Below are positions 1 to 64,000 of a DNA stretch of 64,000 nucleotides, in pieces. A program made the translations under genes and the position numbers. The notes beneath the pieces were generated by a model. The model made no database searches, had not been told where the DNA came from, and worked only from the letters and a program-made list of their open reading frames with translations. Each line of letters begins with the position of its first letter. Position 1 is the stretch's first letter. Origin of the DNA: Fibrobacter sp. UWT2 (GTDB lineage Bacteria > Fibrobacterota > Fibrobacteria > Fibrobacterales > Fibrobacteraceae); the NCBI RefSeq assembly GCF_900142545.1, contig NZ_FRBF01000011.1, forward strand, positions 1 through 64,000, given 5' to 3'.

Positions 1-91
1 TACCCGTTCCCTTTCCGAACACGGAAGTCAAGCCCCTCATCGCCGATGGTACCTGGCCCACGGGCCCGGGAGAGTAGGTCGCTGCTGGATT
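1..91 (+). rRNA. rrf: 5S ribosomal RNA, 3' part
   Basis: The window opens inside a 5S rRNA. The CCGAACACGGAAG core, the GATGGTACC region and the GGGAGAGTAGGTCGC 3' half are all present in order. The first 25-30 nucleotides lie outside the window. A strong intrinsic terminator follows within a few bases, so this is the end of an rRNA operon. The exact mature 3' end is uncertain by a few bases. Confidence 0.93.
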
Positions 92-94
92 CAC

Positions 95-133
95 GGGCCC
101 CTTGAGCGAACGCTCGAGGGGCCCTTCTTTTTA
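95..133 (+). terminator. Intrinsic terminator of the rRNA operon
   Basis: Two 14-base arms (95-108 and 111-124) pair with one G-U wobble around a two-base loop, and a T-rich run follows. The position directly after 5S rRNA fits an rRNA operon terminator. Confidence 0.9.
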
Positions 134-154
134 TACCCGCATCCCCCCGCCATT

Positions 155-226
155 GTCATGCTGAACTTGGTTCAGCATCGGCTTCTCTTGCAACCGTCAT
201 GCTGACGAAGGTCAGCATCAGCTTCT
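155..226. repeat. Two copies of a short palindromic dispersed repeat
   Basis: Two related units, 155-186 and 196-226, each read GTCATGCTGA...TCAGCATC.GCTTCT. Each contains a perfect hairpin: ATGCTGAAC/GTTCAGCAT in the first and ATGCTGAC/GTCAGCAT in the second. Similar short GTCATGCTGA or GTCATCCTGA units are known as dispersed intergenic repeats in several phyla. The function is unknown. Confidence 0.65.
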
Positions 227-303
227 TGTGTCTGCTTTTTCTCCTCTGAAAACATTTGCTTATTGAGCGCAGCACAACGTTTTTGCCTTTAAAAAGCTGT
301 TTC

Positions 304-332
304 TTATTACGATTTTTAATATGGAATATAAT
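304..332 (+). promoter_or_regulatory. Possible promoter of the fibro-slime gene
   Basis: A perfect TATAAT at 327-332 lies 42 bases before the ATG at 374. At the 17-base spacing the -35 position reads only TTATTA, a poor match. The remaining spacer (134-303) holds the two palindromic repeats and nothing else recognised. Confidence 0.35.
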
Positions 333-373
333 TTATAGGTTGGAGTTGTTTGTGATGAAAGGAGCTGTGTTCC

Positions 374-3300
374 ATGAAGCACACTTTAATGGTTTTTGTT
401 TGTCTGGTGTGGGTTGCGCTCGCTCATGCAACGCTTACGTTGCATATTCAGTCGCCTTACCGTAACGATGCGGTGATGGGTAACGAGGCTGTATATGGTT
501 ACCACATCACAGGTGAAGTTACTAGCTGGAACGCTGATTTTGCGGTAACCTCGAATACGAGAATGACCTCTGAAGGAGATCATTGGTTCAGTTATACTTG
601 GGACAAATCTCTTGCCGATTATCCGAACGGTGGCGGATTCAAGATTAACGTGTGTTCCGATACGGCTGATGTCTCGCGTTCCTATAATAATCATTGCGAT
701 ACCTGGGAACCATCGAGCGATTTTTCTTTCAAGTCGCTGTTTGCAGACGAGACCGAGGTGTGGCTTTATACCACGGAGACTTCGTACACGTTTAGCGTAG
801 TGCCTCCGGGTTCAAAGGTGGTGTGGTTCAAGAGCCCTTGGGGCAACCACGCTTTGCCGCAGATGATTTTTGGTACTGATTCGATCATGATGCGCTTTGC
901 GCAAGATGACCAATCGAAGTGCGGCTGGTTCTATGGTGCTGTATCGCCCGAGATGCTTGCACGTAATCCGTTACAGACGGCTCACTTTATTCGCTTGTAC
1001 ACGCCCTATATGTCGGTGCCTGCGGAAGGTGTGATTGAACTTGACGCCTATTTTGCGGTCATGGACACGGTCTTTGTGGATGGCACAGCTGGCGGATTGG
1101 TAGGTGCCAAGATTACTACGCTTGGTCAGTGCTTTGATTCAACGCGTACCTTGCATGTGTACAATCCCTGGCGTACGAATTCTACTTATAAGGACAGCGC
1201 GCTGTACATTTCGGTGGGGAATAATATCATCAACAACCCTGTAGCGATGGATGGTACGGACGAATACAAGTTCTGGTGGCATTACGATTTCCATTTGGAT
1301 GAAATCAAACCGTACGACTGGAATGGTGCCGGTGCACGGGTGAATTTCCATTCGAGTCAGAACCAAGGCAAGCGTTTTTGGAATGTTGAGAGCTGGGAGG
1401 CGGATACGATCCGTCCGGCGATTTCGAGCTTCTTCCCGAAGGGCGTTTACGAAACCTGGGTCTATACGACGACTACGGGAAACATCGAATTGATTTTTTC
1501 ACCGCTTGAAGAAAAAGTGGTGCGTCTGATGAGCCCATGGGATAATATGACGCCTACGATGTTTGTGGATGGCGATACCGTTAAGATGGCTCCGTTCCAT
1601 AGCGATACTTGCGGCTGGTATCAGGGTGTCTCTTACAAGCATGTCGAATCATGGGAAGTGTACTTTAGGCAGGCTTTCGGCTTTGAATATTTTTCGAGGA
1701 GCGGTCTAGATACGATTCCTGGGACACTCATTAGCCTGGATTCCATTTTTGCAGAATCCGATACGGCATGGATTACTTCTATCCCGTTCCTTGTCACGAC
1801 CTCTTATCCTAAAAGATTGGGCGTGTGCCCGTCCATGAAGATTTCCGCTTTGGTGGTGGACTGGGCTGGCGAAGCGTTCCATGACAGTATCGATATTGAT
1901 TTCGGTCATATCTACAATAATGACGGCAAGAATACCTATATAACGGTGGAGTTCGATGGTGTGGAATATAATACTTGCCAGGGGCAGAATTCTCCTACAT
2001 TTGATGGCGTGGTAACAGGGATGGTGCAGGATACGCTTGTCAATGGATACCCTGCACGAGTGGATTCTCTACATTATCCGTGGAGTGAATGTTCTGCGGC
2101 GCATGAAATCGAAAAGTGGTTTATACCGCAAGTGGTTGCAACGGATGCAAACGGTAAGGAATATACGAATGGCGTATGCCGCGATATTGACTTGACCATG
2201 GACGAAGAAGGTTTCTGGCTGGCTGATATTTCGGAAGCCCATGAAGATGGCGGCTTTTTCCCTGTTGATGATTTCCAGTATCTTGATTCTGCAAGGACGG
2301 TATTGAATCCGAAATATGACTGGAAACCAGATTTGATGACTAACAACGGAAAACAACATAATTACAGTTTTGCGATGAAGATTTCTGCCCAGTTTAAGTA
2401 TGTCAAGGGGCAGTATTTCGAGTTCCGTGGCGACGATGACGTGTGGGTTTTCATCAATAACCGTTTGGTGGTGGATATTGGCGGTTGCCATAATCCGGCG
2501 GAACGTGCCGTTAATTTGGATACCTTGGGACTCACCGAGGGCGTGGAATATCCGTTCCATATTTTCTTCTCGGAACGAAATTCGAATGGCTCCAATTTCA
2601 AGATGCGCACCTCCATTAATTTGCAGACTGAAAGAACGTATTTCTCGAAGCAAAAAGAAAATCCGGACGGTTCCGTGGAATACGAATTCCATCAGTTGCT
2701 TGTCGATAAGTCTGTCAGCTGTGATGTGGCGAGTGTACAGAATGCTCGCGATCAGTTGGCACAATCCGTGTTCATTTTGAAGGGCGGCAATCTTCCGGCT
2801 GACGGCGTAACGCTTGAGACGGGATCGCTGTATGGTGGTGGAATTATTATTAGCGAAGACATGGCGGGCGTTAAGATTGATACCGCCGCATTCGTGAACT
2901 CCCGTCAGCTGAGCCCGGGTAAGTATGCTCTGTATTGCTTCTTGGCCACCGACTATAGCCAGTATCAGGTGATTACGTTTACGGTGCCTGAATACCCGCT
3001 CCCGGACATCGCCTTTGTGGATGTGTTCCATGTGACGGATTCCGCTTATTTTGATCCGACAGGCTACACGCTGCGTGGCGATGTAATGGGACTTGACGGT
3101 GGCAAGAACGATACGCTTCTGGCTCATGTGACATATCCCGATACGGTACCTATAAGGATTGCGCTTCTGTTTGGAACGGCAACTTGCGGCGAATTGGCTG
3201 TGGATGCCGATATAAATTGCGTCCAGGAAATCAACTTGAACACGAAATTCCCCTTGAGTTTCTTGGATAAGGACAACCAGCGCGTCACTTCCATTTCGAC

Positions 3301-4648
3301 GGACTCCTTGGGATTTGCAAGTTTCTATGTGGTGGGTGATTCTGCCATGGTAGACGCCTTCTTTACCGTTGGTGGTGCTGGCGTAAACAACATATTGACT
3401 TGGAAGAACATTCACTTTAAGGAACCTCCGGTGCCGTTCGCACAGAAGGCGAAAATGTACGATGTGAACGGAGACGGCATCCCTGACAGTCTCGTGATTC
3501 CCTTCAGTAAGGCTTTTGACAAGGTGGTGCCCGATACGCTTTCCTGGTCGTTTGGCGGAACGGAATTCCATACCACGGCAGGGCAGGAAAATGTTTGGCC
3601 GCTGGTGGTGATGGATTCGGTGATCACCATGTTTAATCCTGAAGGACTTCGTAAGGATGTATTCACGGGTGTTTCGGACCAGATTTATTCGGGTTCCTTG
3701 CTGTACCATTACACTTATACCGATGAAGATTCCGGTGAAGAAGTCAAGCTTTCGATGAACACTTCGATTGAGGACAAGGTGGCTCCCATTGTAACGAGTG
3801 CTGTCATCGAGCCGCTTTCTGATGATATGAGTGTCGTGACGATCAGCTTGAGTGAAGGTTCCGACGACAAGACGGTTGACCGGAAGACAGCATTTGTATT
3901 CTACAGAGGTCCTGATAGCTTCATGGATTCGCTTTATATTGCAAGTGCCAATGCGAATCCGAACGGCAACGTAGTCCGTCTGTATTTCCAGCGTACTCCG
4001 CAAACAACGCTTCCGGAAGTGGGCGATTATGTAAGACTGTTGCCGGGTGAATTCAAGGACCGCAGCGGGAATGTCGCACACGTGAATAACCCGAAGGTTC
4101 GCATTGTGGGTGAACAGCGTACCGAAATCAAGGCTCCGGGTGTAGTAACGATTTCAAGTAATCCGGAAGCTTGGCCCCATAAGGATCCGGTTGCCCCAAT
4201 GGTGGTTCCGTCGAATATGCCCTTGCAAGATATTATCGATAGCGTTGGATTGCCGGGCCTGTTGCTGAATTTCAATATCGGCGAACTGGCAACCTCGACT
4301 CTTATGAATTTGCCGAGCGATGCCGATAAGGATTCCGCTCTCGCCTTGATTCGAATCAAGTGGGATGCCTACTACTTCTCGCACCTGGGAAATTTTGTAA
4401 ACAAGGCAGGCGGTGTGATTGCCTGTAACGACAAGGCCGTATTCTATAATGCTGCAAATCCGGAACAGTCCAACTGCTACGACAATCCGGGCAACCTGTT
4501 CTTTGAATGGAATGCCCGCAGTGAAAAAGGTCGCATGGTAGGCACCGGTGCGTACATCACCAAGATGAAGGTGAAGATTATGAATGGCAGCGAAAAGGCG
4601 GGTAGCAGCGACGATACCTATACCATAGGTATCCGTCGCGGAAAGTAG
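374..4648 (+). CDS. Fibro-slime domain secreted surface protein
   Basis: A 1424-aa protein beginning with a signal peptide (hydrophobic segment ending about LAHA, residue 18). The ATG at 374 has AAGGAG at 359-364, nine bases upstream. The N-terminal half repeats an SPW-type unit: residues about 149-195 and 376-425 both run from a SPW motif to a CGW(F/Y) motif, with looser copies starting near residues 24 and 257. Residues about 550-750 match the fibro-slime domain, with YFEFRGDDDVWVFI and the following DIGG motif, a PA14-like beta-sandwich. The C-terminal third has Asp/Gly-rich beta domains. Fibro-slime proteins of F. succinogenes are outer-membrane proteins linked to adhesion to cellulose; the specific ligand here is inferred. 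It is a single gene, convergent with the RavA-like gene. Confidence 0.88.
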   Translation: MKHTLMVFVCLVWVALAHATLTLHIQSPYRNDAVMGNEAVYGYHITGEVTSWNADFAVTSNTRMTSEGDHWFSYTWDKSLADYPNGGGFKINVCSDTADVSRSYNNHCDTWEPSSDFSFKSLFADETEVWLYTTETSYTFSVVPPGSKVVWFKSPWGNHALPQMIFGTDSIMMRFAQDDQSKCGWFYGAVSPEMLARNPLQTAHFIRLYTPYMSVPAEGVIELDAYFAVMDTVFVDGTAGGLVGAKITTLGQCFDSTRTLHVYNPWRTNSTYKDSALYISVGNNIINNPVAMDGTDEYKFWWHYDFHLDEIKPYDWNGAGARVNFHSSQNQGKRFWNVESWEADTIRPAISSFFPKGVYETWVYTTTTGNIELIFSPLEEKVVRLMSPWDNMTPTMFVDGDTVKMAPFHSDTCGWYQGVSYKHVESWEVYFRQAFGFEYFSRSGLDTIPGTLISLDSIFAESDTAWITSIPFLVTTSYPKRLGVCPSMKISALVVDWAGEAFHDSIDIDFGHIYNNDGKNTYITVEFDGVEYNTCQGQNSPTFDGVVTGMVQDTLVNGYPARVDSLHYPWSECSAAHEIEKWFIPQVVATDANGKEYTNGVCRDIDLTMDEEGFWLADISEAHEDGGFFPVDDFQYLDSARTVLNPKYDWKPDLMTNNGKQHNYSFAMKISAQFKYVKGQYFEFRGDDDVWVFINNRLVVDIGGCHNPAERAVNLDTLGLTEGVEYPFHIFFSERNSNGSNFKMRTSINLQTERTYFSKQKENPDGSVEYEFHQLLVDKSVSCDVASVQNARDQLAQSVFILKGGNLPADGVTLETGSLYGGGIIISEDMAGVKIDTAAFVNSRQLSPGKYALYCFLATDYSQYQVITFTVPEYPLPDIAFVDVFHVTDSAYFDPTGYTLRGDVMGLDGGKNDTLLAHVTYPDTVPIRIALLFGTATCGELAVDADINCVQEINLNTKFPLSFLDKDNQRVTSISTDSLGFASFYVVGDSAMVDAFFTVGGAGVNNILTWKNIHFKEPPVPFAQKAKMYDVNGDGIPDSLVIPFSKAFDKVVPDTLSWSFGGTEFHTTAGQENVWPLVVMDSVITMFNPEGLRKDVFTGVSDQIYSGSLLYHYTYTDEDSGEEVKLSMNTSIEDKVAPIVTSAVIEPLSDDMSVVTISLSEGSDDKTVDRKTAFVFYRGPDSFMDSLYIASANANPNGNVVRLYFQRTPQTTLPEVGDYVRLLPGEFKDRSGNVAHVNNPKVRIVGEQRTEIKAPGVVTISSNPEAWPHKDPVAPMVVPSNMPLQDIIDSVGLPGLLLNFNIGELATSTLMNLPSDADKDSALALIRIKWDAYYFSHLGNFVNKAGGVIACNDKAVFYNAANPEQSNCYDNPGNLFFEWNARSEKGRMVGTGAYITKMKVKIMNGSEKAGSSDDTYTIGIRRGK

Positions 4649-4676
4649 CTGCTACGCTTTCAATAAAATGGAGCGA

Positions 4677-6143
4677 TTAGGCTCGGGCTGCCGAATTGTA
4701 CAGCTCGAGCGTTTCTTTTAGCTTGGTTGCGACACCGTTGATGGTGTTGAAAATTTCGCTCAAGTCACCTTGGATCTTGTCGAAGTTTTCAAGATTGCAG
4801 AACAGGTCGTTACGGAAAGTCTTATTGGACTGGTAAAGGTCGCGAAGCGAACGCAGAATCTTTGCCTGCTGTTCCATTTGAGTCTGGGCTTCTTTTTGGC
4901 TAGCTTCCAGTTCGATGCGTTTTTTCTTGGCGACTTCAGGATCGTTTTCGCGAAGAATGTACGTGGGGAGCGTCGCGAAGTCTTCGAATTTGCCAGGAGT
5001 GTTGTTGCTGTTTCTGGAATTGTTGTTGTGAAGACCGACGCCCTTGACTGCAGAGTCGATAGAAATGGTGCAGCTGGAAGTTCCGTGGAAGTTGCAACGC
5101 ACGTGCTTTTCGATTTGGCGGAGTTCATTGTAGGGGTTGAAATCTTCGTCGGATTCAACATAGTGCAGGGGCACGTAAAGGGGAACTTGTTCACCCGCAA
5201 TGGTAATGCGGTAGCTGATGCAGGGTTCTCCGTTGAACTCCTTGGTTTCGTACAAATTATTAGAACTATTCAGGAGGCCTTTGACTTTGCGGTAAAGGGC
5301 CTGCGCATCGTAGGTGCTTTCCACAACGTTTGCCAGATCCTTGAGTATAACGGATTTGACAATGTTGTTGAAACTTTCCATAATGGCGTTGTTCGATGTG
5401 GATCGGCCCCAAATGGGGGTGCCGAGGAATAGCGTGTCCGAGAAATTCGTTTCGCTACGACCATTGAAGAAGGCAATGGTGCGGGCGATGTTTGCCAACG
5501 AAAGCCATTTGCTGATAGGTACGTAAATGGCGTTCTGAATGCAGAGTTCCGAAAGCTTTCCGATAATGGCCATGGTGTCGGGCGAGAGAGTCACCTTCTT
5601 GATTTCTTCGGCCCAGGCGGCCTTTTCTTCTTCCGAAATGGTGTATTCTTCGGGGACCTTGAAGCTGTCGTAAAGCTTGTAGTTCTGGAGCAGAGTACAC
5701 AGGGCGTCCGAAGAAAGATTGTCGGGCATGTAAATGGTCAAGGTGATATCGTCGGCGATATCGGCGCGGCCCATGGCGTTTTCGGGGCGTACATCACTGC
5801 TGAGAATGAGAGTCGAATTCTTTCTGTCTTGAAGGGCGTGACGGACGTTGTCTTTGGTGACATCGTCAATGGGATTGAAGTCCTTGAACCAGATAAAGTC
5901 GTAGTCTTCAAAGTTTGCGAGACGTTCTTGCAGGTGCGTTCCAACTTTGAGCGGTCGCGTTTTCTTGAATGCCGAAAGCAGTCGGCCAATCATGAAGTTC
6001 TTGCCCGAACCGGAGCGTCCGTACAGATAAAAGGACTCGTTGTTGATAGCAGCGAGGAACCCCAGCTGGAGTCTGTCTTGCCTTTCCGGGAATTCCTGGC
6101 AAAGGGCCTGCATCAAGTTCTGGATACGGGAGGTGAGCGTCAT
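4677..6143 (-). CDS. RavA-like AAA+ protein with degenerate ATPase motifs
   Basis: This 488-aa protein follows the RavA/MoxR-type plan: an N-terminal AAA core (residues about 1-190), a helical lid, a beta-rich middle and a C-terminal coiled coil (about 390-488). The AFFNGRSE segment matches the RavA lid motif AFF(S/N)GR. The P-loop (42-49) reads GRSGSGKN, with Asn where Ser/Thr should bind magnesium. The Walker B position reads FIWFKDF instead of an acidic DE pair, and the sensor-1 Asn region reads LSSDVRPE. Known RavA works with the VWA protein ViaA; no ViaA-like gene lies nearby. AAGGAAG precedes the ATG. It lies 64 bases after lpxK and probably shares its transcript. Catalysis is doubtful; a structural or regulatory role is possible. 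Confidence 0.65.
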   Translation of the reverse strand: MTLTSRIQNLMQALCQEFPERQDRLQLGFLAAINNESFYLYGRSGSGKNFMIGRLLSAFKKTRPLKVGTHLQERLANFEDYDFIWFKDFNPIDDVTKDNVRHALQDRKNSTLILSSDVRPENAMGRADIADDITLTIYMPDNLSSDALCTLLQNYKLYDSFKVPEEYTISEEEKAAWAEEIKKVTLSPDTMAIIGKLSELCIQNAIYVPISKWLSLANIARTIAFFNGRSETNFSDTLFLGTPIWGRSTSNNAIMESFNNIVKSVILKDLANVVESTYDAQALYRKVKGLLNSSNNLYETKEFNGEPCISYRITIAGEQVPLYVPLHYVESDEDFNPYNELRQIEKHVRCNFHGTSSCTISIDSAVKGVGLHNNNSRNSNNTPGKFEDFATLPTYILRENDPEVAKKKRIELEASQKEAQTQMEQQAKILRSLRDLYQSNKTFRNDLFCNLENFDKIQGDLSEIFNTINGVATKLKETLELYNSAARA

Positions 6144-6207
6144 GATTTCTTCCTTCTTTTACTGAAATATAAAAACTGGAAAAGAAGTTTGAAACCGTGA
6201 CTTGAAT

Positions 6208-7125
6208 TTAGGGGAGTTTTTGGACTACTCCGGGCGAGACCTTGATGGACTGGTGCGCAATGTAGATTTGCGCCTTTACATTTTTTTGGATAAATTCAGC
6301 GGGGAGCCGTGCGGCGTCTTTTGCGCTGATGATAAAGGCTTCTTGTGGGTGTTTTTGGAGGATCTGCTCAAATTTTCTAGAAAAGTCCTTGCAATGGTCT
6401 TTGAAGAAGTAATGAAGTTTGATCTTTATTCCGAAAGCCTGAATATCTTGGCAGAATCGTTTGGGGTCTCCGAGGCCGCATACAATGCTTGCTGAAGAGT
6501 CTCGAGAAAGTTCGTCGTGAAGTTTTTCAGCCGTAGCCGAGTGGGGACTCAGGCGGTATACTTTGTCTATAACAAACTGAATGTCGGGATTTTCGCCGTA
6601 GCATTTCAGCGCCATTGTGGCCGAGGAATTTGCCTTGTGGTCTTTTTCTAGACTGCGCATCTTACCGCAAGGCCAAAGCTCCGAAAGCTTTGTGGGTGTA
6701 CTTTCCCATGACAGTAGCAAGGTGACTGCTCCTGTAAGACGGCTGTCTTCGAAACCGTCATCGCAGACGATATAGTCGAATTGGCCTGCAGCGTCCAGTT
6801 CCTGTGCTAGGCGGTAGCGGTTGCGAGTCGCAAAGACTTTGACATTTTCGTTGTCCGAAAAAATTTGGCGGAGCATCGCCGTTTCGTCGAAGGCGTATTC
6901 GTGAACGAGGAGTGCGACCTTCTTGTCTTGTGCAGCGTAGTGCTTGCAGAGCCAGATGCAAAAAGGCGTCTTTCCGGCACCACCAGTGCGGTAGCTGCCG
7001 ACGACAATCAGCTTGGAATTCTGTAGAGGTGCGCCCGGCTTAAGGCAGAGCGCATGATGCAACAAATAGGCTGCGCGGTAGCAGAGGGCTAGAAAAAGAC
7101 GAAGCATTTCATTCTTCTTGCTCAA
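6208..7125 (-). CDS. lpxK: Tetraacyldisaccharide 4'-kinase (LpxK), divergent
   Basis: This 305-aa protein resembles LpxK, which phosphorylates the lipid A disaccharide at the inner membrane. Visible are an N-terminal hydrophobic helix (residues 8-25), the P-loop GGAGKTP (48-54), a DE pair at the GDEP position, the CDDGFED motif (DDGLQ in the family) and the C-terminal GLGDPKRF and DHC/SAKDA motifs matching GIANPERF and DH/TEKDA. The usual RGYGG motif is replaced by a VHEYAF stretch, so this is a divergent member. The longest frame starts at TTG 7125 behind a GAGGTG; an ATG at 7107 is the alternative. It follows aroC by 38 bases. Confidence 0.75.
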   Translation of the reverse strand: MSKKNEMLRLFLALCYRAAYLLHHALCLKPGAPLQNSKLIVVGSYRTGGAGKTPFCIWLCKHYAAQDKKVALLVHEYAFDETAMLRQIFSDNENVKVFATRNRYRLAQELDAAGQFDYIVCDDGFEDSRLTGAVTLLLSWESTPTKLSELWPCGKMRSLEKDHKANSSATMALKCYGENPDIQFVIDKVYRLSPHSATAEKLHDELSRDSSASIVCGLGDPKRFCQDIQAFGIKIKLHYFFKDHCKDFSRKFEQILQKHPQEAFIISAKDAARLPAEFIQKNVKAQIYIAHQSIKVSPGVVQKLP

Positions 7126-7163
7126 ACCTCACACCTCAAAGCGGCAACGCCGCGACCTCGCTC

Positions 7164-8246
7164 CTACAAGCAGTTTCTCTTTTGCAACAAGAACAAGTCT
7201 GCCAAAACGAGAGCGGCCATGCTTTCCACAATCACCGGAGCACGCACGGCGACGCAGGGGTCATGGCGACCGCGGGCGGCCAAGGTTCCGTTTTCGCCGC
7301 CGCGACCAGCAGTCTTCTGTTCCTGCGAAATGGTGGCGGTGGGCTTGAAAGCCATGCGGCAGTAAATGGGTTCGCCGTTACTGATGCCGCCTAAAGAGCC
7401 GCCCGCGTTGTTGGTGCGGGTGTGGTAGGCGTGGCCGTCAAAGTAAAGTTCATCGTTGTGCTTGCTGCCGTGCATGCGAGCCGAGGCAAAGCCGCTTCCG
7501 ATTTCGAAACCCTTGCAAGCGGGAATGCTGAGCATTGCCTGGGCGAGCAGGGCGTCTAGGCGGTCGAATACCGGTTCGCCGAGGGCGACCGGCGGATTCT
7601 TGACCAGGAGGCATACGGTACCGCCGATGCTGTCGCCGTTTGCGCGTGCATCGAGTACGGCTTGTTCCATCTTGGCGCTGGCATCCAGGTCGGGGCAGCG
7701 TACGGGGGACTTTTCAATCTGTTCGAGTGTGAGACGGTTCAGGTCAAGCGGACCGCAATCGACTTCGCCGATGGAATTCACCCAGGCGATGATTTCGGTG
7801 CCGTTTACTTGCTTCAAAAGTTTCTTGGCGACCGCACCTGCGGCAACGCGTCCGATGGTTTCGCGGGCAGAGCTGCGTCCACCGCCGCGGTAGTCCCTGA
7901 ACCCGTACTTGAGGTCGTAGCACAGGTCGGCATGACCTGGGCGGTACCATTTCTGGATTTCGGCGTAGTCGTGGCTGCGCTGGTCTTCGTTAAAGACGGC
8001 GAAAGAAATCGGGGTTCCGGTGGTTTTGCCTTCAAAAACGCCCGAAAGGATCTTAACCTGGTCCTTTTCGTCGCGGGCAGTGGTCATTTTGCCCTGTCCG
8101 GGGCGACGGCGGTTCAGTTCCGCCTGGATTTCTTCTTCGGTGATTTCGAGGCCTGCAGGGCAGCCGTCCAGGACCGAGCCGACGGCCGGGCCATGGGATT
8201 CGCCCCAAGTAGTAACGCTAAAAATTTTGCCAAAAGTGCTTGCCAT
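7164..8246 (-). CDS. aroC: Chorismate synthase
   Basis: The 360-aa protein is chorismate synthase, the last step of the shikimate pathway (EPSP to chorismate, needing reduced FMN). It has the N-terminal WGESHG motif, the RRPGQGK stretch, YRGGGRSSARET and the C-terminal PTATI segment. The length is normal for the family. It starts at ATG 8246 and is the first gene of a minus-strand run aroC-lpxK-ravA-like. No shikimate neighbours are visible. Confidence 0.97.
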   Translation of the reverse strand: MASTFGKIFSVTTWGESHGPAVGSVLDGCPAGLEITEEEIQAELNRRRPGQGKMTTARDEKDQVKILSGVFEGKTTGTPISFAVFNEDQRSHDYAEIQKWYRPGHADLCYDLKYGFRDYRGGGRSSARETIGRVAAGAVAKKLLKQVNGTEIIAWVNSIGEVDCGPLDLNRLTLEQIEKSPVRCPDLDASAKMEQAVLDARANGDSIGGTVCLLVKNPPVALGEPVFDRLDALLAQAMLSIPACKGFEIGSGFASARMHGSKHNDELYFDGHAYHTRTNNAGGSLGGISNGEPIYCRMAFKPTATISQEQKTAGRGGENGTLAARGRHDPCVAVRAPVIVESMAALVLADLFLLQKRNCL

Positions 8247-8350
8247 GAGTCAAAATATAGATAATCGGCGTTTTTTTAAGAAAATATCAGATAAGGACTT
8301 ACCAACTTAACAAAGTTTACTATCTTTTACAAAGACTCTAGGAGAATCCT

Positions 8351-8938
8351 GTGAAACACTTTGGATTTATTATAACGATTTTGACCCTGCTGCTTTCTCT
8401 GGAAGCGGCCGCACAGCGTTATAATGACTTTGCGGGTATTCCCTTTGGTGCCACCCGTGAGACCGTTATCGAAGAAGTGATGAAGCTCGGTTACGAGCCG
8501 TATGGTCAGAGTGGCGAAGGTGAACGTGTAGTCATTCCCGTTTTTATGTTCGGTGAACTGCCGGTCCAGGTTGACTTTATTTTTAACAAGAATGACAAGT
8601 TCTACTCCTTTGAAATTCGTACCGGCCGTGTGGAACGCGCCCGTTTGAACAAGTCTTTCGAAGCTGTAGCCTATATGTCCGAACAGTTTACGCTCAAGTA
8701 TGGCAAGCCCTCGGGTAACCCCGCCATCGACGAGACTTCTGCCCTGAAAGAAAGCATTTTGAACCTTTATCAGCAGTGGTTCTCCCAGAAGGTGCTGAAT
8801 ATCTACACTGGACTGGTTCAGAAGGATGGCCGCTACTTTGCGGTGGGTGCCGTAACGCACCGCAAGCTCGCTACCGAGAAGACTACAGGTTCAAGTCGTT
8901 CCTCGGATCGGGCCACTTCCAACAAACCTGTTTTCTAG
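8351..8938 (+). CDS. Secreted protein of unknown function
   Basis: A 195-aa protein with a signal peptide (residues 1-22, cleavage near EAAAQ). It starts with GTG at 8351 behind AGGAG at 8340-8344. The mature part opens with F.GIPFGA(T)RETVIEEV, a short motif often seen at the start of small periplasmic proteins that detect envelope stress or bind lipid, then an alternating beta/alpha pattern to about residue 165 and a Ser/Thr-rich tail. I do not recognise the family. It is monocistronic and convergent with ktrA. Confidence 0.75.
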   Translation: MKHFGFIITILTLLLSLEAAAQRYNDFAGIPFGATRETVIEEVMKLGYEPYGQSGEGERVVIPVFMFGELPVQVDFIFNKNDKFYSFEIRTGRVERARLNKSFEAVAYMSEQFTLKYGKPSGNPAIDETSALKESILNLYQQWFSQKVLNIYTGLVQKDGRYFAVGAVTHRKLATEKTTGSSRSSDRATSNKPVF

Positions 8939-8961
8939 TTTATTCGCAATCGAATTCAATT

Positions 8962-8997
8962 GAAAAAGCCGACGATTTTCGCCGGCTTTAAAATTTT
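8962..8997. terminator. Bidirectional terminator
   Basis: An 11-base stem with one mismatch (AAAGCCGACGA against TCGCCGGCTTT) with A/T-rich flanks separates the convergent genes ending at 8938 and 9014. Confidence 0.7.
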
Positions 8998-9013
8998 ATG
9001 CTTGTGGGCCAAG

Positions 9014-9670
9014 TTAGGTCTTGAGCTTGTCCAAGGCCTCGTTCGGGCCGATCACGAACAGCACGTCGTTTTCCTTGAGCACGTAGTCGGCGATGTTACC
9101 GATCTTGGGCTTGGGTTCCAGCGGGTCGCGGATGGCGATCACCTGGATGCCGTACTTGTGGGTAAGGGACAGGTCCTTCAGGGTCTTGCCGAGGAAGGCG
9201 TCTGGGCAGGCGATTTCGACGATGGAGAAACCTTCCATGAAGGGCAGGTAGTCCAGCATGTTCGGGCGGTTCAGACGTTCCGCCAGGGAAATTGCCATGT
9301 CGCGTTCCGGGTGGAAGATGTCTGCCACGCCGAGCTTTTCGAGGATAATCGTGTGGGCCGGGCTACTGGACTTGGCGATAATGTGCTTGACGCCCAGTTC
9401 CTTGAGGTTCAGAACGGTGAGGAGCGATGCCTGAAGGTCTTCGCCGATACAGCAGATGACGCTGTCCACCTTGGAAAGCGGGAGCGATTGCAACTGTTTT
9501 TTACGGGTACCGTCGGCAACGACTGCCTGGGCCACCTGGTTCGAAATATCCTGGATTTTTTCGGGACTCGGGTCTACGACCATCACATCGTGTCCGAGTG
9601 CGGTCAAATGGCGGGCCAAAAAGTAGCCCGTGTTACCCAGTCCTATCACTACAAATTGTTTAGAAGCCAT
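9014..9670 (-). CDS. ktrA: Potassium uptake regulatory subunit (KtrA/TrkA RCK protein)
   Basis: The 218-aa protein has an N-terminal Rossmann RCK domain (residues about 4-120, VVIGLGNTGYFLA dinucleotide-binding motif and an acidic residue ending the second strand in VVDPSP) and a C-terminal RCK_C domain (about 135-218). It is the cytoplasmic gating ring that binds nucleotides and controls a KtrB/TrkH potassium channel. The partner ktrB is two genes upstream in the same operon, with a FISUMP protein between them. No clear Shine-Dalgarno precedes the ATG at 9670, so coupling to the upstream gene (13-base gap) is likely. Confidence 0.92.
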   Translation of the reverse strand: MASKQFVVIGLGNTGYFLARHLTALGHDVMVVDPSPEKIQDISNQVAQAVVADGTRKKQLQSLPLSKVDSVICCIGEDLQASLLTVLNLKELGVKHIIAKSSSPAHTIILEKLGVADIFHPERDMAISLAERLNRPNMLDYLPFMEGFSIVEIACPDAFLGKTLKDLSLTHKYGIQVIAIRDPLEPKPKIGNIADYVLKENDVLFVIGPNEALDKLKT

Positions 9671-9683
9671 GAGTAAAAGATAG

Positions 9684-10325
9684 TTATTGGTCGCCCCATG
9701 TATGGCTGCCGCTAGTCTTGGAATCTTCTACAATGCAACGAACTGCGCCGGCCTGGTCCTTATAAAAGGCCTCTTCTTGCCAGCCTCCGAATTTCTTCCA
9801 CTTGAAATAGTAGGCGTAATCGGCGTAATCGTCTTTTTCTTCGGCGGTCCAATAGACTCCGGTGTTGGCGTAATCGTAATAATCGCCGTTAAAAGCGCGG
9901 AATCCGGTCATGGTGAGGGTCTCTTCAAATTGGCTGGAGCCAAGAGCCCTTTCCCAGTCTCTGATGGTCGGGAGCCTTGTTCCCGGAGGGCAGGCCCTTT
10001 GGGCGAAATGCCAAGTGTAAAGGCGGCCATCTTTTTTGCAATGGGGTCTCTTGTTGTAGCAGGTGCTTTCACTATTTTCGTAGTTCAGGTTCTCGGCCAA
10101 CCATGTCATGCCGCCAACCGTAATGGTCTTGTAAGGCTGGTGGTCGCGGGAATCGATAAAGGTGTTTGGGTCTGCCTTTGCCGAGTTCGCCTGGGCTGTG
10201 GCCGGCTGTGCGGTTTCCTGCGTGGCAGGGGATTTGTCCCAGGGGGAGCGTTCCCAGACCGAGGTGGCGCTTGCTACTGTTGCGGCGACAAGAAGTGCGG
10301 TTGCAACGACATGTCTCGAATTCAT
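9684..10325 (-). CDS. FISUMP-domain secreted protein inside the potassium operon
   Basis: This 213-aa protein has a signal peptide (residues 1-20) and an Ala/Gln/Thr-rich linker, then the Fibrobacter major paralogous (FISUMP) domain, roughly 57-205: the Y.T..VGGMTWLAENLNY opening, GRLYTW, ACPPGTRLPT and the closing AVRC motif are all visible. The fold belongs to the formylglycine-enzyme/C-type lectin-like group and its cellular role is unknown. It starts at ATG 10325 behind AGGAGG, nine bases after the ktrB stop, and ends 13 bases before ktrA. The spacing implies co-transcription with the transporter. Confidence 0.88.
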   Translation of the reverse strand: MNSRHVVATALLVAATVASATSVWERSPWDKSPATQETAQPATAQANSAKADPNTFIDSRDHQPYKTITVGGMTWLAENLNYENSESTCYNKRPHCKKDGRLYTWHFAQRACPPGTRLPTIRDWERALGSSQFEETLTMTGFRAFNGDYYDYANTGVYWTAEEKDDYADYAYYFKWKKFGGWQEEAFYKDQAGAVRCIVEDSKTSGSHTWGDQ

Positions 10326-10334
10326 AAGGCCCTC

Positions 10335-11723
10335 CTAGCCTACCATGATGTCTTCTTCGGCGTACCACATGCCCTGCTCCTGCTTTTTTACGGCAGAAAT
10401 CAAGAACAGCGGACCCATACGGCCGACAAACATGACAAGGCAAACCACGATACGGCCAGGAATCGAAAGGTCCGGGGTGAGACCCATGGAAAGACCGCAG
10501 GTGCTGTAGGCGCTTGCCACTTCGAAGAATACCTTGAGGAACGAAACTTGCTCGATGGAGTTGCCGGCGGCCTCGGTTTCGAGCAACACGAGGGTTGCCA
10601 CCACCACAACCACGATAGCCACCACGAAGATTCGCACAGCCTTATCGACCGTGGTTTCGGGAATGGTACGGCCAAGAATCTGGGTCTTGTTGCGGCCGAG
10701 CAGGCGGTTGAATCCGAGCAGGAAGATCACGGCGGTGGTTGTCGTCTTGATACCGCCACCGCAGCTACCCGGGTTTGCACCGATCAGCATGATAATCACA
10801 AAGAAGAACAGCGAGCCCACGCTCAGGCCGGGCACGTTTACGGAGTTCAGGCCTGCGGTACGGCTGGTGAATGCCATGAAAGCGCTGGTTTCCAGCTTTT
10901 GGCCGAAGTTCAGGCCCTCGAAGGTGTTGCTCCATTCGCTGAACATAAAGAAGAGAATGCTCACGAGAACGATAATCAGGGTAAAGCCTGTGGCAATGTG
11001 GGTATGGAGCGATACCTTGCGGATAGCGCGCTTCTTAAAGTCGAACAGGTAGCGGATTTCGGTAATGGCCAAGAAGCCGAAACCGCCGGCCAGCGCGAGC
11101 ACGCAGGTGGTAATGTTCATGAGCGGGTTCAGCTGGAACCGTTCAAGTGAATCCGGGAACAGGGTAAAGCCTACGTTGCAGAACGAGCTTACCGCCTGGA
11201 ACAGACTGCAGAAAAGGCGGTCGTAGAGTTCCATGTCGCTAAACTGCGTAAAGTACACCACAGCGCCAATGGCTTCGAGTAAGAAGGTAAAGGGGAGCAC
11301 TGCTTTCAGGATTCGGCCAGCGTCGACGTTACCTTCCTGCGTGTAGTTCGCGAGGAGGGCCGACTGGTGGTTAAATCCCGGGTGCATACCGGCAAGCAAG
11401 ATAATCACGGTAGAAATCGTCATGATTCCAAGACCGCCCGCCTGCATCAGGACCACGAGCACCCAGTTGCCAAAGGTGGTAAAGCTTGCGCTAATATCGA
11501 TAGTGGTAAGGCCGGTAACGCATACGGCAGACATAGCTGTAAAGAACGCGTCGAGTACGCCTACCGGTTCACGCTGCGCAAACGGGAGCGACAACAGGAG
11601 TGCCCCCAAAGAAACCAGCGCGAGGTAGCCGGACACGATCATCAAAATCGGGTTGCCCGACTTTTTCTTGACTTCGGCCTTCTTTTCCACGAAGTCAAAC
11701 GCTTCGTACCTAGAACGTAACAT
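10335..11723 (-). CDS. ktrB: Potassium uptake channel subunit (KtrB/TrkH family)
   Basis: The 462-aa integral membrane protein has the repeated helix-pore-helix pattern of the SKT superfamily. Filter-like loops appear near SAVCVTGL, SFCNVGF, NPGSCGGGIKTTT and STCGLSMG. Together with KtrA it forms a cation-coupled potassium importer. The length is near that of KtrB/TrkG proteins. It starts at ATG 11723 with a 67-base divergent spacer to the BASS transporter. It is the first gene of ktrB-FISUMP-ktrA. Confidence 0.93.
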   Translation of the reverse strand: MLRSRYEAFDFVEKKAEVKKKSGNPILMIVSGYLALVSLGALLLSLPFAQREPVGVLDAFFTAMSAVCVTGLTTIDISASFTTFGNWVLVVLMQAGGLGIMTISTVIILLAGMHPGFNHQSALLANYTQEGNVDAGRILKAVLPFTFLLEAIGAVVYFTQFSDMELYDRLFCSLFQAVSSFCNVGFTLFPDSLERFQLNPLMNITTCVLALAGGFGFLAITEIRYLFDFKKRAIRKVSLHTHIATGFTLIIVLVSILFFMFSEWSNTFEGLNFGQKLETSAFMAFTSRTAGLNSVNVPGLSVGSLFFFVIIMLIGANPGSCGGGIKTTTTAVIFLLGFNRLLGRNKTQILGRTIPETTVDKAVRIFVVAIVVVVVATLVLLETEAAGNSIEQVSFLKVFFEVASAYSTCGLSMGLTPDLSIPGRIVVCLVMFVGRMGPLFLISAVKKQEQGMWYAEEDIMVG

Positions 11724-11790
11724 GGGCGTAAATATAGAAATTAATCCCTATCTTGCCTAGGTTTTGGCGGTTTTCTACATTTGGGCCCGT

Positions 11791-12708
11791 ATGAAGAATT
11801 TGCGTGCCATTTTGATGCCGATTGCGATTTTACTCGGGATTTTGCTCCCGCAGGCACACGTGCTTTCGCCGTTAATGCCGTTTTTGATCGGTACCATGAT
11901 GTTTTTGACGTTTGTGACTAAAATTCCGCCGCAAACGCATGGTTACACGTTTAAAATTGAAATTCGTGCACTGATTGTGAGCTTGATTCTGGTGGCTGCC
12001 ATTGCGGGCATTGTAAAACTCTTTGACCTTCCGCGCGAGGTACTTTTGGGTGGTGCGATTATTGCGCTTTGCCCGCCTGCAAATGCGGCCCCTGCTATGG
12101 CGAAAATGCTTGGCGGTTCGGCCTCGCTTGCCTTGAAGATTTTCTTGAGTGGAAACCTGATTGCGTGTTTTTCGATCCCGATTGTGTTCGGTTACCTGAC
12201 AGGAACTGATGCTGGTCTGAGCGAAATCGCGATGAAGATTTTCAATACGATTCAGCCGATTATTAGCATCCCGCTGGCGTTTGCGCTGGGTCTGCGAGCT
12301 TTTTACCCGGAACTTGCTGACCGCGCCGCGAAATACCAGAAGTACACCATGTTCGTGTGGACGTTCTCGGTGTTCGTAATTTTGGCGAAGGCGAGCTACG
12401 ACATTCGCGAAATGGGATTCACGGAACTTTGGAATAGCGGTAAACTCCCCATGATGGCGGGAATTTCGCTGATTCTTTGCATTCTCCTTTACGCCCTCGG
12501 CTGGTATGTCGAAAGGAACCGTCGCCCGATTGAAAGTGCGCAGAGCATGGGCCAGAAGAATACGACGCTCGTCATCTGGATTGCGACTTTGTATGCGGGC
12601 CCCGTGGTGGCACTCGCCCCCACTTGCTATGTGGTGTGGCAGAATCTGGTGCTCAGCTATCTGAGCGCGAGGATTAAGCCGAAGGAACCTGCAAAAACGG
12701 ATGGCTAG
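11791..12708 (+). CDS. Bile acid:sodium symporter (BASS) family transporter
   Basis: A 305-aa membrane protein with about 9-10 hydrophobic helices; the ATG at 11791 fits better than an in-frame TTG at 11764. The CPPANAAPAMAKMLGG stretch corresponds to the crossover motif of BASS-family sodium-coupled organic-anion transporters. The substrate cannot be told from sequence. Its last four bases overlap the 3' end of the convergent carboxylase gene. Confidence 0.75.
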   Translation: MKNLRAILMPIAILLGILLPQAHVLSPLMPFLIGTMMFLTFVTKIPPQTHGYTFKIEIRALIVSLILVAAIAGIVKLFDLPREVLLGGAIIALCPPANAAPAMAKMLGGSASLALKIFLSGNLIACFSIPIVFGYLTGTDAGLSEIAMKIFNTIQPIISIPLAFALGLRAFYPELADRAAKYQKYTMFVWTFSVFVILAKASYDIREMGFTELWNSGKLPMMAGISLILCILLYALGWYVERNRRPIESAQSMGQKNTTLVIWIATLYAGPVVALAPTCYVVWQNLVLSYLSARIKPKEPAKTDG

Positions 12709-15700
12709 GACAATTTTTTTACGGCCAAGAGGCATTGTCCTGCCTTGACCTCGGAAGACTCCTTCACAAAGACCTGCGATACAATCCCGCCACTCGCAGC
12801 AATCACCGGAATTTCCGTTTTCATGCTTTCAATGATAGCGAGGGTATCACCCGCCTTCACTGTTTCTTCCGGCTTTGCGATTAGTTTCCAGAGGGAACCT
12901 GCGACAGGGCTGTAAACACCGTCTTCACCATCTGCAAGCGTGATTTCTGCAATCGGAGTAGTCTGTGCACTATGACTTTCGAAAGTGAATTGGCCATTCG
13001 CAATCCAGCGTTCCTTTTCTTCTTCGAAGGCTTTGGTTCGCTTTTCTTCGAAGGCCGAAATGGATTCCGCATTGACAGCAAGGAAACGTTCGTATTCTTC
13101 GATGTCAAAGGAGCTATTTTCCACAACAACATGGAATTTGCCGGCGGCAAAATCCTTACGCATTTGCAAGAGTTTATCGGCGCTCACTTCGTAGAAGCGA
13201 ATCTGGTCGAAAAAGCGTAGCAGGTACGGTAGCGGGAAATCGCTTGTTTTCTTAAAGCGATTCCACATCTGCACAGTACGGCCTACAAATTGGTAACCAC
13301 CGGGGCCTTCCATCCCGTAAACGCACATGTATGCACCACCGATGCCCACGGCGTTTTCGGGGGTCCATGTACGAGCCGGGTTGTACTTGGTTGTGACAAG
13401 ACGGTGCCTCGGGTCTAGCGGCGTCGCGACAGGCGCGCCCAGGTACACGTCTCCGAGTCCCATCACAAGATAATCTGCAGCAAACACGATTTGTTTCACA
13501 TCATCGATAGATTCGAGGCCGTTAACTCGGCGAATGAATTCGATATTGTTGGGGCAACACCACGGAGCATCCGGCCTGACTGTCGTCACATACTTTTCGA
13601 TTGCGATTCTTGTCTGAGGGTCGTCCCACGAAAGCGGCAGGTAAATCGTACGCGTCGGAACCTTTGTGAGCTTATTCTTCCGCAAGTGTTCTGCCAAGTC
13701 CCAAAGGCGTTCCAAAACATCCTTCTGACGAATCTTCCTGATGTCATAGTGAATCTGTATGGAACGAATACCTGGCGTGACATCGATAAGTACATCAGCA
13801 AAACGTTCCTTGACAGCGAGCATCCAGGCATGTGCTGTAAAGCGGAGACGCAAATCGATTATCGCCGGGCCAAATTCGACAAGCACGTTATCATCTCCAT
13901 CGGCACGCACAACGACATGTTCCATTTCAGAATCCTTATTGAATTCTGAAATGATGGGCGAAGTCACCGGAGAGGGAGTCAACAACGGCATCGCCTTCGA
14001 AGCTTTTTCGGGTGCTTCGAGCGTTTCTTCTCGAGCGAGACGGATTTTTTCAGCATCTTCCGCCGAAAGCGGCACAAAACGGACCTTATCACCACTGCGG
14101 AGCTGTCCCATTTTCCAAAGTTCCGCCGAAACAATCGTCACAGGACAAGCGAAACCACCTAAACTCGGCCCGTCGACACCAAGGATAATGGGCATATCCC
14201 CAGTAAAGTCAACGGTACCTACGGCATAAGCGTTGTCGTGCAAATTAGACGGATGGAGCCCCGCCTCGCCACCATCGGGTCTCGCCCACTTGGGTTGAGG
14301 TCCAATTAGGCGAATGCCCGTTCTCGAAGAATTATAATGAACTTCCCATGTCGCAGCGAAAAATTCATCAATATCTTCCTGAGTCAAATAATCGGGAGCA
14401 CCGTGGGGGCCATACATCACGCCAATTTCCCATTCGGAACTGATAGAAGGAATAGCGATATTCGAGGGAATTACCGATTCACCCGCAATATCGTTTCCAA
14501 TATGCAAGATATCCCCTGCCGTCAAGGCGCGACCACCGTGACCGCCAAAGCCGCCAAGCGTGAAAGTTGATTTGCTGCCTAGGTATTCGGGAACGTCAAC
14601 GCCACCGCGGATTGCTAAATAACAACGTTGCCCAGCCTTCGTAACGCCGAATTTGAGGACATCCCCATCATGAATTTCGACAGGAGTATTCTTGAAACAT
14701 GGTAAATTGTTTATCGTCGCCGGGAAATCACCACCCGTAAAAGCAATCAATGCGTTTGTATGGAATACAAGCGTACATCCCGAATGGGTCATTTCGATTC
14801 CGGCAGCATTCTCGGCATTACCAACAATTTTATTTGCAAGCCTAAAACTGTAATTATCCATAGGCCCGCTAGGAGGAATGCCAACGTCCCAATACTTTAA
14901 GCGTCCCGGATAATCCTGAATTGTAGTCTGCAAACCCGGAGCGAGAACCTCAAAAATTCGGTCATGGTATTTATAATCGTTCAAAATCCAAGTCGAAACT
15001 TTGCCCGAAACAAAATTAGGCATTTCAAGCACATCGCGCAGAAGTTTGATATTTGTCTCAAAGCCGCATAGTTTGACATCGGCCAGAGCCTTCTTTGCCT
15101 TTTCAATATTATCTTCGCGGTCCTTACCAGCGACAATGATTTTCGCCAAAAGCGGGTCATAAAAGGCACTAACTTCCGTGCCACGGGAAACCCACGTATC
15201 GACACGGATTCCTTCTGGGAAAATCACTTCTGTTAAAAGGCCACTACTCGGGCGGAAATTTTTGCCGGGATCTTCGGCATAAACGCGAAATTCCATAGCG
15301 TGCCCATGCGGCACAAACTTTGCTCCAATTTCAAAGGGGCGCTTTCCAGCAGCAAGTTCAACCATCCAACGCACTAAATCAACATCATAAACTGTTTCAG
15401 TAACGCCATGTTCAACCTGCAAGCGCGTATTGACTTCAAGGAAATAGAATCGATCACTCGGAGCGTCGTAAATAAACTCCACCGTTCCTGCAGAACGGTA
15501 AGAAACCCCCTGCACAAGTCGCAGAGCCGCATCATGCAGTGCTTCACGAGTCTTTTCGGGCAAGCAAGGCGCAGGAGTTTCTTCAATCACCTTTTGGTTT
15601 CGACGTTGCACAGAACAGTCTCGTTCACCGAGCACGACAGCATTTCCTTCGCCATCACCAAAAACCTGCACTTCAACATGTCGACCACGTTCCACGTATT

Positions 15701-16298
15701 TTTCGACAAAGAGACCCGCATTCTTAAAGTTGTTTTCACTCAGCCTCTTAATTCGCTCAAAACTTTCAACAAGTTCTGTTTCGTTGTGGCAAATACTCAT
15801 ACCAATGCCGCCACCGCCTGCAGTGCTCTTAAGCATCACCGGGTAGCCAATTTCTTTGGAATGTGCAATCGCATCATCCAAGTTTTCCAAAAGTCCGGAA
15901 CCAGGAACTAGCGGGACATCAAATTCCTGTGCAAGTTCCTTACTACGGTGTTTCAGACCAAATTCAATGAGGTGTTTTGGAGTCGGGCCGATAAAAGCAA
16001 TTCCATTATCTTCTAGAGTCTTTGCAAAATCAGCGTTTTCACTCAAGAAACCGTAACCGGGATGAACAGCCTCGGCTCCAGTCGACTTAATTGCTTCCAA
16101 AATGGCAGGAACATTCAGATAGCTATCCTTGGCCGGTGCAGGACCAATACGAACAGCTTCATCCGCCATCAATACATGAGCTGCAGTTTCATCCGGATCA
16201 GAATAAACGGCAACAGATTTTACACCCATCTCTTTCAGGGTTCGAATAATGCGACAAGCGATTTCGCCACGATTTGCTACAAGTACTTTGTTGAACAT
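12705..16298 (-). CDS. Biotin-dependent guanidine/urea carboxylase
   Basis: A 1197-aa multidomain enzyme. Residues about 1-450 are a biotin carboxylase (ANRGEIACRIIRT, ATP-grasp GGGGIGMS, EVNTRLQVEH). About 455-760 is the KipA/AHS2 half (TTIQDYPGR, SGPMD) and 815-1040 the KipI/AHS1 half, together the carboxyltransferase. Residues 1128-1197 are a biotinyl domain with the biotin Lys at 1160 in ESMKTE. This order is that of urea carboxylase without the fused allophanate hydrolase. Enzymes of this type in clusters with DUF1989 proteins were shown in other bacteria to carboxylate guanidine rather than urea; that assignment here is from context. AAGGAG precedes the ATG at 16298. It is the last gene of an eight-gene operon. 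Confidence 0.9.
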   Translation of the reverse strand: MFNKVLVANRGEIACRIIRTLKEMGVKSVAVYSDPDETAAHVLMADEAVRIGPAPAKDSYLNVPAILEAIKSTGAEAVHPGYGFLSENADFAKTLEDNGIAFIGPTPKHLIEFGLKHRSKELAQEFDVPLVPGSGLLENLDDAIAHSKEIGYPVMLKSTAGGGGIGMSICHNETELVESFERIKRLSENNFKNAGLFVEKYVERGRHVEVQVFGDGEGNAVVLGERDCSVQRRNQKVIEETPAPCLPEKTREALHDAALRLVQGVSYRSAGTVEFIYDAPSDRFYFLEVNTRLQVEHGVTETVYDVDLVRWMVELAAGKRPFEIGAKFVPHGHAMEFRVYAEDPGKNFRPSSGLLTEVIFPEGIRVDTWVSRGTEVSAFYDPLLAKIIVAGKDREDNIEKAKKALADVKLCGFETNIKLLRDVLEMPNFVSGKVSTWILNDYKYHDRIFEVLAPGLQTTIQDYPGRLKYWDVGIPPSGPMDNYSFRLANKIVGNAENAAGIEMTHSGCTLVFHTNALIAFTGGDFPATINNLPCFKNTPVEIHDGDVLKFGVTKAGQRCYLAIRGGVDVPEYLGSKSTFTLGGFGGHGGRALTAGDILHIGNDIAGESVIPSNIAIPSISSEWEIGVMYGPHGAPDYLTQEDIDEFFAATWEVHYNSSRTGIRLIGPQPKWARPDGGEAGLHPSNLHDNAYAVGTVDFTGDMPIILGVDGPSLGGFACPVTIVSAELWKMGQLRSGDKVRFVPLSAEDAEKIRLAREETLEAPEKASKAMPLLTPSPVTSPIISEFNKDSEMEHVVVRADGDDNVLVEFGPAIIDLRLRFTAHAWMLAVKERFADVLIDVTPGIRSIQIHYDIRKIRQKDVLERLWDLAEHLRKNKLTKVPTRTIYLPLSWDDPQTRIAIEKYVTTVRPDAPWCCPNNIEFIRRVNGLESIDDVKQIVFAADYLVMGLGDVYLGAPVATPLDPRHRLVTTKYNPARTWTPENAVGIGGAYMCVYGMEGPGGYQFVGRTVQMWNRFKKTSDFPLPYLLRFFDQIRFYEVSADKLLQMRKDFAAGKFHVVVENSSFDIEEYERFLAVNAESISAFEEKRTKAFEEEKERWIANGQFTFESHSAQTTPIAEITLADGEDGVYSPVAGSLWKLIAKPEETVKAGDTLAIIESMKTEIPVIAASGGIVSQVFVKESSEVKAGQCLLAVKKLS

Positions 16299-16309
16299 GG
16301 CTATCTCCT

Positions 16310-17143
16310 TTAGTATTTAATCAATTGTACAAGAAGTTGTGTTAGGGATCCTTCTGGATTTTCAAGTTCTCCAAGGATCGTAAAATGGTTATGGTTCGTA
16401 AGCAAATTGAACGAGCCAGGAATATCTTCTTCGGTGCGGTGCATCGCGAATTCAGCACTTTGCCTACGGAGTTCCGAAAGTTCATCCGCTCCAACAACTA
16501 CGGCTATCGGCTTTTTTACGAACGACCTACGGAGAGGACTATACAAAAGAATCTCGTTTTCAGTAAGTTGAAGCTTATCATTCAAAAAACATTGCGAAAT
16601 CGGTTTCAAGTCATAGATACCACTAATAGCAAGCGCCCCACATACACCAACTTCATCAAGTACACTTACAGCAAGATGCGCACCAGCCGACCAACCCGAT
16701 ACATATACACGCGAATTGTCAAAGCCCAAATCTCCGCTATGAATGCGTAAATAACCAAGCGCACTGCGAATACTTCTTACAATTTCACGCATATTCACAT
16801 CGGGAGCAAGCGGGTACCCAATATTTGCAACATCAAAACCATGCGCAAGAGGACCTCTTGCAATAAAACGAAACTGCTCTTTACTCCGCATTTGCCAATA
16901 TCCACCATGAATAAACACAAACAGAGGAGCCCCCGTTTTTCCACAACTGAAATAATCCAAGCACTCTCTTGGATGTCTTCCATAACGTATATTCAAGCCA
17001 TTGGGATACTCCATCGAAATTTCGGCACTTTTTGTACTGAAATTTTCAAGCAATTCGCGGCTATTTTCTACAGCACGAGTATTATCGTAAGCCTGATCAA
17101 GCAATTCCTTGGTGAAATTTCGATATACGTAGCCGTTTTCCAT
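16310..17143 (-). CDS. Alpha/beta hydrolase (arylformamidase-like)
   Basis: A 277-aa alpha/beta hydrolase. The oxyanion motif HGGYW (near residue 80), the nucleophile elbow GWSAGAH and a C-terminal His in NHNHF form the expected Ser-His machinery, with an Asp in the VVGADELSE loop. The HGGYW pattern is typical of kynurenine formamidase-like and carboxylesterase proteins. It sits between the DUF1989 genes (18-base gap) and the carboxylase (11-base gap), so it probably acts on an amide or carbamate in the same pathway; the substrate is unknown. Confidence 0.75.
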   Translation of the reverse strand: MENGYVYRNFTKELLDQAYDNTRAVENSRELLENFSTKSAEISMEYPNGLNIRYGRHPRECLDYFSCGKTGAPLFVFIHGGYWQMRSKEQFRFIARGPLAHGFDVANIGYPLAPDVNMREIVRSIRSALGYLRIHSGDLGFDNSRVYVSGWSAGAHLAVSVLDEVGVCGALAISGIYDLKPISQCFLNDKLQLTENEILLYSPLRRSFVKKPIAVVVGADELSELRRQSAEFAMHRTEEDIPGSFNLLTNHNHFTILGELENPEGSLTQLLVQLIKY

Positions 17144-17161
17144 AAGTCCATTCCAAATAAA

Positions 17162-17803
17162 TTATTTTTCAAAAACCAGCAAGCGAATCGGAGTCGGATT
17201 GTAGTCATTGCAGGGATTGTTCAACTGAGAACAATCCGAAAGCAGGAACATCACATCCATATCGGCACGCAGTTCTATGTACTTGCCCGGTCCCGAAATT
17301 CCATCGGCAAATTCCAGGTGCCCCTTGTCATCTAGAATAACCTTTGTGAAAAAATTCAGGTTACAAGTCTGATCGCGCTTGCTCATCCCATAATTTTCAA
17401 GCGTACGCACGAACGTGTCACGGCAGCTGTGCATATAGCGAGTCTTGTCCGTATAGCGCACCACGTTTCCTTCAGCGGAGCATCCGCTTCCAAGCGTATC
17501 GTGTTCTCCGCAAGTATCCGCAATCACCGTAAGCATTGCATTTCCACAATTGCTGCGAATGACCGTGCCGAGTTCAATCATCGTATTCGCCTGTGCCGTA
17601 ATCGTATTGTTCGCATTATAACGTTCCGTCGGATCGTTCGCATTGTAAATCTGCACATCGCCGGACTGATTCCCTTCTACATCGACCATGCGGAGCACCT
17701 GTCCCTTCTTTAGGGGAAGCATGTAGCCGTCGCCCGCAAGCACCGTCACATCGAAGACGGCGTCCTTCAAGTCATGGGAACTTTCAAGAAGTTTTGAGTT
17801 CAT
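17162..17803 (-). CDS. DUF1989 protein, UAAP2-like copy 2 (carboxyguanidine deiminase subunit)
   Basis: A 213-aa DUF1989/urea-carboxylase-associated protein. DTCG.HDTLGSGC and the NLNFF, ADGIS and NNPCN motifs are visible; the Cys and His residues are candidate metal ligands. In guanidine degraders two DUF1989 proteins form the deiminase that turns carboxyguanidine into allophanate and ammonia. This one is a clear paralogue of the gene just upstream. Its ATG at 17803 overlaps that gene's TGA (ATGA), so translation is coupled. The frame extends upstream to 17821, but the ATG is the better start. Confidence 0.85.
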   Translation of the reverse strand: MNSKLLESSHDLKDAVFDVTVLAGDGYMLPLKKGQVLRMVDVEGNQSGDVQIYNANDPTERYNANNTITAQANTMIELGTVIRSNCGNAMLTVIADTCGEHDTLGSGCSAEGNVVRYTDKTRYMHSCRDTFVRTLENYGMSKRDQTCNLNFFTKVILDDKGHLEFADGISGPGKYIELRADMDVMFLLSDCSQLNNPCNDYNPTPIRLLVFEK

Positions 17804-18453
17804 ACAGACTCCTTGTCCCACACAATCATCCTGACCGGGGTCGGATCGTAAGCATTACAGGGATTGTTCAGCTGCGGACAATTACTCACGACCGCGAGCA
17901 CATCCATCTCGGCACGCATTTCCACGTACTTTCCCGGCGAAGAAATCCCGTCAGCAAAGTTAAGGTTTCCCTGTTCATCAAAAGGAACGTACATGAAGAA
18001 ATTCAGGTTGTTCACCTGGTCGCGCTTGTCCAGATTCGGGGTTTCAAGCAGCACCTTCAAGAACGATTCACGGCAGGCATGCATGTAACGTTTCTCAAAC
18101 GCATAGCGACAGGTGTTGCTTTCGCAGGAGCAAGCACTTCCGAGCGTATCGTGGTCACCACAAGTATCGGCAATCACCGTAAGCATCACGTTATCATCGT
18201 TGGAATAAAGCTTCGTCCCTACACCAACAAGGCAATTCGCCTGTCTTTGCACCGTCTGCTGAACGCTGTAGCGTTCCGACGGATCGTTCGCATTGATGAA
18301 CAGTGTATCAACAGCCTGGTTTCCTTTAAGGTCCAAAATGCGGAAAATCTGACCTTTCTTGATCAAATGCAGCCAGCCCTTCCCGGCGGCAACATCCTCG
18401 ACATAGCAGGCATCTTCTTCCTTGAGCGAACTTTCCAAATACTTCGTAAACAT
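17800..18453 (-). CDS. DUF1989 protein, UAAP2-like copy 1 (carboxyguanidine deiminase subunit)
   Basis: A 217-aa DUF1989 protein with DTCGDHDTLGSAC, KRDQVNNLNFF, ADGIS and QLNNPCN motifs. It shares most of its conserved positions with the downstream copy (17162-17803), which points to a local duplication. The second copy carries the same candidate metal-binding Cys/His residues. By homology to characterised clusters it belongs to the deiminase acting after the carboxylase. It ends in a four-base overlap with the next gene and starts 11 bases after the preceding DUF1989 gene. Confidence 0.85.
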   Translation of the reverse strand: MFTKYLESSLKEEDACYVEDVAAGKGWLHLIKKGQIFRILDLKGNQAVDTLFINANDPSERYSVQQTVQRQANCLVGVGTKLYSNDDNVMLTVIADTCGDHDTLGSACSCESNTCRYAFEKRYMHACRESFLKVLLETPNLDKRDQVNNLNFFMYVPFDEQGNLNFADGISSPGKYVEMRAEMDVLAVVSNCPQLNNPCNAYDPTPVRMIVWDKESV

Positions 18454-18463
18454 GATAGACCTC

Positions 18464-19180
18464 TTACAAGTTGTAGTTTGCCGTGTTGATGTAACCGCGG
18501 CCGTTTTCGGGGCACCAGGTAAAGCACGGGTCTTCGGCGCCGGCGATATCGCAAGTCATAAGTTCCACTTTCACGGGCTTGCGTAGATATTCCTTGCTCG
18601 GGTTCAGCGGGTGCATACCCGTATCGATGACCACCAGGGTATCCATTTCGGCACGCAGTTCCACATAGTCGCCCGGCTTGGAATTATTTTCGACAAAAGT
18701 CATCTTACCGTCGGAAGTCACCACAACCTTGCTAAAGAAATTGACCAGTTCCGTAAAATCCCTCTTGGTCATGCCGTGCTTGCCGATTTCCACCAGCAGG
18801 GAATCGTAGCCGTTACGGTAAAAATCGTTGTGTGCGCTCTGGTAATCCTTCTCGCCAAAACGTTCCTTGATCAAAGCCGCATGGGTGCATCCACACAGAG
18901 GGTCGTGCCAGCCCACGGAATCTTCGACGACACTCAACAAGATGCGTCCCATATCACCGTAAAGACAGCAGTTCTTCGCGATGCGGCAGATATGCTGAAT
19001 TTTCAAGGTGTCGCCCAAGTTGAAGCGCTCGGTAAAGTTGTGTGCATTATAGCACATGAGCGAGGCGTTCGCGCCGCCTTCCAAATCCGTGAGGCGAATT
19101 TTCTGACCACGTTTGACAATGCGCGAGTAGTTCCAGCCACCCGCAATGATCTGTTCGCAAAGTACTTTAGATTCAGACAT
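18464..19180 (-). CDS. DUF1989 protein, UAAP1-like (carboxyguanidine deiminase subunit)
   Basis: A 238-aa DUF1989 protein of the longer UAAP1-like type. It has VEDSVGWHDPLCGC in place of DTCG.HDTLG, then NFFSKV, PGDYVELRAEMD and a distinctive C-terminal tail (PCFTWCPENGRGY) that the two shorter paralogues lack. In characterised systems one UAAP1-like and one UAAP2-like protein form a heteromeric deiminase. It is the first catalytic gene after the transporter genes, starting at ATG 19180, 16 bases after the ATPase gene. Confidence 0.85.
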   Translation of the reverse strand: MSESKVLCEQIIAGGWNYSRIVKRGQKIRLTDLEGGANASLMCYNAHNFTERFNLGDTLKIQHICRIAKNCCLYGDMGRILLSVVEDSVGWHDPLCGCTHAALIKERFGEKDYQSAHNDFYRNGYDSLLVEIGKHGMTKRDFTELVNFFSKVVVTSDGKMTFVENNSKPGDYVELRAEMDTLVVIDTGMHPLNPSKEYLRKPVKVELMTCDIAGAEDPCFTWCPENGRGYINTANYNL

Positions 19181-19195
19181 AATAACTCCTGTTTT

Positions 19196-20044
19196 TTATG
19201 GTTGCATTCCAACCATGTTGACGATTTTAAAATCCTCTTCAACGACCTCGTTCACCTTAGGCGGGCGAATCAGTTCTTCGATATGTTTTCGCGTTTCGTT
19301 AAATTCGCGCAGACTTAGGCTTTCCTTATTACGCGGGCGCGGTATCGGCACATCAACCAACTCCTTTATCTTTCCGGGATTCGCCTGTAAAGTCAAAATG
19401 CGATCCGAAAGGAACACTGCTTCGTCCAAATCATGCGTCACGAAAATGATCGTGATGTCGATGTTCTTCCAGACTTCAAGCAGATACCTCTGCATCTGCG
19501 TCCTTGTCTGCGCATCGAGCGCACCGAACGGTTCGTCCATCAGCAGTACACGCGGCTGAGGCGCCAGCGCCCTCGCGATGGCGACGCGCTGCTGCATGCC
19601 ACCCGAAAGCTGCTTCGGGAAAAATTCACCGTACTTTTCGAGACCTACAATTTCAAGCCACTGCTCGGCAACCTCTTCGGCCTCGTCGCCACCGCGCCCC
19701 GTCGACTCGAGGCCAAACATTACATTCTGCTTGACCGAGAGCCACGGGAAAAGGGAATACTTCTGGAACACCATTCCCCTTTCGGCTCCAGTTCCGCGAA
19801 CCACCTTTCCGTCGAGTAGGAATTCGCCGCTGGTCGCCGTTTCGAGGCCCGCCGCAATACGGATGAGAGTTGACTTTCCGCAACCGGAAGGGCCGATGAC
19901 CGAGAGGAATTCGCGACGGCGCACGCTGAACGAGATATCATCCAAAACACGGTGCATTCCCTTGCCGGAAGAATTCTCAAAATCCTTTACGATATGGCGC
20001 GCTTCCAGAATGCAATCATTGAAAACTTCTTTAGAACCTTCCAT
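19196..20044 (-). CDS. ABC transporter ATP-binding protein (guanidine/urea importer)
   Basis: A 282-aa nitrate/sulfonate/taurine-class ABC ATPase. Walker [11 protein letters not shown]-loop, signature [15 protein letters not shown], Walker [10 protein letters not shown] and the H-loop VTHDLDEA are intact. It overlaps the permease gene by 14 bases and starts at ATG 20044. Its place ahead of the DUF1989 and carboxylase genes matches the ABC importer found in urea-carboxylase-region clusters; the cargo is inferred. Confidence 0.93.
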
Positions 20045-21095
20045 GGTATTTCTCCTTGAGCGCCTTTTCTTCGGGAGTCAGGCGGAACGAAAATACGGTA
20101 TCCTTCGGCGCAAAAATTTCCTTCTTGATCTTGGACGTCACTCCGACATGGCCACCTTCCCAGGCAAAGAAATCACGACTGAGGAAATTGAGCACAAGAT
20201 CGCAACCCAGCCCGATAATTCCGAGGATGATAATCGCCGCATAAACATTGTCGAAATTACGGTACTTCGCCTGCTGATTGATGAACCAGGTGATGCCGGA
20301 ACTCGTGCCGACCACTTCAGCCACAATCAGGTAGGTCCACGCCCAACCCAGCAAAATGCGCATATCCTTGTACATCTTGGGAGCAATCTCGGGCAGGATG
20401 ACCTTGAACATGATGCGTCGAGAAGAGGCTCCCAACGTGCGAGCGGCTTCGATCAAGGTCGAATCGACACGGCGCGTGGTGGCGCACAGCATAGGGACCT
20501 GCTGGAAAAATGTACCGATGATAATAATCGCGATCTTGGGCGCGTCATTGATACCGAGAATAGCGACGGCCAATGCACCGAATACCGGTGCCGGGAAATA
20601 CCGGAAAAACTCAATGAAGGGGCCAGTCAATTTTTCAAAGAACGGGACTGCGCCGCAAATAATGCCCAGCGGCACGCCGACGAGACTCGACAGCAAAAAG
20701 GCCAGGAATACGATTTTTACAGAGTGGAGTATACTTTCGTAAAACCAGACATCGCCATCGCGCTTCGGTTCCGTCAAGAATGCAGTCACGAGAGCCTTCG
20801 CGACTTTGTGCGGAGCCGGGAGATAGGCGGGGTTGATGCGTACTCCCGTCATCATTTTCTCGCCGGCGGCCAGGAGGGTTTTATTTTCTTCTTCGAAGTT
20901 GGCTCGTTCGATTTCGTCGCCCGGCTGGCAAAACATGCTGCCACCTGCATCGACCACCTTGACAAGCGGGTGATATACAAACGGTACATAGCTTACCACG
21001 CTCCAAGCTGCAAGGGGGATAATGAACGAAAGCACCGCAAGCACCACCGTCCACTTCTTTCCAACATGCTTTTGAATTCCAATCGGGTTAATCAT
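20031..21095 (-). CDS. ABC transporter permease (guanidine/urea importer)
   Basis: A 354-aa inner-membrane permease of the SsuC/TauC class. An N-terminal helix (about residues 15-38) is followed by an extended periplasmic segment and then a BPD_transp_1 core with the EAA-type loop [24 protein letters not shown] that contacts the ATPase. The length, longer than typical SsuC (about 260 aa), comes from the extra N-terminal helix and loop, as in the urea-carboxylase-region permeases. ATG at 21095. Confidence 0.9.
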
Positions 21096-21116
21096 AACAT
21101 TTCCAAATTCAGTGTT

Positions 21117-22100
21117 TTACTTTTTCGCCTTGACGAATGCTTCCGTGAACGAAGGGATAATGTAACGGTTCACATCCACATTCTTTTCATAAACCTTGTT
21201 CTTCACGAAGAACGCATCGACATTCTTGCTGGACCCGTAAACGGAGCCATAGCCTTCGCCCTTCTTGAATCGGGCAGCCGCCTCTTCAGCAGTCAGGAAG
21301 CGGGTTCCTCCCATAAACGTGGCATATTTCTTTTCGGAAATGCCCACGCGGGCGGCAAGAATCTTGACGGCCTCATCCTTGTTTTTCGGATCGTTCAGGA
21401 AATCGATGACATCATACCAGGCGGCTACAACCTTTTCCCATTCGGCCTTGTTTTTCATCAGCGACTCCTGCGAGACTGCGAGAACATCGTAGATGATTCC
21501 GGGTTCGTTCGCGCTGGTGTAGAGTTCCTTGGCTCCCTTGACCACCTCGAGCGCATTCACAGAATGCGGAACCCATGCGACCACTGCGGCGACTTCGCCA
21601 CTTTCAAGGGTCTGCACCGCTTGATGCGTCGGCATATTCACCAGCGTCACGTCGGATTCTTTCAAGCCGTTTTTTGTAAGGGCGTTAATCAGCAGCGCAT
21701 GCGAAAGGCATCCGATCTCGACACCCACCTTCTTGCCCTTGAGATCCTTGATGGAGTTGATTCCAGGAGCACCGACAATCTTGTCGTTACCGTTACTGTA
21801 GTCGTTGATCAAGATGATAGAGTTGCGGGCGCCCGTCGCGTTAAGCATCATGGCATCGCCATTCGCCACTCCCACGGCATCCACCTGCTTTGCGGCAAAG
21901 GCATCCATAGAAGGGCCATAATCAAACCATTCCAGCTTGACATTGACATCATGCTTTTTGAAGAAGCCCTTCTTATCGGCAATTTCCCACGCGGTCCATC
22001 CCGGCCAATCACTGTAGGCAATTTTCAGCAGGGGCTTTTGAGCATATACGGCAGCAACGGCCGCAGTAACACATACCAGAAGTATTTTTGTCAAATTCAT
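21117..22100 (-). CDS. ABC transporter substrate-binding protein (guanidine/urea importer)
   Basis: A 327-aa periplasmic protein with a signal peptide (residues 1-20, cut near VYAQ) and an SsuA/NMT1-like bilobed fold: AYSDWPGWTAWEIADKKGFF opens lobe 1, and KGKKVGVE and EVAAVVAWVPH mark the hinge strands. The ATG at 22100 is chosen because GAGGAT lies just upstream; a longer frame reaches 22145 but would run through the predicted promoter. It is the first gene of the minus-strand operon. Confidence 0.9.
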   Translation of the reverse strand: MNLTKILLVCVTAAVAAVYAQKPLLKIAYSDWPGWTAWEIADKKGFFKKHDVNVKLEWFDYGPSMDAFAAKQVDAVGVANGDAMMLNATGARNSIILINDYSNGNDKIVGAPGINSIKDLKGKKVGVEIGCLSHALLINALTKNGLKESDVTLVNMPTHQAVQTLESGEVAAVVAWVPHSVNALEVVKGAKELYTSANEPGIIYDVLAVSQESLMKNKAEWEKVVAAWYDVIDFLNDPKNKDEAVKILAARVGISEKKYATFMGGTRFLTAEEAAARFKKGEGYGSVYGSSKNVDAFFVKNKVYEKNVDVNRYIIPSFTEAFVKAKK

Positions 22101-22128
22101 AATATCCTCACTTGTTTGCCAAGGATGT

Positions 22129-22146
22129 AGCAAAAGGTATGCCAAT
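22129..22146 (-). promoter_or_regulatory. Sigma-54-type promoter of the guanidine operon
   Basis: On the minus strand the bases read TTGGCATACCTTTTGCT, with GG and GC separated by exactly ten bases, matching the TGGCAC-N5-TTGCW consensus at most positions. A start about 22118 would leave an 18-base leader holding the GAGGAT ribosome site. No guanidine-I riboswitch signature is present in this spacer. Confidence 0.65.
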
Positions 22147-22334
22147 TTTCAAAATGGGCCAAATTTTGAAAAAAAACGCATTTTCAAGCGACATAAGAAC
22201 TTTGCAACATTTTTATAGTTCCGCAATTTGTAAAACACTTTTAAAAAGTCCACCCGCATTTCAAAAAATGTAAATCCTGTAATTTGTGTAAATTAACGAA
22301 TTTCGGATAAACTCGAAAAAATCTTTTCAAAAAA

Positions 22335-22359
22335 ACTTTTGTAACCTCTTTACAAAAGT
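22335..22359. promoter_or_regulatory. Perfect 10-bp inverted repeat, candidate ROK operator
   Basis: Arms ACTTTTGTAA (22335-22344) and TTACAAAAGT (22350-22359) are perfect inverses around a 5-base spacer. The right arm covers the -35 element of the ROK gene promoter, so binding would block that promoter. The ROK protein itself is the natural candidate binder; this is inference. Confidence 0.6.
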
Positions 22360-22378
22360 GAAGCCGCGTCACTATATT
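22349..22378 (+). promoter_or_regulatory. Promoter of the ROK-allophanate hydrolase operon
   Basis: TTTACA (22349-22354) and TATATT (22373-22378) are spaced by 18 bases. The expected start near 22385 is one base before the ATG at 22386, so the message could be leaderless; only a weak AAGG lies three bases before the ATG. The rest of the divergent spacer is A/T-rich, with TGTAA motifs at 22269, 22279 and 22287. Confidence 0.5.
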
Positions 22379-22385
22379 TTAAGGC

Positions 22386-23384
22386 ATGAAACAAACGAAC
22401 ACAACAGCGGAATTAAAAAAACATAACACACGTGCCGTCAAGACAGCACTGCTTTCACTCGGTGCAGCCACGAAGGCGGAGCTTTCGCAGACAACAGGAC
22501 TCAGCGTCGTCACCTGCGGCACCATTTTGAACGAATTAACCGCTGCAGGCGAAATCACCGAAGAATCCCAGCGCATTTCTAGCGGCGGGCGCCCCGCCAT
22601 AGCCTACCAGTACAATCACGAATGGGGCAAGTCACTCTGCATATACGCCTACTCCGACAACGAAGAAAAGCTTCTGCATTTCCGCGTCCAGGATATCTGC
22701 GGCAACATCAAGCAAAACGGGACCTTCAGGGAAAGACTCATTTCTCCCGAAGTCATCATCTCCAATATCCGCAAAATCCTGAAAAAGGAAACCGACATCA
22801 AAATCATCGTTATCGGCGTACAGGGTTGCGTCAATAACGGCATCATCGAGTTTTCAGACATCGAGGAACTCCGTGGAACAAATCTGGCAGAAAGAATTGA
22901 ACACGCGCTAAAAATTCCGACCGTTGTCGAGAACGACATGAATACCATTGCGTTAGGTTATTCAAAATCAAACAGCAACGAGAAAAACGTGGCGCTACTC
23001 TTTTTCCCGAAAAGGAATACACCTGCGGGCGGATTCATCGTTGACGGAAAAATCCTTCGCGGCACATCCAACCTGGCCGGCGAACTTTCGTACTACCCCT
23101 TCAATTTCAACAAGAGCAGCCAGACGGCGGCCTTCAGCGACATAGAGTACGCGATGCCTATCGTGAACCAGCTTGTCACCGCGGCAGTCGTCTTCCTCGA
23201 TCCCGCACAGATCGTGCTTACCGGCGGGCTTGCATCCGAAATGAACGAACAGGCCATCGTCCAGCACTTGCGCAGGCATCTGGACCGTTTGCAGCTGCCA
23301 CGAATCATCATCAAGCCCAACACCGAAAGCGAATATTTCGCAGGGCTCTACAACCTTGCCATGGAACATCTTTTGGAATTATAA
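22386..23384 (+). CDS. ROK-family transcriptional regulator
   Basis: A 332-aa protein with an N-terminal winged HTH (residues about 15-65, ATKAELSQTTGLSVVT) and a C-terminal ROK fold (about 75-325, VIGVQGC, VVENDMN). The usual ROK zinc/sugar motif (GH plus CxCGxxGC after AGE) is absent: the region reads NLAGELSYYPF with no following cysteines. This suggests a regulator that senses something other than a typical sugar. It is divergent from the guanidine operon and 11 bases upstream of the allophanate hydrolase gene, so it probably controls one or both. It is likely autoregulated through the inverted repeat at 22335-22359. Confidence 0.88.
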   Translation: MKQTNTTAELKKHNTRAVKTALLSLGAATKAELSQTTGLSVVTCGTILNELTAAGEITEESQRISSGGRPAIAYQYNHEWGKSLCIYAYSDNEEKLLHFRVQDICGNIKQNGTFRERLISPEVIISNIRKILKKETDIKIIVIGVQGCVNNGIIEFSDIEELRGTNLAERIEHALKIPTVVENDMNTIALGYSKSNSNEKNVALLFFPKRNTPAGGFIVDGKILRGTSNLAGELSYYPFNFNKSSQTAAFSDIEYAMPIVNQLVTAAVVFLDPAQIVLTGGLASEMNEQAIVQHLRRHLDRLQLPRIIIKPNTESEYFAGLYNLAMEHLLEL

Positions 23385-23395
23385 CAGGAGGATTT

Positions 23396-25162
23396 ATGGA
23401 CCTCAGAATTTCATCCCTCTTAAACGCATACCGCAGCGGAGCGACAACTCCACGCGCCGTCATCGAATACGTCCTTGACGAAATGGAAAAGGCTCCCGCA
23501 CAAATCTGGATTAGCCGCCTTTCGAAGGAGGCCCTGGAAAAATACCTAGAACCTCTCGAAAAGTTTTCCTGCATCCCCGAGAACATGCCACTTTTCGGAA
23601 TCCCGTTCGCCATCAAGGACAACATCGACGTAGAAGGGTTCAAAAGCACCTCGGCATGCCCCGCCTACGCCTATACGGCAGCAAAAGATTCGTTTGTCGT
23701 AAACCGCCTGGTCGAAGCAGGCGCCATTCCGGTCGGAAAGACGAACATGGACCAGTTCGCCACGGGACTCGTCGGAACACGCAGCCCCTACGGAGCCATT
23801 CCCAACAGGTATGCTCCAGAATACATTTCAGGCGGAAGCAGCAGCGGTTCGGCGGCATCGCTCGCCTATGAACTCTGCAGCTTCGCCCTCGGCACCGATA
23901 CGGCGGGCTCCGGGCGCGTTCCCGCGGCATTCAACAAGCTGGTAGGCATCAAGCCGACGCGCGGTCTGCTCAGTACAAACGGGGTCATTCCCGCTTGCCG
24001 AAGCCTCGACTGCGTCAGCATTTTTGCGCTGGATATTGAAGATGCGAAAACTGTCCTGAACGTCGCACAAGGAGAAGATCCCGAAGACCCGTATTCCAGG
24101 GAAGCTCCATGGAACGCCAATGCGGAACTGCGTGCGAGACTCACCGAAAAATGGACCTTCGGCGTGCCCGACACGTTAGAGTTTTTCGGCAACGAGGGCT
24201 ACCGAGAAGCATTCGAAAAAGCAGTTTGCGCATTCGAAAGGGCTGGCGGTACAAAGGTTGTCGTCCCGTTTGAACCCTTCCTGAAAGCGGCGTGGCTTCT
24301 CTACGAAGGTCCGTGGGTTTTCGAACGCTACAATGCCGTCGGAAAATTCATCGAGGAACATTCGGACGAAATTCATCCGGTAACCAAGGCAATCATATCG
24401 CCTAAACAAATTCCGCATCCGTCAGAAGTCTTCGAAGGCTTCCATAAGTTGCAAGCATATAAGAAAATTACAGATAAAATAATATCGTCGGTCGATTTTC
24501 TGCTTACACCGACCGCAGGGACCATCTACAAGACGGACGAAGTCGAAAGCAATCCCATCGCGTTGAATTCCAATCTGGGTTACTACACCAACTATATGAA
24601 CCTGCTGGATTACTCGGCACTCGCCGTCCCTGCCGAAGATGCCACGAGCAAAGATGAAAATGCACCGAGCCTTCCGTTCGGCGTGACTCTCGTGGGCAAG
24701 GCTTTCGACGATTACAAGCTGCTCGATGCCGCCGAAGCGGCTAAGCCCTTCCTTGAAAAAAGAATACCGCTTGCCGTCTGTGGCGCCCACCTCAGAGGAT
24801 GCCGGCTCTATTGGGAACTTTCGCGCGCAACCTTCCTGAAAGGCACTAGAACAGCTCCCGAATACAGGATGTTTACTTTCAACGATCACGGTATTCAAAA
24901 GCCCGCACTCGTCTCCTGCCCTAAAGGAGAAGGGCACAGTTTCTACATCGAAATCTACGGGCTCACTGCAGAGGACTTCGGCAATTTTGTAAGCCGCATT
25001 CCGAAACCGCTTTGCATCGGCAAAATCAAGACAATCGACGGGACACTTGTTTCGGGATTTCTTTCCGACACCTCTATGGGTGAGTGGATTTACGACAAGA
25101 AGGCTGTCGATATCTCGGAGTACGGTGACTGGAGAAAGTATATCGCGGCTACAAAGAAGTAA
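23396..25162 (+). CDS. atzF: Allophanate hydrolase (AtzF-type)
   Basis: A 588-aa amidase-signature enzyme. The catalytic Lys is at 74 in FAIKDN, the Ser-cisSer pair lies in the GGSSSGSAAS loop (about 150) and the nucleophile region is GTDTAGSGRVPA. A C-terminal domain (about residues 455-588) gives the length and layout of AtzF/DUR2 allophanate hydrolase, not a short amidase. It hydrolyses allophanate to CO2 and ammonia, the last step after carboxylation and deimination. AGGAGG precedes the ATG. It is co-transcribed with the ROK gene and convergent with the alpha-E gene. Confidence 0.92.
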   Translation: MDLRISSLLNAYRSGATTPRAVIEYVLDEMEKAPAQIWISRLSKEALEKYLEPLEKFSCIPENMPLFGIPFAIKDNIDVEGFKSTSACPAYAYTAAKDSFVVNRLVEAGAIPVGKTNMDQFATGLVGTRSPYGAIPNRYAPEYISGGSSSGSAASLAYELCSFALGTDTAGSGRVPAAFNKLVGIKPTRGLLSTNGVIPACRSLDCVSIFALDIEDAKTVLNVAQGEDPEDPYSREAPWNANAELRARLTEKWTFGVPDTLEFFGNEGYREAFEKAVCAFERAGGTKVVVPFEPFLKAAWLLYEGPWVFERYNAVGKFIEEHSDEIHPVTKAIISPKQIPHPSEVFEGFHKLQAYKKITDKIISSVDFLLTPTAGTIYKTDEVESNPIALNSNLGYYTNYMNLLDYSALAVPAEDATSKDENAPSLPFGVTLVGKAFDDYKLLDAAEAAKPFLEKRIPLAVCGAHLRGCRLYWELSRATFLKGTRTAPEYRMFTFNDHGIQKPALVSCPKGEGHSFYIEIYGLTAEDFGNFVSRIPKPLCIGKIKTIDGTLVSGFLSDTSMGEWIYDKKAVDISEYGDWRKYIAATKK

Positions 25163-25181
25163 CCGCGAATACAAGGCTGCT

Positions 25182-26111
25182 CTAGCAGAAAAAATCCTTC
25201 CAGATTTGAGTTCCAAGTTCGCTTAAGCGGATTTGGACTTTTTCGATATGCTCATGAAGCCCCTGGTCGATGATTTCTTCGATGGTGGTGAATGCAATGT
25301 CGGAACGCAACTTTCCCAAGAGGCGGATAGATTCCGCCTTGCCTTTGACAGGATAGGCAATATTCTTGAGGCACAGCTCCGCTTTTTCTAGGCAGTAGCG
25401 CAAGGAACGCGGAAAATCTTCGGAGAGCAGGAGAAATTCCGCGACGTTATGCGGCGTCACGTTCGAATTGCGGCGATGGAACATTTCGTACGCGCCGACG
25501 CTCTTGAGAACGGCGTTCCACTGCACGGTATCGAGCGCCATGCCCACCATGCTCACGTCTGGGAGCAAGATGTAATACTTGACATCTAGAATACGCGAAG
25601 TCTGATCGGCGCGTTCGAGCAGGGTGCCGAGGTGCGTGAAGTTCCAGGCGACATCGTGATTCATTGTGCCCTGAATAATGCCCGCGGTGAGCTGGCTGAA
25701 TTCCTTGACGCTATTGTAAAAGGCGTGTGGACCTGCCAACGCTTCTTTAGGCATTTCGGGGTCGTTCAGTTTCAGATAGAACTGGTTGATGGCAATCCAC
25801 AGTTCCGAAGAAATCCTTTCGCGGACGCAGCGGGCGTTTTCACGGGCCGCCCCGACGCACGAAATGATACTATTCGGATTTTCCTTGTCGAACGTCAAGA
25901 ACATGAGCGCGTTTTCGATGGAAACGTGGGCGTATTTTTTGAAGAATGCGTCTGCGTTGCCGGCAATCTGGATTACCGGTTCCCAGGGGCGTTCTTCGCC
26001 GGGTAAGTCCAGTTGGAGCTGGAGGTTCACGTCGATGCTTCGCGCGACGTTTTCGGCACGTTCAATATAGCGGGCAAGCCAATAAATGGAATTTGCGACT
26101 CTACTTAACAT
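25182..26111 (-). CDS. Alpha-E domain protein
   Basis: A 309-aa all-helical alpha-E (DUF403) protein; MLSRVANSIYWLARYIERAEN is the hallmark opening and RADQTSRILD a second conserved helix. Alpha-E proteins occur almost only next to circularly permuted ATP-grasp enzymes and transglutaminase-like proteins, in clusters proposed to make or modify peptides or amide-linked metabolites. It starts at ATG 26111 and is the last gene of the four-gene minus-strand cluster. Confidence 0.9.
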   Translation of the reverse strand: MLSRVANSIYWLARYIERAENVARSIDVNLQLQLDLPGEERPWEPVIQIAGNADAFFKKYAHVSIENALMFLTFDKENPNSIISCVGAARENARCVRERISSELWIAINQFYLKLNDPEMPKEALAGPHAFYNSVKEFSQLTAGIIQGTMNHDVAWNFTHLGTLLERADQTSRILDVKYYILLPDVSMVGMALDTVQWNAVLKSVGAYEMFHRRNSNVTPHNVAEFLLLSEDFPRSLRYCLEKAELCLKNIAYPVKGKAESIRLLGKLRSDIAFTTIEEIIDQGLHEHIEKVQIRLSELGTQIWKDFFC

Positions 26112-26135
26112 ATTCTACTTCCTACTTCTAAATTC

Positions 26136-27626
26136 CTATTGTTGTTGCTGCTGTTCCATCCAAAGTTTAGCTTGGCCAAGTTCGGGGGCTTTCTCGTTTT
26201 CGGCGATGACCCAAGTGTCCTTGCATCCGCCGCCCTGCGAACTGTTCACCACGATAGAACCCTTGCGGAGCGCCACGCGGGTGAGGCCACCGGGGAGAAT
26301 GTAAGTCTCTCGCCCTTGTACAATGTAGGGGCGCAAGTCCACATGGCGACCTTCGAAACCGCCATCGACAATGCAAGGCACGCGGCTGAGCGAAATCATG
26401 GGCTGCGCAATGTAGTTACGCGGGTTCGCAATAATCTTGCTCTTGAACGCCTCACATTCCTCCTTCGTCGATTTTGGACCGACGAGCATGCCGTAGCCAC
26501 CGGATTCGCTGGCGGCCTTGACGACCATGTTTTCGATGTGGTCTAACACATGTTGCATGTGCTTCGGGTTTTCGCATACAAATGTCGGCACGTTCGGGAT
26601 GATCGCCTCTTCACCGAGGTAGTACTTGATAATCTGCGGCACATAGGTGTAAATCGCCTTGTCGTCGGCAACGCCGCAGCCGGGCGCGTTTGCAAGAGCT
26701 ACGTTTCCGGCCTTGTAGGCTTCAATCAGTCCGGGCACGCCGAGACAGGAATCCGGGCGGAAAACCTTCGGATCCAGGAATTCGTCATCGACACGGCGAT
26801 AAATCACGTGAACCTGCTTGAGGCCGCGCGTTGTGCGGGCGTAGACTTTCTTGTTTTGCACTACGAGGTCGTCACCTGTCACGAGGTCCACGCCCATCTG
26901 CTGTGCCAGAAAAGAATGCTCGTAGTAAGCCGAATTGTAGATGCCGGGCGTTAACACAACGACCTTGGGCGATGCTGTAGAATCGGCCAAGTATTCCAAC
27001 GCATGGCGCAGACGGGTGCAGTATTCGTCTACGGGTCGAATGGAACAGTTGGAAAATACCTGCGGGAACGTACGCTTTAGAATCTGACGGTTCTGCAACA
27101 CGTACGAGACACCACTCGGGCATCGCATGTTGTCTTCGAGTACATAGAATGTGCCGTCGGTATCGCGCACGAGGTCGGTACCGGTAATGTGAGCCCAGAT
27201 TCCCTTGGGCGGCACAAAACCTTCCATCTGCGCTCTGTATGCGGTGCAGGTGTTGATGAGGCTTTCGGGCACAATCTTATCGCGCAAAATTTTGCGGTCG
27301 TTGTAGATGTCCGTCAAGAAGCAGTTCAGCGCTTCTGTACGCTGTTTGAGGCCTGCTTCGAGGTGTTTCCAGTCGTCGGCGCTTACAATACGCGGGATAA
27401 CGTCAAAGGGGATGATTTTGTCTTTGCCGTCCTTGTTGCCGTAAACCGCGAATGTAATTCCGTTATCGTAAAACGCAGATTCTGCAATGGTTTGACGGCG
27501 TTGCAGTTCTCCTTCGGGAAGCTCATTGATTTTCGTAAACAACGGCTCTGCTGCCGGGCGGGGAGTCCCGTCAGGTAAGCAAAGCTCATCGTAAAAGCCT
27601 TCGGTGTCGTAGTTTCCAAATCGCAT
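26136..27626 (-). CDS. Circularly permuted ATP-grasp protein (amidoligase-like)
   Basis: A 496-aa circularly permuted type-2 ATP-grasp protein. ITGTDLVRDTDGTFYVLEDNMRCPSG is reflected in the GTDL, VLEDN and PSGVSYVL motifs, with TPG.YNSAYYEH, VYRRVDD, LANAPGCGVADDK and KAASESGGYGM following in family order. Such enzymes are predicted to form amide bonds from ATP and a carboxylate. It ends with a run of glutamines. It lies between the transglutaminase gene (32-base gap) and the alpha-E gene (24-base gap). Confidence 0.9.
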   Translation of the reverse strand: MRFGNYDTEGFYDELCLPDGTPRPAAEPLFTKINELPEGELQRRQTIAESAFYDNGITFAVYGNKDGKDKIIPFDVIPRIVSADDWKHLEAGLKQRTEALNCFLTDIYNDRKILRDKIVPESLINTCTAYRAQMEGFVPPKGIWAHITGTDLVRDTDGTFYVLEDNMRCPSGVSYVLQNRQILKRTFPQVFSNCSIRPVDEYCTRLRHALEYLADSTASPKVVVLTPGIYNSAYYEHSFLAQQMGVDLVTGDDLVVQNKKVYARTTRGLKQVHVIYRRVDDEFLDPKVFRPDSCLGVPGLIEAYKAGNVALANAPGCGVADDKAIYTYVPQIIKYYLGEEAIIPNVPTFVCENPKHMQHVLDHIENMVVKAASESGGYGMLVGPKSTKEECEAFKSKIIANPRNYIAQPMISLSRVPCIVDGGFEGRHVDLRPYIVQGRETYILPGGLTRVALRKGSIVVNSSQGGGCKDTWVIAENEKAPELGQAKLWMEQQQQQ

Positions 27627-27658
27627 GTTTTATTTCCTTATGCTTTTAGGTTTTCTTC

Positions 27659-28540
27659 TCATTCATCCCTAAGGTCCACGTTTACGGACACTTTCAAGGT
27701 ATGCTCGCCACCTCCGGTGATGACACCCTTTAACGGACTTACATCTCCGAAGTCTCTACCCCAGGCGAGTATAATGTGCTCGCAACCTCCAAGCACATTG
27801 TTGGTGGGGTCTAGTTCTACCCAGCCGTGGCCGGGAATGTAGGTGCTGACCCAGGCGTGGGTCGCGTCGGCTCCGACAAGTTTTGGTTGCCCTTCGCAGG
27901 GGTGAGTGCGGAGGTAACCGCTCACGTAACGGCAGGGCAAATGCAGCGAACGCATGCAGCCGATCATCAGGTGCGCAAAGTCTTGGCAGACGCCTTTTCT
28001 ACCGCGCAAGATTTCCTGTGGCTGCGCACCGATTCTTGTTGCCCCTGGTGTGTACTTGCAGTCCGTGTAGATTCTCGTCATCAGTTCAAAGGCGGCGTCA
28101 AAAATGGGACGGCCCTGCTGAAAACTTTCGAGTGCGTAATTGCGGACCGATTCGTCAAACTTGGCGAAAGGGGAGGCGTAGGCGTACATCGCGGCGTCTA
28201 GCGTTTCGTCGCTTATCGGGCGTTCCAAAAGTTTTGCGACATCTTCCCATTTCATTGTTTCACCTTGTTTTGGCGGTTCTTCTTCCTGAACGTCTACGAT
28301 GCCAGTCGTTTTGAATCTAAAGTGCGTGTGTTCCTGCTCGATACTGAAAGCCAACACCTTGTTCCCGAAAATGTCGAGGCGTTCCTGCTGTATCGTTGGA
28401 TTCGGATCCACTTCGATGCTGTGACTAATCCAGTTCTGTCGGCTGACGGTTCGCGGGAGCATGTGGGCGAGGTGGTTGCTGTAAAGAACGGGAAGGCGGT
28501 AGTCGTAGACAGTTTCGTGATCAACTTGGTAAATGGGCAT
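27659..28540 (-). CDS. Transglutaminase-like cysteine protease family protein
   Basis: A 293-aa protein with the N-terminal beta-domain typical of the family (Y.Y..PV..S.H...L.PR) and a C-terminal transglutaminase core. The catalytic triad is visible as Cys in GRKGVCQDFAHL, His in ATHAWV and Asp in ELDPTN. It probably cleaves or forms peptide amide bonds in the same pathway as the neighbouring ATP-grasp enzymes. It starts one base after the stop of the fused ATP-grasp/alpha-E gene. Confidence 0.9.
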   Translation of the reverse strand: MPIYQVDHETVYDYRLPVLYSNHLAHMLPRTVSRQNWISHSIEVDPNPTIQQERLDIFGNKVLAFSIEQEHTHFRFKTTGIVDVQEEEPPKQGETMKWEDVAKLLERPISDETLDAAMYAYASPFAKFDESVRNYALESFQQGRPIFDAAFELMTRIYTDCKYTPGATRIGAQPQEILRGRKGVCQDFAHLMIGCMRSLHLPCRYVSGYLRTHPCEGQPKLVGADATHAWVSTYIPGHGWVELDPTNNVLGGCEHIILAWGRDFGDVSPLKGVITGGGEHTLKVSVNVDLRDE

Positions 28541-28541
28541 C

Positions 28542-30944
28542 TTAAACCTCCGACACGTCTGTGGTTGTGGCGTGGAAAACGCCTGCGCGTGGGGCGTGGC
28601 TTAAGTAGAGCCTGTTTACGATTTCGGCAATCCGTTCAATGGATTTTATCTGAGTTTCTACAAGTCTTATGAGGTTCTCCCTTTTGTTATCAACGGTTTC
28701 TGCAAGTTGTTCAATGTTCGCGAGGCGAAGTTCGGCGAGTACACGCATCAGTTCGCGGTCCAGCGGCGAGAATGTCGCTTCGCTCTGGTCGTTGCCGGGC
28801 AAGTGCTTCGCGGCTTTCCGCAGTTTTGCCACCTGGTAGGCGACGCTTCGCGGGTTGGATTCGTCTGACAAAAGCAAGTCGATGACGGGTACAACTTGCA
28901 ATCGTCCTCCATAGCGGCGGTGGTATGTCATGAGCCCGTCGCCGATTTCGAGAATCGCTTGCAGCAAGCGCAAGTTCGTCATCTCGTCGGTAGGAGCCGT
29001 ATAAAGCAGGCTACTGACCAGTTGCAAGGTGCGGATGGCGCATTCGATTTCACGACCGAGTTCCAAGAAGCGCCATTCGTGGCCGCGCGTCATGGAATCC
29101 GCTGCAAGCCCGGCCACCGCAGCGCTGTCCGAAAGCACTTCCTTTAGGTAAGGCAACAGCGCTGCCGCACCTGTTCCCGCCGGCATTTCTGCAATTCCAA
29201 ATCCGTTCAGATAAAGCCATAAATCCTCTGAAATTCGGTCCCGCAACTGCATGCCGAGTTCTCGAATTTCCGTCAGCACACATTGCATGCCGTTCTTGTT
29301 GTCCTTGCGCAAGATAAAGTAACGGAGTGCGTTTTCGGGATCTTGCGCGAGCCTGGACTGCGATTCGTCTGTAAGCCCTGCCTTCAGTATCCACGGCAAT
29401 TCCGGCATGTCCATCCAAGATTCGTCCGAAAGCCTCACCGCGATGCCTCTTGCAATACGGGCCATCATGTTCGATGCCGACAATGCTCGCCCCAGCCGGA
29501 ACAAGTTCTCGGCCGCACGGCTAGGCAAGTCGCCTCCAGCTCTCGACGGCGTGATTGACTGGCCGGCAGGAGCGAGCAATGAAAAGTTTGCTACGGGCCT
29601 TTCCGAAAGCACCCAGATGTCTTTTTCACCAAGTCCATTGTCCAAAATCCCGAGGCCGCCCGGCATCACCGATGTTTCCTTTGCCGTGTTGACGGCAAAG
29701 AACCGCATTAGCGAAGGCACCGGAGTGAAATCCCCATGGTATGCGTAAACGGTCGAAACCTCCATGGATCTTTCGGCTACCCATTGTTCAGGCGCATTCT
29801 CGATTGCTTGCAATAGGGCGAGCTGTGCCGTTGTTGTCATTGTTGCATAAGTTTTGCATTCGGCCTCCTTGAAGCTTCCGCTATCGCGAAAGGTTTTCTT
29901 GAAAATCCATTTTTCAGGCTCTGCCAACACACGCTCCGCATCGGCCGCGTTCCCGAGCCAAAGTGTTTTCACATCGCGCAATAGCAGTTCTTCGCCTAAA
30001 AGCTCGCGGCAAATCTTCGGCAAAAATGGCTTGAACAGGGGCGTTTCCAGAACGCCTGTCCCGAGGAAGTTCGCGATGGCCACATTTCCGGCGCGGACAG
30101 AACTGATTAAGCCCACGGCACCTTCGCCGCTGTCAATTCGCAACTCCAACGGATCGCACATGCCGTCTTCTACTCGGCGGAATATAGTTCCAATCTTTTT
30201 GAGTCCCATGAGCGTCTTCATGTACACTTGCATATTGCGGATTGCGAGGTCGTCGTTTTCGACAAGCGGAATTCCCAAGTAACGGGCAATCACGGCGTCT
30301 TCGGCGCGACGCGGATTGTCTGGGCTCGATGCCAAGAGAACCACCTTGCTGGTTTCGCCTTCACTTCCGATATTTTTGTGCATGGCGTCTAGGCCATCTA
30401 TCAGCTTCTTGAAAAATCCTGCCAACCGTTCCGTTTGCATGCTGCGGAACAGTTCCGGGAAAGCACGACTCACGCCAATGCGGTTTTCTAGCGCACGTCC
30501 CAAGCCTTCGGGCACTTGCAAATGGTCTGCCATTGCCACGAAAGATCCGTCTTTGAGCCTTGCCACATCGGTCGCCGTCAGGTTCACGAAAACATCGTCA
30601 ACCGGGTGTACTTTCCATACAACCTGTAAAAAGTCCGGGTTCGCGAATAGCAGCGCGGCGGGCAATTTGCCTTTTTTCCAAAGACGTTGTTCGCCATAAA
30701 TATCTTTTGCGAGTGTGTTGAATAGTCTTGCCCTTTGCGCGACGCCCGCTTCTAGCGTTTTCCATTCTTCTGCCGTAATCACGAGGGGAATCGGGTCTGT
30801 TCCTTTGTGGTTGCCTCCCATGCTCGACGAAAGATCGTTTTCGTCAAGAACGTTATGCAAACGCCTGCAACGGTGCTCAAACTCCTCTTTCGAAAATGCC
30901 GAAATGGATTTGATAAAAGTGTCTTCTGTCTCTATGCAGTTCAT
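28542..30944 (-). CDS. Fusion of circularly permuted ATP-grasp and alpha-E domains
   Basis: An 800-aa protein. Residues about 40-480 are a circularly permuted ATP-grasp domain (NLTATDVARLKDGSF, VLLASSPDNPR, FRRVEDG, IANFLGTGVLE, ETSVMPGGLG); 490-800 is an alpha-E domain (LFRLGRALSASNMMARI, ECAIRTLQLV). It pairs as a fused version with the separate ATP-grasp and alpha-E genes downstream, so the cluster holds two ligase/alpha-E pairs. Position equivalents of the ATP-grasp lysine and acidic residues look less conserved than in the unfused copy. No Shine-Dalgarno precedes the ATG at 30944, and the predicted sigma-54 transcript would start only about two bases before it. Confidence 0.88.
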   Translation of the reverse strand: MNCIETEDTFIKSISAFSKEEFEHRCRRLHNVLDENDLSSSMGGNHKGTDPIPLVITAEEWKTLEAGVAQRARLFNTLAKDIYGEQRLWKKGKLPAALLFANPDFLQVVWKVHPVDDVFVNLTATDVARLKDGSFVAMADHLQVPEGLGRALENRIGVSRAFPELFRSMQTERLAGFFKKLIDGLDAMHKNIGSEGETSKVVLLASSPDNPRRAEDAVIARYLGIPLVENDDLAIRNMQVYMKTLMGLKKIGTIFRRVEDGMCDPLELRIDSGEGAVGLISSVRAGNVAIANFLGTGVLETPLFKPFLPKICRELLGEELLLRDVKTLWLGNAADAERVLAEPEKWIFKKTFRDSGSFKEAECKTYATMTTTAQLALLQAIENAPEQWVAERSMEVSTVYAYHGDFTPVPSLMRFFAVNTAKETSVMPGGLGILDNGLGEKDIWVLSERPVANFSLLAPAGQSITPSRAGGDLPSRAAENLFRLGRALSASNMMARIARGIAVRLSDESWMDMPELPWILKAGLTDESQSRLAQDPENALRYFILRKDNKNGMQCVLTEIRELGMQLRDRISEDLWLYLNGFGIAEMPAGTGAAALLPYLKEVLSDSAAVAGLAADSMTRGHEWRFLELGREIECAIRTLQLVSSLLYTAPTDEMTNLRLLQAILEIGDGLMTYHRRYGGRLQVVPVIDLLLSDESNPRSVAYQVAKLRKAAKHLPGNDQSEATFSPLDRELMRVLAELRLANIEQLAETVDNKRENLIRLVETQIKSIERIAEIVNRLYLSHAPRAGVFHATTTDVSEV

Positions 30945-30954
30945 ACATCTAATA

Positions 30955-30974
30955 AGTGCAAGAACTGTGCCAAT
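30955..30974 (-). promoter_or_regulatory. Sigma-54-type promoter of the ATP-grasp cluster
   Basis: The minus strand reads TTGGCACAGTTCTTGCAC, an almost exact match to TTGGCAC-N5-TTGCA with GG and GC ten bases apart. The start would fall near 30946, next to the ATG at 30944, so the message may be leaderless or the real start codon lies further in. Confidence 0.7.
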
Positions 30975-31005
30975 ACTGTTATTGACTATAATCGGGCAAA
31001 TTTTG

Positions 31006-31020
31006 TTACAAGACTTGTAA
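31006..31020. promoter_or_regulatory. 15-bp palindrome between two divergent sigma-54 promoters
   Basis: TTACAAG-A-CTTGTAA is a perfect palindrome centred at 31013. It lies about 67 bases upstream of one predicted start and about 95 bases upstream of the other, distances usual for an enhancer-binding activator site. The activator is not in the window. Confidence 0.55.
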
Positions 31021-31081
31021 TTATTTCAAATTTCGTTCAAAATAAGGCGGGATTTTCTAGTAAAACCAACTCTTTTCTTGT

Positions 31082-31097
31082 TGGCATGATTATTGCA
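31082..31097 (+). promoter_or_regulatory. Sigma-54-type promoter of the acetolactate synthase gene
   Basis: TGGCATGATTATTGCA has GG at 31083-31084 and GC at 31095-31096, exactly ten bases apart. The expected start near 31108 gives a 34-base leader before the ATG at 31142. Confidence 0.65.
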
Positions 31098-31141
31098 AAT
31101 GTTGTGCGGATAAATATTGAGAATGGATAAAGAAATCGTTT

Positions 31142-32782
31142 ATGAATACTGCTGAGGTTTTGATTAAGTCGCTCGAAAGTGAGGGCGTCAAGTACATTTT
31201 TGGAATCCCGGGCGAAGAAACCCTGGAACTGATGGAGGCTATCAAAAAATCGTCCATTAAGTTTATCGCGGTCCGCCATGAGCAGGGCGCTGCGTTTATG
31301 GCAGATGTCTATGGGCGTCTAACGGGGAAGGCGGGTGTATGCCTTTCGACGCTAGGGCCGGGGGCCACGAACCTTGTTACGGGTGTTGCCGATGCAAATT
31401 CCGACGGTGCTCCGCTGATTGCGATTACGGGGCAGGTGGGAACGGAGCGTATGCACCTGACAAGCCACCAGTATTTGGATTTAGTGAACATGTTTACGCC
31501 GATTACCAAGCGCAGCAAACAGGTGGTGCGTCCGGATACGGTGAACGAAATTGTGCGCATCGCGTTCAAGTATGCTGAAATGGAAAAGCCGGGGGCATGC
31601 CTCATCGACTTGCCGTGCAATATTGCCGCGATGGATGTGGTTGGCGAAGTTGCTCAGACTCCGCTAAAGCACCATCGTGAAAATACGGAATACGCAAGCC
31701 GCGACGCGATTCAGGCTGCTGCAAAGGTTTTTGCGAATGCCGAGCGGCCCGTGATATTGGCGGGGCATTCCGCCGTGCGAAATAATGCATCAAAGGCGTT
31801 GACATCGTTCGCGTCTTCGGCGAAGATTCCCGTGGTGACGACCATGATGGCGAAAGGCGTGATCCCTTGCGACAACCCGTATTCGATGCGGTGTATCGGT
31901 ATCCCGCAGAAGGATTACCAGAACTATGTGATGGAACATGCGGATCTTGTGATTGCAGTAGGTTACGATGTCGTTGAATACGCCCCCGTAAAGTGGAACC
32001 CCGAAGGCGACAAGAAAATTATTCATATCGACGAATCGCCGAACCATGTGAACAAGTTTTATCAGCCTGATGTAGAAGTCATTGGCGATATTTCTGCATC
32101 GCTGAATGAACTGTGCGGGCTTTGCCCCAACACCAAGGCTCCGGAATGGGCGCTACGCATTCGCGAGATGATGGTGGCTGACCATTCCCGCTACGATTGG
32201 GACAACAGTTTTCCGCCGAAACCCCAGAAGGTGCTCCACGACATTCGGCAGGTTATGGGCGAAGATGATATCTTGCTCTCGGATGTGGGGGCGCACAAAA
32301 TGTGGATCGCGCGGCAGTACAACTGCTACCATCCGAATACCTGTATTATCTCGAATGGTTTTGCAACCATGGGGATTGCGGTGCCGGGCGCCCTTGCGGC
32401 AAAGCTTTTGAATCCGGACAAGAAAATCCTTGCGGTCACGGGTGACGGCGGCTTTATGATGAACAGTCAGGAATTGGAGACTGCTTATCGAGAGCACATT
32501 CCGTTCGTGACGCTAATCTTTACCGATGGCAGTTACGGCCTCATCAAGTGGAAACAGGAAGAACGCTACGGCGATAGCTATGCGGTCGAATTCACGAATC
32601 CGGATTATGTCAAGTATGCAGAATCCATGCACCTGAAGGGCTACCGCATCGAACGCACGGAAGACTTGCCGGGAACCTTGCGCGAGGCCTTTGCACAGGA
32701 TGTTCCCTGCATTATCGAATGTCCGGTGGACTATTCGGCGAACATGGAACTTTCTGAGTATCTGAAAAATTTGAAAATCTAG
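31142..32782 (+). CDS. Acetolactate synthase, catabolic (AlsS-like)
   Basis: A 546-aa thiamine-diphosphate enzyme. The cofactor-activating Glu is in RHEQGAAFMAD, the TPP/magnesium motif is GDGGFMMNSQELETA, and the FTDGSYGLIKWKQ stretch is typical of AlsS-type enzymes. It condenses two pyruvates to 2-acetolactate. No small regulatory subunit, ilvC or acetolactate decarboxylase gene is nearby, so use in acetoin formation or valine/leucine synthesis cannot be decided. It is divergent from the ATP-grasp cluster and has its own sigma-54-type promoter; it is followed by a 57-aa ORF. Confidence 0.87.
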   Translation: MNTAEVLIKSLESEGVKYIFGIPGEETLELMEAIKKSSIKFIAVRHEQGAAFMADVYGRLTGKAGVCLSTLGPGATNLVTGVADANSDGAPLIAITGQVGTERMHLTSHQYLDLVNMFTPITKRSKQVVRPDTVNEIVRIAFKYAEMEKPGACLIDLPCNIAAMDVVGEVAQTPLKHHRENTEYASRDAIQAAAKVFANAERPVILAGHSAVRNNASKALTSFASSAKIPVVTTMMAKGVIPCDNPYSMRCIGIPQKDYQNYVMEHADLVIAVGYDVVEYAPVKWNPEGDKKIIHIDESPNHVNKFYQPDVEVIGDISASLNELCGLCPNTKAPEWALRIREMMVADHSRYDWDNSFPPKPQKVLHDIRQVMGEDDILLSDVGAHKMWIARQYNCYHPNTCIISNGFATMGIAVPGALAAKLLNPDKKILAVTGDGGFMMNSQELETAYREHIPFVTLIFTDGSYGLIKWKQEERYGDSYAVEFTNPDYVKYAESMHLKGYRIERTEDLPGTLREAFAQDVPCIIECPVDYSANMELSEYLKNLKI

Positions 32783-32791
32783 GAGAAAGAT

Positions 32792-32965
32792 ATGGGATAC
32801 ATTGATAGCCTTTTCACGGGACAATCGGATTTGTTTGGTGTAACCGTATCCGAATCTTCTCGTGCTCTTTCCGTCGACTGCGTTTCGGGACATCCTGCTG
32901 TGTACCGCCATCTGAAACCATGCAGTAATGTCGATGAGAGTGAATCACAGAAAAAGAACTCATAG
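32792..32965 (+). CDS. Small protein of 57 residues, unknown
   Basis: A 57-codon ORF begins nine bases after the acetolactate synthase stop, with AGGAG at 32781-32785 and ATG at 32792, and ends just before a strong terminator. It opens MGYIDSLFTGQ, has two cysteines and a Ser/Lys-rich tail, and no signal peptide or membrane helix. The good ribosome site and position inside the transcript argue for translation. I do not recognise it; a remnant of a degraded gene is the alternative. Confidence 0.5.
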   Translation: MGYIDSLFTGQSDLFGVTVSESSRALSVDCVSGHPAVYRHLKPCSNVDESESQKKNS

Positions 32966-32987
32966 TAAACCTCCTCACCTCAAAAAC

Positions 32988-33024
32988 AAGAACCGCCGGT
33001 AGCGATACCGACGGTTCTTTTTAT
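32988..33024 (+). terminator. Intrinsic terminator after the acetolactate synthase transcript
   Basis: AAGAACCG and CGGTTCTT arms with an inner GGTA/TACC extension and a following TTTTTATT run make a strong terminator. Confidence 0.85.
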
Positions 33025-33037
33025 TATTTTATTGGGT

Positions 33038-33820
33038 ATGACTCATGCCGAACTTGTCAAGCGCCTGTTGGCTGAACAGGATTTGAAGTACCGCGACTTT
33101 CATGCGTCGCTGTTGCCGAACATCGACAAGAAATCGATTATCGGCGTGCGCGTGCCCACAATGCGAAAAATTGCGAAGGAGTTTGTGGATTCGGCGGTGA
33201 AGGGGGCAGCGAAGGGCTCAAAAATCATGCCGAAGGATGTCGCGAACTTTTTAGACAAGCTCCCGCACAAGTATTTCGAAGAAAATCAGGTGCACCTTTT
33301 TGCGGTGGAACGCATCAAGGACTTTGACGAATGCATGCGCCGTATCGAGCAGTTCTTGCCCTACATAGATAACTGGGCTGTATGCGACGGCAAATCGCCC
33401 AAAGTTTTGCTCAAGGATGAGGCTCGCTTTTACGCCAAGATTTGCGAATGGTTGAAGTCAAGCAAACCTTACACGGTGCGATTCGGCGTGAACATGCTCA
33501 TGAACTTTTTCCTGGATGAACGCTTCAGCAAAGAACATTTGAAACTCGTTGCCGCTATCGATGAAAATCTTTTCGACGACGATTCGACTGGGGCTGCGCA
33601 GACTTCGGTGAATGCCGCCCGCCCCACTGACCGCTACTACGTGCAAATGGTAATCGCTTGGTACATGGCGACCGCCCTCGCCAAGCAATGGGACGCAACA
33701 TTCCCCTACATCAAAGGCCGTAAACTTTCGCCCTGGATTCACGCAAAATCCATCCAAAAAGCCTGCGAAAGCTACCGCATCACGCAGGAGCAAAAAGAAA
33801 TCCTTCGCGGGTTGAAATAA
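33038..33820 (+). CDS. DNA alkylation repair protein (AlkD-like)
   Basis: A 260-aa all-helical HEAT-repeat protein. IGVRVPTMRKIAKEF, DNWAVCDGKSPK, VRFGVNMLMNFFL and YVQMVIAWYMA are the family landmarks of AlkD-type DNA glycosylases, which remove N3- and N7-alkylated purines. The WAVCD stretch carries the catalytic-site Trp/Asp region. The ATG at 33038 is preferred over an in-frame TTG six bases earlier. Its ribosome site is weak. Confidence 0.85.
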   Translation: MTHAELVKRLLAEQDLKYRDFHASLLPNIDKKSIIGVRVPTMRKIAKEFVDSAVKGAAKGSKIMPKDVANFLDKLPHKYFEENQVHLFAVERIKDFDECMRRIEQFLPYIDNWAVCDGKSPKVLLKDEARFYAKICEWLKSSKPYTVRFGVNMLMNFFLDERFSKEHLKLVAAIDENLFDDDSTGAAQTSVNAARPTDRYYVQMVIAWYMATALAKQWDATFPYIKGRKLSPWIHAKSIQKACESYRITQEQKEILRGLK

Positions 33821-33870
33821 AAATCCCATAAATAAAATTTGGAATAGCTGAATTTTTGTGCTCTTAAACA

Positions 33871-33886
33871 CGACATTATTTGTCGC
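33871..33886. promoter_or_regulatory. CGACA-N5-TGTCG palindrome, candidate operator A
   Basis: CGACA (33871-33875), TTATT and TGTCGC (33881-33886) form the same arrangement as the site at 36389-36405 ahead of the truncated WYL-family gene. It lies about 60 bases before the first unknown gene. Confidence 0.55.
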
Positions 33887-33900
33887 AGTCGTTATGTATT

Positions 33901-33926
33901 TTTAGTGAATAACGAAATTCACTAAA
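33901..33926. promoter_or_regulatory. Perfect 10-bp inverted repeat in the leader of the unknown operon
   Basis: TTTAGTGAAT (33901-33910) and ATTCACTAAA (33917-33926) flank AACGAA. It ends 20 bases before the ATG at 33947. It could be a second operator or a leader hairpin; no T-run follows, so it is not a terminator. Confidence 0.5.
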
Positions 33927-33946
33927 ATTTTCAAACGAGAGCCATA

Positions 33947-34618
33947 ATGACTAGGATTCTTTCACGCTCGCCGCGGTGGGATATTCTCCAGAATTTCTAC
34001 CGCGACTTCGATAACGGCCGCAAGCGCGACTGTGTTGAAAAGTGGAAAAAGGAAGTGCCCCAAAGCAGGCTTGAACGCGATCTTTTCGAAACCAAGATTC
34101 ACATTGAATTTCTGAATGACCGCCACGAAAAACTGAACAAGGAATTCCGCTGGACCTACGCGAATATGAAAAAGTTCATTGCGCTCGACCAGCGTTTCAG
34201 GGAATTACATCGAAGTATTGCCCGCACCTTCGAGGCGACAAAGAAAGACATTGCCGCACTCAACGCGCAAAAACACAAGTGGTATAGGGAATACGAACTT
34301 GAATCGGAAATCTGCCCTGCAAACGACTGGGACATTCCTGGCGAACACGAATACATCAGCGATTTGCTTTTTTGGTATGCCAATTGGGGCTCCATCAATA
34401 CCTGCTCCAACACGAACGAACACTATTCCGAACGCCACAAGGTCTACCTCGTTCCCGCTTGGAAACAAATGCAATTCGTCGACAAGTTCGTCAAAGACGG
34501 CGTCTCCTGGGAACTCGACTCGCTCCTCTACGACAGCGAATCAAGCCTCTACACCTTCCACGACATTGTCCGTATGAAACCGGAACAATTCGAAGTGTGC
34601 TACACATTGAGATTTTAA
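33947..34618 (+). CDS. Unrecognised 223-aa protein, gene 1 of a two-gene operon
   Basis: No family recognised. It is cytoplasmic by appearance, with no signal peptide or membrane span. Residues about 30-115 are charged and heptad-like, probably coiled coil, and the C-terminal half is rich in Trp, Tyr and acidic residues (WDIPGEHEYISDLLFWYANW). It starts at ATG 33947 and is followed 16 bases later by a second unknown gene. Two inverted repeats in its upstream region, one shared with the truncated WYL-family regulator gene, suggest regulation by that protein. Confidence 0.6.
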   Translation: MTRILSRSPRWDILQNFYRDFDNGRKRDCVEKWKKEVPQSRLERDLFETKIHIEFLNDRHEKLNKEFRWTYANMKKFIALDQRFRELHRSIARTFEATKKDIAALNAQKHKWYREYELESEICPANDWDIPGEHEYISDLLFWYANWGSINTCSNTNEHYSERHKVYLVPAWKQMQFVDKFVKDGVSWELDSLLYDSESSLYTFHDIVRMKPEQFEVCYTLRF

Positions 34619-34634
34619 ACAAAAGCGAGGTTCT

Positions 34635-35294
34635 ATGAGAAGACGATACATTTATCAGCTGGCGGCAACGATTCTGCCGAATGGGTTAGGCTACGACACT
34701 GTCGATCACGACCTGGGAATTTTCACGTCGCTACGCACCGCCAAAAAAGTTCTGCGGGATTACGTCAAGGGCGGAGATTTCTATTGCCCGGTCTATAGCT
34801 TTTCCATCATGTACCTGCCCGTCGACAACGATCTGGATTATGAATCCGATAGGCAAATCAACGTCTATTCGCCCGATGGCAAATTGCAGCTTTCGGAATT
34901 CAACATGATGTCCTGTAACGGCGCTTGGAGCAAGAGCCTGAATATAGACCTTCGCGCCGTCATCGACATAGGCCCTGGCAAAAAGCCGTATTTCACGCTG
35001 TACAACCATTGGAAACGAGGACTCGCGACCAAGTGCGCACGCATCTCCTTTCTGGAACCCAAATACGAACTGGGCTCCTCGTACAACAAATCCGTCTGGT
35101 TCCTGGACGACAACGAGAAAAAGATGCTCATGAAGTTCCTGAAAACAAAATGCAGGAGCATCTTTAGCGACAAGTGCACGAACAACTGGATGAGCGTCAT
35201 CGGAGCGTTCAACAACGAAGTCCAAGGTGACGATGATGGCCGCATTCTGCCCTACGATTTACCCATCCCGAATTACAACAAATTGGAACCGTAG
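34635..35294 (+). CDS. Unrecognised 219-aa protein, gene 2 of a two-gene operon
   Basis: No family recognised. It is a soluble-looking alpha/beta protein, with an N-terminal basic stretch, several Tyr/Phe-rich beta strands (about residues 50-130) and a helical Lys-rich segment (about 155-185). GCGAGG precedes the ATG at 34635. The pair 33947-35294 lies directly upstream of a repeat-rich spacer and a defence-gene remnant; a role in defence or stress is possible but not shown by any motif. Confidence 0.6.
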   Translation: MRRRYIYQLAATILPNGLGYDTVDHDLGIFTSLRTAKKVLRDYVKGGDFYCPVYSFSIMYLPVDNDLDYESDRQINVYSPDGKLQLSEFNMMSCNGAWSKSLNIDLRAVIDIGPGKKPYFTLYNHWKRGLATKCARISFLEPKYELGSSYNKSVWFLDDNEKKMLMKFLKTKCRSIFSDKCTNNWMSVIGAFNNEVQGDDDGRILPYDLPIPNYNKLEP

Positions 35295-35333
35295 TGAGAA
35301 AATGCCTTTGGGCGTTCCCCGGCCAAATCGATG

Positions 35334-35371
35334 TGTCATCCTGAGCGGAGTGCAACGGAGTCGAAGGATCT
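35334..35371 (+). repeat. Dispersed TGTCATCCTGAGC intergenic repeat
   Basis: This stretch begins TGTCATCCTGAGCGGAG and ends TCGAAGGATCT, a short intergenic repeat found widely in bacterial genomes of several phyla. The following bases to about 35475 hold three small hairpins (CGCCG/CGGCG, CTTGC/GCAAG, CCC/GGG) and no ORF, so the whole 35295-35486 spacer looks like repeat and scar material. Confidence 0.6.
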
Positions 35372-35486
35372 AGCCGGGTCGGGCCATACTCGTACGCCGC
35401 TAACGGCGCACTCACCGAGCCTTGCTTACGCAAGTCTCGTCCCTTCGGGTAACTGTCCCTAACGCAGAATGCGATTACGGATTTGG

Positions 35487-35930
35487 TTAACAGCTTTCAA
35501 CAATTTTTATTTCTTCTTCTGTCAATCCGTATAAATCATAAACAATCGCATTTATCTGCGAATCAAGAATTTCTATGCGCTTTTCAATAAGTTTTTTGTC
35601 TGCGTCAGATTTTGTGGTTGATAATTGCTTATGTGTAGAAAGCTGTTGATTAGCTAATGATGATAGTTTTGTGGCTTTTGATTCATCTAGTTTTGCAATA
35701 GGAAATGGTTGAAGGTATTTTGTTTTAAAGCAGAAAAAACCTCCTCGTAAAACATAACCCGTTTGCGAAAGAAAAAACCAAAGCAACTTTGAATTCAATA
35801 AAGCTAAATATGCTTTTGTGTTTACACAATGTTTTTCATCAAATAGTATGGTATAACATTTAGTATTATGATATAAATTTTCTGTATCATAGGTCAGAAT
35901 CTTCTTCAAAAGTAGGCGGGGTTCCCGCAA
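35487..35930 (-). pseudogene. C-terminal fragment of a type IIG restriction-modification enzyme
   Basis: This 147-codon frame is only the last part of a much larger protein. The LLNSKLLWFFL...KYLQPFPI segment is typical of the TaqI-like target-recognition domain and the tail LDSQINAIVYDLYGLTEEEIKIVE is the usual ending of Eco57I/BREX PglX-like methyltransferase-nucleases. The methyltransferase and nuclease parts are missing and the frame begins at a TTG inside the preceding gene's tail. The homologous sequence appears to begin at about 35928, which marks the breakpoint. Confidence 0.75.
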
Positions 35931-36354
35931 AAAGGATTCGTGAATTTAAATCTTGTGCGAGCTGTTCCACGGCCTTCTTTTCGTTTGCGGGCAGGCTCTT
36001 TTGGATTTTTTCGAGCAAATCCGTGACGGTCTCGCTTGCGGCGGGGTACATGTTCGCAATGCGCTGCAGGAACACGAAATGCAGCATCGTGTTTTCAAAA
36101 TTCGGGAACAACAGATTGTCTGCTGATTTAACAGCTGATTGATAGCGGAAAGCGCGTTGGTCGCTTAATACGCGGATATAGGCGCCCCCATTGGCAGAAG
36201 TCAGCGTTTGCATATCGCGCTGCACGTTGCGGCGCTCGTTTTCGGGAATCTCCAGCGCCTCCATCAAGTCACTGACGGAATAGCTCCTGCTCGGATTCGA
36301 AATCAGAAGCGCAAATAATTGTAATACACGGTCTGCGCGGGTAATATCTGCCAT
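35887..36354 (-). pseudogene. Truncated WYL-family transcriptional regulator (N-terminal part)
   Basis: A 155-codon frame matching the N-terminal half of WYL regulators (usually about 300-340 aa): a winged HTH (residues about 8-65, RSYSVSDLMEAL...VQRDMQTL) and the linker helices, ending at about SRILFAG. The WYL ligand domain is gone; the last residues are out-of-frame sequence from the fused methyltransferase fragment. The ATG at 36354 has GAGGT upstream, so an HTH-only protein may still be made. Such regulators (BrxR-like) control phage-defence islands. Confidence 0.75.
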
Positions 36355-36388
36355 AAAATACCTCTACGTTTAAATATATATGCTTACT

Positions 36389-36405
36389 GCGACAAAAGAT
36401 GTCGC
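36389..36405. promoter_or_regulatory. CGACA-N5-TGTCG palindrome, candidate operator B
   Basis: GCGACA (36389-36394), AAAGA and TGTCGC (36400-36405) form a perfect 6-bp inverted repeat with a 5-base spacer, 35 bases upstream of the truncated regulator's start. The same arrangement is found at 33871-33886. Autoregulation is the simplest reading; it also lies 79 bases before the GH30 gene. Confidence 0.6.
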
Positions 36406-36483
36406 GTTTACGACTATTTTTTGAAAAACACCCCGAAAAGTCCACATTTGACATTTAGTCATTTTGGGGGTATATTTAGGGGT

Positions 36484-38403
36484 ATGATGGGTATTGGTAA
36501 AGATTTTAAAGTCTCGTGCGTGGCCCTTGCCGCGTTCTGTTTAGCAGGTTTATTTGTCCCTGCACATGCACAAACTAAGGTCGTTGTAGACCCGGGCAAG
36601 CGCTACCAGGTTTTCGAAGGTTGGGGTTCCAGTCTTTGTTGGTGGGCCGTGAAGGCGGGCGCCTGGAGCGAGGCGAATCGTAGCAAGTTGATTGGTGCGA
36701 TCGCGGATCCTGATACGGGTCTTGGCTACACGATTTTCCGTTACAATATTGGCGGCGGCGACCAGCCGGGGCATAATCACCTCACGAAGGGTGATGGCGC
36801 CGCGGCGGTGCCCGGTTACAAGACTACCGAAGGTGGCGATTTTGACTGGACGGCGGACCCGTACCAGCGTAACATTGCGTTTGAACTTGCGAAGCGCGTG
36901 AAGGACCCGATTTTCGAGGCGTTCAGCAATTCGCCGCCGTGGTGGATGACCAAGAGCGGCTGCGTTTCGGGCGGCAACAATGGCGCCGACAACTTGAAAG
37001 AAGACTACTTCGACGATTTTGCCGACTACCTTTCCGAAGTGGCGCTCCACTTTAAAAAGGAATGGGGAATCACGTTCCGCACGGTGGAACCATTTAACGA
37101 GCCGAGTGCCGGCTGGTGGAAGGCGAACGGTGACCAGGAAGGTTGCGGCTTCAAGAGTAATCAGTCGAAGATGATTGTGGAACTCGGCAAGGCGCTCGTT
37201 GCGAAGGGCCTGTTCCCCGAAACCTCGGTGAGTGCTGCCGACGAGACGAACATCGGTGATGCCCTGAACCAGTTCAACGGTTACAGCAGCGAGGCGCTCT
37301 CTTACATGTTTCAGGTGAATACGCACAGCTATTCTGGCGGCGAGAATCGCGCGAAGCTGTTTAATGCGGCGTTCGCCAAGAACAAACGCGTGTGGCAATC
37401 CGAAACGGGCCCGCTTCACAAGAGCGGCGACGAGAATATTGCGCTCTGGATGGCGGGCGTGATTCTTGCGGACCTGCGCGACATGAAGGCAAGCGCCTGG
37501 GTGGATTGGCAGATTGGCGATCCGGCGGAAAACTGGCGTAGTCTCGCGCTGAACCACAGCAAGCAGACTTTCAGCCCGAACGCGCGCTACTATATGCATG
37601 CGGCTTTCAGCCGCTACATCCGCCCGGGTTCGCGTATTATCGACAGCGATAACGGCAACACGCTCGCGGCGCTGCGCGAAGATGGCGCCTTGGTGCTCGT
37701 GGTTCGCAACAGCGGCACGAGCGACGTGAAGTATGAATTCGACTTGCGCGGGTTTGATAAAATCGGCGCAAGTGCGAAGGTGGTGCGGTTTGAATTGCCG
37801 GGCAGTTTGAAGGCGCAGTCCGATATCGCGGTGTCGGGTAAGACGCTTTCGATGACGGCGCCTGCTCAGACGATTACGACGATGGTCATTGACGGCGCCG
37901 AAGGTGGCGTCTGTAAGCCGGATACAATTATCCCGTACGTGAAGGTGCATGACGGCGGCTGGAACGAGACGACCGATGTTCAAGTGAATAAGGGCGACTC
38001 GCTGGTGATTGGCCCGCATCCGTGGGAAGGTGGCCGCTGGGTTTGGAGTGGCCCGAACGGATTCGCTTCGACTGATCGCGAAATCCGCTTCAAGAATCTT
38101 GACGGAAAATCGAGCGGCTACTACAAGGCGGTCCACACGAATGCTTCGGGCTGCGAAGCCTCCGTAACCATCAAGGTGGTGGTCGATGACCCGGAAAATC
38201 CGTTCGTAGAACCGGATACGACTCAGGAAGATTCGACGACGGCAATCAGGAACCGCAATCTTGCCAGCTTCGAAATTGGGCCGAACGAACCGATTCAGGT
38301 CTTTGACATGCAGGGACGATTCTTGGGCAAATCGCTCAAACTTGCTCCGGGAATGTACCTTGTCCGTCAGGGATTTCGCTTGCAGCAGGTCCGAATCAAA
38401 TAG
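36484..38403 (+). CDS. Secreted GH30 glycoside hydrolase
   Basis: A 639-aa secreted enzyme: signal peptide (about residues 1-30, cut after AHA), GH30 catalytic domain (about 35-470), a beta domain (about 475-575, Gly/Trp-rich, immunoglobulin- or CBM-like) and a short C-terminal sorting-like tail (FDMQGR...VRIK). The acid/base Glu is at 206 in PFNEPS and the nucleophile Glu at 307 in WQSETGP, both intact. GH30 enzymes cut beta-linked xylan, beta-1,6-glucan or galactan; the subfamily is not resolved. The ATG at 36484 is used, behind AGGGG. Confidence 0.87.
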   Translation: MMGIGKDFKVSCVALAAFCLAGLFVPAHAQTKVVVDPGKRYQVFEGWGSSLCWWAVKAGAWSEANRSKLIGAIADPDTGLGYTIFRYNIGGGDQPGHNHLTKGDGAAAVPGYKTTEGGDFDWTADPYQRNIAFELAKRVKDPIFEAFSNSPPWWMTKSGCVSGGNNGADNLKEDYFDDFADYLSEVALHFKKEWGITFRTVEPFNEPSAGWWKANGDQEGCGFKSNQSKMIVELGKALVAKGLFPETSVSAADETNIGDALNQFNGYSSEALSYMFQVNTHSYSGGENRAKLFNAAFAKNKRVWQSETGPLHKSGDENIALWMAGVILADLRDMKASAWVDWQIGDPAENWRSLALNHSKQTFSPNARYYMHAAFSRYIRPGSRIIDSDNGNTLAALREDGALVLVVRNSGTSDVKYEFDLRGFDKIGASAKVVRFELPGSLKAQSDIAVSGKTLSMTAPAQTITTMVIDGAEGGVCKPDTIIPYVKVHDGGWNETTDVQVNKGDSLVIGPHPWEGGRWVWSGPNGFASTDREIRFKNLDGKSSGYYKAVHTNASGCEASVTIKVVVDDPENPFVEPDTTQEDSTTAIRNRNLASFEIGPNEPIQVFDMQGRFLGKSLKLAPGMYLVRQGFRLQQVRIK

Positions 38404-38495
38404 TATTACGCCATTATCAAGTGGTATTACGTCATTATTTTGCAAAAAACGAAGAGCTTTCTTATAAAAAGCGTAAATTTTGCTATCCTTTATTT

Positions 38496-39260
38496 ATGCT
38501 TTTACAAACAACAGCTCAAAAAATCGCTTTTTCTGTCCTCGCCCTGTTCCTCCTCATTACCACAGGCAAGGATTGGTTTGACTTTTATTCCTGCGGCGCC
38601 GTAAGCCAGTGCCTCTCTGATGCGGGCACCCTGCAGCTCTACACCAAGTCGGTCATGACGACCATGCTCACGGTGCTTGCCTTTGTGGCGGCACCGAGCG
38701 CCTTCTCTAGCCGAGATGGCAAGCTGCTGCGTGCGGCGTTCGTGCTCTCGCTATTGGCTGACTACAGCTTCAGTCTGCTCAAGGCAACCGTTGCCGATGC
38801 GGGAACCCTCAGCACCGTTCTCGGTATCACCTTCTTCATGGTGTTCCAGACCATCTTGATTTACAGACATTCCCGCAAGTCCGAAGCAGACAAGAGCCTC
38901 CCCAAGATTTACTGGTTGTTGGCCGTGGCTGTTATCGCAGGCATCGCCCTGATTGCTACGGGCACCTTGAGCCTCACCGTGGCCGTTGTCGTGGTTTATG
39001 GCGTGTTTGTCATTACCTCGGTGGTCGTCGGTATTCTGGCGCCACGCAAAGGTTATTTCCCGACTATGAATGCAAAACTGATCCGTTGGGGCATGATTGC
39101 CTTCTTCTTTGGCGATGTGTGTGTCGGACTTTCGATGGTCACGGGTGATGACCACAGTGCTTTGCAGTCGGTTGCCGAAATTGCAAACAATATCATTTGG
39201 TGGTTGTATGTGCCGGCACAGCTCATGCTGATTCGCGCCTGCGTCAAGCCGAAAGCATAA
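38496..39260 (+). CDS. Multi-pass membrane protein, YhhN-like
   Basis: A 254-aa protein with about eight hydrophobic helices. Alternating helices, a GDV...L motif in the C-terminal half and a final WWLYVPAQ helix resemble YhhN-family membrane proteins (lysoplasmalogenase group). The match is weak and the function is not shown. The ATG at 38496 is used. The transcript ends into the 3' end of a convergent small RNA gene. Confidence 0.55.
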   Translation: MLLQTTAQKIAFSVLALFLLITTGKDWFDFYSCGAVSQCLSDAGTLQLYTKSVMTTMLTVLAFVAAPSAFSSRDGKLLRAAFVLSLLADYSFSLLKATVADAGTLSTVLGITFFMVFQTILIYRHSRKSEADKSLPKIYWLLAVAVIAGIALIATGTLSLTVAVVVVYGVFVITSVVVGILAPRKGYFPTMNAKLIRWGMIAFFFGDVCVGLSMVTGDDHSALQSVAEIANNIIWWLYVPAQLMLIRACVKPKA

Positions 39261-39261
39261 A

Positions 39262-39423
39262 AAAAGGCATTCCTCACGGTGGAACACTCGAAGCTACTCA
39301 TCTAAAAATGATAGCAGTGCCTCGGGGCTTTGTTTTTCGCGTCGATGCGCGCCTAAACTGAACACCAAGAGCGACGAGCTTTAAAAATACTGTTAGATCG
39401 GGCGTTAATCCGTGGGATGCCTT
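39262..39423 (-). ncRNA. Structured small RNA, 6S-like
   Basis: About 162 bases on the minus strand. The ends pair in a long closing stem: AAGGCATCCCACGG at 39423-39410 with the 3' end at 39279-39264, followed directly by a run of seven T. Inside, ATCTAA and TTAGAT or a CTATCAT/ATGAGTAG hairpin and a CGTCG...CGACG pair would make a long rod with an open middle. A promoter (TTGCTT at 39453-39458, TATATT at 39430-39435, 17-base spacer) lies exactly upstream. Rod shape, length and paired ends fit 6S RNA; no Rfam search was possible and 6S remains an inference. Confidence 0.55.
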
Positions 39424-39429
39424 AGCCAT

Positions 39430-39458
39430 AATATACCCAACTTGAGCATCAAAAGCAA
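39430..39458 (-). promoter_or_regulatory. Promoter of the 6S-like RNA
   Basis: On the minus strand TTGCTT and TATATT are spaced by 17 bases, predicting a start at about 39423, the first base of the closing stem. Confidence 0.6.
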
Positions 39459-39589
39459 GTGGAAAAACGAAAAATATTTTTTTGTCCTTTTAAAATAAAC
39501 GATAAGTAAATAATTCTTATCCTTGCTTGGCGAAATTAGTTCATAAAGGTCGTTTTTATACAAACGAGCCCTACTCCATTTTGGAATAT

Positions 39590-41449
39590 TCAGCCTTCAG
39601 TATCGGGAGTGATAAATTCTGCACAGTATTTAGCGACTTGGTCGCGTAAGTTGTTGCCGCGGACCTTGCCTAGCAGGATTTCGATGTCTTCGATGGGGGC
39701 TGCCATGAATGCTTCGGCGCTCCTGTACTTGCTCAAAATCTTGACGCGGGTTTCGTGGCCGACACCTGGCATCTTGAGCCATTCGACTTCCAAGTCCTTT
39801 TTACGCTTGCTGCGCTGGTAGGTGATGGCGAATCGGTGCGCCTCGTCGCGGGCGTTCTGCAAAAGCTTTAGCGCGGGGCTGGTACGGTGCAGCACGATGC
39901 TCTTGCGGTCGTCGGGGAACACGATTTCTTCGAGGCGCTTGGCGAGGCCGATGAGTGGTAAATCCTGGTCGTGGCCGAGCTCTTTCAGAATCTGCATCGT
40001 GGCGTCTACTTGGCCTTTACCGCCGTCGCATACCCACAAGTCGGGCATGGGAACGCCTTCGTTTTCAAGCCTGCGAATGCGGCGAGTCATCACTTCGCGC
40101 ATACTGGCGAAGTCATCGACGCCTTCGACCGTCTTGATGATAAACTTGCGGTAGTTGGCTTTATCGGGGCGCCCGTTCTTGAAGGCCACAAGGCTTGCCA
40201 CCGTGTTTGTGCCCGAAAGGTGGGATATATCCACGCATTCGATGCGGAACGGCGTCTTTTTAAGCCCGAGGACTTTCTGCAGTTCGAATACGCTCTGGTC
40301 GATTTCGCTGTACTTCTGCACTTCGGCGCGCATTTCCACAAGTATCATGTCGGCGTTGGCGCCTGCAAGTTTCAAGAATCCGAGTTTTTCGCCGCGCTGG
40401 GGCGTGCTGAAAGTGACCTTTCTCCCTGCCTGTTTGCTGAGCGCTGCTTCGAGTTCCTTGCGGTCTTCCGGGAGCACAATGTCGGTTGCGATTTCGGCAG
40501 GGATCAGGGGTGCCTCCATGTACCACGGGAGCACCATCTGCCTGAAAATTTCCGTCTCGTCGTCTTCGAGTTTGCATTCGAGCCGGTAATGTCTGCGCCC
40601 CATGAGCACGCCTTTGCGGTATTCCAAAATCACGGCCGCGGCCATGTCGCCGTTACGACGGAGCGTCACCACGTCCAGCGACAAGTTCGGGTCGCTGGTA
40701 TCGGTCTTCTGGTGCGTGCCGGAGGCTTGCAACGCTTGAATGGCGTCGCGCTTTTTCATGGCGGTTTCAAAATCGAGTCTCTCGCTCGCTTCTTCCATTT
40801 CGCGCTGCCAAAGGTCAATCAGGTCGTCGCGCTTGCCTTCGAGCATAAGTCTTGCATTAGCGACATCCTTGGCGTATTCCTCTTGCGTAATGAGCCCCGC
40901 ACACGGCGCACTGCAGCGCCCGATGTGGTAGTTGAGGCAGGGGCGCACGGGGTGCTTGGCGGGCAGTTCCATGGAGCATTCGCGAATCTTGAACAGCCTC
41001 GCCGAAATGTCGATTAGCTTGTCGATGTAGCGCGAGCTCATGTATGGGCCGTAATACTGGCGGCCGTCCTTCTTGACGGAACGCGAAAGCGAAAGCCTCG
41101 GGAAAGGTTCCTTGACCGAGAACGCCAGGTACGGAAAGTGCTTGTCGTCTTTCAGGAGCACGTTGTACTTGGGCGTGTGCTTGCGAATCAGGTTAGCCTC
41201 TAGGATGAGAGCCTCTTGCTCGCTCTCGGTAATGATCCATTCGATGTCGCGAATGTAGGGGAGCATGAGCGTTGCCGCGCGGTGCCCGTTGTGCTCGGAG
41301 CCGTCGAAGTAGCTGCGCACGCGGTTCTTTAGGACTTTAGCCTTTCCGATGTAAATGATTTTCCCCTGGGCGTTCTTCATGATGTAAACGCCCGGCCGGT
41401 CCGGCAATTCCGTCAGTCGCCGCTGTATATGTTCATTTACAGAAATCAT
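39590..41449 (-). CDS. uvrC: Excinuclease ABC subunit C
   Basis: A 619-aa UvrC. GIY-YIG nuclease at about 16-95 (GVYIM...IYIGKA), UVR interaction motif near 225-240, RNase H-like C-terminal nuclease at about 385-540 (ECVDISH, DGGKGQ) and a helix-hairpin-helix at the end. It makes the 3' and 5' incisions in nucleotide excision repair. The length is normal. It is monocistronic on the minus strand. Confidence 0.97.
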   Translation of the reverse strand: MISVNEHIQRRLTELPDRPGVYIMKNAQGKIIYIGKAKVLKNRVRSYFDGSEHNGHRAATLMLPYIRDIEWIITESEQEALILEANLIRKHTPKYNVLLKDDKHFPYLAFSVKEPFPRLSLSRSVKKDGRQYYGPYMSSRYIDKLIDISARLFKIRECSMELPAKHPVRPCLNYHIGRCSAPCAGLITQEEYAKDVANARLMLEGKRDDLIDLWQREMEEASERLDFETAMKKRDAIQALQASGTHQKTDTSDPNLSLDVVTLRRNGDMAAAVILEYRKGVLMGRRHYRLECKLEDDETEIFRQMVLPWYMEAPLIPAEIATDIVLPEDRKELEAALSKQAGRKVTFSTPQRGEKLGFLKLAGANADMILVEMRAEVQKYSEIDQSVFELQKVLGLKKTPFRIECVDISHLSGTNTVASLVAFKNGRPDKANYRKFIIKTVEGVDDFASMREVMTRRIRRLENEGVPMPDLWVCDGGKGQVDATMQILKELGHDQDLPLIGLAKRLEEIVFPDDRKSIVLHRTSPALKLLQNARDEAHRFAITYQRSKRKKDLEVEWLKMPGVGHETRVKILSKYRSAEAFMAAPIEDIEILLGKVRGNNLRDQVAKYCAEFITPDTEG

Positions 41450-41519
41450 TTGGCTTTTATGAAAAAATTTAGTTATCTTAATATTGTTAAAGTTCTAAAA
41501 CTCATTAGACGGAGCAAAA

Positions 41520-42416
41520 ATGAATTTAGAAAAAATGAGTGTTTTATCTCAGAAAATTGAGGGTGTATTGGGAATGGTCCGTACCCTCAAAGAAGAAAAT
41601 GCTAAAATCAAGCGCGAACTGTCGCAGGCCCAGGCAATGGTACAGGACAAGACCCTGTTGCTCGAATCTGCCAAGCATGACCTTGCCGACTGCAAGGCGG
41701 CCCTCGATGCCCGCGCCAACCAGGCGGATGCTCAGCAGGATATGCTGAACCGACAGACCACTCAAATGGAGGCCCTGAACGAAAAGACGGTGGTTCTTGG
41801 TCAGCAGCTGGTCGAAAAAGATGGCTGCATCGAAAGCCTGGAATCCAAGGTTCGCGAACTTACAAGCAATCAGGAATTGCTGAGTGGCCAAATCAACGAA
41901 AGAGCTGAAACTGTGAGCGCCCTCAATGCCCAGGTGGCCGAAAAGGATGCGACGATTGCAAAGCTTATGGATCAACTTTCCGAAAAGAACGCCTTGGTCG
42001 AAAGCTTGAACGAACAGTTGCAGGCTCAGAACGAAGAAATCGCCGAAGCACAGGAAAAGTTCAACCAGCTGGTAGCAACTATTGAAAACGAACTGGGAAC
42101 CGACATTGAACTGAACGATTCTCCCTCCATCGAACCGGTTGTAGAAGGTTCCGAAGACGCTGAAACAGAAACGGCTGAAACGGAAGAAGTGGCTGAAGAA
42201 GCTGCAGAACCGGCTAGTTCTGACGAAGATCTCGTATTTGAAGATGTCACTGCAGAAAATGCAGAAGCCGCTGAACCTCAGATGGACGAATCTGTTTCTC
42301 AGGAACAGGAGTCCGAAGACGATGTTCCGACGGTTGAAGTTCATGGGGCCGACGAAAACGACAATGATCTGTTCGCGAGCAAGCAGGAGGGCTCGCAGAC
42401 AAATTTTTTCGGATAA
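41520..42416 (+). CDS. Coiled-coil protein with acidic tail, ZapB-like
   Basis: A 298-aa protein with two parts. Residues 1-190 are near-continuous heptad coiled coil, and its first 30 residues (LSQKIEGVLGMVRTLKEEN) resemble ZapB, the small coiled-coil partner of ZapA. Residues about 195-298 are an acidic Glu/Asp/Ser/Ala-rich disordered tail. It is 43 bases upstream of zapA, supporting a role at the division ring; the length is much more than ZapB (about 80 aa), so it is not an orthologue in the strict sense. GGAG lies seven bases before the ATG. Confidence 0.6.
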   Translation: MNLEKMSVLSQKIEGVLGMVRTLKEENAKIKRELSQAQAMVQDKTLLLESAKHDLADCKAALDARANQADAQQDMLNRQTTQMEALNEKTVVLGQQLVEKDGCIESLESKVRELTSNQELLSGQINERAETVSALNAQVAEKDATIAKLMDQLSEKNALVESLNEQLQAQNEEIAEAQEKFNQLVATIENELGTDIELNDSPSIEPVVEGSEDAETETAETEEVAEEAAEPASSDEDLVFEDVTAENAEAAEPQMDESVSQEQESEDDVPTVEVHGADENDNDLFASKQEGSQTNFFG

Positions 42417-42459
42417 GGATGCTGATGGACGATGATCCATTCGGCGTAGGGATAAAATA

Positions 42460-42774
42460 ATGGCTAGTATCGAACCTTTGAAATCGGTAACTATTTCCGT
42501 TGCCCAGGAATCCATTCAGATTCGCACCGACTTGCCGGATGCGGAATTGAATGAAATCGTGGAAAGCATTAACCAGCGATTTGAACGCTCGGCGAAGTTC
42601 CAGATGGATAACCGTAAGCGCATGGCCTTGCTTGCCGTGGAGCTTACTTCCGAAATCATGGAACTCCGCAAGCAGCTGGGGCGCGCGAAAATATATTACG
42701 ATCAGATGGAAAAGGAAGTCCAGAACCTTACGCTCTTGCTAGACGAAGGAATGGACAGTGTCGGTCAGCTTTAA
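42460..42774 (+). CDS. zapA: Cell division protein ZapA
   Basis: A 104-aa protein matching ZapA: an N-terminal beta region (SVTISVAQESIQIRTD) then a long coiled coil from about residue 30. ZapA bundles FtsZ filaments at the division ring. The coiled-coil gene upstream is the likely partner. It ends 25 bases before a bidirectional terminator. Confidence 0.8.
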   Translation: MASIEPLKSVTISVAQESIQIRTDLPDAELNEIVESINQRFERSAKFQMDNRKRMALLAVELTSEIMELRKQLGRAKIYYDQMEKEVQNLTLLLDEGMDSVGQL

Positions 42775-42798
42775 AAATCCAAAGTTTACGAACAAAAG

Positions 42799-42828
42799 AA
42801 AACCCGAGCTTTTCGCCCGGGTTTTTCG
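42799..42828. terminator. Bidirectional terminator
   Basis: A ten-base stem (AAACCCGAGC against GCCCGGGTTT, one mismatch) with flanking A and T runs lies between zapA and the convergent FISUMP lipoprotein gene. Confidence 0.8.
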
Positions 42829-42846
42829 TTTGTTAAAGGTTTCGTT

Positions 42847-43782
42847 TTATTCGAGTGTGCCTTCGACGCAGCGTACGTTGTAGGCGCGAGGACCTTCACT
42901 AGACTGGAAATCCTTTTCGACACTGTCGCCAGAATAGGACTTGATTCTCCAAGAAGTGTAGTTTCCGCTTTGGATAATCCAGATGTAGCCCTGTCCGTCA
43001 TCGAGGCCGAATGTCACTTCGCCGCCGTCGTCGCTGATCTTGAATCTACCGCCGATGGTCCACCAGCTGTCGGGCTTGCTTGTGGCGGCCGCTTCAACTT
43101 CAGCCTGGGTCGGCAGACGCCAGCCCATGGGGCAGACTCTCTGTGCAACGGCGTAGGTGTAATACACGCTTTTGTTCTTGGTGCATACGTCGTCACCTTC
43201 GGAGTTTTGACAGTAGCTGCCGACCTCGGTCCTGTACCGGAGGTTCTCAGACATCCACGTGGTGCCGTCAATCGTTTCTAGCGGATAGGTGTTGTTGTCG
43301 CGGTTGTCGGTCAAGGTGTTGCCGCTCTTGGTGGGCGGAACCTGGGCTTCTTGCGACATACTAATATCAATGCTGATCGACGAAGAGGACTGGATTTCTG
43401 GGTTAGAGGTCATTCCTGCATACTTGGCCCTGCATTCATCGGTCCAGCAGAACACTTCATCTTGGCGATAGTTCGGAGTAGGGATATCTCCAAGATTAGG
43501 ATCTTGCTGGATAACGACTGTCTTGGTCACTGTATCGTGCTTGACCTCGGCAGGCTTTCCCGGATTAGGATTGGTTCCGTCGGGAGCGACAGTTCCAGCA
43601 TCAGAACTAGTTGGGGTCTGTACAGAGGAAGAAGAAAGAGTTGCCGGGGTATCATTTGCCGGAGTAATTGCGGGTTCATCTGCAAGCGTAGCCCCCGGAG
43701 ACAGCAAGTCACTGTCAGAGGAACACCCCCAGAATAAGCACACCACACCCACACATCCCAAAAATGTAGTGATCTTTTTCAT
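42847..43782 (-). CDS. FISUMP-domain lipoprotein
   Basis: A 311-aa lipoprotein; the lipobox is LFWGC at about residues 16-20. A Thr/Ser/Pro-rich linker (about 22-150) contains SSSS runs. The FISUMP domain (about 155-310) shows GTTWMSENL, a YYTYAVAQ variant of the usual Y(G)RLYTW, CPMGWRLPT and a terminal YNVRCVE. It is a surface-attached member of the large Fibrobacter paralogous family of unknown function. It is transcribed toward zapA and divergent from nuoA. Confidence 0.87.
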   Translation of the reverse strand: MKKITTFLGCVGVVCLFWGCSSDSDLLSPGATLADEPAITPANDTPATLSSSSVQTPTSSDAGTVAPDGTNPNPGKPAEVKHDTVTKTVVIQQDPNLGDIPTPNYRQDEVFCWTDECRAKYAGMTSNPEIQSSSSISIDISMSQEAQVPPTKSGNTLTDNRDNNTYPLETIDGTTWMSENLRYRTEVGSYCQNSEGDDVCTKNKSVYYTYAVAQRVCPMGWRLPTQAEVEAAATSKPDSWWTIGGRFKISDDGGEVTFGLDDGQGYIWIIQSGNYTSWRIKSYSGDSVEKDFQSSEGPRAYNVRCVEGTLE

Positions 43783-43835
43783 GCCTCTAAATATAGTTTA
43801 CATTTTTCGACTTAACTAGAAAAAAGAAATTTACT

Positions 43836-44243
43836 ATGTTTGGTGTCACTATGACGAACGTTGAAATCTTTGATACCACTTTTGCCATGACCATTCTCGT
43901 GGTCCTTGCACTCGTTGTTCCTACCGCACTTCTGGTGGCGAACTGGTTCCTGCATCCGGGTAAGATCAAGGGAACGTCTATCAAAGGTACGTCTTATGAA
44001 TGCGGTGTCGCACACGTTTCCGGTACATCGGGCGAGCGATATCCTGTAAAGTATTACATGGTTGCCATGTTGTTCCTGGTCTTTGACCTGGAAGTGGCGT
44101 TCCTCTACCCCTGGACCGTTCAGTTCCTCAAGGGGGGCTGGGACTTGCTGTTCGTGTTGCTTGGATTCCTCGTGATTCTTGAAGCAGGCTATATCTACCT
44201 GGTCAAGAAGGGAATCCTCAACTGGACTCGAATCCAAGACTAG
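43836..44243 (+). CDS. nuoA: NADH-quinone oxidoreductase subunit A
   Basis: A 135-aa three-helix membrane protein. YECGV, VKYYMVAMLFLVFDLEVAFLYPW and the flanking helices are the NuoA signature. NuoA sits in the membrane arm of complex I. It stands alone: a terminator follows and argA is next, with no nuoB or other subunits in the window. A second ATG at 43851 is an alternative start; neither has a strong ribosome site. Confidence 0.93.
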   Translation: MFGVTMTNVEIFDTTFAMTILVVLALVVPTALLVANWFLHPGKIKGTSIKGTSYECGVAHVSGTSGERYPVKYYMVAMLFLVFDLEVAFLYPWTVQFLKGGWDLLFVLLGFLVILEAGYIYLVKKGILNWTRIQD

Positions 44244-44278
44244 GATTCGGGAAAAGAATATTCTATCTCAACTAAACG

Positions 44279-44309
44279 AACGCGGTCCCTAGGGATCGCG
44301 TTTGTTTTT
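44279..44309 (+). terminator. Terminator after nuoA
   Basis: Arms AACGCGGTCCC and GGGATCGCGTT pair around TA with one mismatch, then TGTTTTTG. It separates nuoA from argA. Confidence 0.85.
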
Positions 44310-44341
44310 GTGGAACAAAACATTTTTCTACTTTATTGAAT

Positions 44342-45700
44342 ATGAACAACCCTACGCCTGACTTTAATTCGCAACATTTTGAAGTTGCCGGTTTTATTCG
44401 CGAAGTGTTCGGCTATATGGAACGCTTCAAGGGCCAGCTGTTTGTGCTGAAAATCGAGGATGACCTGATGAGTCACCCCTTGTTCCCGGTGCTGATGCGC
44501 GATATCGCCATTTTGCACAAGTCGGGTATCCGCATTATCATTGTGCCGGGTACGCGCAACAGTATCGATGCTCAGCTCAAGGCGTGGGAACTGGAATCTA
44601 CGTTCCATGCCGGCGTGCGCTTGACTAGCGAAGAAGCCCTGCCCCACATTGAGCAGGCTTCTCTGGGTGTTGCCCAGCATATTATGAGCCATTTGACGGC
44701 AAGCGGTCTTAGGGGTATTCAGGGCAACTGGGTGCTCGCCCGGAGCATGGGTGTGATCGACGGTGTGGACTACATGCGCACCGGCCGTATCGAACGTATC
44801 CAGCGCGACATTCTGGAACAGCTTTTGGATGAAAAGTTCGTGCCGATTATTCCGCCGATTGGCTGGAACAAGCTCGGGCACGCCTACAATATCAGTTCTA
44901 CCGAATTGGCAACCGAACTTTGCAAGTACATGAAGGTGGGCAAGCTGTTCTTTATCGGTAACCAGAACGGTATCAAGCTCGAAGGCCTGGTAACAGGCAA
45001 GAACACCAAGTACCTGGAACCTACGGAATCGGGCGTGATTTCGGCTATGGACGTGGACCAGGCGAAGGAACTGTTGGAACTCAATTCCGACCAGCTCGAC
45101 TTTGCGCAGATGGATTACCTGATGAACGCCATTCACGCTTGCGAGGCGGGCGCGAACCGTGTTCACCTCTTGAGCGGTGAATTCCAGGGTAGCGTGTTGC
45201 AAGAAGTGTTCAGCGCCCGCGGTGACGGTACCATGGTGTACGCCAACCAGTACTCCAGTATCAGGCCCGCCAACGTGGAAGACATCCCGGATATCCTGCG
45301 GATTATGCAGGACTACATCGACAAGGGTTACCTGGTCCCGCGTACGCAGGAAAGCATTTCCGAAAAACTGCGTGATTATGTTGTCTATAGCATCGATAAC
45401 AGCATTCACGGTTGTGGCGCCTTGCACGAATTCGAAAACGGAATGGCCGAAGTGGCAGGCATTGCGGTGGCCGCGAACTACCGCAAGTCGGGCATTGGCG
45501 ATGCCATTGTACGTCACTTGATTTCGGTGGGCCGCATGAAGGGTTACAAGACTCTGTTCTTGTTGACTACGCAGGCTCTCGACTGGTTCTACCATTTTGG
45601 ATTTGTCGATGGCACGGTGGACGAATTGCCGCCTACCAAGCGTGATCATTACAACAAGAAACGGCATTCCCGTATCTTGATGCTTCCGCTTGACAAGTAA
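44342..45700 (+). CDS. argA: Amino-acid N-acetyltransferase (N-acetylglutamate synthase)
   Basis: A 452-aa ArgA-type protein. Residues about 20-290 are an amino-acid-kinase domain (VLKIEDDLM, IIIVPGTRN, HAGVRLTS) and about 295-440 a GNAT acetyltransferase (VAGIAVAANYRKSGIGDAIV, the acetyl-CoA loop). It makes N-acetylglutamate from glutamate, the first step of arginine synthesis. The ATG at 44342 is chosen over an in-frame TTG six bases earlier. No other arg genes are nearby. Confidence 0.92.
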   Translation: MNNPTPDFNSQHFEVAGFIREVFGYMERFKGQLFVLKIEDDLMSHPLFPVLMRDIAILHKSGIRIIIVPGTRNSIDAQLKAWELESTFHAGVRLTSEEALPHIEQASLGVAQHIMSHLTASGLRGIQGNWVLARSMGVIDGVDYMRTGRIERIQRDILEQLLDEKFVPIIPPIGWNKLGHAYNISSTELATELCKYMKVGKLFFIGNQNGIKLEGLVTGKNTKYLEPTESGVISAMDVDQAKELLELNSDQLDFAQMDYLMNAIHACEAGANRVHLLSGEFQGSVLQEVFSARGDGTMVYANQYSSIRPANVEDIPDILRIMQDYIDKGYLVPRTQESISEKLRDYVVYSIDNSIHGCGALHEFENGMAEVAGIAVAANYRKSGIGDAIVRHLISVGRMKGYKTLFLLTTQALDWFYHFGFVDGTVDELPPTKRDHYNKKRHSRILMLPLDK

Positions 45701-45727
45701 CCGCAGGCAAAAACCTGCGGGGCTTTG
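45701..45727 (+). terminator. Terminator-like hairpin after argA
   Basis: Perfect CCGCAGG/CCTGCGG arms around CAAAAA follow the argA stop codon directly. The T-run after it is weak (CTTTG). Confidence 0.6.
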
Positions 45728-45833
45728 TCGGTTGTCTAGCGAATTTGGCGATTTGTCAGTGATTTGCTGCTAAATAGTTCTTTTTTTCGTTAATTTATGT
45801 AAATTCTAGCCATTGCTTAGGAATGGAGAGCTT

Positions 45834-48623
45834 ATGCTTCTTTTTCGTAAAATAGTAGTGTTGTTTTTTGTGTTGCTGTGGCTTGCGGCTTGTTCTGACG
45901 ATGTAAGCAGTGAGGAAGTGGTTCGCCGTATTGATGAAACCGGTTATACCTATTCGCCTGCGGCGTTAAAAGGCTCTATTCAATACTTGCCTTCCATGAC
46001 GGCGGAGAAAGTTCGTATTGTCAGGCTGAGATACGACTTGTCTCCTATAGATTCCTTTGAGGTTCCGGTGAATTCTTCCTGGTACGGCTATGAATTCTCG
46101 GCCGCTTCCACCGACTATGAATCGCCTTATGTGAAAATCGTGACGGTGTTTCCTGCCCAAGGTGACAAGAAAATGGAATTCGGACAGTATGGGCGCTTGG
46201 CCGAATCCAATAGTGGTTTTATACAGAACTTGTATCTTGCATTGGCAGCAGACCGTATTAAGACTCTGATGGACGAAGAGGATTACGATTTTGACAAGGC
46301 GCAAAAAACGGCGTTGGAAGAGCTGGGGAAAGTTTTTGGTATGGATTTAAGCGATGTTAACTGGCGCGAATTCAACAATCGGTTGGGGGGATACGCCAAT
46401 TATTTTGGGGATGTGACTCCCTACGTCTATTGCCGTCATGAAGTTTCGGATAGCGTTTTCTACAGTGATTTCAAAAAGTTCCGCGAAACCTTTGCCCAGA
46501 AGGGTCGCGTTGATTCTTCGATGATTGTGAAGGCAGCCGATGCGCTGCTTTCGACATTTGAAATTCTTGTGGATTCGACGTATTATCTTGCTCAAGGAGT
46601 GTCGAGGGATTCTTCCCTTGGATTTGCGTCTATAGATAGCGCCTTTATCGGGAAGGCGTACGACTTATTGGTAAAGGATTCTACTGTAACGATTCAAACG
46701 AAATCGAGTTCCTTTTATGGAAGGTCCCTTTATAGGGAATGGATTGGGGATGGCCGCTCCAGTATGCTTTTGTGGCGATTGCTGTCGAACCGGGAGGATG
46801 CCCTTGGTCTGTGCGGGCATTATGCAGATCGAATGATACAGCGCAATGACACTCTTTATGTTTGTAGAAACAATTCCCACATATGGGAGGTCATTACTGA
46901 ACATGATTCCCTGTTCAACCATCAATACGGCGAGTGCTCTAGATACAAAAACGTGGGGCAGCCTCTTTATGTCAATGATTCCTTGTTCGTATGCGAATGT
47001 GAAAGCGATGGTGTTTGCTCCTGGAGCGACAAGTATGTAAAAAGGGTGTTCCTGAAAAACGATACGATGTATGCAAAGGTTCTTGATGCCAAGGCAACGT
47101 CTAAATTCGGCAAGTGCGACGATTATGTCTCTGATGGCAGTGTGCAAAAATTGGGAGATGTATATGTCCAGTGTAGGCTCTATAATTGGACTGAAGTCGA
47201 TTCCCTGGTTTATTATTTGGGTGAGTGCCATAACAAAGAAAAGGGTGAGCATTTGGGTGTTTATTATGCCTGTAGCAAGGATGGAGATTTCTGGGGCAAT
47301 GATTGGGTAGAAATTTTGGCGCCGGTTTATTATGATTCCACTTGTGTTTCCGAAAATGACAATCAGGTCCTGAAATTTGGTGAAGACTATTTTGTTTGTG
47401 AAGCGCCGAAAGAATGCAAGGGTATGGATGGTTTTGCAGTGCAGGAATGCGGATTGACCGGTACTTGGCGCAAGATGAAGGAAGAAGAAATTATTCCGCC
47501 GGTAGCTGATTTGGAATGGTGCACGAGTGCAATCAAGAACAAGAAAGTTATTTACGATGGCGCTTATTATGAATGCAGCAGGGGTAAATGGCGAGAGGTC
47601 AAAAAGGATACACTTGCGCCCCCTGAAAAAGACGGCTTGCTTTGTGGTGATTCGTTGTTCGGCGTCATTAAGCATTACGGCTATGATTACTATAGATGCG
47701 ATACCAATCGCGTCTGGCACATGATGCAACCTCAGGAAAAATTGCCTCTCCAGTATCGCGATAGTTTGGGCCGCTGCGATTCCATATCCAATAAGGTTCT
47801 TCATTGGGACGAGTATTCAAGATCTTTTGTGGGCTGCACGACTAGGGACAGCATTTATGAATGGGATGTCATTAATGTGGGAACGAGCCCGTACACTTTG
47901 CCGCCTTCTTTGGACAGGAAAAAGCTTGCGGGCAGTAGTCTAACGGATTCTATTTATACGGTGACGGCAGATGGTGTTGAATACCGATTCAATATTGTCA
48001 AGAAATCGTACTTGACAAATTACTACAACTTGATTCTGAGCCATATGGAATTTGATGGTAAAGGGTATGGCGCCTATTCGTACAATGGGAAAATCTATTT
48101 GCATAGTGAACGTGGAACGGATTCGCTGTTGTTGAAATCCATTGAAAACAAGAGTGCTTCCTTCGATGATTTTTATGTTGACTGGAAAACGCGAATCACC
48201 AAGGATTGTAAATGTGGCGACATTAACTTAAAAGTCCATGAGGATAGCCTTTCCGTGATTTTCTACGACGAAAATACTTTCATGGATTACGATAAGGCCA
48301 AGACGTTCTGCCCCACAGGTTTCCATATTCCCGATTCGACGGAGTTTATGCAGAAGTTCAAATTCCCAACGACTTCGACGAGTTTCCGTAACGACTCTCC
48401 CTTAAGCTGGTATTTTAGGACCGATAGGGTGGTTGGCTGCAGTGCGTCTAATATAATCCACTCTGATTTGTTCTGGACCAGCACCGAGAAAAATTCCGAC
48501 ACCCAATACTGCTACGAATCGTCGATGAGGACCGTGACGATGAACGAAATGTCCCGTCGCATTGTAGAATGCCCCAAGGATTTGTACCCGATGGCGCAGG
48601 TGATGTGTGTCATGGATGAATGA
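45834..48623 (+). CDS. Large lipoprotein with Cys/Trp repeats and FISUMP-like end
   Basis: A 929-aa lipoprotein; the signal peptide ends in the LAAC lipobox near residue 21. Residues about 300-650 contain roughly seven repeats of 45-60 aa, each built as C....G....YYC..G.W (for example YECSRGKWREV), with paired cysteines that may form disulfides. The end (about 820-929) resembles a FISUMP domain: AKTFCPTGFHIPDSTEF and FWTSTEK, although the closing AVRC motif is replaced by AQVMCVMDE. The function is unknown; it is probably surface-exposed. The ATG at 45834 follows GGAGAG. Confidence 0.7.
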   Translation: MLLFRKIVVLFFVLLWLAACSDDVSSEEVVRRIDETGYTYSPAALKGSIQYLPSMTAEKVRIVRLRYDLSPIDSFEVPVNSSWYGYEFSAASTDYESPYVKIVTVFPAQGDKKMEFGQYGRLAESNSGFIQNLYLALAADRIKTLMDEEDYDFDKAQKTALEELGKVFGMDLSDVNWREFNNRLGGYANYFGDVTPYVYCRHEVSDSVFYSDFKKFRETFAQKGRVDSSMIVKAADALLSTFEILVDSTYYLAQGVSRDSSLGFASIDSAFIGKAYDLLVKDSTVTIQTKSSSFYGRSLYREWIGDGRSSMLLWRLLSNREDALGLCGHYADRMIQRNDTLYVCRNNSHIWEVITEHDSLFNHQYGECSRYKNVGQPLYVNDSLFVCECESDGVCSWSDKYVKRVFLKNDTMYAKVLDAKATSKFGKCDDYVSDGSVQKLGDVYVQCRLYNWTEVDSLVYYLGECHNKEKGEHLGVYYACSKDGDFWGNDWVEILAPVYYDSTCVSENDNQVLKFGEDYFVCEAPKECKGMDGFAVQECGLTGTWRKMKEEEIIPPVADLEWCTSAIKNKKVIYDGAYYECSRGKWREVKKDTLAPPEKDGLLCGDSLFGVIKHYGYDYYRCDTNRVWHMMQPQEKLPLQYRDSLGRCDSISNKVLHWDEYSRSFVGCTTRDSIYEWDVINVGTSPYTLPPSLDRKKLAGSSLTDSIYTVTADGVEYRFNIVKKSYLTNYYNLILSHMEFDGKGYGAYSYNGKIYLHSERGTDSLLLKSIENKSASFDDFYVDWKTRITKDCKCGDINLKVHEDSLSVIFYDENTFMDYDKAKTFCPTGFHIPDSTEFMQKFKFPTTSTSFRNDSPLSWYFRTDRVVGCSASNIIHSDLFWTSTEKNSDTQYCYESSMRTVTMNEMSRRIVECPKDLYPMAQVMCVMDE

Positions 48624-48647
48624 TTTGTATTTTTGAAACGAGGTTTG

Positions 48648-49241
48648 ATGATGAATACTCTCGAAGCTATTTTGACTAGACGCAGTACCCGCAAGTTCCT
48701 GGCAAAATCCGTGGAACGTGAAAAACTTGAAAAAATCGTCGAGGCGGGCCGTTATGCCCCTACGGGTGGTAACTGTCAGAGCAATCATTTCTTCGTGATT
48801 AGCAATCCGGATGTACTCAAGAAACTTGTGGAATTGGTGCAATCCGCTTTTGCTGCGATGGAACTCCGCGAAGATCTGTACAAGAGCCTGCAGAATTCCA
48901 TTCGCCTGTCGCAGAAGGGCAATTACGTGTTCAACTACAATGCGCCAGCGTTGATTGTGGTGGCGAGCCAAAAGGAATACGGCAACAACATGGCCGATGT
49001 CGCTTGTGCCGTCGAAAACATGATGCTTGCTGCAAATGAACTCGATCTTGGCAGTTGCTATATCAATCAGCTCAAGTGGCTGAACGAAGACCCGACCCTG
49101 CTCGAATACCTGCGCTCGCTCGGCCTTAAAGAAAGCGAACGTGTGTACGCCTCGGTAGCCATCGGCTATGCCGACACCGAATCGGGCCTCCCGAACCGCA
49201 AGGAATCTCCGCGCACCGGGAACCTGGTGGAGTTTTTATAG
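48648..49241 (+). CDS. Nitroreductase family protein
   Basis: A 197-aa FMN-dependent nitroreductase-like protein. RRSTRKF near the start (FMN phosphate Arg/Ser), APTGGNCQSNHFFVI, the VACAVENMMLAANELDLGSCYI helix and AIGYAD are the family motifs. It uses NAD(P)H to reduce nitro groups, quinones or flavins; the substrate is unknown. ATG at 48648 or 48651 (two in a row) follows GAGG. It is separated from neighbours by terminators. Confidence 0.88.
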   Translation: MMNTLEAILTRRSTRKFLAKSVEREKLEKIVEAGRYAPTGGNCQSNHFFVISNPDVLKKLVELVQSAFAAMELREDLYKSLQNSIRLSQKGNYVFNYNAPALIVVASQKEYGNNMADVACAVENMMLAANELDLGSCYINQLKWLNEDPTLLEYLRSLGLKESERVYASVAIGYADTESGLPNRKESPRTGNLVEFL

Positions 49242-49276
49242 CGCTTTCTGCGTAGATTGTGACATTTTGTCAACGG

Positions 49277-49311
49277 AAAAACCGGATGTCCTGTAACGTC
49301 CGGCTTTTTTT
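49277..49311 (+). terminator. Terminator after the nitroreductase gene
   Basis: An AACCGGATGT/ACGTCCGGCTT stem with two weak pairs is followed by seven T. Confidence 0.8.
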
Positions 49312-49346
49312 GGATATATATTTTGTATGAGATATAAGGAGGAGAT

Positions 49347-51821
49347 ATGTTATACTCATTTTTCAGGGGTTTTAGCCTTTTGGCGTTTGTGCTTGTCGCC
49401 GCAATTTCGGCACAGGCCTACACAATCACGTACAACTTGATGGGTGGCGTTAACCATCCGGACAATCCGGCGAGTTACGAACGTGATACGACAAAGCTTA
49501 TTCTGAAAGCACCTTCAAAGGAAGGCTATGCCTTCTTAGGGTGGTATCTTGTGTCTGCAAGCGGCAGGGACTCCAGCTATTATAAGGGGGACAATTTTGC
49601 TCGCTTCAGGAATCTCTCAAGAAGCTGGCTCGCGAGTGATATTGAAAATTTTACGGTAGAAGCAAGGTGGGGTCTTGTTCCTGAAATTCCGCAGCAAGAT
49701 GAACGTGGCTGTTACTTGATTCGAACCGCCAGGGAATTGTATGGTATTGCTTCGGTTTCTAAACAGGATTATGAATACAGTCCCGAGTATCGATTTGAAG
49801 GTTGTATTTCTCTCATGAATGATATTGTCGTTAACAAGAACTTGCTTGATAAAGACAAGAATCTGTCTTTGGAAGAATTTGTGTACTGGATTCCGGTTCT
49901 TTTCAAGGGGACGTTCGAAGGCAACGGTTTCAAAATTTCGGGCCTGCGCGGAAACTACGGCCTTTTTATGGAACTCGGAAATGTTTATGGTGGATACATA
50001 ACGCCTACTTTGGTCAAGAATTTGGGCGTTACGGATTCCTACTTTTCTGGTAAAGTTGTCGGCGGTATCGCGGCGACAATTGGCGGGCCGGTTCAAATGA
50101 ATAATGTATATACGGACGTGTCGGTCCATGCGGAAGATTATGCCGGTGGCCTGATCGGTAGTGTATTCTTGGCTCCAGATGAATGTGTGACGGCTATGAG
50201 GCCGGCCTTGAATGCCCCACAGTACGCCGGTAAAAGTGCCGCTGATTATTCGCGTGCCGCTTTCATTGAAAATTCCTACAGTTTAGGGCTTGTTGAAGGC
50301 GCTTATGCGGGCGGCATTGTTGGCGAAATGGATGTCGCCGTTTTAAGGAATGTCTCTTTCGCGGGCCAAGTGAAAGGGACTTCTACAGACTGCATTGTGG
50401 CAAAAAAGGGCAATGCCTGCTCTACAAGCAGTATCATATTTGAGGTGGAAAACTCCAAGTGTATCGATAATGGTGACACGGCGGCGTACCCTGTCTTTAA
50501 AGAAAACGCGTTCTCGATTGATTATGTCTTGTATGGCGGTGTAAACAGTGAGCAAAATCCGGCTAGTTATATCAAGGGCGATTCTGCCATTGTGTTGAGT
50601 GCCCCGCAAAAAGAAAACGATGTGTTCGAGGGTTGGTTCCTGGATAGCAACTTTGTCCAAAAAATCGATACCATAAAGACGCAATATTATGGCGATTGGA
50701 AACTTTATGCAAAGTGGAAAAGCTTCTTTGTCATTCATTTCGAAATGAATAAAGGCCAAACTTACAACGGGCGCTCCTTCTATTTACCTTTGGAATTCAG
50801 GTGGTCGGCAGATTCTGCTGCATTTGTGCTAGGTACGGCTAGTCGGGAATCCGGATTTGAATTTGACGGCTGGTATGCGGATTCGCTTTTCACGAAAAAG
50901 ATTACGGAAATTCCTGCCGGGAATACCGAGGATGTTACGGTGTACGCCAAATGGAGCCCGAAGACATATACGATAACGTATCACTTGAATGGCGGTACAA
51001 ATCATCCGGACAATCCGAGTACTTTTACAGGAGAAGATGACGGTTTTAAGTTCAAGGCGCCGACCCGTGAGGGTGCAGATTTTTACCGTTGGACTTATGG
51101 TGAACTGGGCGGTGTAGCAGAAAAAATTTCCAGGATGCAAAATATTGATTTGTATGCGGAATGGTTCCCTAAGCCGCAGAAGCCCAAACAGAATTCGAAA
51201 GGCTGTTATCTCATTGGCACAAGGGAAGAATTGTACTGGTTTGCTGAAATGGTCAATGGGCGGCTAGAAGGTGCTGAACGCAATGCAGAAGCGTGTGCAT
51301 CACTAGAAGCAGACATTGTCGTCAATGACAGTATAGCGAAGGATGATGTTCTGGACCTTGCCGGAAAGGATTATTTTGTGTGGCAACCCATTGAATATTT
51401 TGATGGCAGTTTTAACGGGAACGGGCATTCTATTTCAGGATTGCTGATGCACAATCGTTATTCTGATTTTGAAACGTATGGCGGAATGTTCTATTTCGTA
51501 AGGTCTTATAATCAGGTTGTTGATATTTTGATTAAGGATTCGTACCTTCGTGACGTTGGTTTTATAAAGTCATTTTCCATTACAGGAAACCGTATGGTCC
51601 TTTCGAATGTTGAGGCAAAAAGCGATTGGCAAGCCTCTGTTCGCGGCAATAGCGTTACTTTGTCTGGACTCATGCCTGGGCGTACGCTTCTTGTAATGGA
51701 TGTGCAGGGCCGTGTTATCTGCCGTATGACAACGCAGTCTTCGATGGAAATCGATATTCCTATGGCGGGGCGGTACTTGATTCGCTATGGTAAACAAATG
51801 AAAACAATATCGGTCCGCTAA
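49347..51821 (+). CDS. Secreted InlB-repeat surface protein, copy 1
   Basis: An 824-aa protein with a signal peptide (about residues 1-25). Three or four Listeria-Bacteroides (InlB/Flg_new) repeats begin with ITYNLMGG, IDYVLYGG, FVIHFEMN and ITYHLNGG and each close near F.GWY...Y.E/KW. Between them, about 115-260 and 610-740, are GLUG-like beta-helix stretches ([20 protein letters not shown]). The tail LLVMDVQGRVICR...RYGKQMKTISVR is a sorting-like domain. AAGGAGGAG precedes the ATG. It is tandem with a shorter paralogue. Surface adhesion is likely; the ligand is unknown. Confidence 0.82.
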   Translation: MLYSFFRGFSLLAFVLVAAISAQAYTITYNLMGGVNHPDNPASYERDTTKLILKAPSKEGYAFLGWYLVSASGRDSSYYKGDNFARFRNLSRSWLASDIENFTVEARWGLVPEIPQQDERGCYLIRTARELYGIASVSKQDYEYSPEYRFEGCISLMNDIVVNKNLLDKDKNLSLEEFVYWIPVLFKGTFEGNGFKISGLRGNYGLFMELGNVYGGYITPTLVKNLGVTDSYFSGKVVGGIAATIGGPVQMNNVYTDVSVHAEDYAGGLIGSVFLAPDECVTAMRPALNAPQYAGKSAADYSRAAFIENSYSLGLVEGAYAGGIVGEMDVAVLRNVSFAGQVKGTSTDCIVAKKGNACSTSSIIFEVENSKCIDNGDTAAYPVFKENAFSIDYVLYGGVNSEQNPASYIKGDSAIVLSAPQKENDVFEGWFLDSNFVQKIDTIKTQYYGDWKLYAKWKSFFVIHFEMNKGQTYNGRSFYLPLEFRWSADSAAFVLGTASRESGFEFDGWYADSLFTKKITEIPAGNTEDVTVYAKWSPKTYTITYHLNGGTNHPDNPSTFTGEDDGFKFKAPTREGADFYRWTYGELGGVAEKISRMQNIDLYAEWFPKPQKPKQNSKGCYLIGTREELYWFAEMVNGRLEGAERNAEACASLEADIVVNDSIAKDDVLDLAGKDYFVWQPIEYFDGSFNGNGHSISGLLMHNRYSDFETYGGMFYFVRSYNQVVDILIKDSYLRDVGFIKSFSITGNRMVLSNVEAKSDWQASVRGNSVTLSGLMPGRTLLVMDVQGRVICRMTTQSSMEIDIPMAGRYLIRYGKQMKTISVR

Positions 51822-51849
51822 TTTGTAAAATTACGTTTAATGTCCAAGG

Positions 51850-51884
51850 AAAATCCAGGTTCCGTGAGAATCTGGATTTTTTTG
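51850..51884 (+). terminator. Terminator between the two InlB-repeat genes
   Basis: AAATCCAG/CTGGATTT arms with a 13-base loop and a T-run show the two paralogues are separate transcripts. Confidence 0.75.
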
Positions 51885-51925
51885 ATATATATTCAGTTTG
51901 TCACTTTGAGTGATGAAGAGAAAAA

Positions 51926-54073
51926 ATGTTTCGCTCAGTTTACGCAGTGTTAGGGTACTTAATGCTGTTAGCCGCGGTGTCGGCTAACGCCTACACGATT
52001 AATTATAATCTGAATGGCGGCGTGAACCATCCTGAAAATCCCGAAAGCTACGACGAGGCGGCGGGCCGTTTCGATTTAAAAGAACCGACGCGCGAAGGGT
52101 ATTCCTTTTTAGGCTGGTATATTGAATTTGCTGAAGGGGTGGACGTTCCGCCCAACATGTATTATGGCGAGTATCAAGATTACTCCATGTTCGTGCTTGC
52201 AAACTACTTGGGCAGTTTTAGCGTGTATGCACGCTGGGGCCTTGTGCCGCAGACGCCGCAACAAGATGAACGCGGCTGCTACCTGATTTATACCGCCGAA
52301 GAACTTTACGGTATCGCTACCGTTTCTGTTGCGGATTCTACGGCGTTCTCCAAGAAAGACGATTATAAATTCGAAGGCTGCATCTCGCTCCAGAACGATA
52401 TCGTGGTGAACGAAAATCTTCTGGATTCTACCGGTAATTTGTCTAGAGAAGATTATGTGTGGTGGATTCCCTTGAAGTTCAAGGGAACTTTTGAAGGTAA
52501 CGGTTTCAAGATTTCTGGCTTGCGCGGCAACGACGGCTTGTTTGTAACGCTTGGTGACGAAAACGATGTGTGGGGAAAGAACGTCACGGTCGTTAGAAAC
52601 TTGGGCGTTACGGATTCCTATTTTTCGGGCGGTGATGCCGGCGGAATCGTGGGCAAAGTCGTTGGCCTTGTCCAGATGACGAATGTCTATGCCGATGTCT
52701 CTGTTCAAGGTTTGCGTTCTACAGTCGCAAATACGGCTCCTGCTGCCGATAGCGTTCAGTTCGAAATTCATTATGTGCTGAACGGCGGCGAAAATAGCGA
52801 ATTGAACCCGTCGGGATACGTCAAGGGAGATTCCGCTATTGTGCTTGCAGACCCTCAAAAAGAAAATGACGAATTTGAGGGCTGGTACCTGGATGAAGAC
52901 TTTACGCAAAAGATTGACACGATCAAGACGGAACATTATGGCGACTGGACTCTCTACGCAAAATGGAAGAGCTACTTTGTTGTCGATGTCGAAATGAACG
53001 GAGGCCAATTCTATAACGGCGTGAGTTACTACAAGCCCCATGTGGTCAAGTGGTCTGCAGATTCTTCTGCGTATGAGTTAGGAAAAGCTTACTGGTCCGG
53101 CTTTGAATTTGCGGGTTGGTATGCGGACTCCCTTTTGGAAGAAGAAATTACGGAAATCCCTGCCGGCAACACCGAAGACTTGACGGTGTATGCCAAGTGG
53201 AATACGACGGAATATACGATTACCTACCATATGAATGGTGGCGAAAACAATCTGGAAAATATGACTGCTTTCAACGCTGCCGCAGTGGGATTTGAATTTA
53301 AGGAACCTGTTCGCGAAGGTGCAAAATTCAATCGCTGGACATCGAGTAGGCTAGGCTATTATTCGGTGCTGCAGCTGACTGAAAAGAACAGCATCGAATT
53401 GTTTGCGGAATGGACTCCGGCTCCGCAAAAGCCCGAACAGGATACGGCAGGGTGCTATCACCTGAAAAATAAGGAAGAACTCTACTGGTTCGCAGGCCTT
53501 GTCAATGGTACGTTGGACAGTGTCGATCGCGATGCGAAGGCATGCGCCTCGCTTGATACCGACATCGTTATCAATGAAAATGTGCTGACGGATTCCGTGC
53601 TGAATCTAAACGATTCGACGACTTATTTCGTGTGGGATGCCATCTGGGATTACGAAGGCAATTTCTCGGGAAATGGTCATTCCGTTACGGGTCTTCTTGC
53701 GAATAGCAGCTGCGGCGACGAACACATGTTCGCAGGAATGTTCTGCAATGTAAGCAACTACAAGAACATCGTGAATGTCAAGGTCAACAAGTCTTATGTG
53801 CAGGAATACGGCTATATAGATAACTTCGCCATTACCGGCGATACCATGCCTGTTCAGCCTGGTGCTGTCAAGGGTGAATGGCGCGCCGTGGTAGGTGGAA
53901 AGAGCGTTAGCCTGTTTGGACTCGCTCCGGGCAAGATGCTTTTCGTGTATGACCTACAGGGGCGCCTGTTGCGTCGCGAAAGAACGGAATCCATGATGTT
54001 GATGGACTTTATGGATGCGGGACGCTTCCTAATCCGTTATGGAAACGAAACCCGCGCAGTCACGATTCGCTAA
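51926..54073 (+). CDS. Secreted InlB-repeat surface protein, copy 2
   Basis: A 715-aa paralogue of the preceding protein with the same order of parts: signal peptide, InlB repeat ([12 protein letters not shown]), GLUG-like segment ([15 protein letters not shown]), further InlB repeats, a second beta-helix segment and the tail [13 protein letters not shown]...VTIR. It lacks about 110 residues of the first copy, mostly in the middle. Shared motifs are close to identical, so this is a tandem duplication with divergence. Its ATG follows GAAGAG. The end overlaps no gene, but folE starts 20 bases later. Confidence 0.82.
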
Positions 54074-54092
54074 TTTTGCTATCTTTGGCCCC

Positions 54093-54662
54093 ATGATGGA
54101 TTTTAAGAAAATGGAAGACGGCTTCCGGATGATTCTGGAAGGTATGGACGAAAACCCGAACCGCGAAGGTCTTATCGATACGCCCAAGCGTGTCGCCAAG
54201 ATGTATGCTGAACTCATGACGGGCCTTTCGGGCGAAACCCGCGCCGAAGATATCCTCAAGACTCGCTTTCACGAGAAGTACGATGAAATGATCATTGTGC
54301 CGGATATCGAATTTGCCAGTATGTGCGAACACCATTTTCTGCCGTTCACGGGCAAGGCTCACGTGGCCTACATTCCGGGCGATTGCGTCGTTGGTCTCTC
54401 CAAGATTCCGCGCGTGGTGGAATTCTACGCTCGTTTCCCGCAGATTCAGGAACGCATGACGCGCCAGATTGCGGAACTCATCCAGAATGAGCTGAACCCG
54501 AAGGGAGTCGCGGTCGTTTTGGAAGCGTCTCACATGTGCATGACGATGCGCGGCGTCAAGAAACCGGGTGCCACTATGGTGACCACGCAGCTTTTGGGCC
54601 GATTCAAGACGGACGAAAAGACCCGCGCCGAATTCATGTCCAGGATTTACGCTCCTAGGTAA
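54093..54662 (+). CDS. folE: GTP cyclohydrolase I
   Basis: A 189-aa GTP cyclohydrolase I, which converts GTP to 7,8-dihydroneopterin triphosphate for folate or queuosine-type pathways. The zinc Cys and His are in CEHHFLPF and the second Cys in [19 protein letters not shown] and VTTQLLG are conserved. The ATG at 54093 gives the normal length; a longer frame upstream overlaps the preceding gene. Confidence 0.96.
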
Positions 54663-54702
54663 ACGTTCTTTAAAAAAAACGTGTTAATATTTTTCTGGTT
54701 TT

Positions 54703-54738
54703 AGTCCCCCGCTCCGGTCGGGGGCTTTTATTTTTTTT
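54703..54738 (+). terminator. Terminator after folE
   Basis: A GC-rich stem (CCCCG/CGGGG) with a CTTTTATTTTTTTT tail lies 45 bases after the folE stop. Confidence 0.8.
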
Positions 54739-54782
54739 CAAAATAAGCTAAATGGGGCAGCCCGGCATGTGTAAGAATAACC

Positions 54783-54887
54783 TTATCCATTATGGATAAA
54801 TTACATACAAATTAGAATGCAAAAATCTTGCTTTTTGAGCTAATTTCGCCATTTTTGGCTCCTTTTGACTATGGACTTATTGTCCAT
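54783..54887. promoter_or_regulatory. Two palindromes upstream of the esterase lipoprotein gene
   Basis: TTATCCAT-T-ATGGATAA at 54783-54799 is perfect with a single centre base; ATGGAC-N5-GTCCAT at 54871-54887 is a second perfect inverted repeat. They lie 175 and 87 bases before the ATG at 54974. The rest of 54663-54973 is A/T-rich with no other gene. They may be operators; no binder is identified. Confidence 0.4.
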
Positions 54888-54973
54888 GGAAACTCGTTTC
54901 GGACTGTTTTTTTCGCTTGTTTTTCAAGGTATCTTTAGAATGGTGTTAAGGGAAAGGTATAAAAGGAGTCACA

Positions 54974-56353
54974 ATGAAATCGAGATATTTCAAGAATTTG
55001 GCAAAGGGCCTGGTGGTTGCAGGCGCTGCCTTTGCTTTGGTCAACTGCGGCGATGCTGCGGATCAAGTCAATAACGCCGTTGCTGAAGCCCAGCAACAGT
55101 ACCAGGAACAGCAGAATCCTGCAAATCCGGACAATCCGGCAAATCCCACAGATCCTACCTTTCCGACCGATCCCTCACAGACGGTGACTGACCCTGCACA
55201 GCAGGGGACCGTTACTCCTGTGGATCCGGCAGACCCGAATGCGACTCCGACAGATCCGAGTCAGGGCGTGACTGACCCCACTCAGCCTGCAGATCCTTCG
55301 CAGACTGTTCAGCCCGCAGACACGACTGCCCAGGTTACCGAACCTGTGGTTGGACCTGGCGGTGAACAGCAGCCTGTCGATACGACGGCAACGAATCCTC
55401 CTGCAATCTCTAGCAGCTCTGCCGCTGGTTCCGATCCCGTTCCGACTTCTAGCTCTGCCGTGGATTCCCCCAAGTCCAGCTCCAGCGAAGCCGTAAAGCC
55501 CGCCAGTTCTTCTAGCGAACAGGTTGTGTCTTCTTCTAGCGAAGAGAAGGCCGATGACGGCATCTTCCTCGTTGATGGCAAGGAAGAAGAAAAGAACTAC
55601 CTGGAAGTCGAATATATCAAGAATACGGCCGACAACGGCGGTGGCGTCCTTTGCTACCCGAAGCAGCTTTCCAATACCAAGAAGCATGGTGTTATCTTGT
55701 GGGGCCCGGGTGGCGGCTCTAGCCCCAACGATTACGAAGGTATCATTCGCCGTCTCGCCTCTCACGGTTTCGTGGTGGTGGCTACCAGCGAATCTCCGGA
55801 TGGTACGAACCGCGGTATCCCCGCACTCGACTGGCTCGCCAAGAAGAATACCACCCAGGGCGATGTGCTGTACGGCAAACTCGATATGACGAAGGTGGGC
55901 GCAAGCGGCCACTCCATGGGCGGTCTCCAGTCCGAAAAGATGCTTATCAACGACAAGCGCGTGATTACGGCTGTCCTCAACAACAGCGGTGCATTCAACC
56001 ATGCTGAACTAGCGAATGTCCCTGCCGGAAAGACTGCTGCAATCGTCTACGGTGAAGGCGGTATGGAACGCCCGAACGCCGAAGGTGACTACAACAACAA
56101 TAACGTCAGGATTCCGGCTTGCCTCCTCAAGATGACTGGTGGTCAGGGCAATGAATGCCAGAACGGCGAATGCGGCTGGGGCCATGGTTCCGGTCCGTGG
56201 GGCGGCATGGCAGCGACCGTTGCTTGGATGCGTTGGCACCTCGGTGGCGAAACATTCCGCAAAGATGATTTTGTGGGTTCTTCTGGCAAGTACATTAATG
56301 GCGCTATCCTTGGCCAGCCGGGCAAGTGGAAAGGCCAGTGCAAGAACTTCTAA
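54974..56353 (+). CDS. Alpha/beta-hydrolase lipoprotein, esterase-like
   Basis: A 459-aa protein. The lipobox is LVNC near residue 25. Residues about 35-195 are low-complexity: Asn/Asp-Pro repeats (NPANPTDP, PTDPSQ), then a Ser-rich linker. The catalytic domain (about 200-459) is an alpha/beta hydrolase: RRLASHGFVVVA and the GHSMGGLQ nucleophile elbow, resembling the cutinase/polyester-hydrolase group. The C-terminal part is Gly/Trp-rich with paired Cys. GGAG precedes the ATG. It is probably a surface esterase acting on acylated plant polymer; the substrate is inferred. Confidence 0.78.
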   Translation: MKSRYFKNLAKGLVVAGAAFALVNCGDAADQVNNAVAEAQQQYQEQQNPANPDNPANPTDPTFPTDPSQTVTDPAQQGTVTPVDPADPNATPTDPSQGVTDPTQPADPSQTVQPADTTAQVTEPVVGPGGEQQPVDTTATNPPAISSSSAAGSDPVPTSSSAVDSPKSSSSEAVKPASSSSEQVVSSSSEEKADDGIFLVDGKEEEKNYLEVEYIKNTADNGGGVLCYPKQLSNTKKHGVILWGPGGGSSPNDYEGIIRRLASHGFVVVATSESPDGTNRGIPALDWLAKKNTTQGDVLYGKLDMTKVGASGHSMGGLQSEKMLINDKRVITAVLNNSGAFNHAELANVPAGKTAAIVYGEGGMERPNAEGDYNNNNVRIPACLLKMTGGQGNECQNGECGWGHGSGPWGGMAATVAWMRWHLGGETFRKDDFVGSSGKYINGAILGQPGKWKGQCKNF

Positions 56354-56373
56354 GAAACTCCACACTCACTCCT

Positions 56374-56407
56374 TACATCCCGTCCGAATGGGCGGGGTGT
56401 TTTTTAT
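56374..56407 (+). terminator. Terminator after the esterase gene
   Basis: ACATCCCGTCC and GGGCGGGGTGT arms pair with wobbles around GAAT, then TTTTTTA. Confidence 0.75.
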
Positions 56408-56460
56408 AGAAACACCTTGCTATTGCCTTGGCTTTTTTTATAATTATTGGTGAAAACGAA

Positions 56461-56502
56461 CTACTAACCACTGTCTACTTCTAACTTCCTACCGTCTACT
56501 AG
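56461..56502 (+). repeat. Pyrimidine-rich CTACTTCCTA repeat tract
   Basis: A degenerate heptamer repeat, CTACTTC/CTAACTTC/CTACCGTCTACT, directly precedes the glycogen synthase ATG. The same motif occurs at 26113-26138 and 57736-57754, always in gene ends or short spacers on the plus strand. Confidence 0.5.
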
Positions 56503-56505
56503 ATT

Positions 56506-57735
56506 ATGAACGCAGCAATTTTGACGAATGAGTTCCCGCCGGAAATTTATGGCGGTGCAGGTATTCACGTAAAGTTCCTTACGCAGGAACTTGCAAAGCT
56601 TTGCCATGTGGAAGCACGTTGCTTTGGCGTGCAAGACGAAGACAAGGATAATATCCGTGCTTTGGGTTTTTCTCGCAAGTTAGGTTTGAACCCGCACGAT
56701 GATCGTTTCCAAAAGATTTTCAAGCCGCTCGACATTAACCTCCAGTGGGCGGCCGCGCTCGACAATATCGATGTCATTCACTGTCATACGTGGTACAGCC
56801 ACTTTGGCGGCGTTCTCGCTAGCCGCCTTTTGCAGTGCCCGTTGATTCTTACGACGCATTCGCTCGAACCGCACCGTCCGTGGAAGGCCGAACAGTTGGG
56901 TGATGGTGGCTATGCCATGAGCTGCTGGATTGAACGTACCGCTTACGAAGCTGCCGACGGCGTGATTGCCGTGAGCCAGGGCATGAAGCGCGACGTGATG
57001 AAACTCTACGGAGTTCCCGAAGATCGCGTGAAGGTGATTTACAACGGTATCGATCCGGACTTTTATGCGCCGACTTTCGACGAAAAAATCCTCGTTAAGT
57101 GGGGCGTCGACCCGAAACGTCCGTTTGTGCTGTTCGTGGGTCGCATTACGCGCCAGAAGGGCATTAGCCAGCTGATCCAGGCGATTCCGCAAATCGACAA
57201 GGGTGCCCAGGTGGTGCTCTGCGCGGGCGCACCCGATACCATTGAACTTGCCGACGAATGCAAGGCTCTCATCGAAGAGGTACAGAAGACGCGCGACGGT
57301 GTGGTCTGGATTCAGGAAGCGGTTCCGCACGAAGAACTCCGCGTGCTTTACAGCCATGCGACCGTATTTGCAACGCCCTCGCTCTATGAACCGTTCGGTA
57401 TCATCAACCTTGAAGCTATGAGCTGCGGTACTCCGGTGGTGGGCTCTGCGGTGGGTGGCATTCCCGAAATCATCGTGGACGGCGAAACCGGATTCCTGGT
57501 TCCGTTGAAACATGTATCCGAAACGGATTTTGAACCGGCTGACCCGAAGGCATTCCAGACCGATTTCGCGAACAAGCTCAACAAGATTCTTGAAAACCCG
57601 GAACTGGCAAAGAAGATGGGCGAAGTCAGCCGCAAGCGCGCGATTGACGTGTTCAGCTGGAAGTCTATTGCTAAGCAGACATACGACTTCTACCAGGAAT
57701 GTATTGACCGCTATAAAAAAGAAGGCAAGAGATAG
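56506..57735 (+). CDS. GT4 glycogen/maltose-1-phosphate synthase
   Basis: A 409-aa GT4 glycosyltransferase. The NEFPPEIYGGAGIH opening, the HTW..HF loop, FVGRITRQKG and the SLYEPFGIINLEAMSCGTPVVGS donor-binding motif match the actinobacterial-type glycogen synthase (GlgM/GlgA-Coryne family), not the longer bacterial GlgA of GT5. Related GlgM enzymes make maltose-1-phosphate from ADP-glucose for the GlgE route to glycogen-like alpha-glucan. ATG at 56506 lies just after a heptamer repeat. It is convergent with dsbD. Confidence 0.85.
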   Translation: MNAAILTNEFPPEIYGGAGIHVKFLTQELAKLCHVEARCFGVQDEDKDNIRALGFSRKLGLNPHDDRFQKIFKPLDINLQWAAALDNIDVIHCHTWYSHFGGVLASRLLQCPLILTTHSLEPHRPWKAEQLGDGGYAMSCWIERTAYEAADGVIAVSQGMKRDVMKLYGVPEDRVKVIYNGIDPDFYAPTFDEKILVKWGVDPKRPFVLFVGRITRQKGISQLIQAIPQIDKGAQVVLCAGAPDTIELADECKALIEEVQKTRDGVVWIQEAVPHEELRVLYSHATVFATPSLYEPFGIINLEAMSCGTPVVGSAVGGIPEIIVDGETGFLVPLKHVSETDFEPADPKAFQTDFANKLNKILENPELAKKMGEVSRKRAIDVFSWKSIAKQTYDFYQECIDRYKKEGKR

Positions 57736-57736
57736 C

Positions 57737-59647
57737 CTACTTCCTACTTCCTACAATATTCTCTACAATCGCTGCTGTCGTGAGTAATTCCGGCAGCACG
57801 ATTTGTTTAGATGCATCCCCTGCCGGGTAAATCGCATAGGCGGGCACGCCCGACTTGTGCATGCTCTTTAAGAGTGCATTCACTTCGGGTGTTTCGCGTG
57901 TCCAGTCGGCCTTTACCAGCGCCACATTCAAACTGTCCATGGCGCGGCGGAATTCGTCGCGGTTGAGGACTGCGGCTTCGTTCGTTTTGCAAGTGAGACA
58001 CCAGTCGGCAGTAGCATCGATGAATACGGTGCGGTTTGCTTTTGCGAATTCTTCGATTAAGGCGGGGCTGTAACGGTACCAGCCGTCGGCTGTCATCTGC
58101 TCTTGCATGCGGGCGTTGAACTTTTCGCTGGCAGCACGTTCGTATTCAGGAACGATTGCAGCGAACCAGATTGATACGAGAAAGACTATGCTTAATCCGA
58201 ATCCTGCGACTTCGCGCCCGAAGGCAACTCCCGGCGGCGCGAATTTGCCGAGCAGTACGCTACAGGCAACGCTTGCTACCACGATGATAGAGAACATCCC
58301 GACGCCAGCGGTGCCGGCTTGTTCATTCACAATCCACAAGAGCCATGCGACGGTCGCGAGGAGCAATACGCCCATCACCTTCTGGAGCTTCACCATCCAC
58401 GGACCCGGTTTCGGGAATACCTTCAGGACTTTCGGGAAGGCGCTTACGAGCATGTAGGGGAGGGCAAGGCCGAGCCCTGCCGCCGTAAAGAACAAGAAGA
58501 GTACTGGCGTCGTCTGCGCAAAGGCGAATCCCATGGCGGTGCCGAGGAAGGGGGCCGAGCACGGCGTGCTTAAAAGAACAAGAAGCGCTCCAGTAAAGAA
58601 GGCGCCTGCGAAGCCCGCCTTATGGCCGGCTTCATCCATCTTGGTGGTGGCGCCCCACGGGAGCCACACTTCGAATACGCCGAAAAAGCTCATGGCGAAT
58701 GCAGTCAGAATCACGACCATAAAGGCGATGAATCCTGCACTCTGGAATTGCATGCCCCAGCCCGCGGACCCGCCGCCGGCCTTGACGGCGGCGACAACGG
58801 CGGCCAGCGCCCAGAAACTTGCCAGAATGCCCGCCGTTGTGGCTCCTCCCAACGCGAGGAGCCGTCCGCGACTTTCACCGGCCTGCTTAATTAAGCTAAA
58901 AAGCTTGAGCGAAAGCACCGGCAGCACGCACGGCATCAAGTTCAGAATAATTCCGCCGAGAAATGCGAAAAACAATAGCGCGATGATTCCTGCCGAAGCG
59001 GTGGCGCCTGCATCGCTCGTTTCCAAGTTTTCATTGTTGCTTGTGTTGGCGGTTACTTCATTTTCGAAGTCGTTTTTTTTTGCGCTGCTATTTACATTGC
59101 TGGATTTTGCGCTAGCCGCATTTCCGCTGAGCGAGATCGTCTTGCTCGCAGGCGCAAGGCAAATGGAATTGTCGCAGGCTTGGTAATGGAAGGTTGCTTC
59201 CGTTCCAAGGCTGTCGTATTTTTCACCAACGCTTTTCACCGGAATTTCAATCTTGAATTCTCCGCGGAAGGTGAGAATTTCAAGTTCCAACGCTTCGTTG
59301 TATTCCTTGATCGGTGCGGGCCATACGACATCGCCGAATTCAATTCCTTCGGCTTTCACCTCGATTGAAGAAGGCTTCAGGAATTCATCGGTGACTTCGT
59401 TGGCGTTCACGTGCCATTTTTCAGGAACGGTTACCCATACGGTCAGTTTTCCGCCGTCTTTCAGTGCGCCTGCGCTGTACTGCATCTGCATTTCGGGAGG
59501 CGGCATGGAATTCATGTTGAACTCTTGCGCGTTTACAGATTGTGGATAAACTACCAAAAATAAGGCCAAACTAAAAAAAGCTGTTGATAGTTGCAAACAA
59601 CTATTTGCAAAATTCTCAAAAATTCGTTTTTTCGTTTTTATTTTCAT
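57737..59647 (-). CDS. dsbD: Thiol:disulfide interchange protein DsbD
   Basis: A 636-aa protein with signal peptide (about residues 1-40), a periplasmic alpha domain (about 45-190, ACDNSICLAPAS), a membrane beta domain of eight helices (about 220-470, with NLMPCVLP and STPCSAPFLG cysteines) and a thioredoxin-like gamma domain (about 520-636, WCLTCKTNE). It passes electrons from cytoplasmic thioredoxin to the periplasm. A GTG twelve bases upstream (59659) is an alternative start. It is divergent from the sigma-factor gene with only 48 bases between. Confidence 0.93.
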   Translation of the reverse strand: MKIKTKKRIFENFANSCLQLSTAFFSLALFLVVYPQSVNAQEFNMNSMPPPEMQMQYSAGALKDGGKLTVWVTVPEKWHVNANEVTDEFLKPSSIEVKAEGIEFGDVVWPAPIKEYNEALELEILTFRGEFKIEIPVKSVGEKYDSLGTEATFHYQACDNSICLAPASKTISLSGNAASAKSSNVNSSAKKNDFENEVTANTSNNENLETSDAGATASAGIIALLFFAFLGGIILNLMPCVLPVLSLKLFSLIKQAGESRGRLLALGGATTAGILASFWALAAVVAAVKAGGGSAGWGMQFQSAGFIAFMVVILTAFAMSFFGVFEVWLPWGATTKMDEAGHKAGFAGAFFTGALLVLLSTPCSAPFLGTAMGFAFAQTTPVLFLFFTAAGLGLALPYMLVSAFPKVLKVFPKPGPWMVKLQKVMGVLLLATVAWLLWIVNEQAGTAGVGMFSIIVVASVACSVLLGKFAPPGVAFGREVAGFGLSIVFLVSIWFAAIVPEYERAASEKFNARMQEQMTADGWYRYSPALIEEFAKANRTVFIDATADWCLTCKTNEAAVLNRDEFRRAMDSLNVALVKADWTRETPEVNALLKSMHKSGVPAYAIYPAGDASKQIVLPELLTTAAIVENIVGSRK

Positions 59648-59695
59648 AAATTTTATCACAACTGAAAGTTCGCTGTCAAAATTCCTGTTTGCAAT

Positions 59696-60316
59696 ATGTC
59701 AAAGTCAAGAATTTTAACAGAAGAACCTCCCGAATGGGTTGAAAAAGTGTGGCGCAAGAACGCTTCACAAATTTACAAACTATGTCAGGCACAGAGTAGC
59801 GACGACGATAGCGCAAAAGACCTTTTTCAAGAGGTTGCGCTCCGATTATGCCGGTCTGCAGGCACACTGGACCTGAAAAAGCCGATATATCCTTGGTTAC
59901 GGACGGTAGTTCATAACACGTTTTTCGATATGAATCGGAGGATGTTGCCCGTTATCCCCTTTTCGCAGCTGTCGGATATTTACGTGCCTTACGATATCAC
60001 CGCTAACAAGGACGTTATGCAAGAATTGCGTGAACGGCGCAAGTGGCTCTTTGTCCGCCGTGAGTTGGATTACCTGATGGAAGACCTTACGGCTGCCGAA
60101 CGGATGGCTGTGGAAATCCATTGTGTCGGGGAAATCCGTGTTGCGGATGCCTGTCTTTATTGCGGCGTCAACCGAGGGACTTTTCTAAGCAGAAAAAAGG
60201 TCGCCTTGAGAAAGATGCGTAAAAAGAAGGACATTTATATATCAAAATTTAAAAATAATGAAAGTTCTTGCTTGAAATTGGACGATTTGCTAACGCGGGC
60301 AAGTGAATTTTCGTAA
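59696..60316 (+). CDS. ECF-type RNA polymerase sigma factor
   Basis: A 206-aa sigma-70-family protein: region 2 at about 20-90 (AKDLFQEVALRLC, PWLRTVVHNTFFDM) and region 4 at about 125-190 with an HTH (VADACLYCGVNRGTFLSRKKVALRKM). The inter-region loop is short, as in ECF factors. No anti-sigma gene is visible next to it; its target is unknown, though the beta-propeller gene starts ten bases later and may be co-transcribed. ATG at 59696. Confidence 0.82.
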   Translation: MSKSRILTEEPPEWVEKVWRKNASQIYKLCQAQSSDDDSAKDLFQEVALRLCRSAGTLDLKKPIYPWLRTVVHNTFFDMNRRMLPVIPFSQLSDIYVPYDITANKDVMQELRERRKWLFVRRELDYLMEDLTAAERMAVEIHCVGEIRVADACLYCGVNRGTFLSRKKVALRKMRKKKDIYISKFKNNESSCLKLDDLLTRASEFS

Positions 60317-60325
60317 TTTTAGGGG

Positions 60326-62464
60326 GTGAAGTTCAAATTTCTTGTTTTTTGTTTGCTGCTGTTGGCAGTTTGTGCAGGCGCTACCGATAAATGGGGGGCG
60401 TTCTCGGATCCGTTCCCTATTCGTGATGCGGCCCCTTTTGGTGAATATGGTGTGATTCTCGCTACCGATGGCGGCATCCGTTACCGCACTCCGATTGAAG
60501 AGGCTATATTCCATTCCGAGAATGGGCTAGAAACATCCCGCTTTAATGCGGTGGTCACTACGGAACTTGGAACTTATGCAATCTCTGAATACGGTTTGAT
60601 TGCACAATTCCAACAGGGCGTTAAGCCTTGGACGGTTCTCAGCCGTTCTTATGTGAAAAACGGCGCCCGCACGGTACCTCATGGCTCCGTGGCTGTTGGC
60701 AACGTGTTGGTGATTGCCTTTGAAGACCGTATCGCGTTCTTTGACTTGTCAAAGAACCTGTCCATATTGACGATTGAACGAGTCGCGACCAGACCCCTTT
60801 CCATAACGCCGATTCGCGAAATGGTGGCGCATGGGGATTCCCTCTATGTTCGACTCGATGAAGGCGTTTATGTGCGTAAGATGGATTGGGCGAATGTGCC
60901 CACCGACAAACGCTTGAGTGACCCCACTTTATGGTCTCTCCTGCCGTCTGATGTTTCAGTAGAGGGCTTCGAAAAGCCGTTTACGCAAATTGTGGTGAAT
61001 TCGGAAGTGTTGACTGACCCTATTCTTTTCCATGAAGACGGGTCTAGTAAGGTCAAGTGGCAAATCGAATCCAAAGAAGGAACTTACTTGATCGGGTCCG
61101 AATATATTTTCTTCCACAAAAGGGCAGACAAGAAAATTCTGGACTTGACCGAAGTTGATGGGAATACTCCTGGCGAAGTGTACGAATTGCGCGCTACACC
61201 GGTCGGCGGTGTTCTTGCTGCAACGGTGGATGGCAAGTTGAGCCATGGTAGCGTTAACGGCTGGGGTGAGCCTCAATATCTTTATGGAACCTTGGGTAAC
61301 GAGTTCAATGCCTACCAGATTAGAATGAAGACTTTGTCGATCTTGCCCGATGAACGAGTGTTCTATCATATTTGGGGCTTTGTCTATCTGGTACTTTCCA
61401 ATTGGGGCCCGGATATCGAATATTATTTCCGTGCGACCGATGGCTACTGCTTCGAAAACTATCTGGAAAATTACGCGGTTTCCGTCGGATCGACTCCTGC
61501 TCCTGATAATTCCGGCTTCTTGACGACCGCTGCATCGAAGAACGGGTACGGAGTCATCTATGTTACCAAAGACGGCGAAATTCACTGCGCCAACCGAGTG
61601 GGTGAACAGTGGGTGCCGGGTGTCATGTATTCGAAATTGGATGACGATGGTAATTGGCTGATTTATGTAGCGAGCAGAAACGGAAACGTTCTCGCTAGCG
61701 AGGGTGGACTGGATCTGATCAAGTTCCCTGCGCCCAAGGCCAATGGCGGTGAACTGGTGAATCCGACTCTCAAGACTTATCGCGGAATCACTCCGTCGCC
61801 CATCGACATGGTTTACGATTCCCTGAATAACCGCCTGTGGGTCGTGTCGATGTCAAACATCGCCTACCTTGATGCTGAAGAAGATACCTTGCTGATTCCT
61901 TCTTCAACAAATGGCATGCTTGGCGTAGAATTCACTTCTATCGACATGGACGTTCGCGGAAACCTGTGGGTAGGAACGTCTAACCAGGGCGTCTTCCGCT
62001 TGACTCCTAAGAAGGGCGACCCGGATGTGCTGCAGGTAGAACACTTTACTACGAAAGACGGTTTGCTCGACAACAATGTTGCCGATGTTGCCATTGATCC
62101 GGTGCTTGGTGTCGCTTGGTTTGCGCATGAAAAAGGCGTGAGCTTTTATGTCCGTAACGATCTCCGAGACGCCCGTAAGGACATGACCGATTCTGCCAAG
62201 ATAGATGTCTATGCATACCCTGTTCCTTTCAGACCTGGGCTTCATGCGTTGTTTACTATTGACGGCATTGCCGACAACTCGACGGTAGCTATCTACAACC
62301 GTGGTGGCGCCTTGATAAAGTCCTTCCGCGGCAAGGATGTGCTGGGTGGAAAGGTTGAATGGGATGGCATGGACAAGTCCGGTGTCGTGGCTCCGGGAGT
62401 CTACTACTATGTGGTGAAAAGCGGCTCCAAGGTCAAGAAGGGTAAGTTCATAATCATTCATTAA
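60326..62464 (+). CDS. Secreted beta-propeller protein with sorting tail
   Basis: A 712-aa secreted protein with a GTG start at 60326 and a signal peptide ending about residue 20. Several segments resemble two-component-regulator propeller blades (GNLWVGTSNQGVFRLT, LLDNNVADVAIDP, GVAWFAHEKGVSF), so it is probably a beta-propeller. The last about 80 residues (YPVPFRPG...VYYYVVKSGSKVKKGKFIIIH) are a FlgD-Ig/gliding-type C-terminal domain, used for type IX-like export or attachment. It follows the sigma-factor gene by ten bases. The function is unknown. Confidence 0.8.
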   Translation: MKFKFLVFCLLLLAVCAGATDKWGAFSDPFPIRDAAPFGEYGVILATDGGIRYRTPIEEAIFHSENGLETSRFNAVVTTELGTYAISEYGLIAQFQQGVKPWTVLSRSYVKNGARTVPHGSVAVGNVLVIAFEDRIAFFDLSKNLSILTIERVATRPLSITPIREMVAHGDSLYVRLDEGVYVRKMDWANVPTDKRLSDPTLWSLLPSDVSVEGFEKPFTQIVVNSEVLTDPILFHEDGSSKVKWQIESKEGTYLIGSEYIFFHKRADKKILDLTEVDGNTPGEVYELRATPVGGVLAATVDGKLSHGSVNGWGEPQYLYGTLGNEFNAYQIRMKTLSILPDERVFYHIWGFVYLVLSNWGPDIEYYFRATDGYCFENYLENYAVSVGSTPAPDNSGFLTTAASKNGYGVIYVTKDGEIHCANRVGEQWVPGVMYSKLDDDGNWLIYVASRNGNVLASEGGLDLIKFPAPKANGGELVNPTLKTYRGITPSPIDMVYDSLNNRLWVVSMSNIAYLDAEEDTLLIPSSTNGMLGVEFTSIDMDVRGNLWVGTSNQGVFRLTPKKGDPDVLQVEHFTTKDGLLDNNVADVAIDPVLGVAWFAHEKGVSFYVRNDLRDARKDMTDSAKIDVYAYPVPFRPGLHALFTIDGIADNSTVAIYNRGGALIKSFRGKDVLGGKVEWDGMDKSGVVAPGVYYYVVKSGSKVKKGKFIIIH

Positions 62465-62478
62465 AAAGCTGAGGCTTT

Positions 62479-62925
62479 ATGAATCGTATTGCGGTGTGGT
62501 TGTTTTTGGGCGTTGTTGTTTGGCTGGCCGGTTGCGCCGGCGAACGTCAGGGTTTCGTATGCGACGAAATGGAATATCGCTTGAACACCATGACTTATTC
62601 TCCGGACCAGCGCGCTTACGCTGAAGAAGAATTGCGTGTCTGCCGCGAAGAGGAATCCAAGAAAAAGGCCGAGGGCGCGGCAACTCGCCAGAGCATTTAT
62701 GACCGTTACGCGACTTCCAACGGGGGCTCAAAAAAGGAGTCTTCGGATGGGGAGTCTGCCGACAAGGATGTTTCTGTTTCCGAGGCCCTGAAGGATTCTT
62801 CGGGGGTGGAAACTACCAGTATTTATGACCGCTACAAGACTGTTGAACCTGCGCAAGAAGAAGTGTCGGCGCCTGCCGAGGCTCCGGCTGATACTTCTGC
62901 TGCGGATGCAGGAAGTTTCCAGTAA
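62479..62925 (+). CDS. Small lipoprotein with repeated SIYDRY motif
   Basis: A 148-aa lipoprotein; the lipobox is LAGC at residues 16-19. The mature part is charged, and the motif SIYDRY(A/K)T appears twice (about residues 75 and 114) separated by a Ser/Glu/Lys linker, then an Ala/Pro/Glu-rich tail. No family recognised. It begins 15 bases after the beta-propeller stop and ends 14 bases before the CCA-adding enzyme gene, so it is in the same run. Confidence 0.72.
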   Translation: MNRIAVWLFLGVVVWLAGCAGERQGFVCDEMEYRLNTMTYSPDQRAYAEEELRVCREEESKKKAEGAATRQSIYDRYATSNGGSKKESSDGESADKDVSVSEALKDSSGVETTSIYDRYKTVEPAQEEVSAPAEAPADTSAADAGSFQ

Positions 62926-62939
62926 GGCGGCGATTGTAA

Positions 62940-64000
62940 ATGGCGAAGATTCAGACACTTTCAGGAGAATGGTTTGAACCGGATTTGCCGGGGCGCCTTC
63001 TCAAAATTGCGGGCGATATCCGCGAAGCGGGTGGCCGCGCCTTTTTGGTGGGTGGCTGGGTTCGCGACGCTCTTTTAGGCAAGTCCTGCCGCGACTATGA
63101 CGTCGAAGTTTATGACATGGCTCAGGATGCCTTGGTGCCGATTCTTTCGAAGTATGGCCGCACGAATTTGGTGGGCAAGGCTTTCGGCGTCATTCACCTG
63201 GCCATGAAGGGGCTGTCGCTTGATTTCTCGTTCCCGCGCACCGAAAGCAAGGTCGGCTATGGCCACCGCGGTTTTGTGGTGCATACGGACGAAAAGCTCA
63301 GCTTCAAGGAAGCCGCTCTTCGTCGTGACTTTACGATCAACGCCATGGGCATGGAACTGCCGGAGCTTACGCTCTGTGATCCTTACGGCGGAATTGACGA
63401 TTTAAAGACGCATACGCTGCGCCATGTGGGCCCTGCCTTTGCAGAAGATTCTCTGCGCATTCTGCGCGGGGTGCAGTTTGCGAGCCGTTTTGGTTGCACA
63501 TTGGCGCCTTCGACGGTGGAACTCTGCCGTACGCTTTCGCTTGACGACTTGTCGGTGGAACGCCTGTTCGAAGAATTCAAGAAGTGGCTCCTGAAACCGG
63601 GGAAACCTTCGCTTGGCCTTAAGGCTTTTTTGGATATCAAGCTTGACGAATATTTCCCGGAGATACACCCGTTCAAGAATTCTTGGGAAACTCTCGGAAC
63701 GATTCTTGACAATATGGCGCCTCTGCGTGACAGCTCCGGTCTTCCGGAAGCGCGCGTGATGGAATTCGCTTTTGCCGCGCTCCTTTGCGGCAGTGCAGAA
63801 ACAGCGCTGAAGTTCCTGGAACGTATTACCAACGAAACGCATTTGCTTAAGGTAGTTCCGCTGTTGCTGAAGGCGTATCAGGAATTGGATACGGCCATCG
63901 TGAACGATGCTCCGTCACTTCGCCGTCTTGCGGTAAAGCTCGACGGCTTGAAGCTTCTGTGTCTGCTCGTAAGATGCACCCCCGGTGAATTCTTTGCCGA
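62940..64000 (+). CDS. cca: CCA tRNA nucleotidyltransferase, partial
   Basis: The ATG at 62940 opens a frame that has no stop to the window edge, 353 codons. It is a class II nucleotidyltransferase: FLVGGWVRDALLG and the catalytic DYDVEVYD pair near residues 55-62, RRDFTINAMG, and SVERLFEEFKK of the neck domain. It adds or repairs the CCA end of tRNA. The C-terminal part lies beyond the window, so the presence of an HD domain cannot be judged. Confidence 0.92.
   Translation, partial: MAKIQTLSGEWFEPDLPGRLLKIAGDIREAGGRAFLVGGWVRDALLGKSCRDYDVEVYDMAQDALVPILSKYGRTNLVGKAFGVIHLAMKGLSLDFSFPRTESKVGYGHRGFVVHTDEKLSFKEAALRRDFTINAMGMELPELTLCDPYGGIDDLKTHTLRHVGPAFAEDSLRILRGVQFASRFGCTLAPSTVELCRTLSLDDLSVERLFEEFKKWLLKPGKPSLGLKAFLDIKLDEYFPEIHPFKNSWETLGTILDNMAPLRDSSGLPEARVMEFAFAALLCGSAETALKFLERITNETHLLKVVPLLLKAYQELDTAIVNDAPSLRRLAVKLDGLKLLCLLVRCTPGEFFA

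Follow-up and report, generated by a model that had tools for sequence, protein, structure and literature searches.

Operons that combine circularly permuted ATP-grasp (CP-ATP-grasp), Alpha-E, and transglutaminase proteins have been described as amidoligase operons (Iyer et al. 2009, as cited in PMC3597751), and in marine metagenomes the domains of this cluster co-occur with urea genes (PMC3597751). In Burkholderia cenocepacia, a DUF403/404/407/transglutaminase cluster changes by log2 -6.0 to -9.4 in an ntrC mutant; it belongs to the strongest NtrC-activated sets, is listed as a target that NtrC and sigma-54 share, and responds together with the urease, urt, and urea carboxylase genes (PMC5491218). 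For Fibrobacter, the literature that we found on sigma-54 (RpoN) consists of passing co-mentions only.

The window analyzed here, 64,000 nucleotides from Fibrobacter sp. UWT2 (contig NZ_FRBF01000011.1, positions 1 to 64,000), holds an amidoligase cluster that is divergent from an acetolactate synthase (ALS) gene. The spacer between the two start codons, ATG 30944 on the minus strand and ATG 31142 on the plus strand, covers positions 30945 to 31141 (197 bp). We propose that it would act as a bidirectional sigma-54 control region of a Fibrobacter nitrogen/glutamine-limitation regulon. The features of the window on which the argument draws are the following.

12705-16298, minus strand: urea carboxylase (biotin carboxylase)
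12705-22100, minus strand: urea-carboxylase-type locus (urea carboxylase, DUF1989 protein, ABC transporter)
22129-22145, minus strand: third sigma-54 site of the window, at the urea-carboxylase-type ABC transporter substrate-binding gene (ATG 22100), predicted leader 18 nt
23396-25162, plus strand: allophanate hydrolase
25182-26111, minus strand: Alpha-E domain protein
26136-27626, minus strand: second circularly permuted ATP-grasp protein (CP_ATPgrasp_1/2)
27659-28540, minus strand: transglutaminase-like protein (Bact_transglu_N and Transglut_core)
28542-30944, minus strand: CP_ATPgrasp_2 and Alpha-E fusion protein of 800 aa, with which the amidoligase cluster opens
30946, minus strand: predicted transcription start of the amidoligase cluster (T of TGGCA plus 26), 2 nt before ATG 30944
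30957-30973, minus strand: sigma-54 (-24/-12) promoter of the amidoligase (CP-ATP-grasp/Alpha-E) cluster, TTGGCACAGTTCTTGCA
31006-31020, no strand: palindrome, proposed enhancer-binding protein (EBP) site (upstream activator site, UAS) common to both promoters, TTACAAGACTTGTAA, an instance of TTACA-N5-TGTAA
31081-31097, plus strand: sigma-54 (-24/-12) promoter of the ALS gene, TTGGCATGATTATTGCA
31108, plus strand: predicted transcription start of the ALS gene, leader 34 nt
31142-32782, plus strand: acetolactate synthase of the AlsS/PRK08322 type (NF006187), 546 aa

The setting of these genes is one of nitrogen scavenging. Upstream of the third sigma-54 site, only a degenerate UAS is present (p 0.03). 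The spacer contains no Rfam family, and 5S rRNA is the only one across the window; that gene, at 1-90 on the plus strand, is truncated by the window's left end.

Both sigma-54 sites of the spacer are near-perfect matches to the consensus, with the GG-N10-GC core in a TGGCAC-N5-TTGCA context. A preliminary description of this DNA had reported two divergent sites with this core and the palindrome TTACAAG-A-CTTGTAA between them, and all three are present at the positions given above. Its predicted starts, 30946 and 31108, also agree with those obtained by applying the usual 26-nt offset to the sites, but its outer coordinates are 1-2 bases off. Genome-wide pattern searches, with reversed patterns as controls, show that the motif class is enriched. 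In the 3.49 Mb of this genome, TTGGCA-N6-TTGCA has 11 matches compared to 1 for its reversal, and 2 of the 11 fall within this single spacer; for TGGCAYR-N4-TTGCW the counts are 27 and 5. At the control rate, two such sites would be expected in 197 bp about 4e-8 times, by our own arithmetic. The preliminary description had made its proposal depend on rpoN, which the genome does encode, together with seven true sigma-54 activators (EBPs).

The sequence TTACAAGACTTGTAA occurs as a single exact copy in the whole genome. Its center lies at -67 from the minus-strand start, which is close for an enhancer site, and at -95 from the plus-strand start; the palindrome is about 40 bp upstream of the minus-strand -24 element. 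We rejected a terminator hairpin, as the 1-nt loop cannot form and a terminator scan found none. The degenerate form TTACR-N5-YGTAA has 25 matches in the genome and its reversed form has 23, so the motif is not over-represented as such; the excess is in position only. Seven of the 25 sites lie just upstream of sigma-54 sites, compared to a chance expectation (our own arithmetic) of about 0.02 for 27 windows of 100 bp. These seven belong, apart from the one in this spacer, to the promoters of GlnN (type III glutamine synthetase), gltB (glutamate synthase), purF, and a dapF-dapL-EBP operon, where the motif lies 70-135 bp upstream of the sigma-54 site. The purF and dapF-dapL-EBP promoters have two copies each, 31 bp apart. 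The glnK-amt promoter of the same genome has weak motif sites only. Across the genus, the composite of motif, 52-82 bp, and sigma-54 site gave 86 matches in 58 of 80 genomes compared to 1 for the reversed control, although about 4 of the 86 are one conserved sequence resembling coding DNA. Behind 27 of the 29 composites read we found dapF, glnN, gltB, purF, pyrG, a probable nadE, or glnK (pyrG and nadE assigned from N-terminal sequence and glnK by analogy). Since nitrogen genes have this same motif ahead of their sigma-54 sites, the palindrome behaves like a UAS, and it is best read as the operator of an EBP responding to nitrogen/glutamine limitation.

An ALS ortholog (86-100% identity) is present in 22 of the 80 genus genomes. 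Upstream DNA could be read in 21 of these, and every one keeps the two divergent sigma-54 sites, counting ALS-ATP-grasp and ALS-urtA spacers together. The remaining spacer sequence has diverged, and the distance between the two sites ranges from 109 to 273 bp. The best palindrome score per spacer has a mean of 8.95 of 10 in these 21 spacers, compared to 7.26 +/- 0.14 for shuffles, while in 6 of them the best palindrome is equalled by at least 12% of shuffles. Many relatives have two motif sites 18 bp apart, not one. A sister genus within the family (G150, L222) has the divergent ALS and ATP-grasp genes as well, and their spacer contains both sigma-54 sites and, between these, TTACGTTTTCTGTAA. 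The recurrence of the three elements in the same order, for which the preliminary description had suggested a search, extends to both the genus and its sister. In two genomes of another genus the two genes are adjacent, divergent in one and tandem in the other, and the sites are degenerate. One clade has a different arrangement: the divergent partner of ALS is urtA, the first gene of a urtABCDE-urease operon, and the spacer here too has two sigma-54 sites. The sites of this clade differ from the others. In those of its genomes that were read through, the amidoligase cluster follows the urtABCDE-urease operon with a sigma-54 site of its own. The promoter has thus moved together with each gene set, which speaks for each being a regulon member in its own right.

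We suggest that when nitrogen is short an EBP would bind TTACA-N5-TGTAA between the operons and, through DNA looping, would remodel RNA polymerase-sigma-54 at both flanking -24/-12 promoters. The amidoligase cluster (CP-ATP-grasp/transglutaminase/Alpha-E) on one side and the AlsS-type ALS on the other would then be switched on. Since the spacer has the control site found before glutamine and glutamate synthesis genes, both operons are probably turned on together under nitrogen shortage, and the switch that they share very probably belongs to the nitrogen/glutamine-limitation regulon. That one EBP drives both operons had already been proposed; the sites, their order, and the operator at nitrogen genes speak for it, but relatives often have two sites, and in the urease clade ALS pairs with urtA. 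On balance, we consider it likely that the spacer is such a bidirectional switch, worked by one EBP at the palindrome.

The activator is most likely the NifA-like GAF-AAA+-Fis EBP of the dapF-dapL-EBP operon (C5:231193-232716; C5 EBP). This protein has a GAF-AAA+-HTH_8 architecture without a receiver; its best NCBIfam model is NifA (TIGR01817, 459.0 bits, under the cutoff of 528.85), and it fails the ntrC model (TIGR01818, 316.2 compared to a cutoff of 558.6). It is encoded by the third gene of its operon, whose sigma-54 promoter carries two operator copies, and it is the first candidate because autoregulation is presumed, the one ground for the assignment. All 80 genus genomes have a match, which in some incomplete genomes is partial or a paralogue only, and dapL lies beside the C5-type EBP in 30 of 30 loci examined. 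Diaminopimelate epimerase and a dapL-like aminotransferase are an unusual home for a nitrogen activator (L126:4191-7942). An NtrC ortholog with a receiver was not found among the seven EBPs. The only EBP with a recognizable receiver, encoded on C17, was rejected as the regulator: it adjoins other signaling genes and lacks the operator.

Other readings keep the sigma-54 promoters and assign the palindrome differently. The regulon may be real and its activator another protein, either the C18 EBP, a second NifA-like GAF EBP, or the C7 EBP. The C5, C18, and C7 EBPs, the three scanned against NCBIfam, all score best against the NifA model, and the C7 EBP shares about 57% identity with the dapF-dapL EBP across the AAA+ and HTH part, so that as a close paralogue it could read the same site. 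Its gene also lies beside that of a second type III glutamine synthetase (L132:1245-4632), the two being divergent and the EBP short and lacking a sensor domain; neither a sigma-54 site nor an operator turned up in the DNA that separates them. We nevertheless regard this reading as unlikely: neither the C18 nor the C7 EBP gene has a nearby sigma-54 site with the motif, and among the EBP genes whose surroundings were read, that of the C5 EBP alone is in an operon with a paired-site sigma-54 promoter.

It is also conceivable that the palindrome binds a separate repressor, or a nitrogen regulator that is not an EBP, which modulates the two promoters while the EBP works from solution or at some other place. 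Many one-component regulators typically recognize short AT-rich palindromes, and the site is only some 40 bp from the minus-strand -24 element, as noted above. This reading has to account for a motif that recurs 70-135 bp upstream of sigma-54 promoters, twice as a pair 31 bp apart and once at an operon containing an EBP gene, and that marks the nitrogen promoters among the sigma-54 promoters inspected; we therefore judge it still less probable than a different EBP. Chance, meaning that the -24/-12 look-alikes and the palindrome arose by accident in an AT-rich spacer whose flanking genes are read from sigma-70 promoters, can be excluded for practical purposes. Its sole support is a weak sigma-70-like match at 31000-31029 (minus strand), no more than expected, whereas the sites are kept in 21 genomes and the sister genus while the surrounding DNA diverged, and both the sigma-54 pattern and its composite with the operator exceed their reversed controls genome-wide. 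We thus return to a single EBP acting at the palindrome on both promoters, with the C5 EBP as the likeliest one.

The preliminary description had pointed out that the minus-strand start would leave almost no leader before the ATG. The predicted leader is indeed 2 nt here, and for 14 of 18 relatives the ATP-grasp mRNA is likewise predicted to have a leader of 0-3 nt; in the other four, all of the urease clade, it would be 69 nt. Several relatives have an in-frame stop 6-9 nt upstream of the ATG, so translation cannot begin earlier in them. Over the first 41 ATP-grasp codons, 13 relatives differ 280, 146, and 882 times at the first, second, and third codon positions, and this bias indicates that the reading frame is genuine from the outset and rules out a miscalled start codon as the cause of the absent leader. 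The amidoligase mRNA is therefore probably leaderless or nearly so. Among the 18 sigma-54 genes of this genome for which leaders were computed, only one other has a leader this short (1 nt, sigma-54 site at C10:4175-4204, L127:4175-4204) and the rest are 18-97 nt. That other site lies directly downstream of an EBP gene, which itself follows a protein-kinase-like gene. For translation, a leaderless start that is conserved downstream of a sigma-54 promoter would be a testable oddity.

The ALS scores above the cutoffs of NF006187 (815.8 bits, cutoff 509) and NF006378 (528.5, cutoff 510) and below that of the AlsS model TIGR02418 (494.1, cutoff 551.1), and its best solved relatives are catabolic acetolactate synthases, e.g., 1ozf and 4rjj. 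We rejected a dedicated acetoin pathway here: this genome has no acetolactate decarboxylase, and the occurrence of that enzyme, in 13 of 80 genomes, does not track that of this ALS. The link between the amidoligase cluster and acetolactate synthesis made in the preliminary description is a predicted co-regulation under nitrogen limitation, in a genome without that decarboxylase. As a guess, ALS may belong to the regulon as an outlet for carbon overflow when nitrogen is limiting.

Near-perfect sigma-54 sites also lie directly before genes that, by their N-terminal sequences, are htpG-, groES-, dnaK-, grpE-, clpB-, and secA-like or encode an rpoD-like sigma factor.

C1:60251, C1:183319, C2:239976, C2:252368, C4:230496, C10:96027, and C14:43678: chaperone-type sigma-54 loci (L055, L057, L058, L059, L062, L073, and L077 of this genome)

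The nitrogen operator is present at none of these seven. A sigma-54 heat-shock branch in Fibrobacter is possible; a 2025 survey reports links between sigma-54 and chaperones in Planctomycetota and Bacteroidota and leaves Fibrobacter unmentioned (PMC12316311).

Beyond the preliminary description, the present analysis proposes a regulon, an operator consensus, and a candidate activator, and shows that the sites are conserved and that the predicted near-lack of a leader is conserved as well. A wider picture can be offered only tentatively. Fibrobacter may run its nitrogen response without NtrC, with a GAF-type, NifA-like EBP from a diaminopimelate (lysine/cell wall) operon as its sensor of nitrogen status. 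Bound to TTACA-N5-TGTAA, this protein would switch on glutamine synthesis, enzymes that consume glutamine, and the amidoligase/acetolactate pair, with a leaderless amidoligase mRNA. In a genus important in herbivore fiber digestion, a sigma-54 nitrogen regulon predicted down to its operator and a candidate activator would be of interest. It would also link the uncharacterized ATP-grasp/Alpha-E/transglutaminase cluster with nitrogen limitation in one more phylum, on evidence separate from that in Burkholderia, which narrows its possible product.

Compared to the proteobacterial NtrC/sigma-54 regulon (glnA, glnK-amt, urt/ure), the predicted regulon is alike in that the genes for glutamine synthetase, PII, urea use, and the amidoligase cluster have sigma-54 promoters with palindromes upstream, and in that an EBP is encoded within a regulated operon. 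The NtrC-type site is TGCACC...GGTGCA, whereas that of Fibrobacter is TTACA-N5-TGTAA; the candidate EBP carries a GAF domain, lacks a receiver, and is encoded in a dapF-dapL-EBP operon and not in glnA-ntrB-ntrC, and the targets include gltB, purF, and pyrG. With NifA-type EBPs, the C5 EBP shares the GAF-AAA+-HTH_8 architecture and its best NCBIfam model, but it scores below the NifA cutoff and its presumed site differs from the NifA site, TGT-N10-ACA. With the catabolic AlsS/BudB enzymes, the Fibrobacter ALS is connected by its best solved relatives and by passing NF006187 and NF006378; it differs in falling below the TIGR02418 cutoff and in its place in a predicted nitrogen regulon in a genome without acetolactate decarboxylase. 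The amidoligase cluster itself resembles the known operons in domains and neighborhood; here, it is joined to an AlsS-type ALS gene by a bidirectional sigma-54 spacer, and its first gene is probably leaderless.
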